Assembly (NCBI RefSeq): GCF_009905375.1
Contig: NC_133652.1
Location: 21,401,262 to 21,465,261 of the forward strand
Source of the DNA: Apium graveolens
Taxonomy: Eukaryota; Streptophyta; Magnoliopsida; Apiales; Apiaceae
DNA: 64,000 bases
Direction of reading: 5' to 3'
Translations under genes and position numbers: made by a program
Notes under the pieces: model-generated
Told to the model about the DNA's origin: nothing
Databases searched by the model: none
The model's input: the letters and a program-made list of their open reading frames with translations, nothing else
Part shown: in pieces, positions 1 to 64,000 of the stretch
How the letters are laid out: the number at the start of each line of letters is the position of its first letter
Numbering within the stretch: position 1 is the first letter of the stretch

Positions 1-2276
1 ATTTTAGTGATATGACAAATTTATTTGAAAAAATAAATATACTCAGTTTGTTATTTTAGCAGTCAACTAGTAGTTGATAAGTTCTTCTAACTAGCGTTCA
101 GTACCATATTGGCGTTTCGATTTTTTAAAAATGATATAACCATACGGATGTTAAGATCTATATGTTCTAGTGACATGAATATTCTTTTGAAAATAAATAA
201 ATTTATTTTTTGTTATTTTAAGAATCAACCCATTGTTTGAATAGTACTTCTAACTAATATTTATTCTTGTATTCATGTTTCGATTTTTTAAAGCATTTAT
301 GAATGATCCAACCGTATGTATGTCATGATCTATATAATTTAGTTATATGACAAATTTATTATAAAAAAATAAATATACTCGATTTGTTAGTTTAGCAGTC
401 AACTAGTAGTTTGACCGGTTCTTCAGACTTGCATTTAGTACCATATTGATGTTTCGGTTTTTTAATAAATATTTAAAAATGATCCAACTATACGGATGTT
501 AAGATCTATATGTTATAGTGACATAAAAATTCTTTTGACAATAAATAAATTTATTTTGTTTGTTATTTTAACAATCAACCAATTGTTTGAATAGTACTTC
601 TAACTAGTGTTTATTCCCATATTCATGTTTCGATTTTTTTAAAAGTATTTATGAATGATCGAACCGTACAGATGTCAAGATCTATATATTTTAGTTATGT
701 GATATATTTATTATAAAAAAATAAATGTACTCGGTTTGTTAGTTTAGCAGTCAACCAGTAGTTTGATCAGTTCTTTTGACGTACGTTTAGTACCATATTG
801 ATGTTTCGATTTTTAAAAAAATATATAAAAATAATACAAATGTAAAGATTTATATGCTATAGTGACATGAAAATTCATTGGAAAATAAATAAATTTATTT
901 GGTTTGTTATTTTAACAATCAACCAATTATTTGAATAATATTTTTAACTAATATTTAGTTCAATATTCATGTTTCGATTTTCGTAAAAGTATTTATGAAT
1001 GAGCTAACCGTACGAATGTCAAGATCTATATATTTTGGTGATATGAAAAATTGATTAGAAAAAAAATAAATGTATTCGGTTTGTTAGTTTAGCAGTCAAC
1101 CAATAGTTTGACCAGCTCTTCTCACTAGCGTTTAGTACCATACTGATATTTCAATTTTTAAAAAAATATTTAAAAATGATCCAAACGTACGGATGTTAAG
1201 ATCTATATGTTCTAATGACATGAAAATTCTTTTGAAAATAAATAAATTTATTTTGTTTGTTATTTTAACAATCAACCAATTATTTGAATATTACTTTTAA
1301 CTAGTGTTTATTCTCGTATTCATGTTTCGATTTTTTCAAATGTATATATGAATGATCCAACCGTACGGATTTCAAGATCTATATATTTTATTTATATAAA
1401 AAATTTATTATAAAAAAATGTACTCGGTTTGTTAGTTTAGCAGTCAACCAGTAGTTTGACCAGTTCTTCTGACTTGCGTTTGGTACTGATGCCAATTTTT
1501 TTAAAATATTTTATGAATGATCCAACCATATGGATGTCAAGATATATATATATCTTAGTGATATGAAAAAAAATTAGGATTATAAATAAATGTGCTATAT
1601 TAACAGTCAACCAGTTATTTGACCAGTACTTTTTACTAGCTTTTAGTCTCATATTGATGTTTTATTTTTATTTTTAAGAAATATTTATAAATGTCAACCT
1701 TAGGGATATCAAGATCTATAAATTTTAGTCATATGACAAAATTTTTTTAAAAAAATAAATTTATTTTCCTTGTTATTTTAACAATCAACCAATGGTTTGA
1801 ATAATACTTCCAACTATTATTCAGTCCCATTTTCATATTTCTATTTTTTTAAAAAACTTTATGAATGATCCAACCATATGAATGTTAAGATCTATATATT
1901 TCGGTGATATGATAAAATTATTAGAAAAAATAAATGTATTCGGTTTGCTATTTTAATAGTCAACCGGTAGTTTAACTTGTTCTTCTCAATAACGTTTAAT
2001 CCCACATTGATGTTTCGATTTTTTAAAAAAATATTTATAAATTATCCAACCAGAGAGATGTTAAGATCTATATATCTTAGTAACATAACAAAACTTTTTG
2101 AAAAACATAAATTTATTTTGTTTATTTTTTAACAATCAACCAATTGTTTAAAATAGTACTTCTAACTGGTGGTTATTCCCATATTGTTGTTTCAATTTTT
2201 TATTTTTTTTATAAATGATCCAACTGTACGGATATTAAGATCTATATATTTTAGTGATATGATAATATTTTTGGAA

Positions 2277-2315
<39 letters not shown>

Positions 2316-2395
2316 GTTTGCTACTTTTAACAGTCAACCAGTAGTTTGACTAGTCCTTTTTACTAGTATTTGGTCCTATACTGATATTTCGTTTT
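1..2395. repeat. Satellite-like tandem array, ~175 bp monomer, alternating A/B dimer
   Basis: The landmark 'aagatctatat' recurs near 155, 327, 503, 679, 847, 1023, 1200, 1376, 1541, 1713, 1889, 2065 and 2239, so the spacing is 165-177 bp over about 13 monomers. Two monomer types alternate: one carries 'agcagtcaac..agtagtttgac', the other 'aacaatcaaccaattgtttgaatagtac'-like sequence. The higher-order unit is therefore about 350 bp. The array begins before the window, decays after about 2,250, has an (AT)n run at 2,280-2,312, and stops near 2,395. No coding potential was seen. It may be a true satellite or an internal array of the CACTA element that ends at 3,998. Confidence 0.85.
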
Positions 2396-2469
2396 TTAAA
2401 TATTTAATTTAATTTTTAATAATTGCACTCACATTAAAAATTAAAAAAAAATCGTTAAACCCCATTACC

Positions 2470-3998
2470 TACCTATATTAGTTGTAGTTTCACTAAAATT
2501 TTAAACATGAAAGCAAGATCAAAAATTTTAAATTTGGAGCGAAACCAAAAATTCAAAAGAAAAAATCCAACTCAAAACCTACCAATATTGGTACGAAATG
2601 AACTTTAGTTTCACGAAAATTTCAAACATGGAGCCAAAATCAAAAAATTTCAAATACGAAGCCAAAACCAAAAATTCAAAATTTTCGCCAAATTCAAAAC
2701 CTACCAATATTGGTTGGGAAATGAACCTTAATTTCACAAAAATTTCAAATGTGGAGCCAAAATAAAAAATGAAAATTTCAAATACAGAGCCAAAATTAAA
2801 CCCAAAAATTTGAAATTTGTGCCCGAACCCATAAGCTACCAATATTGTTAGGAAATAGGTGACTTGAACCTATAAACCACTATCTTACTCTTTTCACTTT
2901 CAATTTCATCTATTCCACCAAAATTTCATTTTACAATTTCTCCATCCTCTTCTTTTCTTTTGGTAAAAATCTTCATCTTGTTCTTTTTAACCATCTCTTA
3001 TATATGTATGCATTTCAATATTTTTAACATATTTTTGATCTTGATTCGTTTATGTAATTATTTCTTAGTTTTTTACTACATATATTAATTGTTCATGTGT
3101 GTTAATGACTGCTAACATTTATTTACTCTTCTTATGTAGATTGTACTCACTCGAGACCAAGGAAATGAAACAAATAAAGACGAAAATGGAAAAATCACAA
3201 AGAATGTACGCAAATGATTCAACAACGATAATGAAGAAATTACAAAGAATGAAGACAAATGATTCAACAATGATGAGAACTTGAAGATGATTAGTCTAAA
3301 CTTTTGAAACATCTATTAATTTTTGTAATGAATTATTATTTCTAATGTGCAATTATCATGGAAATGTAAATTTTTCTTTTTTATGTTATAATGGTGATAT
3401 ATCCGGATTGTGGTTTATGATGAATTTTTCAATTTTGGTTATTTTTGTATGCTTATGATTTAGCTATTAATTTATGTACAACTTATTCTACATTGATATC
3501 AATGAAATAATTTTTATATAAAAAACATGTCCAACATTTCCTACCATATTCAAGCCATTTCCTACCACATTCAAGGTATTTCCAACCAAATTCAAGCTAA
3601 ATAGTGGTAGGAAATGATTGGTAGAAATGCTGATATTCATGTCTTCTGACATAAAACCTACCATTCGTCAATCAAAAACTACCAATTATGGTAAGAAATA
3701 CTCACTAAAAACCTACCAATTCTGGTAAGCAAAAGGTCTTTTCGGTGTAAATTGTCACATGGCAGGATACGTGGCTGGACACGTGGATGAGTCCACATGC
3801 CAACTCATCGACCTGGCCCCAATTTGTATGACGTGGCAGCTGATATGGAAGGTGGGACCATTTGAGATACAAGCACCAATTTCTACCAAGTAGTAATTCC
3901 GACCTGAGTATTTCCCACCAAGCGCGTTGGTAGAAATTGACCCCTTTTCCTACCAGATTTGGGTCATTTTGTACGAAATGGTCGTTTTTCTTGTAGTG
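2470..3998. mobile_element. CACTA (En/Spm) transposon end with subterminal repeats
   Basis: The boundary at 3,998 reads, on the minus strand, CACTACAAGAAAAACGAC, the classic CACTA terminus. Inside it are many short motifs of the type 'ctaccaat..ttggtaggaaatg' in both orientations (near 2,578, 2,700, 2,833, 3,540-3,620, 3,655-3,730), as expected of subterminal transposase-binding repeats. From about 2,490 to 2,860 a degenerate unit of roughly 122-131 bp repeats three times. No transposase exons are visible, and the other terminus is not in the window or not recognised, so the left boundary is a guess. Confidence 0.75.
3980..3998 (-). repeat. CACTA terminal inverted repeat
   Basis: The reverse complement begins CACTACAAGAAAAACGACC, matching the consensus start of plant CACTA elements. 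The three bases after 3,998 (atc) would be one side of a 3 bp target duplication; the other side cannot be tested here. Confidence 0.8.
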
Positions 3999-4019
3999 AT
4001 CACACATATTTGAAAAATC

Positions 4020-4640
4020 TTCATTCTATATATATTTGTTGAAATTTGTTTTTCCTTCTTATTTTGAAAATGTTAGTGGCAACTTATCTTTCTTTTGTAT
4101 TTCGAATAAATTAAAATAGGTTTTAATTATTATAAGTATTTTTCGTTTCGAATATGTCAGTAGCAATTTTTTTTATTTTGAATAGATTAAAATAACTTTT
4201 AATAATTATAACCTTACCTAAAATTTAGGACTTTACACTAGAGAGCCGACGAAATGCAAAATAATTTTTTTTAAAAAAAAAGAACGTTACGATAAATAAT
4301 ATTAAAGATTTGTACGTGAAAGGTCTATCGACTTCTTTTAAGTTTTAACTCCATGGTCACGGGTCCTTCATGTCTGTTTGTATGCATGGAATTGTTTAAA
4401 TATCATCATTTTCGAATAATTTTCATTTATATATAGTTGTTGTAATTTATTTTTTCTTTTGTATTTCGAATATGTTAGTATTAACTTATTTTTCTTTTCT
4501 ATTTCGAATAAATTAAAATAAGTTTTAATTATTATAAATCTTTTCCATTTCGTATATGTTAGTAACAAACTTTTTTTCTTTTCTATTTTGAATAATTTGA
4601 AAAAAGTTTTTATTATTATAAGTTTTGAATAGAATTTAAT
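4020..4640. repeat. Degenerate tandem AT-rich repeat
   Basis: A unit resembling 'tttcgaataaattaaaata' followed by 'agttttaattattataa' recurs at about 4,100, 4,180, 4,500 and 4,590, interrupted by 4,230-4,430. From 4,640 to 5,208 the DNA is AT-rich with further diverged short repeats ('ctaaatatttattatc', 'attaattcgaatg') that recur at 11,880-12,150. No gene is visible. Confidence 0.55.
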
Positions 4641-5208
4641 AAAATTCTACTTCTATATAAACTTGAATTTTATTTCTAATTTATATGAACTTGGATTTTA
4701 TTTTCTAAATTATGGAACTAAAATAAGGAAATTATATACTCTATATAAATTTGGATTTTATTTCTACTTCTACATGAATTTGAATTTTATTTTCTAAAAT
4801 ATAGGAGCTAAATAAGGAAGTTCCAATTTTTTAGTGACTTCAAATTTAAATAGGAAATTACGATTTAAAGTTATTAGAGAAAAATGTAAAAATTTGTTTA
4901 AATAAATACTAAGTAGGATTGACTTCTAATTATTTATTATTTTTCCTTTTAATTCGAAATGATTCAAATGAACAAATTCCAAATACGATTGATTTCTAAA
5001 TATTTATTATCTTCCCTATTAATTCGAATTAATTCAAGTAAAAATTCTAAATATGATTGACTTATAAATATTTATTATATTTCCTATTAATTCAAATGTA
5101 TAAAGGAAAAATTATTTTTATTGACTTAAAATTGAGAAGGTCTAGAAAAATAGATAAATAATTTTCGAACGATTCTGGAGCTCCTCGGGATTTTCCTTTA
5201 TATATATA

Positions 5209-5238
5209 CTAGTCGACAAAGCCGCGCTACGTAGCGGC
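5209..5238 (-). mobile_element. Helitron-like 3' terminus (hairpin plus CTAG)
   Basis: Read on the minus strand there is a GC-rich hairpin (GCCGC, loop, GCGGC; plus-strand 5,221-5,238), then about 8 nt, then CTAG followed by T. This is the standard Helitron 3' end inserted between A and T. The element would extend to higher coordinates and be interrupted by the Copia insertion at 5,252. A related terminus occurs at 12,307. No Rep/helicase gene was found, so it would be non-autonomous; the 5' TC end was not located. Confidence 0.5.
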
Positions 5239-5251
5239 CCTAAAATTATTT

Positions 5252-5844
5252 TGTTAGATATATTTGATAATATCATGGCTAATATGATTTATGTTTAGTT
5301 TTTCAGATCTTACTTAAACAGAATAAATCAGTACTTACAGGAAGTCAGGACTTAAGGATATCAGTACTTATATTATCAGGAGATAATCATCAGAAGATGG
5401 ATATCAGAACTTAAGTGCTGAAGGACGTTCAGATAAGGACAGTAGCTGATTAAAGGAAAGAAGATCGAGATAAACATAAGAAGAGATATGCATGAAGAAG
5501 GAATTCTATAAAGAATAGAATACTTGGAAGAAAAGATATTTGATTGATATATTTTAGGAAGCAGAATTATATTCCATATCAATTAGCGATTATCTTGTAA
5601 CTATGTAGTATATAAACACAGACATAGGGTTTACACTATAAGTGTTAATATATTCGAGAAGATTATTCGTAGTAACCCTAGCAGCTCTCGTGATATTTGT
5701 TCATCACTGAGAGGTAACAGTTCCATACTGTAACAGAGTTTATTGTTTTAATAAAGTTTGTTTTCTGTTACTTGAGATATTAAAGTTCGATTAGATTGTA
5801 CTTTACACTGTATTCACCCCCTCTACAGTGTGTGTGACCTAACA
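5252..5844 (+). repeat. 5' LTR of Copia element
   Basis: Starts TGTTAGATATATTTG and ends GACCTAACA; it is matched by 10,005-10,597. A TATA-like 'gtagtatataaacac' lies at about 5,606-5,620, and the T-rich 'ttttaataaagttt' near 5,746 could serve in 3' end formation. Confidence 0.93.
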
Positions 5845-5846
5845 AG

Positions 5847-5860
5847 TGGTATCAGAGCCA
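5847..5860 (+). other. Primer binding site (initiator tRNA-Met type)
   Basis: TGGTATCAGAGCCA lies two bases after the 5' LTR. This is the complement of the 3' end of plant initiator methionine tRNA, the usual Copia primer, and it fixes the element's orientation as plus. Confidence 0.9.
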
Positions 5861-5900
5861 ATCTGTTAACGCACATACAGTTTAAGATCCAAACACAATC

Positions 5901-8238
5901 ATGTCTGACACAGAAACTCCAACTAAGCCTACCAAAACTGAAGAACCACCAAAGAAACAAATTCAAAGTCGGTATGAGACCATCAGAGTTCCCATACCGA
6001 GACCATCTGAATATTCTATATGGAAGGTGAGGATGACCATGTTCCTGGAAGCAACAGATCTAGAATATCTTGATAGAATCAAGGAAGGGCCTCACAAATC
6101 AACCAAGCTCGTTGTTGCAGTTACAGGTGAAACAGCAAAGACCGTACCAAAGGAGAAGAGTGATTATACTGCTGAAGATATAGCATCAATTGCTAAGGAT
6201 GCTAAGGTATGACACTTACTGCATAGTGCCATTGATAATGTAATGTCAAATAGGGTAATTAACTGCAAAACTGCTAAGGAGATATGGGATGCTCTGGAAA
6301 CAAGGTGTCAGGGAACCGATACAATTAAGAAGAACATGAAGACAATACTCACTCAAGAGTATGAACACTTTGACTCAAAGGCTAATGAGTCATTGACTGA
6401 TTTATATGATAGATTTGTCAAACTCTTGAATGATTTGTCATTGGTTGATAAGGAGTATGAACTTGAAGATTCAAACCTTAAATTCCTGTTAGCTCTTCCT
6501 GAATGCTGGGATTTGAAGGCAACAACAATAAGAGACAACTACAATCTTGATGAAACAACTCTTGATGAAATTTATGGAATGCTCAAGACTCATGAACTTG
6601 AGATGGAACAAAGAAGCAAGAGGAAAGGAGGAAAGTCAAGGACAGTTGCTCTTTAAGGCTGAAGAAGAATTCCCCAAGGCAGTTACCTCAAGGAAAGACA
6701 AGGGTAAAGCTCTTTTCACAAAGTCTGATACTGAGTCATCAAGTTCTGAAAGTGATGATGACTCGGATTCTGAAAGCTTGCCTGAGGCTGATGCTGATGA
6801 GGAGATGATGAAGTTGTGTGCTCTTATGGTGAAAGGGATCACAAAGATTGCATACAGGAAGTTCAGGAAGGGAAAGAAGTTTTCCATGAAAGGCACAAGT
6901 TCTAATAAGAAGAATTTCAGAAGATCTGAGGGCAGAGGAGAAAAGTCTGATAGAGGAGATTATACCAATGTCAAATGCTATAACTGTGGTGAGAAAGGCC
7001 ACATATCTCCTGATTGCAAGAAAGTAAAGAGTGACAAAGGCAAGGCTCTTGTCACAAAGAAGAAAAGCTGGACAGACACCTCAGACTCTGAAATTGAGGA
7101 GAACTATGCGTTGATGGCAAATGCTGATAAAGAAAGTGCTGAGAGCAGTTCTGAAGCTGCTGAAATAAAGGTACCTCAGACTACTTATGCTTTTCATACT
7201 GATGATATTAATGAGTTGAGAAGATATCTTAAAACCATGTTTGTTAATTATAGAGATCAAACTTTAACATGTGAAAGATTAACTTCTGAAAATCTTGCTT
7301 TTAAGAAAAGAAATAATTTCTTAGAAAAAGAGTTAGTTATGTTCCATCAAACTCAGAAGGATAGAGATGATGCTTTTTATGTTAGGGATGAAGTGCTAAA
7401 AATGAATGAATCTCTAAAAACTGAGTTAGAAAAGGAAAAAGAGATTATCAGGACTTGGACTAACTCTGGCAGAACAACTCAGAATTTGCTAAGTAGTGAA
7501 AATTGGAAAGAGGGATTAGGTTATGGAGATGATAAGAATGATAAAGGAACTGTAGAAATTAAGCTTGTTGCTAAGCAAAAGCCAAAATTAAAACCTGTTA
7601 AGTTTGTAACTGTAAAGTCTGATAATGCGAAATTAGAAGTTAAAGAGGAATTAACTTCTGACAAACTAAAACAGGAAAAGACAGTTGAAGTAAACATAGG
7701 CTTAATGACTAAGAAGCAGCTTAAGCATAAGCTGAAAGATGTTAAGAATGCAAATAAGGTAAAATCACCTAGGAAAAATAGGAATGGAAAGGAAGGTGTG
7801 AATAAAAGCAATGATTATAGGCCTGTTCCTGATGCTCCTAGGAAAACGTGTCATAACTGTGGAAGTTCTAACCATCTGGCTTCTTTTTGCAGGAAGAATA
7901 AGAACATAAACTCCTTACCTTCAAAATCAGGAGTTAAGAGTCAGTCTGTTAGATATAAACCACAAAATCCTTGTTTTCATTGTGGTAGTTTATGGCATTC
8001 CATTTATACTTGTAAGGAATATCATAGTTTGTACTATGATTATTATCAAATAAAACCTTCTTTGAAGAAAGTTTCCATTGTTCCTTCTAGTGTAAATTCT
8101 GATTCAAAGTCTGATAGTGTAAGTTCTAAAAAGAAAAATGTTAACATAAACTTTGATGCTAAATCCGCTGCAAATGTTAACAAACTTGATAAGACCAAAG
8201 GATCCAAGCAAGTCTGGGTCCTTAAAACTAATCATTAG
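5901..8238 (+). pseudogene. Copia gag, broken
   Basis: The ATG at 5,901 opens a gag beginning MSDTETPTKPTK. The next stretch matches UBN2-type Copia gag (YSIWKVRMTMFLEATD, then KTAKEIWDALETRCQG). An in-frame TGA at 6,210-6,212 breaks it, but the same frame reopens at once and runs to a TAA at 6,654-6,656. An apparent one-base insertion there shifts the reading to the next frame, which continues to TAG at 8,236. The later part has an acidic Ser-rich stretch, a CCHC zinc knuckle (CYNCGEKGHISPDC, about 6,977-7,018), and two more CX2CX4HX4C knuckles (about 7,850-7,890 and 7,972-8,013). Three knuckles and nearly 780 codons make this a long gag, as in SIRE-type elements. Confidence 0.88.
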
Positions 8239-8250
8239 TGGTCTTTGTGA

Positions 8251-8745
8251 TTGCAGGACAACAGGAAAAATATTCTAGTTCTGGACAGTGGATGTTCAGG
8301 ACATATGGCTGGAAATAAAGCCCTGCTATCAGACTTTGTGGAGAAAGCTGGCCCAAGTGTTTCTTATGGAGATGGCAATATTGGAAAAACATTGGGATAT
8401 GGCAATATTAATCTTGGGAATGTCATCATTAAAGAAGTAGCTCTGGTCTCATGACTTAAACACAATCTGCTGAGTATAAGCCAAATCTGTGACAGAGGTT
8501 ATCATGTTGATTTCTTTGAAGAACACTGTGAAGTTGTGAGTAAATCCAAAGGCAAAGTTGTTCTAAAAGGATACAGGCGTGGTAACATTTATGAAGCTAG
8601 GCTTTCAACAAGTATTGATAGTTCTGCAATCTGTCTGATGAGTAGAGCATCAATTGAAGAAAGCTGGAATTGGCACAAGAAACTCTCTCATTTAAATTTC
8701 AACAATATAAATGAACTAGTCAAGAAAGATCTTGTGAGAGGACAA
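8251..8745 (+). pseudogene. Copia protease and GAG-pre-integrase remnant
   Basis: In the same frame as the end of gag but separated by stops at 8,236 and 8,248. It shows the aspartic protease signature LDSGCSGHMAGNK at about 8,281, then a stop at 8,452-8,454 inside the protease. Past the stop the frame continues with LLSISQICDRGYHVDF and the GAG-pre-integrase motif WNWHKKLSHLNFNNI (about 8,668-8,712). After DLVRG (about 8,740) homology ends: the HHCC finger, DDE core, reverse transcriptase and RNase H are absent. Confidence 0.85.
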
Positions 8746-9800
8746 ATACTGAAGCAACATTGGCTAAATCACAACCACAGATAGATCCAAGATCCAAGGG
8801 TAAAGAAAAGGTTGGTGAACCTATCAAGGTTTATGTGCCTCCTGAGAATGAAGAAATCACTGATGAAAATGATGATCTTGCTCTGACTTCAAGAAAAGTT
8901 CTTAAAACAACCTCTGAAATGGCTCAAGTTGTTCAGAGTCAAGAGACAGTAAGTTCTGATATTTCAAAGAAGCAAGTAACCTCTGACATAGCTCAAGTTA
9001 ACTTGATATCAGAAGATAGATCAAAGACACTCCTACCAGGATTCACTAAAGCAAAACAGACTCAACCTTTGAAGACTGCTGCAAGTGGTTTTGAAGCAAG
9101 AGTAGTTACTGGAAAGGAAGCAAGAGATAAAACTGGATTGGGAAGTGCTGATGAAAGAAGAATACAGAACACTACCAATGATCCAACTTCCTTGAGTGAA
9201 CCAGGTATTGGAGCGACTCCTGAGAGATTGAATCAACTGGAATCTGTACAAATGGTTTACCATACCTACTTGAAAGAACACATCTTGTTGTACTTCATGA
9301 AAGATGGTAAGGTTTATCATATAAGGCAAAATGTCATTCCATTGAAGTATTTTGAAGAATTGGAGCATGTACTATTCTTACTTCAAGTGGATGACAGATT
9401 GACAGGAAGTGCTGCAAACTATTTGAAGGATCAGATTCAGAGACAGAAAAGGCTTTATTCTGTTAAGTCTGACAGTACATATGTTCCAAAGTACAGAGAT
9501 CACAAGGGTGATATAGTTGAAATGAAGCCCAACACTGCTAAAATTATAACTACCTTTCGGGGTTACAGGGCTGTGGAATTCAATCTTGAGTCTGATAAAG
9601 CTTATTTGATCAGACTAGATCAGGATATAAGTAAAGCAAAGATTAATGATCTCAGGGCTGCAATCTTTCAAATTGGTGAAGATAATGCAGAGCTTAAAGA
9701 TGCTAGAAGGAGGATGATTGATGAACTTAGATATGCTGAGAGATGTTTGTTGAAGAACTATCTCAGAACAACTCCTGATATCAGAGAGATCAGAAGATGA
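8745..9800 (+). pseudogene. Third ORF of the Copia element (env-like position)
   Basis: An open frame of about 346 residues ends at 9,800, just before the polypurine tract. No ATG opens it; the frame enters through the deletion junction with pol, so its real start is lost. The N-terminal part is polar (SQPQIDPRSKGKEKVGEP, Ser/Thr/Gln-rich). The C-terminal part is charged and probably helical, including a stretch near FQIGEDNAELKDARRR. I see no membrane segment. The position between pol and the 3' LTR is that of the env-like ORF of SIRE-type Copia elements; its function is unknown. Confidence 0.6.
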
Positions 9801-9990
9801 AGCCAAGTCAAGATCTACAACTGATTAAATTCTGATATTTGTACGGACTGAAGTTGTTATCAGAAGTTAAATGTTGGTAAAGCTTTAAGGATTGTAAGTT
9901 GTAGTTATCTAGTCTAATTCTCATGCATTTGTACTTAATGTTTTTGACATCATCAAATATCTGTTAAACTTGTATATTATGCTAATTTAC

Positions 9991-10004
9991 AAGTTGGGGG
10001 AGAT
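9991..10004 (+). other. Polypurine tract of Copia element
   Basis: AAGTTGGGGGAGAT directly abuts the 3' LTR start (TGTTAG at 10,005). This is the expected plus-strand primer. Confidence 0.85.
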
Positions 10005-10597
10005 TGTTAGATATATTTGATAATGTCATGACTAATATGATTTATGTTTAGTTTTTCAGATCTTAGTTAAACAAAATAAATCAGTACTTACTGGAAGTCA
10101 GGACTTAAGGATATCAGTACTTATATTATCAGGAGATAATCATCAGAAGATGGATTTCAGAACTTAAGTGCTGAAGGACGTTCAGATAAGGACAATAGCT
10201 GATTAAAGGAAAGAAGATCGAGATAAACATAAGAAGAGATATGCATGAAGAAGGAATTCTATAAAGAATAGAATACTTGGAAGAAAAGATATTTGATTGA
10301 TATATTTTAGGAAGCAGAATTATATTCCATATCAATTAGCGATTATCTTGTAATTGTGTAGTATATAAACACAGACATAGGGTTTACACTATAAGTGTTA
10401 ATATATTCGAGAAGATTATTCGTAGTAACCCTAGCAGCTCTCGTGATATTTGTTCATCACTGAGAGGTAACAGTTCCATACTGTAACAGAGTTTATTATT
10501 TTAATAAAGTTTGTTTTCTGTTACTTGAGATATTAAAGTTCGATTAGATTGTACTTTACACTGTATTCACCCCCTCTACAGTGTGTGTGACCTAACA
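10005..10597 (+). repeat. 3' LTR of Copia element
   Basis: Same length as the 5' LTR with about ten substitutions by eye (for example in the first 50 bp and near 10,170 and 10,355). Followed by the target duplication 'tattt'. Confidence 0.93.
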
Positions 10598-10651
10598 TAT
10601 TTAGTTTACAAAACTTTCATATCAAGATTATTTATGAAAATCATAAACTAT

Positions 10652-11098
10652 TAGGGCTGAGTAAAATCAAACCGAAATAAAAAAAGCCGAACAGTGCCAG
10701 TTCTTTTAAAAAATATTTCGGTCCAAATTGAATGTACCAAATTATAAATATTATAATTTTATATATATTCAATTTAAATATATCTTAAAAATTACAATCA
10801 TAATTTTTAATTTTTATTGTATTTATACACTCTAAGAAATCTATGTATCATATTACTATAATTATATTTTAGATTTTATAATTTTCTGTTTAATTTTCAA
10901 TATGATTTTCTTTTTTGAAATTATTTTGGTAAGCTCGATTCAAAACTGGACCGAACCGAATTATTTCGGTTAGATTCAGTTTGGACTGTAATACAACTTA
11001 GGTCCGGTTTAGTCCAAGTAAAATGATAATTAAATTTTTCGGTCTATTCGGTTTGGTCCTGTTTTAGACCGGACCGGCCGAATGCTCGATCAGCCCTA
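10652..11098. mobile_element. hAT-type MITE, 447 bp
   Basis: Terminal inverted repeats TAGGGCTGA (10,652-10,660) and its complement ending at 11,098 are flanked by 8 bp near-duplications, taaactat (10,644-10,651) and taagctat (11,099-11,106). An 8 bp duplication with a TAGGGNTG-type end is the hAT signature. The interior is AT-rich, non-coding and partly self-complementary ('aaccgaa' and 'ttcggtt' motifs). Confidence 0.75.
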
Positions 11099-11106
11099 TA
11101 AGCTAT

Positions 11107-12306
11107 AATAAAATAAATTAATCATATAATTTTTGATACTGATTTTGTGTCTAGTTATGTTAGGTCGGCGCGTGTTACAATATATAATAAAACAAAATTG
11201 TGTACATGTTTCTTCATCATACCAATTCATATCACGTCGTTTTTAGCCGACAAATTAGGCTGACGCCCTTTGTAATAAAAAATTAAGACTAAAAATATGT
11301 ATAGATAGTGTAATTGCACAAAAAAATTGTACCTCAACGTCCGTCCGTAAATGATCTTTTTATAATTATTTTGAATATATTTCAATTATGTTAAACTAAA
11401 TTTTTAATTACAAATTTTGGTATAAAAATCTTATTTATTTTGTTATACCTTTTCTGTTCTGGATATGTAACTTGATTATTTATTTACCTATATTTGGGGA
11501 ACTCAGAAAAAAACATAATCTTTAATAATTAAATTAGAGAAATTCTAGAGAAAAGGTTAAATTTCTAATTATATTATAAAAAAATTTAATGTAAATTTAA
11601 TTTAATAATTGAAGGTGGTTATTCTTAAAAATAAGTGTTTTATCTCTTTCACTTTGCATATATAATACTTTATAAACTCTTTCTCCTCAACAATTCAAAT
11701 TGTTTTATATAAATTATCGTTCCCATAAAAATATGACATGTAGTATTTCGAATAGATAAATATGATTCGTAGTAGAGCTCCTCATATATATCATAATATT
11801 CCTTTATATAATAGGTTTGAACTTCAAAATAAAATATGAATTTACGATTTTAGTTAGTTGAGAAAAACGTAAAATGGGTTTAAACAAATTCTAAATAAGA
11901 TTAAATTCTAAATATTTATTATCTTCATTATTAATTCGAATGTATATACTCCTATATATAATAGGTTGAACTTCAAATTTAATTAGAAAATTAAGGTTTA
12001 AGTTAGTTGAGAAAAATATAAAATTTGTTTAAATATATTCTAAATAGGATTGACTTCTAAATATATAAGTTTTCTCTATTAATTCGATTAAAAAAAATCT
12101 AAATAGGATTTAATTCTAAATATTTATTATCTTCCCTATTAATTCGAATGAATATAAGGAAATTTAATTTTATTGAATTAAAATAGAGAAACTCTAGAAA
12201 AATAAATAAATAATTTTTAGACGATTCTGGAGCTCCCGGGTGTTTTCCTTTATATATATAAAGATATATATATATATATATATTATAATAATAATAATAA
12301 TAAAGA
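11107..12306. other. AT-rich intergenic DNA, continuation of Helitron-like repeat
   Basis: 11,107-11,260 matches, with divergence, 12,390-12,540 ('tttgtgtctagttatgttagg' against 'tttgtgtcatgttttgttagg'). 11,800-12,240 matches 4,850-5,205. These are two diverged direct copies of one repeat separated by the Copia and MITE insertions. No gene is visible; an (AT)n/(ATA)n run lies at 12,252-12,303. Confidence 0.55.
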
Positions 12307-12336
12307 CTAGTCGACAAAACCGCACTGCGCAGCGGC
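12307..12336 (-). mobile_element. Second Helitron-like 3' terminus
   Basis: On the minus strand the hairpin CCGCTGCGCAGTGCGG (12,320-12,335) is followed by ttttgtcga and CTAG then T. It is the same design and nearly the same sequence as the terminus at 5,209. Confidence 0.5.
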
Positions 12337-12339
12337 CCC

Positions 12340-14100
12340 AAAAACTATTTTTATAAAATTTTATGCGAAGATTATTTAAGAAAAACATAAATTATAATAA
12401 AAAAAAATTAATTATTCATTATTATTGTTTATTTTGTGTCATGTTTTGTTAGGCCAAGACCCATTATAATATACATAATAAACAAAATTGCGTATATATT
12501 TCTTCATGATATCAATTTATATAATGTCTTCTTAAATCAATAACAATTGTACTAATTATGATGTTTTGTTAGGCAGAATCTTGTTATAATAAAAAAACAC
12601 TAATTATATAAATTCTAACCTAAACTAATATTATAATTTAAATAAGAATTAGTTTGAGGCACTCTCCCGTCAAACATAATACTAATAAAATTTTAATATG
12701 ATTTAGATAAGAATTTTGTTTGAACCGTTCTCCCGTCAAACACAATACTAATAAAAACTAGCTCTATAGCCTGTGTAATATACGAGCGTGCTCTAAATTT
12801 GCACGAATATGTTATTTCAATTACAGTTGTTGATGGTATATTCTTATTGTCTTTAGGTGGATAATAGATGATGTATTTGTTTGTTTATATAATGAGTAGT
12901 TTTTCGGGTATGGTGATATTAGTGCAGAATATGTTCTTCGATATTAATTTGTCATTAAGATGAACCAACATTTGTAATGTATTTCTTATTATCTACCGGA
13001 TGATTTATATAGATTTTTGTTACGAAAATGTATGTGATTGTTTGAACTACTGCAGAATATAATAATTATTCACATATACTTTTAATTTATAACTATTATT
13101 TGAATTTAAGTTTTCTTGAAATTTTATTTTTAACCTTAATAAATCTTCTCCTCCCTTATTCAATATTAACAAATACACAGATGTGGACATGTTAAGAGAC
13201 ACATGGTTGCATTTGATGTAGAAATCTTATCATACTTATTCATTTTAATTCATACCATTCATTCACGTTGTGGCATGTAAGAACGCATCCAAACACCAAT
13301 ATAAACCATGATTACATGTTTTATGAATACTATAAGCTAAATCATATACACACACAGAGACATTCATGCTTAATACATACTTTTTTCAGTTATTTTAATA
13401 TTAAGTGAATCTAAATATTAGTAAAAATGTGATTTACGGTATATATCATCAAATCGTGTGATAAATTATCATAGAAAAGGTGTGACGAAAATCATTGATT
13501 TGTATGACAAACAATTATATTTTTGTAATAAGAACGTAATAAGCATTTAATTGTTTTGCCACTTATTTATAAAATAAAAGAAAATAACCAATATTCTCAT
13601 TTTTTGATATACTTTGACTCAATATATATATTGTCGGTTTGTTGGTCATAAATACCCGTATAAAGCTCTAACAACAATAGCGTATTTAATTTATGTTAAC
13701 ATATACAGAAATATGCACTCATATCTCCCCTCAACCTCGTACCTTTACTTTTTGCATCGGAACCGTCTTTAACGACCTTTGTCACAGGTGGTTCATTCTA
13801 TCTTCTCTTTTTTTTCATATTTAGGCTTAAATTTATTAACTCTTTTTTACGAGTTATTGAATGAATTACGAGTCATTGAATGAACTGAGTCAAATTTAAC
13901 CTCAATTATCACAATTAATTCAACATCAATTATCATAATTAATTCTCCACTATCTTCAGTTGATGTTATTCATTTTAACATTTTCTTATACTCATAATTT
14001 TGTTGGATGATTTAAGTATTCAAATGAAATACAAAATTGTCATTTAAAATAGTGAAAAATAGAAGGATTGCTTTCAAGGATGTTTTAGTAACTAAATAAA
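12340..14100. other. AT-rich intergenic DNA with short repeats
   Basis: An imperfect direct repeat of about 67 bp ('ctcccgtcaaaca..aatactaataaaa') lies at 12,641-12,755. It is followed by CTAG at 12,758-12,761 with a weak inverted repeat beyond it ('gcctgtgtaatatacgagc'), possibly a third and more degenerate minus-strand Helitron end. From 12,800 to 14,100 I see no gene and no clear element. Confidence 0.4.
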
Positions 14101-14122
14101 ATTGATATACATAATCTTCCGG

Positions 14123-14128
14123 TTTATT
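14123..14128 (-). terminator. Candidate poly(A) signal of the long myosin transcript
   Basis: AATAAA on the minus strand about 500 bp after the stop codon at 14,629. It would give a 3' UTR of ordinary plant length. Position only; not proven. Confidence 0.35.
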
Positions 14129-14628
14129 ACAAGAAAAGAATTATACAAAGATCAGAAGCAAACATATGTATCTACTAGTAACTCTTTGTGCAGTGTGTAC
14201 TAGGGTGCAACAAATTGAAACTAATTACAAGCCTAATTTTTTCTGGCCTATTTTTCTCGGATATTTATAAATCTATAAACAGTTTTGAACTCTTGATTTC
14301 TAGTGATAAAGAGGATACATCAAGAAATAGCCTAGTTGTTAATGTGTTTTGGACGGAAGCTTGTGGCACAACTATCTCTTCCCTTACAAACCCCATGGTG
14401 AGGAAAAGTATGTAGTAAAGAAATTAAAATATCAGAGGTCCTCTTCGTCCGGGCTACCCAAACCATCTATTTACAAGGAAATCATGATCTCATCTGAGGA
14501 TAATTAGCAAACATGAATTGAGATCAATGTCAGATACATGCCAGCATCTCGGCATCTTTTAATTCACTCTGGAAGCCTTCAAGGAATGTTTTAGTAACTA
14601 CATCCACGTTGACGTATACAAACAGTGA

Positions 14629-16481
14629 TCACTTGGCACTAGAAGATAGGAAACTGAAGCCTGAACTTTCACGAATAAGTGAAGGTGGTTCAATGTCTGC
14701 AATATCAATCTGAACCATTGATCTAGAGAGCTCATCAACTGAGAATGGTATGCTGCAGAATTCATAAAAAGTTAATTCCATAGTAATAATTATAACAACA
14801 GATGTTGGGCTTCTTCAATCACTTGCTTATTTCGTGCTGTGAACGTCGCAAATATATTATATTTGGTATTCTTTTGGCAAATAAAATCGTAATTATAATG
14901 TTAAAAGTAGATAACAATATATTCTATAGAGTATACACTATTTGAATGGTGCATTTACTTAGCAGTGACCTGTGTTAATATTTATAAATATGTATACATT
15001 ATATTTATTTATACATGGTTCATCTAAATAAGGATTGATGAAAGAAAAATTTAATTAGATAAATATGAATTAAAAGACTTGTGAGTCGCCAAAAACCATT
15101 TCCTCGCAGTAATAATATTATTAAGTGAAATGATACATAATTAATGAATCGTGAATATGGTGAAATTACTCGTTATTACTAGATGATGAGAAATGGAGAT
15201 AAAAGTTCTACTATTCCTAACCTTGAATCATCATCCAACAAAAAAGAACTGCTGACTGCATTATTTGAGTCTTCGGCCATCAAAGTCCTCATGCTAGATA
15301 TTACCTGTCAATCAGAATAATCAAGTTGCGACTTGCAAGGCACAGCTTAGACGCATAGGTTCCTTATAAGTCATAGTTCATGCATTTACAAGAAGGCTTG
15401 TCATGAAAGATAAGCAATGCCAAGGCAAAGGGTATCAGCAATTATGGCAGGGACTCATGTAGTCATAGAAAATCAGCGACTAGTGTCCTCTGCTTCCTTT
15501 CAAACCAGAAAAGCATAATACACAACATGCCCGAAAACAAGGAGGCTGGCTCTGGGTTATAATGCTTCAAATATGTAATTATTTAATGCTATGCAAAAAT
15601 TAGATTGTAAAAGAACAAGTAGATAGAAACATGATAGAAACTTACATCAGGTGAAAGACTCTGTGTGCTATATTTGTCATCCCAGTACATGGTGCTAATT
15701 CTGTAGAGCTGCTGCATACTAAGCACCTAAAGAAAATTAAACTTCAGCCTCTGGTGATCATGCAGAGATCTAATTAGCTGCTACACCTAACTTATTCAAA
15801 ATTTACTTACCGGGCACAACTCATTACTTATTTCATCCAACGTCTTCTGTGGCTTCTGATGTATGACCTATATTATGATATAAAATCATGCCACATTAAT
15901 AGGGCATCCACCAACTTCTTCTATACAATTGTAGATATATTAATCAAGTTTCTCATTGTCTGGATTTTATTTTTACTAAAGCCAAAAATATCATCCTTTT
16001 CTGAATTTCGGGATTATTACCCAAAGAGCATTCTGTCTACAGAAGAGGCCATACTGATTTATAATGGGGAGAGAAAACAATTGAAGGCTAAGATATGATT
16101 ATGAGAAGAAGAGATTGTGTTAGATTGTAAGATGACACTGCATATGGTAGAGATCCTTTACCAGAAACCCAATAGCCTGTCTTATATGCTTTAGCTCATC
16201 CCATGCTGAACCTGCATACTATTGTGTGACTCTTTCATCAGACAGGATAACAAAGAAAGAGAATTTAACAAGAGAGCAACATGGAAAACATGATTACCTC
16301 ATCAGTTGCATTGTAGCACCAACGTTCCAGTTCAGCTAACCCAGACCTGACATACTCACCATTGCTAAATGAGCAGCATTCTCGTCTTAGAAGAAGGCTG
16401 CAACCAGAAAAAAAGAATTAAACATATATATACGTATATATATATATATTTATATATAACATTCAGAAAAACATATATACG

Positions 16482-16512
<31 letters not shown>

Positions 16513-18596
16513 ATAATCTACAGAGAAAACATTCAGAAATGTGAACATATAACAAAATGTTACTAGACAGAGGACCTGTTAAATAACTGCACATTGATGA
16601 AAGAAAATATATGTGTAATCACTTTACGAACTATGTATGAGGGTACCTGAGAAAGAAAAAGTAAGAATCTGAGCGCATATGTATCAACGTAAACTTGTTG
16701 CATAAAATAGATACATCAACTTCCATTAAGTGTTGATACTTGATACTCAGCAGGAAAACATAAGTTCTGATCTATCAATATGGAAGAACCGCACATAGAA
16801 AAACACAGAAGAATAGGTATTCCTTACATGATTAGATTTAAGCATATTTAAGAAATTCTCAAATCGCTTTGCAATGCCTTGCCAGTGAGAAACCAAAATC
16901 TCTTGAGCAGCAGCATTTGCAAGTGTACGAGCAGTCCCCTTGAGTAGGTTTGTTCTGGATATTCTTGGAGCCTACACTTCCATAAAAGCATAAAATGTGA
17001 AGTGTAAGTTTCAGTTCTTTACTGTTAGTTTCTCATAAGAGATAATTGCAATTTCAACGTACAAGAAAAATAAAAGAAACGGTTACTACTTTTTGGCAGA
17101 CACAGATGTTTGATTCTCTGATTGAGCAAAATGCTAACAGCTATAGATTCTGTATCACATGCCAAATGCTAACAATTACTTCGTTCATTGTTCCCCCAAT
17201 TCTAAAATAGAGAGGAATTAACTCAGGAGCTACAGAATCAACTAATTAGTTATCTTACAGAGAAAAATATAACAAAAAAGTTGTCCTATTTCATCGCCAT
17301 TAATTATAATAACTAGAATGTTGGGAACTCGTTATCCTCATTTTTACTTAAATGGAGCTGAGATGAGAATTTATTTCAAAGCTTTAACATAATACCTGAA
17401 TGCACAAGCCAAGCAAAGGAGAAATCTCTTTCTTTAGATTATCACGGATCATGCCATATATCTTTTCCACACATGCTGTAAGTTGCTGTTTGAAGAGCAA
17501 AGCAGGATATTTGGCTTCAACCTGATGCAAGGTATCCAGTTCAGTAGCCAGGTCAACGCTTGAAAAAGAAAGGCTACTGCTTAGTGGAATTCCACGAAAG
17601 CTCTGAAGAAATAAACAAAGTTATCTCAAGGTCTTCAGAATAACATAATTTCTGAAATAAATACGAAATTTATTTTATCTCATTATGACCTTTGTCATTC
17701 TCCCAAATAAAGACGGTGATCGCCTATATTTTGGGGCCAACCCAGCAGCAACACTAGCTTTCAGTGTGCGTTGCAGTAGAAGCAACAGAGTTGATGCATT
17801 GGACATCCAATAGGCTAGGGTTTCATTACTCTCTGCAGCCTACAATTCACATAATTGTAATCAAATTTTAAATGAGTACATGATGCTGGCATAAACTTAA
17901 CACTGTAGCACAAAAGCATAATTTAATAATCCATATACCTCAATGGCCTGAGTTATTGTTTGTATGATCCGCTCAAAAATGGTAGTTTTTTCAACTTCAA
18001 AGGATCCCCAATGCTTTAGACATTTGTATATGATGCAGGCAGCAACAGGCCTGCCCTTAGAATATCCTAGGTCTTGGGAGATGCACCTGATGAGCAGGTC
18101 CTGATACTCCTGCTCTTTCTCATTATTTGCTTTCTTGGGAGTGTCCTCTACATTCGCCTGTTCCCTCAGTTCTTGTATTGAAGGACTCAGGGCATCCTAT
18201 TACAGAATAATTTGCAATTAAAGAATTAATATTAACCCCAAAAACTAGATAATAATATAATTATACTGTACTTTAAGTAAATTATACTTACTAATGCTTT
18301 TAGGGTTTCACCCCTCTGCCAGTAACGAAGGAAAGTGAAAAGAGAGAAAATGTTAGTACTACAGAGGAAACAATTGTTGAACGAATATAAACCTCTTCTT
18401 TAGGATCACCTGAATAACTGATCTTGAACGTCCTGATAGGAGCTTATGACTTTGACCCATTTGCAAGACCTGCTGACGGAGAGCCTTATTTTCTGCCTCT
18501 AAATCTGCCAGGACCTTATTATTTTGCGCCGTGGATAGAGCTTGCTGACGGAAAACTTTATCTTCTGACTCTCTGTCAGTAAGCTTCTCTTCAAGC
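14629..18596 (-). other. Myosin XI globular tail (DIL domain) exons
   Basis: From exon 18,410-18,596 ([20 protein letters not shown], last coiled coil) the tail runs through a 24 bp microexon (18,292-18,315, RGETLKAL) and then the dilute region. Landmarks are [99 protein letters not shown] and [14 protein letters not shown]. The protein ends [11 protein letters not shown] with TGA at 14,629-14,631. This domain binds cargo adaptors in plant class XI. It is complete and in order. Confidence 0.9.
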
Positions 18597-21500
18597 CTAT
18601 TAAAAAATTAGTTTCATCCACTGCAACTTATACTATGGACATCTTACACGGAAATCTTATAAAAACAATGATAAGCAAAGGGGAACATCTAGGTAGCTAA
18701 CTACTTTTACTTAAAGTAAATTTAGGATATTTCTAAAAGTACTATTGATGTGGGTGAAACAAAATATATCTTCTTCAAATGATAAAATACACAAGACTGG
18801 TCTAAGTAAAAATTAACTTAGACATCAGGCTAAAACATATTATTTACTCTAAGATAAATAAGCTAGTTTTCATAGTGTAGACTACAACATATGAGTTAAA
18901 ATTCCAAAATATTGGATAGTAAACATGAAATAATTTCTGTCAATAGCCCAAGTTTTTTGTTCAGCCTTATGCATAGCTGATAAAGTTATTTTGATAGATG
19001 ACCCGTCTTTTAACCTTAACGTCTGCCTAATACTTTGATCATACTTTCTTAGCATCAGTTGATGGGTACACTGAGATCTAAAAAATATAAAAAACTGAAA
19101 TCATTACTGATTAGGTCAATCTCCAGTAAACATGAACTTCCCCTGCTTAGTTACAAGTTACAACCTAATCTGCGATGTCTATAACTATTTGGCTTCTACA
19201 AGGCTTTGACATAATTGTTTGTCCTGTCCTTTAAGACCTTGCAAACCAATTTTTAGAAATATAATCTGGAGCATATCTTCCGCTGTACTACCAATACATG
19301 CATTTGAATGAGAAAAGATAATGGTAGAAAATATAGTGAAATAAAACTTAAATTTATAGTGTACATATAAGAGAGTTGGAAGATAGAAGACTTACTTAAA
19401 GATCAAGAAATTGAAGCATCTAAACCTGACAAATGGAATCAAATGATGCTGCTTAATGTGAAACTTTCACTGGTACTGGGAGTAAGAGGGATGAAACCTT
19501 TCTTGTGTGGGCACCGACTTTAGAACTAACCAAAATATTTGTTCAAGTGAAGGAGAAACATTTATGACATACCGAACTACAGATTCTCTTCAGATGTCCC
19601 AAATATTTAGAAATACAAGGACAAGAAATGAAGTTTAGAAGACAAAAATGGAACCTCAATTTCGTATGCTAACACATATATCAACGTTTCATCTTTTTAC
19701 AATCGATATCTTGGAAAACTTCACGAATTTCTTTCATCTATTTTCAATTGAATCCATAATCACTCGCGTAGAAACCATCAGTCTACTGAATAAACAAAGA
19801 ACTACGCAGAAAGTTGAAAGAAGACACAATGAGTATGCACTCAAAGATACAGATGTCTGAGGTGAAGAAGAACCAGGAATATACACACTTACCAAGATCA
19901 AATAGTTAAAGGATGAAACTTTGAGGGGAATCTTATGATGATGCTCTATGCGGCCCTTCCACTGGTACTGATGTCGGAGGGGGAATATATACTCTTTCAA
20001 TGATGACCAACTTTTATAGATGGTCTATGAAGTATTGTTGACAAAACACACATGCAAAACTGTTTTTAAGTAAACAACATTAATTTGTGTCCCAATGATA
20101 GAAAATTTCAAGATGTGGACAACTGAAAGACACCCTCAGAACCTAAATGCCCAACACTTAACCTGATAATAAATATATAATGTGTTTATATATATATATA
20201 TAATAAATATATAATGATAATAAATGATAGCTTGCTATATGTGTTCAGTGGACACCAAAAAATATATAATGACATCAGACAGAGTTATAGCAACACAGAA
20301 AATTTTAATTTGTATATCCAGGATAAAAAAGATTAAACCAGTAAACAGTATTTATATGTTATTTCCACATTAAATAACATCTCACCATATTAAACACAAG
20401 TATAACTAGGTAAAGCCCCTCTGATGTCCTAAAATATCTTGCATACCCTCCTCCATTCCCAAAATAAGTATTCGCTTTTCAATTTCATAAAAATATTTCA
20501 AAATTAAAAACAAACTAAGAGAAAAACAAGGTTCTAGGTTTTTCCTTGACGTAGATGTGGTTCATATCATTAACTTGTTATGGAAGCTGAATATCTTTAT
20601 TAACATGTAAACAGACCTTATTCTAGTAGATATGTTTTGAAGGGCATTCACTCTGCCTGCTCAACTACAAATTTCACAACTCACAATGGGACAAAGTGGA
20701 GCTTTACACATTTAACAAGAAATACTAGATTTGGCAAAATGGAAGATCTGAAACCCAGATTGCAGAGTATCAATAACCAAAATTTTGTTTGATCCACATT
20801 TTATATGCAAAAGAACAATGAGCAAATGTTGGGTGGGTTGAGTTGTCTATAAATTGTGCCAAATGCCCAGAGTTAACTAATATAATGATCTAGCTAAGAT
20901 AAAACAAATGCAGGTATAAAACAAATTGATAGATCAAGTTCCATCAGAAGAAATCATCGAAGGCCCCCTCCTTGTCACTTTCCCAGTTTTCAGATCCTGC
21001 ACAACGCAACCATCGAGTAAAAGAAGATATATGATAAAGTTCCTTTAAACCCAACTTGCCAAAATAAAAACTAAAATGAATTGTTGAAGTTATGGGATGA
21101 TGGAGAAACTGAGACAAAATGATACAAGTGGCTGAATTATGAAGTTTCTCAATCCTGGAAGTTAGTATTAAATTCATTGCTCATATCAGGCTTTCAAGTT
21201 CAGTAGCCATCAACTTCGCAACTCACGTACTAACTAATGACTAGCAAGATGGTCTAAGTGCAGACAGGAAGACTCTGGGAAAACTAGACTGACCTGATAC
21301 TTCAGCGGCTGAAAGATCCTGAACTATCGGATGAAAAGCACCAGGATTGAGGGAATTTGGGTTTGCTGGAGTTGAAACGGGAGCTGGGAAGGTGAATTCG
21401 GAGTCAGTGGATGTATTGGAGAAAGTAGATGTACCATCATCTTGACTGTCTTTACGTAAGAGTCCTGAAGTTGAACTCAAACTGGACGAGGAACGCACTA

Positions 21501-24500
21501 TCATTTTCAGCTCTGAAACTTGACTGGACATGCTGTTTATCATCCTGAGGCACACTAGATCATATCTGCTATATCAGTCAAATACTATATAGGAATCTAA
21601 ATTTATATAGTAGCTCTAGTAACAGCAACCTTTTTTTATAAAGTGGTGTAAAAGTTTTAAATCAATAAACTGCGATCAATTTCCTCAACATCTCCTCCTT
21701 CCATAACTATTTTCTTTTTCTCTACTTTTATTACTCACATTTCATAGACTCGCATATAAAAAATTTGATAACAGTCGGTTACTTTTTATTAAAAGTGAAG
21801 TTTTGGATAGGTCGGAAACTTAACGAGCTTTATCATCTTATTCGTTATGACTACATTTTTTTTAATAAAATGTCACTTTTAAAGGCTTCAATGCTGCTGC
21901 AAACCAAATATTTTCACAGAAAGATCTCCAGCTAGTCCCACATATATTGGTATGACCGTGGCCGCTAAGTTGCAAGAGCAATAACCCATGTTAAGGAAAT
22001 GCCTATATGGCTAGACTATAAGGCACTTGCCTAGATAAATGTTGGCTTTTACGGCAAACAACTGATTAATATATATATCTAATATTTGTACCCTCAGATT
22101 AATAATATAAAATTAAATGTACATTGCATCAGCCACCAAAACTTTTTCTAATATAGTGTGTGTGTGTGTGTGTGTGTGTTTGTATCACGTTTACTATAAA
22201 TAGTACATAGAGTCCACTAATCAAATATATCTTTATATAAATATATATAATTTATTAAACATTTGACACAAAAAATTTACAATTTCATAACTTTGTAATA
22301 TACAGGTCAACGCAATAATTTGCATAGTACTAATCAAGTGTAAGAATAAGTTACAATATTACCCAAATTAGTATATTCAATATTAGCTGAGTCAATGTTA
22401 TATAAGTCGAGTATGAGAGAAGTCAAAGCAATATGACTGAGTTTTTTATAAATACAGCTTGTACTTTTAGTTCATTATACTTATAAAGGTAAGGAAATGA
22501 AAGTATTTCCACCATCCCTCATTTATCTCTCAATACCTTCTTCTTCCATATACTTTGTCCTTTCCAGAGTTCTAGGCTATTTGTCACCTCTCTCTACCTG
22601 TTTCTCTCAGTAAGCCCTATAAACTCAACCTATTTCATCCCTGATCTATTTTCATTCGCTCAATTCTCTCTAATTCTCCCTTCTCAATCTCCAGTTCCTG
22701 AGACATTTAAATTTATACAAATCTCCTATTATGCAAAGAACCAATTATATTTGAATCTTATAAATATTGATTCTTGCTTTAACAACTTGCATTTGTTTGT
22801 TTAATTTTAGCAAGCAAGTATTTGTTTGGTTTTACTTAATGATATAAAAGATGATGTGCATGCTGTCTTACACGCCAAAGTAGTCTAAAATTTGCCACGC
22901 ACTCCCGTCTAAAATTGTACTATACCAGCACTACTATGTTAAAGAACCTGAAGCTTTCAAAAAAAAATTAAAGAACCTGAAACATATGAAAATGCCAAAA
23001 GTAAAAAAAAAAATTCCAGCTGAGGAAACCAGAAGTTAAACAATACCATAATCCCCTAAATGGGCCTAGTACTACAAAAGAATTCCAGTAGCCAATAAGG
23101 CACAGAAGAAACAAAACTGAAACAATTTAAGAGAAAACAAGTACTCCCTACTACCTTTATATGCATTGCACCTCCCCCGCAAAACAAAATCCTAAATACA
23201 CACACAAACACTTTAGGTTCAGCAGACGGGCAGACAATAAACACTCCAAATTTAAGAGGGGTTAAGTGTGCTACTTTGAAAAGCTAAGGTTATGAGTTAA
23301 AGCCCCAAAATATTGATCAGTTACACCAATATATAATAACATAGAATACAAAATCTGTTACTCTATCTGAAGGCTGACACATGAAATCTATGTAGCACGA
23401 ATAAACAAAAACGAACAAAAAAATTAGGATTGTGATACTGGAACTTAGTATGAAAGTTATCAGAATAAACCTTGATTCTTACGATTTTTGTAATAATACT
23501 ACCTGTTCAAAGATTCCTGAAGCTGGTGAATTTTCACTTCAGTTTCTTGTAACTTTTGGCTCTTCGCTTCACTCGATTGCACAGCCTCGTAATACTTTCT
23601 TTCAAACTCATCAGCTCGATCCTTGTCCGAGTGACGTGATGCCTGTAAAAGAAAGGTGCAATTAGATATCGGTGAGGGCATTGCAAAAATATGAAGAAAA
23701 ATTATTAATTGATTGAACAACAGAATAACTAATATCTCTATCTTGATGATCAACAAGTCCTCTAATGTCGATTCTACTGTAGGGCTAGGTCTTCCATATG
23801 CTAAAAATTTCAACAAGTCCGCGACCTTAAAATGGGTAGAGGTCCTGTGTACCTAAAGTAAAATTAGTTGGATACTAACATGACGACAACAATATTAATG
23901 TTTTTGTAAGTAGTTGTCACACCGCAATTATTTCTGGCTTAACCACTGGAGGGCGCCACAGTGTTGAGCACCAAGGCATCAGAGGCCCTTGGGTCGCTTG
24001 GGTACCAAGAGTAAACTGGGCTTTGGATTTCAGAACATTTTAAAGAAATCCGAACCTTTCTGAAGCAATCTGGAATATAGTAGAATGCAGGGAACCAATC
24101 TAGGAGGCACTTCTACAATGCAGAGGCAACTAGAAGATCTTAGAACATAGAGGAGCCTTATCTCCTGAGAACTCTTGTATACAAATTGTAAATTCTAGAT
24201 ACGGTGTGATCTAGAATCATATTATGTAATATACTTGTGGATAGTCTTATTGTAGAGTGTAAATACTGAACTCTAAAAAATTTGTTGTGCAAATCAAATT
24301 CTTATTCTTGACCCACGATTTTAATAATGGTTAAATAAATTGTGCATGTGGAAATTTGTAGATACATATACACGAACTGTCCATGGTTTTTATCTCTTTC
24401 CAATACTCTTCTCTTTACAACTATTCCCATATGCAATAGGAAAGTAAAATCTCCATTCAGATGTAAATTTCTAATATTCTACTACCCAACAACATGCATA

Positions 24501-27500
24501 GTGCTAAGGTGAAAACGGGTCACCGCTATAAATATATATTACCTTCAAAGACTCCAGCTCTGCACTTAATTTTTCAACTTTTTTAGAATTTTCGACAGGA
24601 ATCGGGGTTTCTTTAACAGTAGCAGATGCCTCTTCACTTGCTCGCTGTACATTTTCACGTTCCCTCTGTGCATTTTCACGTTCCTTGACAAGCAATGCAT
24701 TTGTTTCTTCATATTTGTTTTGCAGGGATTTCAACATATCCTGCAACTTTGCTATCTCCCGCCCTTTCTCTTCTTCTAAATCAGTCTGCATAATGTAATA
24801 TATATATGTGGTGGATAATCTTATCGTAGAGTGTAAATACTGAACGCTAAAGAATTGGTTGTGCAAATCAAATTCTCATTCTTGACCCACAATTTTAATA
24901 GTGGCTAAATAAATCGTGCATGTAGAAATTTTATACATATACACAAACTGTCCATGGTTTTTATCTCTTTCGAATACTCTTCTCATTACAACTATTCCTA
25001 TATACGTTAAAGTACAATCTCCATTCAGATGTAAACATATAATATTCTAATACACAACATGCATATTGCTACGTAAACACTTCACCGGTATAAATATATA
25101 TTACCTTCAACATTTCCACCTCTGCACTTGATTCTTCAACTTTTTTAGAATATTCAATAGGAACTGGGGTTTCTTTAACAGTAGCAGATGCCTCTTCACT
25201 TGCTCTCTGTACATATTCACGTTCCTTCTGTGCATTTTCACGTTCCTTGACAAGCAATGCATTTGTTTCATCAAATTTAATTTGCAGGGCTTTCAATGAA
25301 TCCTGCAACTTTGCTATCTCCCACCCTTTCTCTTCTTCTAAATCAGTCTGCATAATGTAAGAAATATACTTGGTGGATAATCTTATTGTAGAGTGTAAAT
25401 ACTGAACTCTAAAGAATTTTTTGTGTAAATCAAATTCTTAATCTTGACCCATGATTTTAATAATGGCTGAATAAATTGAGAATGTAGAAATTTGTAGATG
25501 CATCTACACAAACTGTTCATGGTTTTTATCTCTTTCGAATACTATTCTCCTTGCAACTCTTTCTATATAAGGTAAGAAAGTACAATCTCCATTCAGATGT
25601 AAACATCTAATATTCTAATTCACAACATGCATAGTGCTTAGGTGAACACCGGTCACCGGTATAAATATAAATTACCTTCAACGTTTGCACCTCTGCACTT
25701 GATTCTTCAACTTTTTTAGAATCTTCGATAGAAACTGGGGTTTCTTTAACAGTAGCATATGCCTCTTCACTTGCTCTCTGTACATTTTCACGTTCCTTCT
25801 GTGCATTTTCACGTTCCTTGATAAGCAATGCATTTGTTTCGTCAAATTTGCTTTGCAGGGCTTTCAACGAATCCTGCAACTTTGCTATCTCCTGCCCTTT
25901 CTGTTCTTCTAAATCAGTCTGCATGTATGACTTTAAACTTTAGCCACTGTGAACCATGCAAACATAGAGCATAAACTTTTTGAGATTTATTTGGAAGAAA
26001 GAATCTGTTTCCCAAGGTTGCTTCTGACAAGAGCATGAGGACTCGGGCACAGTTCATCTCATGTGACAGATACAATAAAGAACTCACCAAACTTTTATGT
26101 CGGGAAATAGATGATCTCTTTCTTATTGTAATACAGTTGTCACAATCATAATGATAAGCATATTTAAGTTAACCGAATTTTAAGGTTCGATAAATTACTT
26201 CTATGAAAATAAGTGAAATGACATGATAATATAGGAAAAGTATTTGTATCGAAATGAAAGGATAAATAAACGGATAAGGTAAAATAAGGGAAGGGAACTA
26301 GACTATTAAAGTGTTATCAAAGGGCAAGATAAAATAAGTCCACTTATTACCCTTAGACGTATTTCCGACTGCAAACTTAATTTAAGGTCTTCCACTTGTT
26401 TTTGAAGTTTATCCTTTGCTTCTTTGAGTGCACCGCTTTCCCTTGCTTCCTATATAAAAAGAAGGCACATCGCTTTAGGAAAGAATAAATGAAACTTAGG
26501 GAATCTTATAAAGTCAAAAGTAGTTTCACGTGTGGTAACAAAATTATGCAAGGAGCTTAACCTTTCCCAACCCATTCTCTGAACTCTCCTAAAACCTCAA
26601 GGTGATAAGATCTCAAACTTATAACATCATGCACAAAACAATATTACATGAATACGTGTATAATTAAATTTATTGTAAACCAAGCGAGAACTCTCTCAGC
26701 CTTATTTTTGACAAATAAACTCGGTAAAATGTCTATATAATATACCAAATGAAACGTATCCAATATTTCCAACTCCTACAATGGGTCTAGGGACAGTAAG
26801 ATGTATGTTGACCTTACCTCGAGTAGAGAAGTTGTTTCCAAAGTATGTATAACATATATAAATAACAAGTGACCAATTACAGTTGTGATGCTCCCCCCCG
26901 GGTCATAGTATATCATCATCTGGCAACTCGAATTTAGTTAATTAAAAAAGCAAACTAACCCCTACCACAACCACTAATATTTGTTATTTTTATTCTTTTC
27001 ATGCCAAATGGGAAAGAAGAAAGAGAGTGTAAAATGACATAAACTATAAGTTACATAGGAAAAATAAAGGAAATCCCATACTCCCACTGTCCTACATTAG
27101 GTGGTCGAATTTCTTATATATGTATATTATTTACTTCCAAATTTATTCACTAACATTAATGATCATCTTTCCATTTTTCAGAACCCACAACGTTGCTACA
27201 TGTTCCAACAACATTAAATACTTCCAATATATAAATCTTTTTCCAGAACTATAGCATTACACTTCCACCGCATACACTTCATCTTAATAACGATATTACA
27301 GAAACAATACAATATCAACTACTATTAAAATTGTAAAACAGACATATTCTCGAAAGTTCTGAAAAGGATTGTAGGACACTTGAATTGGGGTGGTGATTTT
27401 TAAGTGTCCATATTACAGTGAGTACCTTGTAATCAACAACCAAGTTTCAGATTGACAACATATTGAAGATGGCTATCTTGTACTAACGCATGTTTACAAC

Positions 27501-30500
27501 ACAAAGACCTACCATTTTTAGTTTGCGAAGCTCCTGTTTTGCAACTCTTACCCTCCATCTGCATTGTGTGAAAATGGATGCCCTAATCAACTTCCTATAG
27601 TAAGCAAAATCTCTATGACCGCGCCAACGTGACTGCAGATAGAGTATTAATGAATAACAGAATAAGGATCGCATTAACCCGAAAATCTCAACACAGCAAC
27701 TATATACTAACTTGTATCAAAATTGATGCCTTCGTTTGTCTCCTATATTTAAACTCTTTGCGCGCAGCCGTTGCCCGTAAACTTGTTTGGATGAGCACAA
27801 CAGAATATCGAAGTTTGTTGAACGCTCTCCTTGCTGAGGTCCCCCGCCTCTTCGTCTGAATTTTCAGAGATGCTGCTTCTTTCTTCAAATTACCATACAT
27901 TTGCAAAGCAATGCTTCCTATTATTCATAATCATAGATAAATAGATTAAGATATATAATGAACAATTAATAAGGAATTTAACATAATATGATACCAATGT
28001 AATGGGTCCTGCGCTAGCTGTTGTGATGTCATTCTAAAAAATGTATGGGAAGTGAACAGTGTTTAGACACACCTCTACAGAAAGACTGCAAAGCAACAGA
28101 TGCAAACACTATAGCACGAAAAAATTTCCGAGTAAGATAAGCTCTCATCTTTCTTTGAATGACCTTGGCTGAACTGCTGAGCTTTAGTGCTCTCCGTGCA
28201 TCAAGATCGGCCATCTGACCAGCTCTTAGGAAAATTTTTGTTTTTCCAGTCTGCAATTTAAATACACATGACAGAAAAGAGAAATTAAAAGAACTCAATG
28301 AGAAGATTGGAAGATAATATTTTGGTTCTATCTGTAGATCAGTAGTAGATGAGTGCCATTATAATCAAACTTCAAAGAAGTTAAGTCAGAGATGATCAAT
28401 ATTAAAACATTTTGCCTGCAGTGATGGCCATCGAGTTATGGAAGTTATATTAGACGACCAACTATCTCAAAAGGTTAAGTAAAGGATAACCCGCCAAATG
28501 TATCATATAGTATTAAAATTAAATTCATCATATAGTATAAATTCCCTCACCTCAAATCCCAATAAGGGTAAGAGTGGATGAACAATGACCCACTAGTAGC
28601 CTAAAAGAAAGTGTCTACATAATTTGGGAGTGCCTGGGATTTATATTCAAGAATCTGGGTGAACCAAACTTCAATACCCGCTTAACTGACTAACTACCCA
28701 CTAAATGATCACATATCAATAAATTTGAGGTTCAATTAAATTATATGTTCTATGTTACTTTTCCCTTTATGTTCTTAGGTCGATGTTTTTAACAAGCCCA
28801 GAGTAAATTTACAGCTTGAGGGAGACAGGGTTTGTAGATATTATAGATAATTAGGACCTCAGAGTATGATGGGATGCATGCTCGGGTGACTCAAATCATG
28901 AGGTGGTTCTAACAATTAGGAAATACAAGAATATCGGCTCTTTCCTGCGTATACTGTAAATCACAAAAAGGAACCGTCTTCCACTTTTATTCATCTACAG
29001 TTCTGGACTGACGCAATGCAATAAAGTAGGTATAGCTAGAACAAGCCTCAAAGAAGACTGCGAAGCGTATTATTCTGCTCAAGGAATACAGCTAAAGAAT
29101 TAAACTAAACAAATTTAAACACGAATAGTAGAATTAAATTTTGACAAGTCAGTAACCAATCCTTATACCTGATATCCAGTAAGGCCAGCCTTCTCCAAAA
29201 TCTTTTCACAAGCTGTCTTTTCATCAAGACTACACAAATACAATAAACACACAAAAGTAAGAATCTAGCACATATCAATCAGCTAAAAGTCCCAAGAAAT
29301 AGAAGAAGAAAAAACTGTAAATTATACAATTAAAAAGGCTGCAGATCCCCGTCCCACATATCAACATATATCAGAAGTTACAATAGTGCAAATATGAAGA
29401 AAATACCAGCCCAAATGGGTGAACCATAAGACCACCACAAACCTCCAAAAGATCATAAAATTTTGTTGGTTAATTAGGTAATGGTTTACAGTCTTATATG
29501 CATTTAAAAATTTCCCACATCATGCAATGTGTGACGGGCTGTTACACTTTAGAACAGGGCTTATACTTACTTCCCATCCATAATTTCTGGAGCAAGGAAA
29601 CTAAATCGACTTAGAAAATCAAAAAATGTCTTGCGAGTAGGATAGCCGGCACAACTGATTCTGATAGCCTCAAGAACACCCTGCATAAATTAAAAAATAT
29701 AATGTTAACACCAAATGAAAAGCTAAGGGAAATGAAAATTTCTATACAACAACAAGAAGGTATCCATGTACTCACGCCACATCGTAGCTGTTGTATGATG
29801 TTGACATTCTCAAAAACAGCAGGTTTAAGGAGATTATTAGGCTTCACACATCTGATGTAATGAGGTTCTGTAGAATTAAGCGTTTCCATTAATTGTTGGA
29901 GTTGTGCCTGCAAAATTTTTTAGTAGTAACCGTTTTTACCTTTTTGCAAAAGGAAGGGCTTGAAATATTTCTATATTTCCAAATGTTTACAGTATCAATG
30001 AAAAAAAATAAAATCAGTCCATTGTGTTAATGACAAGAACCTTTTTATTTCTATACCTTGAACCGAGATCCTATAGATGAGAACTTGGAAGATTTTGATG
30101 ATGACTTGGTTGTCTCTTCAGGAAGTGGTGGGAAAAGGCCAGCTACAAAAGAGCATTTGGAAGCACTCAACAAATCTTGATGTTCGGCCACAACATAGTC
30201 TTTGTTTTTGTCCAAAAATAGATCAGATTGATATTGGACCTAAAACCAACATGCAGCATGAAGCCATGTAATTTAGAAGACACCTCCATTTTGCAGCACT
30301 TAGTAAATATAGCAGTAAATGCTTATTACAGACCTCTCCAGCATAATGAGAAATAATAAAATCAGTCCGCGACAATTTTGGTTTGATAAAACGTTTGTTG
30401 GCTTTGAATGTCGCATAAAGCTTAGTTGAAAATGTCTCGTGAGTTGACTTTGGGAACATGCTGAAATAAAAACAAGCACAAGATAAACAATTAAGTCCGC

Positions 30501-33500
30501 AGTAGCAGGCAAATGCTCATAGTATTGTATGTGAAGACATCAGACTTGATCATGAAACACCCTTGAATACACAAATCTCAAATATTATGATGAGAAACAT
30601 GATATTATTCATTATCCTACCAGGCTTCGTCAAGCAGAGCAACGATCCCTCCAGGTTTCTGCAAACGAAGTCAATAGAACCTTTGGTGAAACATTTACTG
30701 TAAGATCTATAATTAGCCGAACTAGTAACTGTTAAGTACTCTATATATTGAAGACATATCTCTGGACTCAAAATCGTACATCGTGAGTTATAATATTAGA
30801 CCAAGAAAATCAATCACTTAGTGCATGACCCGTAGTCTGATTTTTGAATGAAATCATTACGCTCCTAAGTAGCGATAATTCAGCACCACCTATGTTCTAT
30901 TTCAAAAAGGTTCACTTTGCATCTTTTAGCAACTCCCTTGATGAAGCATATTTAACCCTAAAAAAATGCCACTCCCCAAACAATAATGTAAGTATTTAGC
31001 AAAAGAACGATAATGCAATTATGGTTGAATAAAATAATTGAGTGAGCATATGATACGTGTAATACATATAACACTTTGACTTTGACTAATCTAAGATTTG
31101 GCGTATTATGATAAATGAGTTGTTTTCTAAACATATCCACACTCTCTAAATATAGTACACTTTGTAGCTTATAGGGATAAAAGTGAAAAAACTTAATTAT
31201 AGTAAAAAATTCAGTGCAGTAATTGCATTTATTAATCAGCGTGAATTGGCATAGACCTTAAATTGACAACATTTTAGGTACAAAAGGGGTACTCAACAAC
31301 AATACAAAAGAATATATATTATTAGTAGTGGATTTCCGGGACATCATAGGAAAGATAATTTCACTATATTTGTGAACGACAGGTCCGGATATAGTATTTT
31401 ATTTGAGTATAGTAGCCCTGCCTAGATTCATGCTTTTAGACACTGCAAAATCAGATAAAAAATTATCTTCATCAACCAGTAAATTACACATTTTGACTTA
31501 ATGCACCACACTGGCCACATGGCAGGTCCGTGCAGTGGACCTTTGGATGCCTAACATGCACTTGGCTCAAAAATGCACTCAGACTCAACAACAAAGATAC
31601 TTCTTGATCAAAAGAGTCACTCTCTGTCCATCTCTCCGCTATTGTACTACCAAGCAACACTTCTGCTATTCCATAGCAGGCAGATCGACATTTATCAGGC
31701 GGAACTATATACGTTATTCGTCAAGCACTAAGCATGCTATCTACAGTCTAGTACACGGTATTTCTTGCTCATTAGCACTCTAACAGTTCGTCTTTCGTGT
31801 AGCAGAGAGGGTAGGCGAAGTTATATTCTCTCTTCCAGTAATGGGAAGTTGCTGAGATTGAACAGCATTTTAGTCCTCCAACATCGCTAATGACATCGAA
31901 GAAATAAGCTCTATCTTCTAGTCTTTCACTATATAGAACTGAATGTTTGTGTTGTACTTTACTATTGAAACTAGCTTTAGCCTGCAGATTATCAAAATTC
32001 AGGTCAATAACTAACCTAAAGGTTTACCTTTTCAATCAGATCTAGGACATCTTGGTTATCGACAAACTCTATGTAGCTCCAGTTGATCGCCTCTTTTGTA
32101 TACTCTTCTTGTTCCATCTTGAACACATGCTGTTAAATCGCCAAATTATAATTAAAGTGTAAAAGCTGTCTTAGAATGGCGCACCAAAAATGACGAACTT
32201 ATTACCTGGTTGAAATGTTGTTGCAGCTTCTCATTTGTATAATTAATGCAAAACTGCTCAAAACTGCACCAGACATATATAATCAGCCCAGATTAAAATG
32301 AGGCACTAGCAAAATCAATTTCAACCAGTCAAGACATGGAGGATGACCCAGTCAAGACATGGAGGATGAAGACATGGTCCATTCGTAATTTACAAAACAT
32401 GGAAACAGAGGTTATGTGAGTCTCCCTTTGTGTGTCTTATAATAAAATATTGACTAGTACTGGATGTTATGAGCTCCTATGTGCTTACAATTTATAATGG
32501 AAGGTGGCTGTGAAAGAACTGTTTCATGTCGCACGCCTCAATATATTATATATGTATAATAACACATGGTACATTTCAATATTAGAGCATAAAACAGAAG
32601 TTACCAAACATACAAGTAGGAGAGAGATACTTAGAAGTATAATACAGGGTATGAGGAAATTGCAATTTGTGAAATTCTTCATGAAAATATATTAAACTTA
32701 TTAATAAAATAAAAGTTAATAGAGTCCAAACTTTCTCTCTTGTAATGCAAACAGATCAACACGAACATGAGGATGGGGAACCATAGTGACATGAACACAT
32801 TAAGATGTGTGTGTCTATTTGACCCCGGAATACCATTAATTCAATAACTAGACCGTGAAGGTCAGAAAAAAGACACTTTGGAACTGGTGAAATGACAATA
32901 ACCTTTTGACTAAAGTAATAACATAGAAGACATGCATGCTTGTTTGTCCAGAAAACATGCTGAAATGTGGGAAAGAGATTCCAGTAGAAAATTTGATTAG
33001 TGAGCAACGATGACAGATGTGTAAAACTCACCAATAAAAAATAAGAAGCTACAGTCACCATCCCCAATTAATTAGTACGTCAGACATGATTTTCTCTTCT
33101 TACAAGTTCAAAACTAGAGTACAATGCCTTGAAGACATAGTAACAGAAACCAAAGAGATTACTATAGCATGAAACACATACTAGCATTACAATTCCATAG
33201 TACATATAATTCTTTTAAATCCTTAATATATATCAGCTTATACCTGTTACTCTTAAAGCTTTCAAAACCATAGATGTCAAGAACCCCAATAAGAGATTTT
33301 GAGTTAGGATCTTGCCCAATCGATTTGTTGATTTTATCTACCAACCTGCATTCATAAAAACCATGGACCCTTGAACATTAACATCATTAAAGGATCAAAA
33401 GCCAAAAAAGAAAAAAAATTAATGCTCCTGTCCATCACTCTAGGGGTAAAAGCTAACCATCAAAGCCAATTGGGCTCCCCATTCTTTTTTCCTTTTGGCA

Positions 33501-36500
33501 AAAGAAGTATTAATTTGGTATATTTTGTGCAAATAATCCCTTATGTTGCACCTCTCCCCAAAAAAAAGAAAAGGGGAGCCAAATAGACTCGTATCTTACC
33601 AGTCAAACAAGCGTGAATATAGTGTCTTGGCTAAGCCATCTCTTCCAACTGTTGCGGCCTCTGGATCGAGACTTCTTTTGATAACTTCTTCTGGTGTAAC
33701 CATTACACGCTTCAGTAGTGCATCTTCCAACGCATGATGATCACACCTGAAAATATTATTTATTAATCCTCACAACCAAAATATACAAAAAAATCATATA
33801 TATATATATATATTTAGAGAGAGAGAGAGAGAGCATGAATGCTTTATTCATACTTGAGAAGTTCTACTGTTGTTTGAAGGTGAAACTGGGAATTCTCATC
33901 TTTCAGAATTGATGAATCGATTTCTTTCCCTTTAGCAAATTCTATGTTTCCGATATGAAGAATGGCAGCAACGACTCTGAAAATTGCTTCCTGAATGGCG
34001 TGGAAGGGTGATTGCATAATCACTGTATACAGTGACATAGAAGTTAGGAGAGAGAATTTCTATAAAAAAAACTATACCTGTTCAACTTCACTGATGCCGA
34101 CTACATCCATGGCTCTTCTAGTGGCGAGATATTCTTCAGAATCATTAACACCAACAAGTTCATAGCATTTTGATTGATTAAGATAGTGAAACGATTTAGG
34201 ATCTCCCAGCTTATATTTCTTAACTTCCTGATACAAATTACAGGTTTTAATAAGTATGGAATATTAAGGACAGACTGAAGTAGAAAAGTAAACTTAATTA
34301 ATATACCTCCGACGGTGCTGCACAAAGAAGGTAAAAACAGTGATAGTTGCGTTCAGGGTCTGAAATCTGGCATACGCGAGACCTCTCAAGAAGGTAAGTT
34401 CTAATAGCTGCTCCTGATATTTTCCCGTGTCTATCAAACTGAATTTCAACAAATTTGCCAAACCGACTGTCCGACATAACATAAGAGCAAGCAAGGAAAA
34501 CAGCCATTAGGTTTCAATAACTAAAATGTTTTAGAATGAAAGAAACCACAAGCTCGCAGTACGGCCCCACCTCGAATTATTGTTTCTGACAGTTTTTGCA
34601 TTTCCAAAAGCCTCGAGAACTGGATTAGACTGCATTTTCAGGGTTCAATAGTCAAGCTTAACATTTTAATTGAAAGCATAGAAAGCTAGTACCAAAGGAG
34701 GAAAGATTTACTGCAAATCAGTAAATTCTCTTCAAGTTGAAAAAAAAATTGGAAAGTAAAGCAACACAATTTGTAGCTCTACAAATTTTGAATATAATGT
34801 AATTTACGCTAGTAGTAGAATTGGTAAGAGAACAAAAGAATATATGCATAGATTTGGTGGTCTTTTATAGTATCAAGATAAAAATTTATGTCTATATTTT
34901 TCAATTTATTAAATATAAAAAGATAAAGAATGACAAATTTTTTATTTTTTTAATATTGATAAAATTTGATTCATTTTTTTCAATTTTTATGCATTCGCAA
35001 GATCATAACAGAAAATATTTAAAGGACTTCCATTAAAGTCAAACTCAACCTAACGGACGTGAAAGTTTTTTATGTTCAGTTACTAGATTGCAAGGTTTAA
35101 TTGGCTGTGTTATGCATTCGAAAGTTTGTTGAGTTTGATGCTCCACTTACAGGTTGGACTTAGTTAAGTAATGAAAGTGACAGTTAACACGAAAGCTTTT
35201 TAAACAACTTTTGCCTTACCAAGTACATCCTAACTTGTATCTAAATTGATTTGTAGAGAGGATGCATCTCTTCGATCTTTTGTACCATTCCTGTCCTATT
35301 TAGTAAATCAAAATTTTTCTATTTATAACATTATGGTCCGCACGTCCGGTTTACATACTTGCGAAGAACTGGTATTACATATTTTCCCGCTACCAAGGAC
35401 ATAGTAAACATATTTGTGATTTCATTGTAGTCATTATGCAAACATGTTTTTCTTGCTTTTTATGCACATGGCTATTTCTTCTTCTTCTTGTTTTTTCACT
35501 ATATTTTTCTCCTAGCACGTCATATAGTATTTACGAGTCAAACACAAATTTAAAGATATTTGGTACTTGTCTTAAAGGATAATTCAGATTACATAAATCT
35601 AGAATTAAAGTAGAGTTAGATTATAAATCTTACTTCTAAAACTTGTTGTTCGACTGTCCGTCCTTCAGTTTGTTTATGTCCACCCAAGTAGGCAAGGTAG
35701 TGCATAAGCATTTTAGTAGTTTCAGTTTTGCCAGCCCCACTTTCACCACTGACTAGAATTGAGTTGCTCTTTCCCTCATTAACCATTGCCCTAATTTATC
35801 TCAATCAAGTTAGTAACTTGAAGTTTATGACAATGAGGTTTCAATATAAGCAATGGACATAATACCTAAAAGCGACATCTGCAATTGCAAAAACATGAGG
35901 ACTCAGTTCTCCAAATGGTGCTCCTTTGTATTGTTCCATCATGTAACCATCATACAAATGGTTCAACTTTTGGAATGGATTTATGGCGATAAGAATACTG
36001 CCGGTATAAGTCTGCCATAATGTGAGAGTAGGATACAATATTATGACAGAGCCGCCCATAGCTGCATTAGTTCAGTGCTTTCCCTCACCAGGTGAACATT
36101 AACTAGTTATGAAAATAATTGTTTATTAATATCCTTACATAGATTTCATTATGTTGATATCTAGTTGCCAAATTCTGCAGGACTCCAGGCTCATGAAGAT
36201 ATGATAGCTTTGTCATGTCATCAACTCCGACAGCGGGTGCATCTTCATCCTTCGGATAGATTGAAGATTTGTTCGCAACAACCTGAGAAGGAATAGAAAT
36301 TTCCCAACTTATTTAGGATTATGAGATTTAAATAAAACAAATAATTCTCCCTAGTTCGTGATTTATTGCGTCTTAACTTGGGATTTAGCCAATTTTTCCA
36401 TACACCTATTTAAAAAGTTCAAATGTCAGTTTTTACATACACCTATTAGTGGCCTTCATAATTTTTCGTATGTTATTTCATCCAATGTTTTTCTCTCAGA

Positions 36501-37139
36501 CCCTCGCCCAACTTACTAAAACATCTATGCTAGGCACCATGCTTATGAACTTTGCACCCAAAAAAATCAACATATATCGGGGAAAAAACATTAAAAGCGG
36601 TATGTGGAGTGAATTCATTTGAGTAATTAGTAAATGTTGGATAATAAAATCTCAATTTTACCGTCTCCCCATTTGAAGTCTTTACTTCAATCTCTTGCCC
36701 TTTTACTTTTGTTACTTGCCCATCGATCCACACTGCCGTTGGGTCCTCAACCCAAACATGAGCACCAACAAGAAAATTCCCCGCGGTACCCTGTAAAAAT
36801 TGAAATTATTGGAAAGCAACTAGTGGCGCATAATTATAGATCACCTGATTAAATACATTCTATTAAAAGTGTAATTGCATGAAATTTAAACACCCTACAA
36901 TTTCATGATTGTTATGCACATAATTCATATAAAACTTGTACAACCCTACAATCAAATCATTAAACGTGTAATTGCATTCAAAACAAGTGTTAATATTGTA
37001 CACTAGTCAAAATTTATAAAAAAATAATAATTAGTGACCAGCATTAAAATATTAAGACTAGTTTGGCCCGGCTAATTTGAAATTCTGGTTCTGTCACTAA
37101 CAGCGGTAAATAGAATAGGGCATGTATTGTGTGTACCAT
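14629..37139 (-). CDS. Class XI myosin heavy chain (full gene, 40 exons)
   Basis: Actin-based motor for organelle transport and cytoplasmic streaming. I placed exons by GT..AG borders and frame: 37137-37139, 36662-36790, 36139-36282, 35866-36011, 35634-35790, 34571-34629, 34307-34466, 34078-34227, 33854-33990, 33600-33746, 33244-33345, 32206-32263, 32028-32129, 30621-30658, 30334-30460, 30057-30239, 29776-29907, 29571-29680, 29169-29229, 28073-28250, 27712-27917, 27513-27632, 26351-26449, 25676-25918, 25105-25347, 24543-24785, 23503-23642, 18410-18596, 18292-18315, 17939-18196, 17690-17839, 17396-17602, 16828-16971, 16576-16646, 16298-16397, 16162-16218, 15811-15867, 15646-15726, 15222-15304, 14629-14752. 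The total is 5,160 nt (1,719 residues) with no internal stop in any exon. The usual family length is about 1,500-1,550; the excess is mostly two extra copies of an 81-residue exon. The gene looks intact. Which myosin XI paralogue it is cannot be told by eye. Confidence 0.93.
16427..16515. repeat. (AT)n/(GT)n microsatellite in myosin intron
   Basis: Alternating 'tatatatatacgtatatatatat' runs end in a GT run at 16,495-16,513. It lies in the intron between exons 16,576-16,646 and 16,298-16,397. Confidence 0.9.
20596..20601 (-). terminator. Candidate poly(A) signal for the short myosin transcript
   Basis: AATAAA on the minus strand about 345 bp downstream of the alternative stop at 20,944, inside the intron. 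It is a plausible site for intronic polyadenylation. Position-based only. Confidence 0.3.
20944..21544 (-). CDS. Alternative 3'-terminal exons of myosin XI (DIL-less isoform)
   Basis: Two exons inside the 4.9 kb intron between 23,503 and 18,596: 21,294-21,544 and 20,944-20,996. The upstream exon ends LQESLNR in phase 2. It can splice to 18,596 (RLEEKL) or, equally in phase, to 21,544 ([17 protein letters not shown]). The alternative exon continues one coiled-coil turn, becomes Ser/Thr/Pro-rich ([24 protein letters not shown]), then joins the second exon and stops after [11 protein letters not shown] (TGA 20,944-20,946). The short protein would be about 1,306 residues: motor, neck and coil but no DIL tail. 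From memory similar DFF-ending tails occur in some plant myosin models; unverified. It could instead be exons of a captured gene. Confidence 0.6.
22156..22180. repeat. (GT)n microsatellite in myosin intron
   Basis: A pure GT run of about 12 units in the large intron, upstream of the alternative exons. The surrounding 21,560-23,500 holds no exon I can identify. Confidence 0.9.
24543..25918 (-). repeat. Triplicated coiled-coil exon in myosin XI
   Basis: Three exons of exactly 243 bp (25,676-25,918; 25,105-25,347; 24,543-24,785) each encode 81 residues of the pattern TDLEE(E/Q)KG.EIAKLQD...ETNALL.KERENAQ(K/R)ERE..QRASEEA.ATVKETP. The flanking intron sequence is repeated too (shared 'tctccattcagatgtaaa' and 'ttatctctttc.aatact'), so the duplicated unit is about 562-571 bp. 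All three exons are phase 0-0 with intact GT/AG borders, so any combination keeps frame. The protein copies differ at roughly 15-25 percent of positions, so the triplication is not brand new. It adds 162 residues (about 24 nm of coiled coil) to the usual rod. Confidence 0.93.
27513..28200 (-). other. Myosin XI neck: six IQ motifs
   Basis: Exons 28,073-28,250, 27,712-27,917 and 27,513-27,632 encode six successive light-chain (calmodulin) binding motifs, starting near [69 protein letters not shown] and [16 protein letters not shown]. Six is the normal number for plant class XI. The fifth motif is completed only by joining two exons. Confidence 0.88.
28073..37139 (-). other. Myosin XI: N-terminal SH3-like and motor domain exons
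   Basis: The SH3-like start is [17 protein letters not shown]. The P-loop GESGAGKT is in exon 35,634-35,790 (about residues 155-162). Switch I (NNNSSRFGKF) is made across exons 34,571-34,629 and 34,307-34,466. Switch II/relay (DIYGFESFK) is in 33,244-33,345 and the actin-contact region ([13 protein letters not shown]) in 29,776-29,907. The last motor exon, 28,073-28,250, holds the converter end [12 protein letters not shown]. All key nucleotide-binding residues are present, so an active motor is expected. The initiating ATG is the least certain part: minus-strand ATG at 37,139-37,137 is followed at once by a GT donor and gives [10 protein letters not shown], which resembles the start of many plant myosin XI proteins. 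Confidence 0.88.
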
Positions 37140-37440
37140 TAAAATGATCCCATGGATGTGGAAATATTAGGTTGGATGACGTCCAATAATATAACTCCGA
37201 TGACAAAAAAGTTGAGCCGGTAACGTAGAGGCGATAAGATGGTGGCCGGAAAAGAAGTAAGAGGTGGCGAATCGGCGGGAAGATACGAGAGAGAATGAAA
37301 GAAAGGATGGTGAGGAGAGAGAGAGGTGATTGAGGAGAAAGTGAGTGTGGAGTATGTGGTTGCGAGGGATAGAGGGACATAGTCATTTGCAACAAAATAG
37401 GATGACATGTATCTCTTTCTCTCTCTATCTCTCGCTCCTT
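37137..37440 (-). promoter_or_regulatory. Myosin XI 5' leader, CT-rich, with ATG-only coding exon
   Basis: On the minus strand 37,345-37,250 is strongly CT-rich ('ctctctctctcctcacc', 'cattctctctcg'), a common plant 5' UTR composition. It ends in ATG at 37,139-37,137, directly followed by donor GTACAC. Coding exon 1 would thus contribute only the start codon, joined through a 346 bp intron to exon 36,662-36,790. No convincing TATA box was identified. Confidence 0.55.
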
Positions 37441-37499
37441 CTCCACTGGTATTCGATTTTGGCGGGGAGGGTTATAAACGGTAAGAGGGCATCTAAAAC

Positions 37500-39680
37500 T
37501 ATTAGTTAGCAAAAGTTTATTGAACCCGTAATCATTTTTGCGTATTAGTTATAATTATTAGTTATATTTATAATATTATTTTTTTTATTAATTTTAATAT
37601 ATAAATAAAAAAGTTTAATTTTTTTCGAAAAGGAGTTTAGTTAATTATATTTTATATTAATGGAAATAAAATAATATATTCAATCAAAAGATATTTATTA
37701 TAATATTATAACATTTTTATATTTATATCAATATTTTAAAATAAACATTATAAAATAAAATTTAGTAATTATTATGAACATTAATTACATATAAAATAAG
37801 ATATATGACTAAAACATATATTAATATATTAGAATTTTTATAAATTTAGTTAACAATAAAATAATTTTATCACACTTAATATTACATATTATTATTTTTT
37901 TATAAATAAAATACAAGCAATACATCTATACATATAATTATTATTAAGATATATACACCACTTTCATATTATAATATTATATATATAAACCTTAAATATG
38001 TTATAAAAAATATAAATAATAAAATTTAAAATAAAATTTAGGTTATATTAGGGTTAATATGGGCAGGAAATGAGGTGAAGTATTATAGATTATGGCTGAA
38101 TAATCAACAAATATCTAAATCTATGATATATCTAATACATCAACAGGGTTCGCTGAGCAAATTTAATCATAAATACAGTAATTAATATCTGTACATGATT
38201 TGTTTTAACCATTAATGTTCATTCATTATTATATAATTAATACCGATTCATTCATGTAATTTTTATTACCTCAATTAAAACATCATTAATATAACTCATT
38301 CATTATTATATATTTAATACGGATTTATTCATGTAATTTTTATTACCTCAATTAAAACATCATTAATATGCAAGTCATTAACAATAATTTCTTCATAAAA
38401 TTTACATACTCTATTAAAAAAAATTAGTATACAAAATTTAAATGTTAACCCTTAAATAAGAATTCATATAATACATAATTGACTTACTAATATTGATTAG
38501 TTGTTGCATACTTAGTATATATATTTATTTATAACTAATTATTATAGAGATACATGCATGCATCATATAATACATAAGTTATCTCATAAGTGACTTACTA
38601 ATATCGATTAATTATTGCATACATAATATATATATATATTTATAACTAATTATTATATAAATACATGCAAGCATGCATATATCCATATATACATACATAC
38701 ATATATCCATACAAACATATTATCAGAGCAAAACAATAAAAATCTTATATTACCCTGAGTTTGTTTTTCTATTTGGCATGTGGTAGTCATGTCTTGTTCT
38801 TTTTTTTTGCTTCGAAAATTAAAAACCTAATATTCAAATGAAATTTCTCTTTTAGTTAATAATTCAATTTTTTTTGTCTACAAAAAATAAAATTGTACAT
38901 ATTTTTAACGTAAGTTAAATTCTAAAGAGGAGAATACATAAATTATTAATTATCAAATTAATAATATAAATAAGTAAATTTTAAATATAAAGTAAAAATA
39001 ATTATTAATAGTAATAGTAATAATTTTAAATTTCATTAAAAAATAAAAAATATTTAATTTGAATAGCAGGTCTATAAAATATATATATTAAAAATTCTAA
39101 TAATAATAATTATTATTATTATAGTAATAATAATTATTATTAATTTATTATTATAAAAAAATAAACAATATTAATACATGAGAAACTTGAGTTCAAAATC
39201 ATGTTATTTATAAAAAAAAGTGGTAGTACATTTAAATTATAATAAAATTTATTTTTATAAAATATTATTGTTTGTCGTTAATCTTAATGACAAAATATAT
39301 ATATATAGATAGAAAGATATGCAAAAATCGTACAAAATTTTACTATTAAAATAAAATTTATTTATTTATATTAATTGGTCAAACTTGAGTAAAGAATACT
39401 TCGTCTCTCTTCACCCCCGCCCCGAAAAACAGTACAGCGCTCATTCGCTTCGCACCGCAATTATGACATCCCTCCTCTCTCACTTCACACCCACCTTTAA
39501 TCACACAGTTGACTGACATATACCATATTTATCACATTATACTCTACTATAAATATTTGCGAATTAAATATTAAAAACAAATCAACTAGAGAAACTTATA
39601 TATTAAATATGATTATGTGCATCGCAACCATTTATACCTCTAACTGAATAAATATTTATATTTAATCATGTCATACTTTA
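37500..39680. other. Very AT-rich intergenic DNA with short tandem repeats
   Basis: No gene. An approximately 90 bp duplication lies at 38,245-38,395 ('attcatgtaatttttattacc' twice). Another of about 105 bp lies at 38,455-38,660 ('tgacttactaatat(t/c)gatta'). Poly-(TAA) runs lie at 39,095-39,160. A less AT-rich patch at 39,400-39,510 shows no ORF I trust. Confidence 0.6.
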
Positions 39681-39689
39681 AGTGTTATA

Positions 39690-39965
39690 TTCTTATATTT
39701 ACACAAAAAAAAATCAGGACTTTCATATATATATATATAGACACACACACATATATATGTATATATAATATATATACATATATATATATATTCTTATATT
39801 TACACAAAAAAATTAAATTTAGGACTTTCATATATATATATATAGACACACACACATATATATATGTATATATAATATATATACATATATATATATATAT
39901 ATTCTTATATTTACACAAAAAAATTAAATTCAGGACTTTCATATATATATATATATAGACACACA
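39690..39965. repeat. Tandem repeat, ~110 bp, three copies
   Basis: The unit 'ttcttatatttacac(a)n', then 'aggactttcatatatat', 'agacacacacac' and an (AT)n tail, recurs at about 39,690, 39,792 and 39,901. Most of each unit is microsatellite. Open frames of about 95 codons on both strands here are by-products of the repeat. Confidence 0.85.
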
Positions 39966-40562
39966 CAACTATATGTATATAATATATATGTGTGTATATT
40001 TATGTGTTAATTTATGCAAAAAAACCCTTTAACTTATGGTCTTCATAATTCATAAAATATATGATTATGTTGGTTTACATTGGTATTTTACGGCGTCATC
40101 ATGGCGTGAACGAATAATATTAACTAAAATAAATAATTTTGGTAAAGTTTACATATGAAATACAACCAAGAAGCGCCTAGTATGTCGAGAGATGTGAATT
40201 TATTAATATTTTTCGAGAGAGGGGAAAGAGTTACTAAAGTCGGAAATTAAAATTGAAGAATACTAAAATTCAAATAACAATTATAAAATAAAATTTTATG
40301 TAAACAAACAACTATATCGTGCAGTAGTTTAGGTAATTACTAAAATTTCTAAAAAACTTCCATTGATCGTCCTTAACGGTGGAAAACAAGAAATGTCACT
40401 GGTCTCTACGTCAATTATAGATAAACACTATTGCACCAATGTCATCACAATAAAAATCTACTCATATACACAAATAAATCCATCAACATTCGGAGGGGGA
40501 TAACATGAAATATTATCATAAAATATAACTAAAATAATATTGATTCGTCCAATTTAGAGTAT

Positions 40563-40592
40563 GCCCCTGCATTGCACGGGCTATAAAGCTAG
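40563..40592 (+). mobile_element. Helitron-like 3' terminus (plus strand)
   Basis: Hairpin GCCCCTGCATTGCACGGGC is followed by tataaag and CTAG then T (CTAG at 40,589-40,592). This matches the usual Helitron 3' structure. The AT-rich DNA to the left, back to some point near the myosin gene, would be its body; the 5' end was not found. Confidence 0.5.
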
Positions 40593-40599
40593 TTTATAT

Positions 40600-41600
40600 C
40601 TAATAAGCCTTCTTGTTGGAGTGTTCCATTTTTTAAGTAATAGATATAATAGAGTGACACTTATATATTACACCTTGGAGATCCAAGCTGTAATGTATTG
40701 GGCAGTGTGTTAAACGTTGGTTTTGACGGTTTTGGACCTGCAAATCAAACGGACCTTGAATTTTCATTTTAAAATTTTGATTAAAAAAAAAGAAAGAAAC
40801 AAGCTGCTTGTACACCTCAATTTTGCAAATGGTGCAGGATGTGTATCTCAACTTTCATAATTGCAAAATGTATATATGAAGTTTGGAGAGAAGTACAAAA
40901 TGTGTACTTTCATTAGTGTTATATTAACAAGGAATTTCTTGTCATTTTGCTACACTTGTATTATTGATCATTTTTGCCTCCATCTTCATTAATGTAAAAC
41001 ATTATTTTTCTCCTGATCTATGGCATAAATTTTGTTGATGTGTTTATTATTTTGTTCATTGCAATAACTTAGCATGTATGATCATTATGAGATAATAAAG
41101 CATTTTACCTCATGAGATCTCGATTATAGTCGTCAGGTGTTCGTGAGTTGTTATTTTCTTTTTTTGATTTTATTGAGCTTAATATAACTGTAAGTAGTAG
41201 TGTAATCAGCTGATGATATGCTTTTGAATACATATTTGTTTGAGCCTATTAATTGTGTTTTATTTGTGTGTATGTTTAAGTGTCCTATTTTTCAATTTAC
41301 TTTACTTTTGTTTTATAATTTAATAACATCACATATTTGCATTCTAATCTTAAGTGTTTTGTCACCTTCTCTTGCATAGGTAGACTGTCCTGATAAATTC
41401 ACTATAAAAATTTATTATGGGGTGAATTTAATGTGGACCCCAAAATCTTTATTGGTGGTTCAGTCAGATATGTTGATATGTGTAATATTCATGATTTGAG
41501 TAATTTAAAAATATGTAATATGGCTGAAGATTATTAGGAGATTATTTGAAGTGTTGGAAGCATTTGAATTTCGATCGAAATGAGTGTTATAGATCAAATC
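40600..41600. other. Intergenic, no feature identified
   Basis: Moderately AT-rich with no convincing ORF or terminal motif. The last few hundred bases may be an eroded 5' extension of the LINE relic that follows. Confidence 0.4.
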
Positions 41601-41609
41601 TATGTTTCA

Positions 41610-41952
41610 CTTTAGGAAGGCTTCGGTACTTGTAAATATGTCTCCAACTAAAGAATTAAACTTTCAGAGATAAATGAGGCAGGATGATTCATTATCTCCA
41701 TTTTTGTTTAATATTGTTGGAGAAGTATTTCATTTTCTTGACGGAAAGAGCTAAGAAGGAAGGGCTTATTCAAGGTGTTTCAGCTGTTGCAGAAGATACC
41801 ATCGCCTTTCTCAAACCAGAGATAGAAAATATAAGAAACACTAAAAGGGTTCTGCAATATTTTTAAATTAATTTTCACCAAAATTCAACTTTTCTCATGA
41901 GATGTGCCTGATCAAAAGAATGGGCTGATATCTTAGAATGTGCAGTACAGTC
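41610..41952 (+). pseudogene. LINE reverse transcriptase relic, truncated by LTR insertion
   Basis: Broken frames translate to typical LINE (L1-type) RT blocks in order: ASVLVNMSPTKELNFQR, RQDDSLSPFLFNIVGEVF (first frame, about 41,673-41,738), then after a frameshift GLIQGVSAVAEDTIAFLKP and IRNTKRVLQYF, and last WADILECAVQS at 41,921-41,952. The expected catalytic FADD motif is degenerate (AEDT). The relic stops exactly where the gypsy LTR begins, and the LINE does not resume after that element. Confidence 0.75.
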
Positions 41953-43267
41953 TGTTGACGGGGAATTTGGTATCAACAAAATTTGAGGTTCGTCGCCGGA
42001 ATCAAGATCTACGATGGTGGTTTTTCGCCTGAAAAGTGAGCGGAGTGTGGTGGTTGTGATAAATTGGGGGCTGAGATTGCTTAGGATTGGTGGTGGCTCC
42101 TTATGGCTCTCGCTTTCGACCCCTTACAATTTGCCTATGTATCCCTATTTATAAGGAATCAAACCCACGTAGTTCTTGGGGAACAAGAAATCTAATGGGC
42201 TTAGACTTCTTATTCCCAGGGCCGGTCTAGAATCCATCTTCCGCTAGTTTTAGGAATGTCCAACTATGAGGCCCAACCGTGAAGGCGCAAGGCTCATTTG
42301 TAATCGCAGGACTTCATGGATAATGCATCTCCCTGCGCAAGGATAACATTCCGCTATAGCTATCTCCCTTGAATTACGAACGCAGGTATAGCCACGGTTC
42401 ACCCCAAATGTCAGACGCATCCCTGTCCCCCGAATGAGGATAACCCACCAGATAGCAGGACAGGTGATCCCAAGCTCTTGGGTGCAAAGTGCAGGATGAC
42501 TCCAAAGTTCTTCAACGAGGACACCCATTGAATACAAGAACAGAGTTCCCAAAGCACACACCAAAGTTAACCCCGCATCCCCAACGAGGACACCCGTTGA
42601 ATACAGGAGGAGGCCTTCAATCATCAGGCATACCCCTGTAGGCCTTCAAGCTTTTCACGGACATCCCCCTCATTGACCGTCTCAAGGAGGGAATTCTTCA
42701 AAGAGTACCTGCAACAAATACGTTAGTGAAAATAATCCTCCATTGCTCCTTACACGCTTGTCTTGCTTTAAACTTACTCTTGATCATGCATTCTTCACAC
42801 ATAGGACGCGTCCTGAACGATTGGGCGCGTCCTGACCCTACGAACTCCACATATTGCTATATCTTCCAAGTATCTCTATTTGCTTTGTCTTGAATGAGAA
42901 CAAGCTCAACCATCCCAAAGTGTGCATCTCCAGGAGGCAGGACGCGTCCTCCCCTTATAAAATACACATATTCTCCTTGCATGGCAACCTTATTACATGT
43001 ACAGCTCATCCCATTATTTTTACTTATCAGGGCGCGTCCTGCACCTTGGGCGCGTCCGCCTCCTTTCAATATCTTCCTCCTCATCTCTTTACATGACAAC
43101 CCAAAGTACAGTCTATACAATCGTGGACGCATCCTACATATACAGGGCGCGTCTTCGCTTCATACAATGCAGACCAAAACCTAATTATTCATCTGTTTGC
43201 CCCAATTCAATTCCAATTGACCCGTATTTGACCCGAGATGATCCAATACCAAATTTTGGCTATAACA
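41953..43267 (-). repeat. 3' LTR of element I
   Basis: Begins TGTTGACGG and ends GGCTATAACA on the plus strand. A TATA-like sequence (minus strand TTATAAATAG, about 42,145-42,155) probably marks the U3/R boundary. It carries several GGRCGCGYCC motifs in 42,800-43,150. Confidence 0.85.
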
Positions 43268-43285
43268 ACTACCCCCGATTTCCCT
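43268..43285 (-). other. Polypurine tract of element I
   Basis: Minus strand AGGGAAATCGGGGGTAGT abuts the LTR end at 43,267. The counterpart in element II at 57,655 has the same GGGGGTAGT core. Confidence 0.65.
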
Positions 43286-44099
43286 ATGAAGTTGGAAACA
43301 AAATTGGAATTCTAATATCTACATCCAAGCAAAAATTTGTGTCATCCTCCACTCGTATGAGTATGCGTCTTCTGCATCTTCCTCTATGAGGGCGCATTCT
43401 CAATTAAGGTCGCGTCTTCGGAATCTTATCATCCTTATTGACCATGACGGCGCCCTCTCACTCTTTGCCGCGTTCACAATTGTCATTCACATTTCTTCCC
43501 GCCTTCACCTATGAATACCCCTTCTCTTCTTGATAACTTTAACCTTGGTTTGTCTAGAGAGATTTACCACTTATGTACCATATCTCTAAGCTTACATGAG
43601 ATAACTCGGCGTAAGAAACAAGAGAATTTGTACAAAAGTGTGCACCTCACATACCTTGGAAAAGCACAATCCATTAACAAAGGTTTGAGGGTTCTCTAAC
43701 TTTTTCATCCCAGTATTGGTCTCCCATGAGTGCGCCTTAAACTGAAAGGGTCATCATATGAGGGCGCGCTCTAAGGAAAACGCGACCAGAATGAAACACT
43801 AGCTCTCTGATCTTCAAGTAATAAATAATCTTTGACGCAAAAAGGACGTGCCTTGTTGGTGATAGTGATCCTTCCACCGATGACACAATACCATTCTATA
43901 TTTGATTTTCTGCTTCTTTCCAAATCATGACTCCAAACCGCTGATCTCATCTTTTCCACAAATAGCGTGATTCATTTATTCAAATCAAAGTCAAAACTTT
44001 TACAATCTTCTTCAATCATCTATTTTTAGAGGGCGCGCCCTTTAAAGAGGCGACGTCTTCCTCAAATAATTAACATCATTAGAGGGTGCGTCCTCCTTA

Positions 44100-45300
44100 C
44101 AAGGAGCGTCTTGCTCGATGAGAGGAGCGTCCACGTCGACAAGGGTATCATTCTTGGAGGGCGCATCCTCTATGAGAGGAGCGTCCACCTCCACAAGGGG
44201 AATCATCCTTGGAAGGCGCTTCTTCTCTAAGAGGAGCGTCTACTCTGACAAGCTAACATCCTTGGAGGGCGCGTCCTCTCTAAGAGGAGCGGCTTATCTC
44301 GACAAGGTCTTCATCTTTGGAGGGCGCGTCCTCTCTAAGAGGAGCGGATTATCTCGACAAGGTCTTCATTTTGGACTGCGCGTCCTCTCTAAGAGGAGCG
44401 GCTTATCTCGACAAGTTAACATCCTTGGAGGGCGCGTCCTCTGTTAGATACGCATCCACCTCGACAAGGGAAATCACCCTTGGATGGTGCGTCCTCTGTA
44501 AGAGACGTATCCACCTCGACAAGGGTATTCATCCTTGGAGGGCGTGTCCTCTGTCAGAGACGCATCCACCTCGACAAGGAAAATCATTCTTTGAGGGAGA
44601 TACCTCTGTAAGAGGAGCGTCTACCTCGACAAGCTAACATCCTTGGAGGGCGCGTCCTCTCTAAGAGGAGCGGCTTATCTCGACAAGGTCTTCATCCTTG
44701 GAGGGTGCATCCTCTCTAAGAGGAGCGGCTTATCTCGACAAGGTCTTCATCCTTGGAGGGCGCGTCCTCTCTAAGAGGAGCGGCTTATCTCAACAAGGTA
44801 ACATCCTTGGAGGGCGCGTCCTCTGTTAGATACACATCCACCTCGACAAGGGAAATCACCCTTGGAGGATGCGTCCTCTGTCAGAGACGCATCCACCTCG
44901 ATAAGGGAATTCATCCTTGGAGGGCGCGTCCTCTGTCAGAGACGCATCCACTTCAACAAGGGAAATCATTCTTTGATGGAGCTACCTCTGTAAGAGGCGC
45001 GTCTACCTCGACAAGCTAACATCCTTGGAGGGCGCGTCCTCTCTAAGAGGAGCGTCTTATCTCGACAAGGGTATTCATCCTTGTAGGGCGCGTCATCTAT
45101 CAAAAACGCATCCACCTCGACAAGGGAAATCATTCTTTGAGGGAGCTACCTCTGTAAAAGGCGCGTCTACCTCGACAAGCTAACATCCTTGGAGGGCGCG
45201 TCCTCTCTAAGAGGAGCGTCTTATCTCGACAAGGGTATTCACCCTTGGAGGGCGCGTCCTCTGTAAGAGCAGCATCTACCTCGACAAGGGTCTTCTACAG
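44100..45300. repeat. Tandem array, ~55-57 bp unit, ~20 copies, inside element I
   Basis: The unit reads roughly 'cttggagggcgcgtcctct', then '(c/g)taagagg(a)gcg(t/g)c' and 'ta(c/t)ctcgacaagg..ttcatc'. Its landmark 'gagggcgcgtcctct' recurs at about 44,264, 44,319, 44,373, 44,427 and on to 45,250. Each unit holds one GGGCGCGTCC motif and a second partner (GAGCGTC or GACGCATCC). Variants alternate in blocks ('ctctctaagaggagcg' or 'ctctgtcagagacgc'), suggesting higher-order amplification. Long open frames across it reflect the repeat, not genes. Confidence 0.9.
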
Positions 45301-46770
45301 AATCTTCATGTAATAAAACTAAATCAAAGATCAATATTTTTAGAAGGCTTTTATCTTCAACAAAGCTCAAGCGATGCAGAAACTATCTCTTGTTGAAACA
45401 TCTCCCAACGAGGCATCTCACGAAGTGGCATCTGATAAAGGGCATCTCACTCTCAGAGACATTTTCTTGAAGTTGAGCGTTTCCTTAAACATGAGTATTT
45501 TTTCGACCTTAAGCATCTCTCTTATTTTTAGGAAAAGTCATGTACCTTACTCATGTGGCAATATGTAACACCACAAAACTAATGAGAGGTAACCTACCCC
45601 CGAGCGTGCACCTTGTCAAAAGTACTTTGTAGCCTCATCTTCCTCATCTGAACTAATGCAACTCCCACATTCCCTTTTTGCTAAAGACAACCAAATGACC
45701 TTGGTAATCATATCGAAAGAAGAAACCTTAACATGAGCCAGATATGCTCAGGGTGCGTCCTGAAAACTCACTCAGATTATTGAGGATGTGAGGGCACGTT
45801 CGCTGAAACTAAACTCTCGACATACTAGGAAGATCATTGTACTTCATTTGCTTCTTTATAAATCATGTATGTAATGTCGAGGAAGATCACATGGGTATTT
45901 CAACGAAGGCGCGCCTTGAAAGAGATAGCCTTGGAGAGTTTACTTATAACTGTTGAGGATATAACATTATATCCTTAGATAGATGAGCTCATTCATGTCC
46001 AGGGGCCTCACCTTGACAATCAAGGGGCGCGTCCTAGGATTCATGGTACCTCTACTCTGATAGATTCTTTTCTCTTGAAGTTCCAATATTAAGATTCTCC
46101 TTGTGGTCAATAAAGTTCACCTCACCATCAATATTTTTTTCGAGGGCGCGCCTTAAGGAAAGGATGCGTCTTGAAAGATGAGGAATTAGTTCCAGTCGAG
46201 CCATTCTTCAAGTAGTGACTATAACTCATCTGATTATCATGACCTCTTCATTGAAAAATTCCATAGACTTTTTCTTCTGAGGGTGCGCCCTGGGAGGGCA
46301 ATTCTCCACTGAATGTTTCACATGCAGAAGGCGCGTCTTAATATATTGTGACGCAGCGCTTGGTAACTCATGAGATTTTTTCCTGATAAGATTTCCTACC
46401 AGCAATAAACACAATTAATATGGAACTTGAAATGTTACTTGGAGGACGCGTCCTAGAGGGACAGACGCATCTAGTCGGTGAATTCTCTTGGAATTTGCTG
46501 GAAGTCGTCTGGGCCCCAAATTTCTTAATCAAGGCGCGTCCTAAGAGTTTGTGGGGATTTTCTCCATGCCAAGTCTACTTCCCAATCCTCTTCCTGCACA
46601 AGTCCCATAAACGAGTAACGAAAAATACAATGAAACTAGTTGAGTGTTTCCTTGAGGGATCGTCTTAAAGGCGATGACTAGCTCATGATAGTAATGCCTT
46701 CTTCTCGGAGTTTTCTCCTCCCGATCGTCCTCAGATTTGCGCCTGACTAAGTCTTCTGATCTGAATAGTG
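45300..46770. other. Element I interior with dispersed GGRCGCGYCC motifs
   Basis: Non-coding, with motif copies at about 45,908 (GGCGCGCC), 46,026, 46,145, 46,330, 46,445 and 46,533. No retroviral domain in any frame by eye. Confidence 0.6.
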
Positions 46771-46774
46771 TTCT

Positions 46775-47025
46775 CAAATCTTCTAAATCAAACAGGATTG
46801 TTCATTCTTCTTATTGGAATATGATTCTTCAATCTTCTAAATAGAATAGGATTCTCCAATCTTCTAATTAGAACATGATTCTCCCATCTTCCAGATCAAA
46901 TAGAACTCTTCAATCTTCTAATTAGAATAGGATTCTTCAATCTTCTATAACAAATAGGTTTCTCCCAATCTTCTTAATGGAATGGGTTTCTTGCAATCTT
47001 CTAAACCAAATAGGATTTTTTGGTA
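46775..47025. repeat. Imperfect ~27-37 bp tandem repeat
   Basis: A unit like 'caatcttctaa(t/a)(t/c)a(g)aataggattctt' occurs about eight times, next to the 5' end of element I. It is AT-rich and lacks the GC palindrome. Confidence 0.75.
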
Positions 47026-47480
47026 AAAATTCGTAGCTGTTGTTTTCCTCTGTTTCCGGGTTGATCAACTTGGATTCTCGTAGCCATATCATCTCTGAAT
47101 TAAAGAGAATTCAATAAGCTTCGCGTAGGCTGTAAGATCGTCCAAATCTGACTTACGGAACTCAAGATAAAGCCCAAACAGTGTAAGTAAATCGCCTAAC
47201 CCATCAAATCCGAATTTCGCATCCAACTTCGCTCCTTCGTGGCCATAGCTGAAAACTTCAACCCCCATGGTTGGAAATCATCATCCATGAATCTCCGTCG
47301 TAGTCGCGGATACTACATTCAAATAACCTTCGACCCCCTAGCCGAAAATAGTTACTCACAGATCTCCTTCGTGGCCGTTGTTTGCAAACTCCTCTGTGGC
47401 TTTCCTTCAATTCTTGTGTAAAAAACCTTCATCGTGATGAGACATCTCTTCCTCCTAAGATTATGATATTAATCAGCACC

Positions 47481-47496
47481 CCTCCTTCTAGCGCCA
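47481..47496 (-). other. Primer-binding-site-like sequence of element I
   Basis: Minus strand, three bases past the 5' LTR: TGGCGCTAGAAGGAGG. TGGCGC is the common start of Ty3/gypsy tRNA primer sites; I did not assign the tRNA. Confidence 0.45.
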
Positions 47497-47499
47497 ATT

Positions 47500-48797
47500 T
47501 GTTAACGGAGGAATTTGGTATCAACAAAGTTTGAGGTTCGTCATCGGAATTAAGATCTACGATGGTGGTCCTTCGCCTGAAAAGTGAGCGGAGTGTGGTG
47601 GTTGTGGTAAATTGAGGGCTGAGATTGCTTAGGGTTGGTGGTAACTCCTTATGGCTCTCGCTTCCGTCCCCTTACAATTTGCCTACGTATCCCTATTTAT
47701 ATGGAATCAAGCCCACGTAGTTCTTGGGGAACAAGAAATCTACCGGGCTTAAACTTCTTATTCCCAGGCACGGTCCAGAATCCATCTTCCGCTAGTTTTA
47801 GGAATGTCCAACTATGAGGCCCAACCGCGAAGGCCCAAGGCTCGTTTGTAATCGCAGGACTTCACGGATAAAGCATCTCCCTGCGCAAGGATAACATTCC
47901 GCTATATCTATCTCCCTTGAATTACGAACGCAGGTATAGCCACGGTTCACCCCAAATATCAGACGCGTCCCTGTCCCCCGAATGAGGATAACCCACCAGA
48001 TAGCATGACAGGTGATCCCAAGCTCTTGGGTGCAAAGTGCACGATGACTCCAAAGTTCTCCAACGAGGACACCCGTTGAATACAAGAATAGAGTTCTCAA
48101 AGCACACACCAAAGTTAACCCCGCATCCCCAACGAGGATACCCGTTGAATACAGAAGGAGGCCTTCAATCATCAGGCATACCCCTCGAGGCCTTCAAGCT
48201 TTCCACGGACATCCCCCTCCTTGACCGTCTCAAGGAGGGAATTCTTCAAAGAGTACCTGCAACAAATACGTTAGTGAAAATAATCCTCCATTGCTCCTTC
48301 CACGCTTGTCTTGCTTTAAACTTACTCTTGATCATGCATTCTTCACACATAGGATGCGTCCTGAACGACTGGGCGCGCCCTGACCCTACGAACTCCACAT
48401 ATTGCTATATTTTCCAAGTATCTTTATTTGCTTTGTCTTGAATGAGAACAAGTTTACCCATCCCAAAGTGTGCATTTACAGGAGGCAGGACGCATCCTCC
48501 CCTTGTAAAATACACATTTTCTCCTTGCATGGCAACCTTATTACCTGTACAGCTCATCCCATTATTTTTACTTGTCAGGGCGCGTCCTCCTCCTTTCAAT
48601 ATCTTCCTCCTCATCTCTTTACATGACAACCCAAAGTATAGCCTACACAATCATGGACGCATCCTACATATATAGGGCGCGTATTTGCTTCATACAATGC
48701 AGACCAAAACCTAATTATTCATCTTCTTGCCCCAATTCAATTCCAATTGACCCGTATTTAACCCGAGATGATCCCATACCAAATTTTGGTTATAACA
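47500..48797 (-). repeat. 5' LTR of element I
   Basis: Matches 41,953-43,267 with scattered substitutions and an 18 bp deletion near 48,590, where two neighbouring GGCGCGTCC copies of the other LTR have collapsed into one. Confidence 0.85.
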
Positions 48798-50968
48798 CGA
48801 TACATTAATTGTAATGAGGTTATTAGGCTTCACACATATGATGTAATGAGGTTTTGTAGAATTAAGCGTTTCCATTAATTGTTGGAGTTGTGCCTGTAAA
48901 TTTTTTTAATAGTAACCGTTTTTACCTTCTTGCAAAAGAAAGGGCTTGAAATATTTCTATAGTTCCAAATGTTTACAGTATCACTGGAAAAAATAAAATC
49001 AATTCATTGCGTTAATGACAAGAACCTTTTTATTTCTATACCTTGAACCGAGATCCTGTAGATGAGAACTTGGAAGATTTAGATGATGACTTGGTTGTCT
49101 CTTCAGGAAGTGGTGGGAAAAGGCAAGCTACAAAAGAGCATTTGGAAGCACTCAACAAATCTTGATGTTCGGCCACAACATAGTCTTTGTTTTTGTCCAA
49201 AAATAGATCAGATTGATATTGGACCTAAAACCAACATGCAGCATGAAGCCATGTAATTTAGAAGACTCCTCCAGTTTGCAGCACTTAGTAAAAACAAGCA
49301 CAAGATAAACAATTAAGTCGGCAGTAGCAGGCAAATGCTCACAGTATTTTATGTGAAGACATCAGACTTGATCATGAAACACCCTTGAATACACAAATCT
49401 CAAATATTATGATGAGAAACATGATATTATTCATTATCCTACCAGGCTTCGTCAAGCAGAGCAACGATCCCTCCAGGTTTCTGCAAACGAAGTCAATAGA
49501 ACCTTTGGTGAAACATTTACTGTAAGATCTATAATTAGCCGAACTAGTAACTGTTAAGTACTCTATATATTGAAGACATATCTCTGGACTCAAAATCGTA
49601 CATCATGAGTTATAATGTTAGACCAAGAAAATCAATCCCTTAGTGCATGACCCGTAGTCTGATTTTTGAATGAAATCATTACGCTCCCTATAGCGATAAT
49701 TCAGCAGCATCTATGTTCAATTTCAAAAAGGTTCACTTTGCATTTTTTAGCAATCCCTTGATGAAGCATATTTAACCCTAAAAAAATGCCACTCCCCAAA
49801 CAATTATGTAAGTATTTAGCAAAAGAACGATAATGCAATTATGGTTGAATAAAATAATTGAGTGAGCATAAGATCCGTGTAATACATATAACACTTTGAC
49901 TTTGACTAATCTAACAGTTGGCGTATTATGATAAATGAGTTGTTTTTTAAACATATCCACACTCTCTAAATATAGTACACTTTGTAGCTTATGGGGATAA
50001 AAGTGAAAAAACTTAATTATAGTAAAAAATTCAGTGCAGTAATTGCATTTATTAATCATCGTGAATTGGCATAGACCTTAAATTGACAACATTTTAGGTA
50101 CAAAAGGGGTACTCAACAACAATACAAAAGAATATATATTATTAGTAGTGGATTTCCGGGACATCATAGGAAAGATAATTTCACTATATTTGTGAACGAC
50201 AGGTCCGGATATAGTATTTTATTTGAGTATAGTAGCCCTGCCTAGATTCATGCTTTTAGACACTGCAAAATCAGATAAAAAATTATCTTCATCAACCAGT
50301 AAATTACACATTTTGACTTAATGTACCACACTGGCCACATGGCAGGTCCGTGCAGTGGACCTTTGGATGCCTAACATGCACTTGGCTCAAAAATGCACTC
50401 AGACTCAACAACAAAGATACTTCTTGATCAAAAGAGTCACTCTCTGTCCGTCTCTCCGCTATTGTACTACCAAGCAACACTTCTGCTATTCCATAGCAGG
50501 CAGATCGACATTTATCAGGCGGAACTATATACGTTATTCGTCAAGCACTAAGCATGCTATCTACAGTCTAGTACGCGGTATTTCTTGCTCATTAGTACTC
50601 TAACAGTTCGTCTTTCGTGTAGCAGAGAGGGTAGGCGAAGTTATATTCTCTCTTCCAGTCTTGGGAAGTTGCTCAGATTGAACAGCATTTTAGTCCTCCA
50701 ACATCGCTAATGACATCGAAGAAATAAGCTCCATCTTCTAGTCTTTTACTATATAGAACTGAATGTTTGTGTTGTACTTTACTATTAGAAACTAGCTTTA
50801 GCCTGCAGATTATCATAATTCAGGTCAATAACTAACCTAAAGGTTTACCTTTTCAATCAGATCTAGGACATCTTGGTTATCGACAAACTCTATGTAGCTC
50901 CAGTTGATCGCCTCTTTTGTATACTCCTCTTGTTCCATCTTGAACACATGTTGTTAAATCGCCAAATT

Positions 50969-53606
50969 AATAACCTTTATTAATAAACAAAACCTTCTTT
51001 CAAATGGTACTTAGTTTCACTTATTTTTTGGTACCACCATTTTGATTTCACTTTTTCATCATGAATAACTTTAACTCTAATATCCTTTTTGATTCGACTT
51101 ATAATTCTATATATATATATATAGGGTCTTATTCCATTGAGAAGCTTTTTTTGGTGAGATATGAGATCTAATCTCAGCCATAAAAATTTAAATATATTTT
51201 TAATCTACAACATTCATTTTAAATCCCATCATCTTCTCCAACCATTATCTCTTCTATCTTCTCTCTACTTACCATCCACCATTACCTCCAATTACCGGCA
51301 ACCACCATTTCCGGCCACCACCACTGCCGGTGACCACCACTACCTCCGGCGATCACCGAAAAATCATCACCGGCAAACATAAAATCACCACCGTCAAATT
51401 AAAAAAACACCCCCGGAATATAAAAAATCACCACTGAAAAATGAAAAATCACCACCGGAAACACAAAAATCACCACATAGCCACCGGTAAAAAAAAATCA
51501 AAGTCTATACTCACCACCGGAAAATCAAAAATCACCATTAAAAAATGAAAAATCACAGCAACCGACAACTGATAAACAAAAAATCACCTCCGAAATAAAC
51601 AAATCACCACAACCGGTCACTGCCTATACTCACCAGATCCTACCACCAACTCAATTCATCAACTCCGATCACCACCATTAGAACAAAAATCACCATATTT
51701 AACTATAAATAGCATAGTCAAATCCACCATGTCATCATCACCACCACAATAACCATCACCATCCATTGACCCCCGATATCGGAAGAATTACCAAAATTTA
51801 TTAAAAAATTACCCATGATATTGATCAAAAGATTTCAAACTATACACAGTAGAGCAATTGCAAGGCCAATATTCAAGGTAAAACTCTGATCGATGAAATT
51901 AACTGTGGACGAATCAGTAAAAACAGATCCAATGGCGAATGAATTGAGCTTGAACGGAAAGTGCGGTGGTGTGCGTATAGTTGTGTGTATGTAATCCGTT
52001 GTGGAGAGGGAGGGAGGGAGAGAGAGAGAGAACAGTTCGGCGATGAGTAGTATAGTGGCGGTGGCATCGGGTGGTAAGGGTGGAGAGAGTGCAGTGGTGG
52101 GTGGGTTGAATGTCCAGAGAGAATTGACAAGAAAATAGTTGGGTGGAAGAAGGAAATGTGTGGTAGGGATTAAAAGAAAAATAAAAAATATTATAAAATG
52201 GAGGGCTGAGATCAGATCTCATATCTCATTATAATTGGGGTTCTCATTTGAGCAACTCCCTATATATATATATATATTATTTTTACCCGTTTTTCTTTAT
52301 TAATAAATTTTTTTAAGTGATACTTTTTTTTCACTTATCTTTTGGTTCTATCACCTTTTGTTTTTTTTATTTTTATGATTCATGGTGTAACTCTAGGTGT
52401 AATATTTTTATCGTTTTTTATTTCTATATGACTTATAATTCTATATGTATTATTTTTACCCGTTTTTCTTTATTAATAAACGAAACATATTCACTTATTT
52501 TTTAGTTCCACCACCTTTTGGTTTCACCTTTTATAACTCCAAGTGTATTATTATTATCCTTTTTTATTACTATATGACTTATAATTGTATATGTATTATT
52601 TTTACTCATTTACAAAATTTTTATAAGCCATATTTTTTTATTATTTGTATAGGTTTGAATCCTATTTTTAAATATATTTTAAAATAAATAAGTTCACAAA
52701 TTGGCTCAACTAAATAGGCTCCGAGAAATATAAACCGCGATCAAGTAAATAGGTCATGTGTTTAAATTGAAAATTTTTAATTTAGAATTTTTTAATTTGT
52801 TGGTATAATTCCATATTAATAAAATGGTATGAATATTATAAAAAATTGTATTTTGGTTTCACCACTGGAAAATAATAAAATTGTCCAAACCGTAATATGA
52901 TAACAATTCTATTTCCGTAGAACTCCAAATTATTTCTTGATAGGGTACTTGGTTTCATCTTAGTACGGTTACGCCTTATTTTGGTTTCACCCCTATAGTT
53001 CTCTTTCACCCCTATGTAGCTCTAAATATATCATTTTTATTCTTTTTTATTTATATATGGCTTATAATTATATATGTAATACTTTACTCGTTTTTTGATT
53101 CTTATAGACCACATATTCATATTGTTTTTATATAAACAAAATCGTATATACATTGTAATTTCTAGATTCATACCTACGGAATGCTATTTTAGCACCAATT
53201 GCAAATTTATACATACATAATGAATATTTTATCATAAAAAATTATGTAATCACAAACTATATAAAAACACAAATTCAGCTAACAATAAGAAATTTAATAT
53301 GCAATTACTTAGTGATGTTGATTTAATTTTTTATTAAATTATCCATCAATCGTGTCGCGGCTTAAGTTTTATTGTAAAATATTAGTTATATTTTTTGAAC
53401 AATAGATACATAATAATGTTAAGTTTATTGTTATAATAAGATTTGAATTAATGAAAGTTACATATAATTTAAAAATGAAAATTATAATAATCGTACAATT
53501 TTATTTATTATATATTTTAATAAAAAAATTAAAATAAATTTTTATAATCATTATTAAATACTGATATTTTGATCTCGGGCTGTGCTTCGCACGAGTTATC
53601 TAGTAG
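50969..53606. mobile_element. 2.6 kb insertion in the duplicated myosin intron, Helitron-like 3' end
   Basis: The intact gene reads 'gccaaattataattaaagtg' where this copy has 'gccaaatt', 2.6 kb of extra DNA, then 'ataattaaagtg'. Near the right edge is hairpin CTCGGGCTGTGCTTCGCACGAG (53,574-53,595), then ttat and CTAG (53,600-53,603), a Helitron-type 3' end; a few extra bases (tagtt) follow before the myosin sequence. The left edge does not start with TC, so boundaries or class are uncertain. The body has a degenerate 155-175 bp repeat ('tttttctttattaataaa', 'cttataattctatatgtatt') from 50,970 to about 53,100 and is interrupted by a TIR element. Confidence 0.6.
51123..52261. mobile_element. 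TIR DNA transposon, ~1.14 kb, non-autonomous
   Basis: Terminal inverted repeats of about 57 bp: the left starts AGGGTCTTATTCCATTGAGAAG, cut here to its first bases AGGGTCTTATTCC, and runs to GAGATCTAATCTCAGCC at 51,179. The right (52,204-52,261) reads inward AGGGAGTTGCTC.. to GATCTGATCTCAGCC. Both ends sit in (TA)n, so the target duplication is hidden. The interior has 'aaaatcaccaccgg' repeats (51,310-51,620) and a GA-rich stretch (51,990-52,035). No transposase. Superfamily not assigned; long TIRs fit Mutator-like elements. Confidence 0.7.
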
Positions 53607-54259
53607 TTATAATTAAAGTGTAAAAGCTGTCTTAGAATGGCGCACCAAAAATGACGAACTTATTACCTGGTTGAAATGCTGTTGCAGCTTCTCATTTGTA
53701 TAATTAATGCAAAACTGCTCAAAACTGGACCAAACATATATAATCAGCCCAGATTAAAATGAGGCAGTAGCAAAATCAATTTCAACCAGTCAAGACATGG
53801 AGGATGACCTAGTCAAGACATGGAGGATGAAGACATGGTCCATTCCTCTAAACAATAATCCTTTCAGTCGTAATTTACAAAACATGAAAACATAGGTTAT
53901 GTGTGTCTCCCTTTGTGTGTCTTATAATAAAATATTGATTAGTACTGGATGTTATGACCTCCTGTGTGCTTACAATTTATAATGGAAGGTGGCTGTGAAA
54001 GAACTGTTTCATGTCGCACGCCTCAATATATTATATATGTATAATAATGTTGATGGAGGAATTTGGTAACAACAAAGATTTGGTAACAACAAAGATTGAG
54101 GTTTCTCGCCGGAACTAAGATCTGTGACGGTGGTTCTTTGCCGGAAACTTAAGCGGTGTGTGGTTGTTTTAGGCTGAGATTGATCAGAGTAAGTGGTGGT
54201 TCTCTTATCAGTTCTCAACTTCTTACCCTCTCAATGTGCCTACGTACCCTTTATATAGG

Positions 54260-55353
54260 TGTAATATCCCGTAATTTTTTTAGAATTCGATTAATAATAG
54301 AATAATAGAAAAAAGTATTAAAATTTGATTAAGATTAGGATTTAAAATTGAATTAGAATAACATGCCTAAAATTTGGATCAGATTCTAATATGGATAACT
54401 TGTAGGTTAAGAAATAGGGTTTTGTATCGTTATAAATACATTCTATTCGTCTTCCTCGTTTTAATCATTAAAATTCGTAGGCCTTTATTCATAAAATTCA
54501 GCAGTTTTGCAAAATTCGTAGAAAATTCATCGTAAGTCAGAATTCAGTGATTCTAGACTTTTCGGAGAGATCTTTTCGTTCTCCACAACTTTTGTGTTTT
54601 GTGTTTTTCAAGATAACGTCGTTTAGAGGGTCAAAAAAGGCTAAATTCAGATCTGGTCAGATTTTGAGGTAAGTTTTCGATCGATCTTGCTAGATTTTCA
54701 AAATTATGTGATACGTGTATATTTGATTATCAAAATTTGGGCTGAGTGATTATATATTTGAGAGTATTATGTCTTAAGTTATATGTATCGAATATATATG
54801 TGATGTCTAGACGATAATTTGAGATCTTTGATTTGTGCCATGGTTTGTGAAAATATCAAATAAGAACTTAGGACCGCAGTCACCGGATTGTAGTGACAGT
54901 TTTGAGAAAATTTAGGACCGTTATCACCGGGTTGTAGTGGTCTTGGCATGAATTATGGGTTTTGAATTATTGTTGTTTATGTGTTATGTGTATCGTATGT
55001 ATCGAATAAGAATAAGAATAAGAAAGTGTATCAAAAGTGTTTGTTTCGTATATCGTATCGTATAGATTATCGTATTTTGTTATATGTGTTCATGTTACTT
55101 GGCCTACTAGTTGGATCGATTGATTTCTTGCTGGGCTGTATAGCTCATTACTTACAATTTCAGGTTTCGCCTAAGAGTTCGAGTTGGATAGCATTGAAGT
55201 TAGAGGACTTAGAATTGGAGTTGTTTGACTTTTAGACTTCTGTTAGCTGCGCTTTTGTAATAGTCTCCTTTGTAATTGAATTTTCGATTAGTAAATTGTA
55301 TTTTTTTTTAGTTTTGATTTAGAATTAATAGTCCGGATGTGCGGGTCATTACA
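54260..55353 (+). repeat. 5' LTR of mini element
   Basis: 1,094 bp, TG..CA ends, apparently identical to 55,530-56,623 at an exact offset of 1,270 bp. Confidence 0.95.
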
Positions 55354-55355
55354 GT

Positions 55356-55368
55356 TGGTATTCAGAGC
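55356..55368 (+). other. Primer binding site of mini element
   Basis: TTGGTATTCAGAGC, two bases past the LTR, is the initiator Met-tRNA primer site with one extra T relative to TGGTATCAGAGC. Confidence 0.75.
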
Positions 55369-55516
55369 AGGCTGTCTTTCGGAGTGTATTAGGTATGGGA
55401 CTAGTACATTCCCTAGGATTCGATCTTGTGGACCATAGTTTGACCTTTGGTAGATCAGGGGGTAGATGTGTCTCGAACTTTAGGATTGTTGTGAATTTGG
55501 GGACCAAATTCTTTTT

Positions 55517-55529
55517 AAGGAGGGTAGTA
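55517..55529 (+). other. Polypurine tract of mini element
   Basis: AAGGAGGGTAGTA directly precedes the 3' LTR. Confidence 0.8.
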
Positions 55530-56623
55530 TGTAATATCCCGTAATTTTTTTAGAATTCGATTAATAATAGAATAATAGAAAAAAGTATTAAAATTTGATT
55601 AAGATTAGGATTTAAAATTGAATTAGAATAACATGCCTAAAATTTGGATCAGATTCTAATATGGATAACTTGTAGGTTAAGAAATAGGGTTTTGTATCGT
55701 TATAAATACATTCTATTCGTCTTCCTCGTTTTAATCATTAAAATTCGTAGGCCTTTATTCATAAAATTCAGCAGTTTTGCAAAATTCGTAGAAAATTCAT
55801 CGTAAGTCAGAATTCAGTGATTCTAGACTTTTCGGAGAGATCTTTTCGTTCTCCACAACTTTTGTGTTTTGTGTTTTTCAAGATAACGTCGTTTAGAGGG
55901 TCAAAAAAGGCTAAATTCAGATCTGGTCAGATTTTGAGGTAAGTTTTCGATCGATCTTGCTAGATTTTCAAAATTATGTGATACGTGTATATTTGATTAT
56001 CAAAATTTGGGCTGAGTGATTATATATTTGAGAGTATTATGTCTTAAGTTATATGTATCGAATATATATGTGATGTCTAGACGATAATTTGAGATCTTTG
56101 ATTTGTGCCATGGTTTGTGAAAATATCAAATAAGAACTTAGGACCGCAGTCACCGGATTGTAGTGACAGTTTTGAGAAAATTTAGGACCGTTATCACCGG
56201 GTTGTAGTGGTCTTGGCATGAATTATGGGTTTTGAATTATTGTTGTTTATGTGTTATGTGTATCGTATGTATCGAATAAGAATAAGAATAAGAAAGTGTA
56301 TCAAAAGTGTTTGTTTCGTATATCGTATCGTATAGATTATCGTATTTTGTTATATGTGTTCATGTTACTTGGCCTACTAGTTGGATCGATTGATTTCTTG
56401 CTGGGCTGTATAGCTCATTACTTACAATTTCAGGTTTCGCCTAAGAGTTCGAGTTGGATAGCATTGAAGTTAGAGGACTTAGAATTGGAGTTGTTTGACT
56501 TTTAGACTTCTGTTAGCTGCGCTTTTGTAATAGTCTCCTTTGTAATTGAATTTTCGATTAGTAAATTGTATTTTTTTTTAGTTTTGATTTAGAATTAATA
56601 GTCCGGATGTGCGGGTCATTACA
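55530..56623 (+). repeat. 3' LTR of mini element
   Basis: Copy of 54,260-55,353, followed by the duplicated 'atagg'. Confidence 0.95.
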
Positions 56624-57654
56624 ATAGGGATCAAGCCTGACGTAGTTCTCGTATAACAAAAAATCTAATGGACTTAGACTTCTTATTCCTAGGTCCAGTA
56701 GAAGCCAATCCAACGTCCGTCTTCCGCTAGCTTTAGGAATGTCCAACTATGAGGCCCAACCGCGAAGGCCCAAGGCTCGTTCGTAATCGCAGGACTTCAC
56801 GGATAGTGCATCTCCCTGCGCAAGGATAACACTCCGCAACCGCTATCTCCCTTGATTCACGAACGCAGGTATAGCCACGGTTCACCCCAAGTGCCAGACG
56901 CGTCCCTGTCCCCCGAATGAGGATAACCCACCAGAAAGCAAGACAGGTGATCCCAAGCTCTTGGGTGCAAAGTGCAGGATGACTCCAAAGTTCTCCAACG
57001 CGGACACCCGTTGAATGCAAGAACAGAGTTCCCAAAGCACACACCGAGGTTAACCCCACATCCCCAACGACGACACCCGTTGAATACAGGAGGAGGCCTT
57101 CAATCATCAGGTATACCCCTGGAAGCCTTCAAGCTTTTCACGGACATCCCCCTGATTGACCGTCTCAAAGAGAGAATTCTTCAAAGAGTACCTATAACAA
57201 ATACGTTAGTAAAAATAACCTCCATTGCTCCTCTCCATACAAGCTATTCCATGAAGTCACCATTGAGTGCACATAGATCAATCACAGGACGCGTCCTAAC
57301 CCATTGGGCGCGCCCTTTCCTTCATAAACCCAACTCCGTTTCTTCATTAACCACCCATTATAGCGTGCCAAAGCTACAGGACACGTCCTAGTGGAGACAA
57401 GCGCGTCCTACAACTCCCATTACCATAAGATCACATTTACCAAATACATTCACCATGATTGACGCGTCTACTAAAATTGGGCGCGTCCTTCCCTATACAT
57501 ACACTACCCTACTTCGTCGTTGACAGACTATAGCTCATCTTCTAACAAGTAGGCGCGTCCTTCACGCTGGACGCATCCTAACCTCCTGCAACGCAATACC
57601 GAGTTTGACCGATCGTATTCCGCATTTGACCTGGGCCGAATTTTACATATAACA

Positions 57655-57668
57655 ACTACCCCCCAAAT
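57655..57668 (-). other. Polypurine tract of element II
   Basis: Minus strand ATTTGGGGGGTAGT next to the LTR end at 57,654. It is the counterpart of the tract at 43,268. Confidence 0.6.
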
Positions 57669-57826
57669 TCCATTTGCAGTTAACAACAAAATTGGAATTT
57701 TTATCCTTGAATCCGAGTAACGAAATTTGGCCCAAAACAATTGAACGCCTCATGGCCGTAGGACGCGTCTTGCTTTCACCTTATACCCGTGACACACAGC
57801 TGTCATCCACGTAGCCGTCCTCCTCC

Positions 57827-57834
57827 TATAAATA
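57827..57834 (+). promoter_or_regulatory. TATA box of the antisense gene
   Basis: TATAAATA lies in 'tcctataaatatcctccc', about 850 bp upstream of the antisense ATG at 58,682. A possible 5' UTR intron runs from a GTATGC donor near 57,985 to the acceptor 'ttcttttgcag' at about 58,500. It is a plausible independent plus-strand promoter inside element II. Confidence 0.5.
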
Positions 57835-58681
57835 TCCTCCCAACTCACAATTATACCTTATTCTCTTTCTTCCCAAAAACCGCCATTGCCGCCCTTTTAA
57901 GCAGGAGTTCCAAGGTCCAAAAATCTGGCGATCTATCCAGCCATTTCCCGATTTTCTCAGCTTAATCAATCCCCCAACTTACGAGGTATGCAAATCTTCC
58001 ATTATTTCTTAATTTCATTGAGCAAATCGACTATAACGAAAAAAAACTGTTCACATACCCCATGCTTCTATGAACTGTTCTTAGTTTCCCTTGTATGTAT
58101 ATATGTATATATCTGTAATTGGGTCGTGTTTTGCTCTTTTGATTCCACACTTACATGTTTCTAGGTTCGTAGATAGACTTCCCTCAAATCGATTGTAATC
58201 GATTGAAATTCCACTACATTGCAACCATGTTTGACGCGCCTTCCCGTTAGGGCGCGTCCTGTATATCCTTATTTAAGACGTGTTTAAGTTGTCCCAAACA
58301 AAGGTAATATAGAACCAAAAGCCTAATAGGACGCGTCACCATAGCACTTCTCTGCGATAGATTACTAGGACGCGCCTTCGAATGTCTCTAGTAGCTTCCT
58401 TCATTATCATTCATTTTTCTTTTCTTTCCCCTTTATCTTTTCTTCTCTCCCCTTTTTTTTTTGTGGACGCGTCCTCAAATTTTTGTTTATTCTTTTGCAG
58501 CTGGAGGACGCGTCTTCTTCCTCACCTTTCCATCCGTTTAAAGTCCTCAACAAATGCCTTAGAATCTACTCCTCGCACCTGATCTCTTTCAAACCCGACT
58601 TCCCTGAATCGGCATAGGACGAGCTCCTTTCTCAAAAAAGAAAGACGCGTCTTCCAATCTCTCAACTCAAAGACTTCTATA

Positions 58682-61251
58682 ATGTCTGACTCCAGCTCCG
58701 ATTCCATGGACCATGTTCCCATAAGCTCAAGAATGAAAAAGAAGGGAGTTAAAAGGCAAAGAACTCCAGTTCTCCATACTAGGGCCGCCATCGAAGATTG
58801 GACGGACGATGAGATTGTTCCTACCACAGGCCAAAAGCCTCGAGGAATTGCTGTTTCAAACGAGGACGCGTCCCGTTCCCAGGACGCGTCAGATTCCCAA
58901 GGTGCAACTCCTTCTCAGGACGCGTCCCCTCTTAGTGTAAGCGAATTTGAAAAGAGGGTTCCCGACCCCGAAACATATCCTGTATCCCCCCAAAAATCTG
59001 ATTCTCCCCTGGAACATTGGGAACCTGAAGACGTTGAAACAGATTGTGACTGGGCCAGGCTTGGTGCCCTAACTGAAGTAGAGAAAAATGCCAGAAAGAA
59101 GAAAGAAGGTAAGCTAGCCTGTGTAGCCCTTGACTCGACTGCAACTGACTGGGAAATCCAATGGCACATGAAGTACTATGACATGGAGGGCATCTGGGCG
59201 CACCCTCTTCGAACCATGAGGCCACACATTTTCAACATTGGGAACCAAAGGATCCCAAGAATGGTGCTTACACCAAAGTTAATTTCCCTGGGTGTGGGCG
59301 CGCCCTTGCATCCATACATTAAGAGAATTTTGAAATGGTACGACGTGGCCCCAGTCCAACTATCACCAAATTCATACAAGCTAGCATGGGCTTTGTATAT
59401 TAACTTATTTTACAGCATCAGGAAATCAATTCCCGGGTACCATTTCCTGGTTGTCAACAAATGGTTGAACAATAAGAGATTTAATGAAGGTAAAATCAGC
59501 CACGAGCGAGACTGGAAGGAGCCATTTTTCTATATTTATGATGTCAAGAGGACGCGCGTTCGCTTCAACTTGGAACCAAGTAAGTTCAATATTTCAGACG
59601 CGTCCTGTGTATCAGGATGCGTCTTACCCTTTATTACCTTCTTTCTCTTTTTATAACCTATTCTCCCCTCTCTAGACAAAAGAACTCAGAAAGAGCTAAC
59701 AAGAAGGAAGAAGAAGAGAGCAGAGAAGGTATTATAGTATGCTGAGAAATATTTCAACCTCAAGGACATGATTACTGAAGAAAATTTGAAGAAAATAGGA
59801 GCTTTGTCTCCACGAGTGGGTTCTCTCTGCAAATTCCGAGACTTCCATAATGGGAAACCCATCCTCACTGCTTCCGAAAAAATCCAAAGGGCTCCAAGCC
59901 ACAGAAATCATTCAGCCAGACATCAACAAAAAGGTGGACTTAGTTCTTAAACATAGGACGCGTCATGGCTTTAGGACGCGTCTCCTTGTGCTCACCTTTC
60001 CTTAATTCTAACCCGACTTATGAACGCTACTTTATATCTGCGTTGTTACCATGGGCGCGCCCTACCCCCCGGGCGCGTCTTTTTTGTAAAATTTTATGGT
60101 TTTGCTATTAATGTTACTTATGCTTTTCCATATATCCGAAGCGCGTCCTAGGTAAGACGCGTCACTTCTCTAGGAGGCACATATATCTATACATTTTTGC
60201 ATTCATCTATATCTGTCATGCATGTAGAATTTTATATCATAATATGGGCGCGTCTTGTTCCAAGGACGCGTCTTCTTGTACTTAACTAATACCTTTTCTT
60301 GTTTATACCACAGATATGGCCTCTCTTCCCAAAGGATTCGCAATCGGGGCCTCCAAAAAGCTAAGGGCCAGGAAACAGGCCCCTACAAAGGTTGATACGA
60401 AGGCAAAAACCTCAACTCCTGTTACAACTCCTTCTCCTCCACCAAAGATAATTGACACCACTGTATTAGACATCCCCGAGAAGGTGGAGGACGCGCCCTC
60501 CAAACGCCAAAAGGTAGTTCCAGACGATCAATCCTTCGTTCTTCGATATCTGGGCGCGTCCTCAGCTGGAAATTTCATAGAGGACGAAGTCAGAGGCTGG
60601 ACCTTCAGGACAGAGCAACAAACAGAAGAGGCCATGGTGAGGGCTGTAGCTGAGCTTCACCTGCACGCTAGGCAAAGTGCTAATATGGCTGCAAGGCTCA
60701 GGGCGCGTCTTGCTGCCACCGACACTGCAAGGAGCCAGGCTGAAGACAAGGTTAAATCTCTGGAAAGATACATTACCCTGTTTGTCCAAGAGAAAGATGC
60801 TGAGATCAAACGCCTGGAGGGGGAGAGGGCGCGTCTTGAGTCAGAAAAGGCTGTGTTGGAAGGTAATGTCTCCTCATTGGAGAAAACAATGGATAGTGTC
60901 ATCGTGCTGAATTCCACCATGCAGCTGGAGCTTGACACTCTGAATGATGACAGGCTGCATGGATGGACAGAGGAGAAAAAGCTAGTTTACCAGCACGGCT
61001 TCCAGGCTGGGTTTGAAGAGTGGTGCTCTGGGTTTATTGCCAACAACTCAGGGTATACATTTTCAAAGTTTGATGCAGATACCCAGATATGGGTCAATGA
61101 TTTCAGGGTCAGGGTCGCAGATTCTATCAAGAACAAGAGGATTTTTCTAGGCTTAGAGGAAGAGGACGCGCCCCCTTCTCCTGCTCCGCTTCAGACTCAA
61201 CCTCCCCCTGCAAATGACCAAGACAAGCCTCAGGACGCGCCTCCTACCTAG
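58682..61251 (+). CDS. Antisense gene of element II: Transposase_28-type protein with coiled coil (degenerate middle)
   Basis: Runs opposite to pol. Exon 1 (ATG 58,682 to donor at 59,580) opens MSDSSSDSMDHVPISS and has an acidic Ser/Pro region with three QDAS units. It then has a domain like the plant 'putative gypsy type transposon' family (Pfam Transposase_28), with APLHPYIKRILKWYDVAPVQ, LSPNSYKLAWALYINLF and WKEPFFYIYDV. Acceptor 'cccctctctag' (59,676) opens exon 2 (KELTRRKKKRAEK..); a TAG at 59,735-59,737 interrupts it and a probable frameshift follows near 59,880. Acceptor 'ataccacag' (60,314) opens exon 3, an open frame from ATG 60,316 to 61,251 (311 residues) with a long coiled coil (about 115-215) and a Pro-rich end. 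Function unknown. Confidence 0.65.
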
Positions 61252-62076
61252 GACGCGTCCTATGTTTTTCATGTATTCTTCCTGAACTATTTTTAAGGGT
61301 GCGGGCCCCTTGAAGCCTTGCAAGTTGTGATGATTATTTTTGAACTTCATTCACTTGCACTTTTTTACTTAAGTAGTCATTTATATGGGCGCGTTTTGTG
61401 TTTAGGACGCGTCACCTTTGACTAATTGTTATTTTTTCTACTCACATGATAAGCAAATTTCCGTAGTGGACGCGTCCTCTATAGTTGGACGCGTCTTTAT
61501 TTGTTTTGGAAAGTGCATGAGCACGGCACTAAGTTGTACTTGTTTATTTAGTCAAGGCACAAAGCACAATGGGGCGCGTCTTAACAATTTGACGCACCTA
61601 AACTTTTTCTCTAAGAAGTACTTCATCTCTCAGGGAGGACGCGTCCTTGGTAGGGACTTGTTATATTAAAATTAAGGAAACATTCAACTGAAAGAGCATC
61701 AACCAATATAACTTGGGCGCGTCCTTGGAAATAGTACACTTCCTAGTTCCATTTTTACTTGAGTTTTATTGTTCCTTTTGACAGCCACTAATTCAGTTAA
61801 CATTCGCATAGAACTATCAATCAGGGCGCGCCCTATGGCTAGGACGCGTCATGCAACCAAGCAAACAAAGCAAATAACTTTTTGGAAAATTTCAAAGATT
61901 TTATTTATAATGCGCTTTGGTGTCAAAAGTGCACCAGTCCCATGGCTACTATGCTCTGTGGGGAAATAAATTCGAAAAAATGACCCTTCAACTAGTTCCA
62001 AGGTAAGTTGTACATGCACTACCCCCCTAGGCTAGGAGGAATTTATTTAATTCTAGCCTATAATCCGGGCATAACC
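61252..62076. other. Spacer between antisense gene and pol
   Basis: Non-coding. It holds about ten copies of the palindromic motif (61,388-61,838) and probable 3' UTR of the antisense gene. The last 200 bp before pol contain none. Confidence 0.6.
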
Positions 62077-63999
62077 CTAAATATATAATAAATGAGGTAC
62101 GTAAGGGGCCAAAGCCGCGCCTTGTTGGTAAAACTTTCGGAGATGTTCCGCATTCCAAGCTCGCGGAACCAACTTCCCTTCCATATCTTCAAGGTGATAA
62201 GGCCCTTTCCACAAGATGGCCTTTATTCTGTACGGTCCTTCCCAATTAGCTCCAAACACTCTATGTTGGGGGTTCTTCGTGTTGGGCATCACTTTCCTAA
62301 GTACCAAATCTCCCACCTTCAGCAATTGTCCCTTTACCTTCCTATTATAATACCTTACGGCGCGTTGTTGATACGCTGCGAGCCTTAGCTGAGAATTTTC
62401 CCTCGTCTCCTCTAAGAGATCCAAATGGAGCCTTTGATTAACCTCGGCATCCTCCCTTCTGTAACAATCTCTGCGAAGCGATCCCGATCCAACTTCCAGG
62501 GGGAACATGGCTTCGTAGCCGTAAGTCAGCATGAACGGAGTTTCTCCCGTAGTAGATCGTGGGGTAGTGTTGTATGACCACATCACCTTCGGGAGTTCTT
62601 CAGGCCAATTTCCTTTGCGTTCCTCCAGTTTGGTTTTGAGGGTATGCTTTATTATTTTGTTAACAGCTTCTGTATGTCCATTGCTTTGAGGATGGTAGAC
62701 CGCGGCAAACTCCTTTTTGATTTTCAACTCCTCACATAGTTGTCGCAACTCCTTGCTATCAAACTGCTTTCCATTGTCGGAGACAAGCTTGTAAGGGATT
62801 CCAAACCTGCACACGATGGAGTTGAAAATAAAATCTCTGATTTTCTTTGCGGTGATAGAGGCCAGTGGCATAGCTTCCGCCCATTTAGTAAAATAATCGA
62901 CCGCGACCACTGCATACTTGACGTCCCCTTTAGCTTTCGGCAATTCTCCGATAAGATCAATTCCCCACATGGCGAACGGCCACGGGCTTGCCATAGGCGT
63001 CAAGAGTGTCGCCAGCATAGATGAGTAGTTTGCAAAGCGCTGGCAGCGATCACATGTCTTGACAAAATTTATAGCATCTTCTTTCATTGTGGGCCAATAA
63101 TATCCCTGGCGCAAAACTTTCATTGCCAACGAACCACCCCCCGAGTAATTTCCACAGATTCCCTCATGTACTTCCCTTAAGATGTAATTTCCTTCTTCTT
63201 CGTCAACACATCTAAGCAGAGGTTGATTGAACCCTCTCTTGTACAGGACTTCGTCATATATCACGTACCTTGCAGCCTGATAATGAAGTCGGCGAGCCTT
63301 AAACTTATCCTCAGGAAGCGTTCCCTTGCGAATGTAGGCCAGAATGGGCGTCATCCATGTTTCCTTGGGAGCCTCATCCACCTGCATAACTTCTATTTCT
63401 GGAATACTAGGAATCTCCTGAATTTCAAGAGGGATGGACCCTAACAACACAGCCTCTTGTTGCGACCCCATTTTTGCGAGAGCATCCGCGTTACTTTTCT
63501 TCTCCCGCGGAACACATTCCAACCTAACTTCTTTGAACATCCCGATCAGGCGTTGTGTGCATCTCAAGTATAATTCTGTTCGCGGGCCTCGCGCTTGAAA
63601 CCCCCTGTTTACCTGATTCACCACCAGCTCTGAATCACTTTTCACAAGTAAGTTTCGTACCCCCATTTCCAAAGCAATTTTTAGGCCATTAATCAGTGCT
63701 TCATACTCCGCATCATTATTGGTTGCATAAAACTTGAAATGAATTGCGCTCATCAGATGGTGGCCTTCCGGAGACACAAGTACTATACCCGCACCCGCTC
63801 CTCCATTGTTAACCGCCCCATCCACATGCAAGATCCACCAAGGATGTGGAAACTCCTCCAAAGACTCCTCAGCATGAGGTGGATGTAGCATTACCAAAGC
63901 TTTATCATCAATTTCAAAATCAAATTCCAACAAGAAATCGGCTAAGGCTTGCCCTTTTATCGCCGTTCGGGGCACATATTCCAAATCAAACTGTCCCAA
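62077..63999 (-). CDS. Gypsy (Tat-like) pol: RNase H and integrase, partial
   Basis: An open frame of 640 residues entering from outside the window and ending at 62,077. The first residues (QFDLEYVPRTAIKGQALADF) are the end of the RT-linked RNase H. A second RNase H follows (about 55-175) with acidic residues in WILHVDGA, NDAEYEAL, SDSELVVN and SNADALAK. The integrase has a zinc-finger region (HEGICGNYSGG ... CDRCQ) and a DDE core: D in GIDLIGEL, D in SDNGKQF, E in NGHTEAVNK. Its C-terminal part ends at NAEHLRKFYQQ with no chromodomain. The second zinc-ligand His is Tyr here (codon 63,145-63,147). No stop or frameshift, so this copy is young. Confidence 0.93.
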   Translation of the reverse strand: MGQFDLEYVPRTAIKGQALADFLLEFDFEIDDKALVMLHPPHAEESLEEFPHPWWILHVDGAVNNGGAGAGIVLVSPEGHHLMSAIHFKFYATNNDAEYEALINGLKIALEMGVRNLLVKSDSELVVNQVNRGFQARGPRTELYLRCTQRLIGMFKEVRLECVPREKKSNADALAKMGSQQEAVLLGSIPLEIQEIPSIPEIEVMQVDEAPKETWMTPILAYIRKGTLPEDKFKARRLHYQAARYVIYDEVLYKRGFNQPLLRCVDEEEGNYILREVHEGICGNYSGGGSLAMKVLRQGYYWPTMKEDAINFVKTCDRCQRFANYSSMLATLLTPMASPWPFAMWGIDLIGELPKAKGDVKYAVVAVDYFTKWAEAMPLASITAKKIRDFIFNSIVCRFGIPYKLVSDNGKQFDSKELRQLCEELKIKKEFAAVYHPQSNGHTEAVNKIIKHTLKTKLEERKGNWPEELPKVMWSYNTTPRSTTGETPFMLTYGYEAMFPLEVGSGSLRRDCYRREDAEVNQRLHLDLLEETRENSQLRLAAYQQRAVRYYNRKVKGQLLKVGDLVLRKVMPNTKNPQHRVFGANWEGPYRIKAILWKGPYHLEDMEGKLVPRAWNAEHLRKFYQQGAALAPYVPHLLYI

Positions 64000-64000
64000 C

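Follow-up and report, generated by a model that had tools for sequence, protein, structure and literature searches.

The palindrome GGRCGCGYCC is probably a recognition site that acts in cis and was amplified by a Retand-type family of Ty3/gypsy retrotransposons in Apium graveolens, and, judging from the sequence, its most likely reader is the antisense TRP28 protein (PF04195) of the same family, a reading that we hold with moderate confidence. The window, i.e., the whole analyzed stretch of 64,000 nucleotides, contains 37 exact copies of GGRCGCGYCC, all within positions 42804–61833 and all inside Retand-type Ty3/gypsy elements, which confirms the predicted recurrence of the motif through one gypsy family. 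The original interpretation, a VANDAL/VANC-like amplified site for a family-encoded protein, appears partly supported and is the best-supported reading.

Two elements carry the motif, and positions below refer to its core, GRCGCGYC. The minus-strand element A, oriented by the PBS-like TGGCGC at 47496 and a TATA-like box, consists of the 3′ LTR (41953..43267; exact cores at 42805, 42824, 42941, 43031, 43049, and 43146), the internal region (43268..47499; 20 exact cores, array included), and the 5′ LTR (47500..48797; 47962, 48372, and 48579), the LTRs being named in the element orientation. The 3′ LTR has two exact dyads, and all its cores are upstream, on the minus strand, of the TATA-like box near 42154. 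The antisense gene was not detected in the internal region of element A (best tblastn E 0.38), which shares a single 72-bp stretch with element B; we read element A as likely non-autonomous, and it has retained the motif despite no detected antisense gene. Its tandem array (44091..45295; about 21 units of ~55 bp) contains 13 exact and 16 one-mismatch cores, with seven core pairs at exactly 18 bp. The exact 10-mers number 10 in this array, and the claim that the motif occurs in every unit was overstated.

In element B, the minus-strand LTR is split by a nested insertion into a motif-free first piece (54048..54259) and a remainder (56627..57660) with two exact dyads and cores at 56897, 57288, 57307, 57461, 57480, and 57552. 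The antisense gene lies on the plus strand. Its upstream region (57661..58681) contains eight exact cores (57762, 58233, 58251, 58330, 58369, 58466, 58507, and 58644), followed by exon 1 (TRP28/Transposase_28, PF04195; 58682..59581; 58865, 58883, 58919, and 59297), where the sites form an 18-bp ladder and which is without one stretch of the TRP28 domain present in relatives. The introns and exon 2 (59582..60315), with boundaries set by eye and the annotated celery protein P0042 spanning the same exons, contain eight exact cores and four dyads, one with a one-mismatch partner, whereas the six exact cores of the last exon (60316..61251, coiled-coil-like by eye; 60490, 60553, 60702, 60828, 61165, and 61234) fall in two reading frames. 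Nine more (61252 to 61843) occupy the spacer between the antisense gene and pol (61252..61850). The minus-strand pol (62077..63999), a 640-residue open frame with RNase H and integrase recognized by eye, runs off the window and is motif-free. Exact cores lie in the LTRs, the array, the exons and introns of the antisense gene, and its flanks, as originally noted.

Family segments of the window contain 70 exact cores, 13 in the array and 57 elsewhere, the latter against 0.14 expected and a maximum of three in 200 first-order Markov simulations of these segments outside the array. The core is absent from positions 1–41952, 48798–54047, the nested insert 54260–56626, and 61851–64000 (pol). Outside the array, GGRCGCGYCC is the most frequent (27 copies) of 20 palindromes that can be built from its half-site letters, the next three having eight, seven, and six copies, partly overlapping the same core, and the remaining 16 having none. 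The count against shuffled controls suggested with the original prediction hence places the motif far above them, with no copies in the non-family parts of the window. The description of pol as nearly free of the motif can be strengthened, as no copies are present either in the 2150 bp of the window or in the 18,579 bp that match pol in 20 other loci; yet GCG is a normal alanine codon in pol of element B (14/51). Genome-wide, the pattern GGRCGCGYCCN6GG has at least 1282 + 1316 matches, compared to at least 64 + 51 for the pattern read backwards. Seven out of eight isolated matches checked elsewhere in the genome accompany family LTR or TRP28 matches, the exception being L032. The site, approximately AGGRCGCGYCCT, is wider than the 10-mer, with conservation spanning 10–12 bp. 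No report of such a motif was found among the literature matches listed; those for GGACGCGTCC, GGGCGCGTCC, or GACGCGTC deal, by title, with subjects such as p53 sites, bacteria, and primers.

The sites are paired, as originally noted, but the spacing is really 18 or 19 bp, rather than 15–20 bp. In the window outside the array, 11 out of 11 exact pairs less than 36 bp apart have this spacing, while uniform random placement yields a mean of 0.56 such pairs and at most five in 5000 runs. In 20 other loci, the same holds for 88 out of 93 pairs; these genome loci, all from contig C1, were taken from the top of the list of matches, and since they were picked for the motif and many of them for a dyad, density and spacing are biased upward. 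Four loci found by single-motif matches, L011, L027, L028, and L044, have nine, five, eight, and five exact pairs, respectively, at 18/19 bp. Genome-wide counts, covering gaps of 0–9 bp (longer ones were compared in the fetched loci), reveal 3377 places with gaps of 8–9 bp, i.e., 18/19-bp dyads, against three for the reversed control, and 105 against 100 for gaps of 0–7 bp. The spacer sequence varies from dyad to dyad. Motif-compatible peptides of 58 homologous proteins have the 18/19-bp spacing in four pairs, compared to a mean of 0.07 after shuffling, the commonest spacing being 54 bp, and may weakly back these dyads. Helical phasing of longer distances was not convincing (resultant length 0.16–0.28 for periods 10–11).

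The letters of the motif differ between two TRP28 clades, separated by one branch of the TRP28 tree with support 100/100. Sites with the variable pair A..T and G..C number 198 and 37, respectively, in clade 1 (13 loci), and one and 86 in clade 2 (seven loci), whereas a control pattern without the core has ratios of 445:270 and 109:101. A..T prevails in 13 out of 13 clade 1 loci, and G..C, in seven out of seven clade 2 loci, seeded with G..C-containing forms at approximately one seed per locus, the remaining sites being unselected. The ranking of all 8-mers has GACGCGTC on top in clade 1 and GGCGCGCC in clade 2. Clade 1 uses mostly GACGCGTC with 18/19-bp dyads (75 out of 78 distinct pairs), whereas GGCGCGCC is the form used by clade 2 of this genome, and its spacing is mixed. 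These clade counts leave out loci without a TRP28 match (18 out of 38 among L009–L046), which are mixed, ranging from seven A..T and one G..C (L018) to one A..T and nine G..C (L042). The motif changes along with the TRP28 protein, in one evolutionary contrast; gag, integrase, and the last exon may also have diverged along this single branch. A slightly different word in a sister family points to a protein, encoded by each family, that would find the DNA of its own family by this tag.

Even within exons, the motif is constrained at the level of DNA. In the window, eight out of nine [DG]A[SP] tripeptides of the antisense-gene exons are spelled as the exact motif, in agreement with the predicted in-frame reading of exon copies, which occur in more than one frame, and 10 out of 11 GCG alanine codons fall within exact motifs. 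In other copies, 70 out of 92 such tripeptides are spelled as the motif, and GCG encodes alanine in 79 out of 92 of them, compared to 53 out of 489 other alanines. The expectation that motif CpGs escape decay holds between elements, where non-coding alignments of copies retain 432/504 motif CpGs against 458/826 other CpGs, and fails when the LTRs of element A are compared with each other (10/13 against 31/43, no difference); the motif-CpG comparison of the second LTR of element A with element B gives only 0.08. As motif CpGs have no advantage after insertion, old copies show no sign of protection from methylation. Recent spread, proposed as a reason for the many intact copies, falls short on its own, since motif CpGs are kept better than other CpGs in LTRs whose remaining sequence has diverged by roughly one quarter. 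A clean recent burst is disfavored as the whole explanation, motif CpGs outlasting other CpGs between different elements.

A TRP28 antisense ORF opposite to pol, between pol and the LTR, was found here, as in Retand elements. In flowering plants, 97% of the recent Retand clusters contain antisense TRP28 ORFs, and the protein, predicted to bind DNA, is described in that study as being of unknown function (PMC11963269). The window copy matches PF04195 with E 0.00076, below the curated Pfam cut-off, and matches with E values of 0.01 or less were obtained for 43 out of 53 proteins in our alignment. In the fold predicted from these 53 rows, which is reliable enough for use chiefly in the TRP28 region, the best blocks of this region have pLDDT 80–93 and the whole model 59, whereas an earlier model from 28 rows was poor (pLDDT 44). 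The predicted fold has no match among solved structures (PDB), hence no recognizable DNA-binding domain, and its comparison with viral proteins yielded nothing significant; the single match of the PDB sequence search, a histone (E 0.52), was taken as chance. No TRP28 loci were found in viral and prokaryotic contigs. In distant TRP28 proteins, 15 out of 21 intron read-through tails, two of them mis-cut (P0021, P0022), carry motif-compatible peptides (shuffled mean 2.7), hinting that the motif may be more conserved than expected from a fast VANC-like race.

We propose that each palindrome would be bound by one TRP28 dimer, and each dyad by two. Binding in trans, it would mark the DNA of its own family, non-autonomous copies included, and could control transcription of the LTR and the antisense gene. 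Since every site has two CpGs, TRP28 bound there would probably either counter CG methylation or sense it, like VANC and Spm TnpA on their own elements. More tentatively, Retand retrotransposons might run a VANC-like self-recognition system, in which the TRP28 protein of each family binds its own CpG palindromes, including those within exons, and prevents CG methylation from closing the family and its non-autonomous partners, protein and motif changing together at family splits. If true, LTR retrotransposons would join the elements that recognize themselves by an encoded, sequence-specific protein; this would also explain why tandem arrays occur in their pol-to-LTR regions and add, beside VANDAL and Spm, a further case of selfish DNA narrowing counter-silencing to itself. 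The candidate motif, with its clade-specific letters and spacing, makes the function of TRP28 directly testable.

Among other explanations, an unlikely one is a host transcription factor that reads CGCG-cored palindromes and drives LTR and antisense transcription, the element having amplified its sites. CAMTA-type factors are an example of CGCG-box binders; RCGCGY within the core resembles this box, and both the LTRs and the upstream region of the antisense gene contain sites. However, the box is shorter than the conserved stretch of 10–12 bp, exons, introns, and the spacer are also full of sites, and only one of the clades has the 18/19 spacing. Each clade is dominated by a different motif form although both share one host nucleus, which favors a reader encoded by the family, TRP28 being the likeliest. 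Clade-specific motifs suit family-encoded readers in general, so another family protein (integrase, gag, or the last-exon product) might be the reader, e.g., gathering family DNA or guiding integration, and LTR retrotransposons reportedly often target palindromes, according to the title of PMC6911290. We consider this improbable, as an integration target would not clearly be expected to lie inside the element and to cluster near the antisense gene, as these sites do.

Equally improbable is a short repeat spreading or homogenized by slippage, template switching, or gene conversion without any reader. Part of the copies do form a true tandem array, and exon 1 contains the 18-bp ladder; but dyad spacers are unlike in sequence while the spacing is fixed, copies occur in more than one reading frame and in unrelated flanks, and the better conservation of the motif extends to its non-CpG positions (1309/1479 against 19815/24407). 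Least credible, and very unlikely in our view, is an RNA-level signal, with palindromes pairing in the element RNA for dimerization, packaging, or splicing. The palindromic sites would allow this, and mixed sites on the plus strand are biased (18 G..T against five A..C in the window outside the array; binomial 0.011). The genomic RNA, however, corresponds to the minus strand, where G..T sites give A–C mismatches and no wobble pairs; such a signal is hard to reconcile with sites that keep a fixed distance of 18/19 and are scattered through LTRs, introns, and the spacer, and the variable pairs (26 A..T, 18 G..T, eight G..C, and five A..C) are close to the expectation from single-letter frequencies. 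Strand bias and spacing thus led us to reject RNA-level pairing.

Among the closest known systems are Retand elements with antisense TRP28, which are of the same Ty3/gypsy type and have the gene between pol and the 3′ LTR, with tandem arrays there. Retand clusters with antisense TRP28 are known from Apium graveolens (PMC11963269; for Retand features, see also PMC7264820), and a target motif is not mentioned in the parts of PMC11963269 cited here. The LTRs here are of 1.3 kb, compared to 548–570 bp in the three celery Retand clusters tabulated there (PMC11963269). In form, the dyads resemble p53 response elements (RRRCWWGYYY repeats), likewise paired 10-bp palindromic half-sites, of which CpG-bearing ones can be bound (PMC2666794), and which allow spacers of 0–13 bp compared to 8–9 bp in celery. 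This likeness is of form only.

Maize Spm/En with TnpA parallels our reading in combining an element-encoded protein with many copies of a short site. It is a CACTA DNA transposon whose repeated subterminal 12-mers are end-confined and not palindromic, and the celery family is unlike it in all three respects. Activation of Spm correlated with demethylation (PMC10398659). In the Arabidopsis VANDAL/VANC system (VANC21 motif YAGTATTAY), a short motif is likewise packed in the non-coding parts of one family, introns and tandem repeats included. VANDAL motifs are rarely dense elsewhere and differ between related families with differing proteins (PMC5735166, PMC10398659); here, too, the motif is dense in the family, rare elsewhere, and changes with the protein, the latter in one contrast only. 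Unlike the VANDAL motif, the celery motif is a CpG palindrome in fixed dyads and is also present in exons, and whereas binding and methylation loss were demonstrated for VANC, the celery family is known from its sequence. VANDAL is a Mutator-like DNA transposon, while the family here is an LTR retrotransposon; having LTRs, a pol open frame, and PBS-like and PPT-like sequences, it may work like VANC without being a VANDAL.

The window holds 37 copies of the palindrome GGRCGCGYCC, every one within elements A and B, in agreement with the original observation of a motif scattered dozens of times through one gypsy family. Its core, GRCGCGYC, occurs 70 times in the family segments (13 copies in a tandem array and 57 outside it), whereas simulated sequence of equal dinucleotide frequencies yields a mean of 0.14 and a maximum of 3 (200 runs), so that the 57 cores outside the array place the motif far above chance. 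Cores are missing from 1–41952, from 48798–54047, and from both the nested insert and the 2150 bp of pol in the window, the last bearing out the original observation that pol is nearly free of the motif. The core is preferentially flanked by A on the left and T on the right, and the full site is about AGGRCGCGYCCT. One-mismatch cores are also in excess: 22 are present where 4.6 would be expected, most of them (15) differing by a C-to-T or G-to-A change at a core CpG. Among the one-mismatch sites in 42805–61850, the outer cytosines of CGCG are altered in 13 and the inner ones in two (binomial 0.007, with LTR copies counted more than once); mixed sites on the plus strand of the same interval, outside the array, are G..T in 18 cases and A..C in five, the paired letters here and below being those at the R and Y positions.

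Element A (41953–48797) has two LTRs that are 93% identical, a PBS-like TGGCGC adjoining the right-hand LTR, a minus-strand TATA-like box, and the tandem array, with a unit of ~55 bp; a sequence search of this element found no match to the antisense gene. Element B has a single LTR, interrupted by a nested insertion of 2.4 kb, followed by the antisense gene on the plus strand and pol on the minus strand, the latter an open frame of 640 residues running past the window edge. Exon 1 of the antisense gene weakly matches Transposase_28/TRP28 (PF04195; E 0.00076, below the curated cut-off), relatives match this domain better (43 out of 53 with E no higher than 0.01), and the annotated Apium graveolens protein P0042 shows 80% identity across 36% of the exon-1 protein. 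Judged by its antisense TRP28 gene, the element B family is Retand-type. The nested insert (54260–56631, inside the element B LTR) comprises two 1.1-kb direct repeats, 99.7% identical and separated by 168 bp, and looks like a young LTR-pair element that leaves hardly any space for coding sequence. Other repeats in the window are a satellite-like tandem array at 1–2266 (12 copies of a ~176-bp unit, the period being also readable as 344–352 bp), a ~570-bp unit repeated three times in tandem at 24221–25924 (copies about 88% identical), and one stretch present twice, at 29826–32562 and 48812–54047 (pieces 92–98% identical), the second copy having extra sequence and lying directly between elements A and B.

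The motif is constrained at the DNA level. Exons 1 and 3 of the antisense gene in the window spell eight out of nine [DG]A[SP] tripeptides as GRC GCG YC, and the core, read in another frame, underlies two ARL tripeptides, in keeping with the DAS, GAS, ARL and DAP readings of the exon copies in the original observation; ten out of 11 GCG alanine codons lie within exact motifs, and the eleventh, in WAHP, is part of a one-mismatch motif. The pol frame of element B lacks the motif, although GCG serves there as an ordinary alanine codon (14 out of 51). Other copies have exact motifs at 70 out of 92 [DG]A[SP] tripeptides; GCG encodes 79 of the 92 alanines in these tripeptides vs. 53 of 489 alanines elsewhere. 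Twenty further genome loci (L009–L028), all matching the LTR, leader or antisense-gene region of the window family, contain 442 cores in total, while their 18,579 bp of pol matches are free of them.

When non-coding parts of these 20 loci are aligned to the window, 166 out of 254 comparisons retain an exact window core. CpGs are retained in 432 out of 504 cases within motifs vs. 458 out of 826 elsewhere, and non-CpG positions in 1309 out of 1479 vs. 19815 out of 24407; these cells are interdependent, and the loci had been selected as motif carriers. Comparison of the two LTRs of element A, which diverged after insertion, gives no advantage to motif CpGs (10 out of 13 kept, vs. 31 out of 43 others), whereas one A LTR compared with the B LTR keeps 12 out of 17 motif CpGs vs. 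19 out of 61 others (Fisher 0.005), and the other A LTR, nine out of 14 vs. 23 out of 61 (Fisher 0.08), these LTR comparisons being weakened by possible anchoring of the alignment on the motif itself. The CpG pattern is consistent with selection on the lineage that replicates, rather than with protection of old copies.

The sites are often paired, as originally observed, but the range of 15–20 bp proved too broad: the 56 exact sites outside the array include 11 exact pairs less than 36 bp apart, and every one of these is spaced by exactly 18 or 19 bp (site 61843, cut off by the segment end and left out of this count, is 18 bp from 61825). In 5000 uniform random placements, such pairs average 0.56 and never exceed five. 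With one-mismatch partners included, there are 18 pairs at 18/19 bp, one at 16 bp and one at 20 bp; the array of element A has seven core pairs, exact or one-mismatch, at 18 bp. Spacers between dyad halves differ in sequence, hence the dyad is not one duplicated unit. In the 20 further loci, picked for motif matches, 88 out of 93 pairs are at 18/19 bp and the remainder at 17 or 20 bp. Genome-wide, the pattern with a gap of 8–9 bp is found in 3377 places (three for the reversed control); gaps of 0 to 7, pooled, give 105 places (100 for the control), mostly gap 7 among the matches listed.

We added 18 smaller loci chosen around isolated motif matches; of the first eight, to which the LTR comparison applies, seven have family LTR or TRP28 matches, and L032 has none. 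Sorted by TRP28, the 38 loci yield 13 of clade 1 (64–87% identity to the window copy) and seven of clade 2 (39–48%), the 18 loci without a TRP28 match being omitted. A maximum-likelihood tree splits the two clades by one branch (support 100/100). The variable pair differs sharply between them: A..T 198, G..T 94, A..C 46, G..C 37 in clade 1, and A..T 1, G..T 13, A..C 9, G..C 86 in clade 2 (Fisher 4e-47 for A..T vs. G..C, with non-independent cells). A..T exceeds G..C in 13 out of 13 clade-1 loci, and G..C exceeds A..T in seven out of seven clade-2 loci. The counts are inflated by near-copies, and the contrast represents a single evolutionary event. No comparable shift is seen with the control pattern GRNNNNYC, which lacks the core (A..T:G..C of 445:270 in clade 1 and 109:101 in clade 2), and the GC content is similar (0.415 for clade 1 with the window copy, 0.430 for clade 2). 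When 8-mers are ranked by surplus with no prior choice, GACGCGTC is top for clade 1 and the window taken together (440 vs. 0.73 expected, both strands) and GGCGCGCC in clade 2 (172 vs. 0.17). Exon 1 tripeptides are spelled as the site in both clades (42 out of 50 and 20 out of 24, respectively).

Spacing differs as well: 75 out of 78 distinct exact pairs in clade 1 are at 18/19 bp, vs. 11 pairs spread over 16, 17, 19, 22 and 27 bp in clade 2, where 27 bp is the commonest if one-mismatch partners are included (six out of 13). The 18/19-bp spacing is thus a clade-1 trait, with locus choice adding part of the contrast; dyads are present also in clade-1 loci obtained from single-motif matches. Two motif-rich loci without a TRP28 match, L042 (abundant GGCGCGCC, two 23-bp spacings) and L046 (abundant mixed form GGCGCGTC), are possibly further families or arrays, each with its own motif form.

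In distant TRP28 proteins, compared as protein sequences only, motif-compatible peptides occur in 15 out of 21 intron read-through tails, two of them mis-cut, vs. a shuffled mean of 2.7; over whole proteins of 26 homologues the counts by frame are 48 vs. 7.7, 18 vs. 5.2 and 35 vs. 10.9, with aligned positions counted repeatedly. One TRP28 protein, P0027, is filed under the fungus Rhizophagus clarus and bears a LOC108 name of the sort given to carrot genes; it is probably plant DNA inside a fungal assembly.

Since the two clades share one nucleus, a host factor reading the motif would show equal preference to both; a family-encoded reader accounts for the different form that prevails in each. 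The best candidate is the antisense TRP28 protein: the motif field is centred on its gene, sites being present on the upstream side as well as in introns and exons, DNA binding of TRP28 has been predicted from sequence (PMC11963269), and element A, where the antisense gene was not found, keeps and amplifies the sites. Two points speak against TRP28: its predicted model shows no known DNA-binding fold, and a different protein of the element may read the motif. With TRP28 as the reader, element A would be a partner served in trans. The palindromic site suggests binding as a dimer, and the 18/19-bp dyad suggests two dimers. In the element A LTR, motif sites lie upstream of the TATA-like box, and the reader may control transcription of the family. 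By analogy with VANC, it might also be linked to CG methylation, since every site contains two CpGs.

Among the literature matches listed, with subscription papers mostly outside their scope, no TRP28 target motif or Retand palindromic dyads are reported. For VANC proteins, PMC5735166 and PMC10398659 offer a parallel in their link with CG methylation. While the VANDAL classification is not applicable, the family being one of LTR retrotransposons, in its proposed way of working the system is most like VANC/VANDAL and Spm TnpA.
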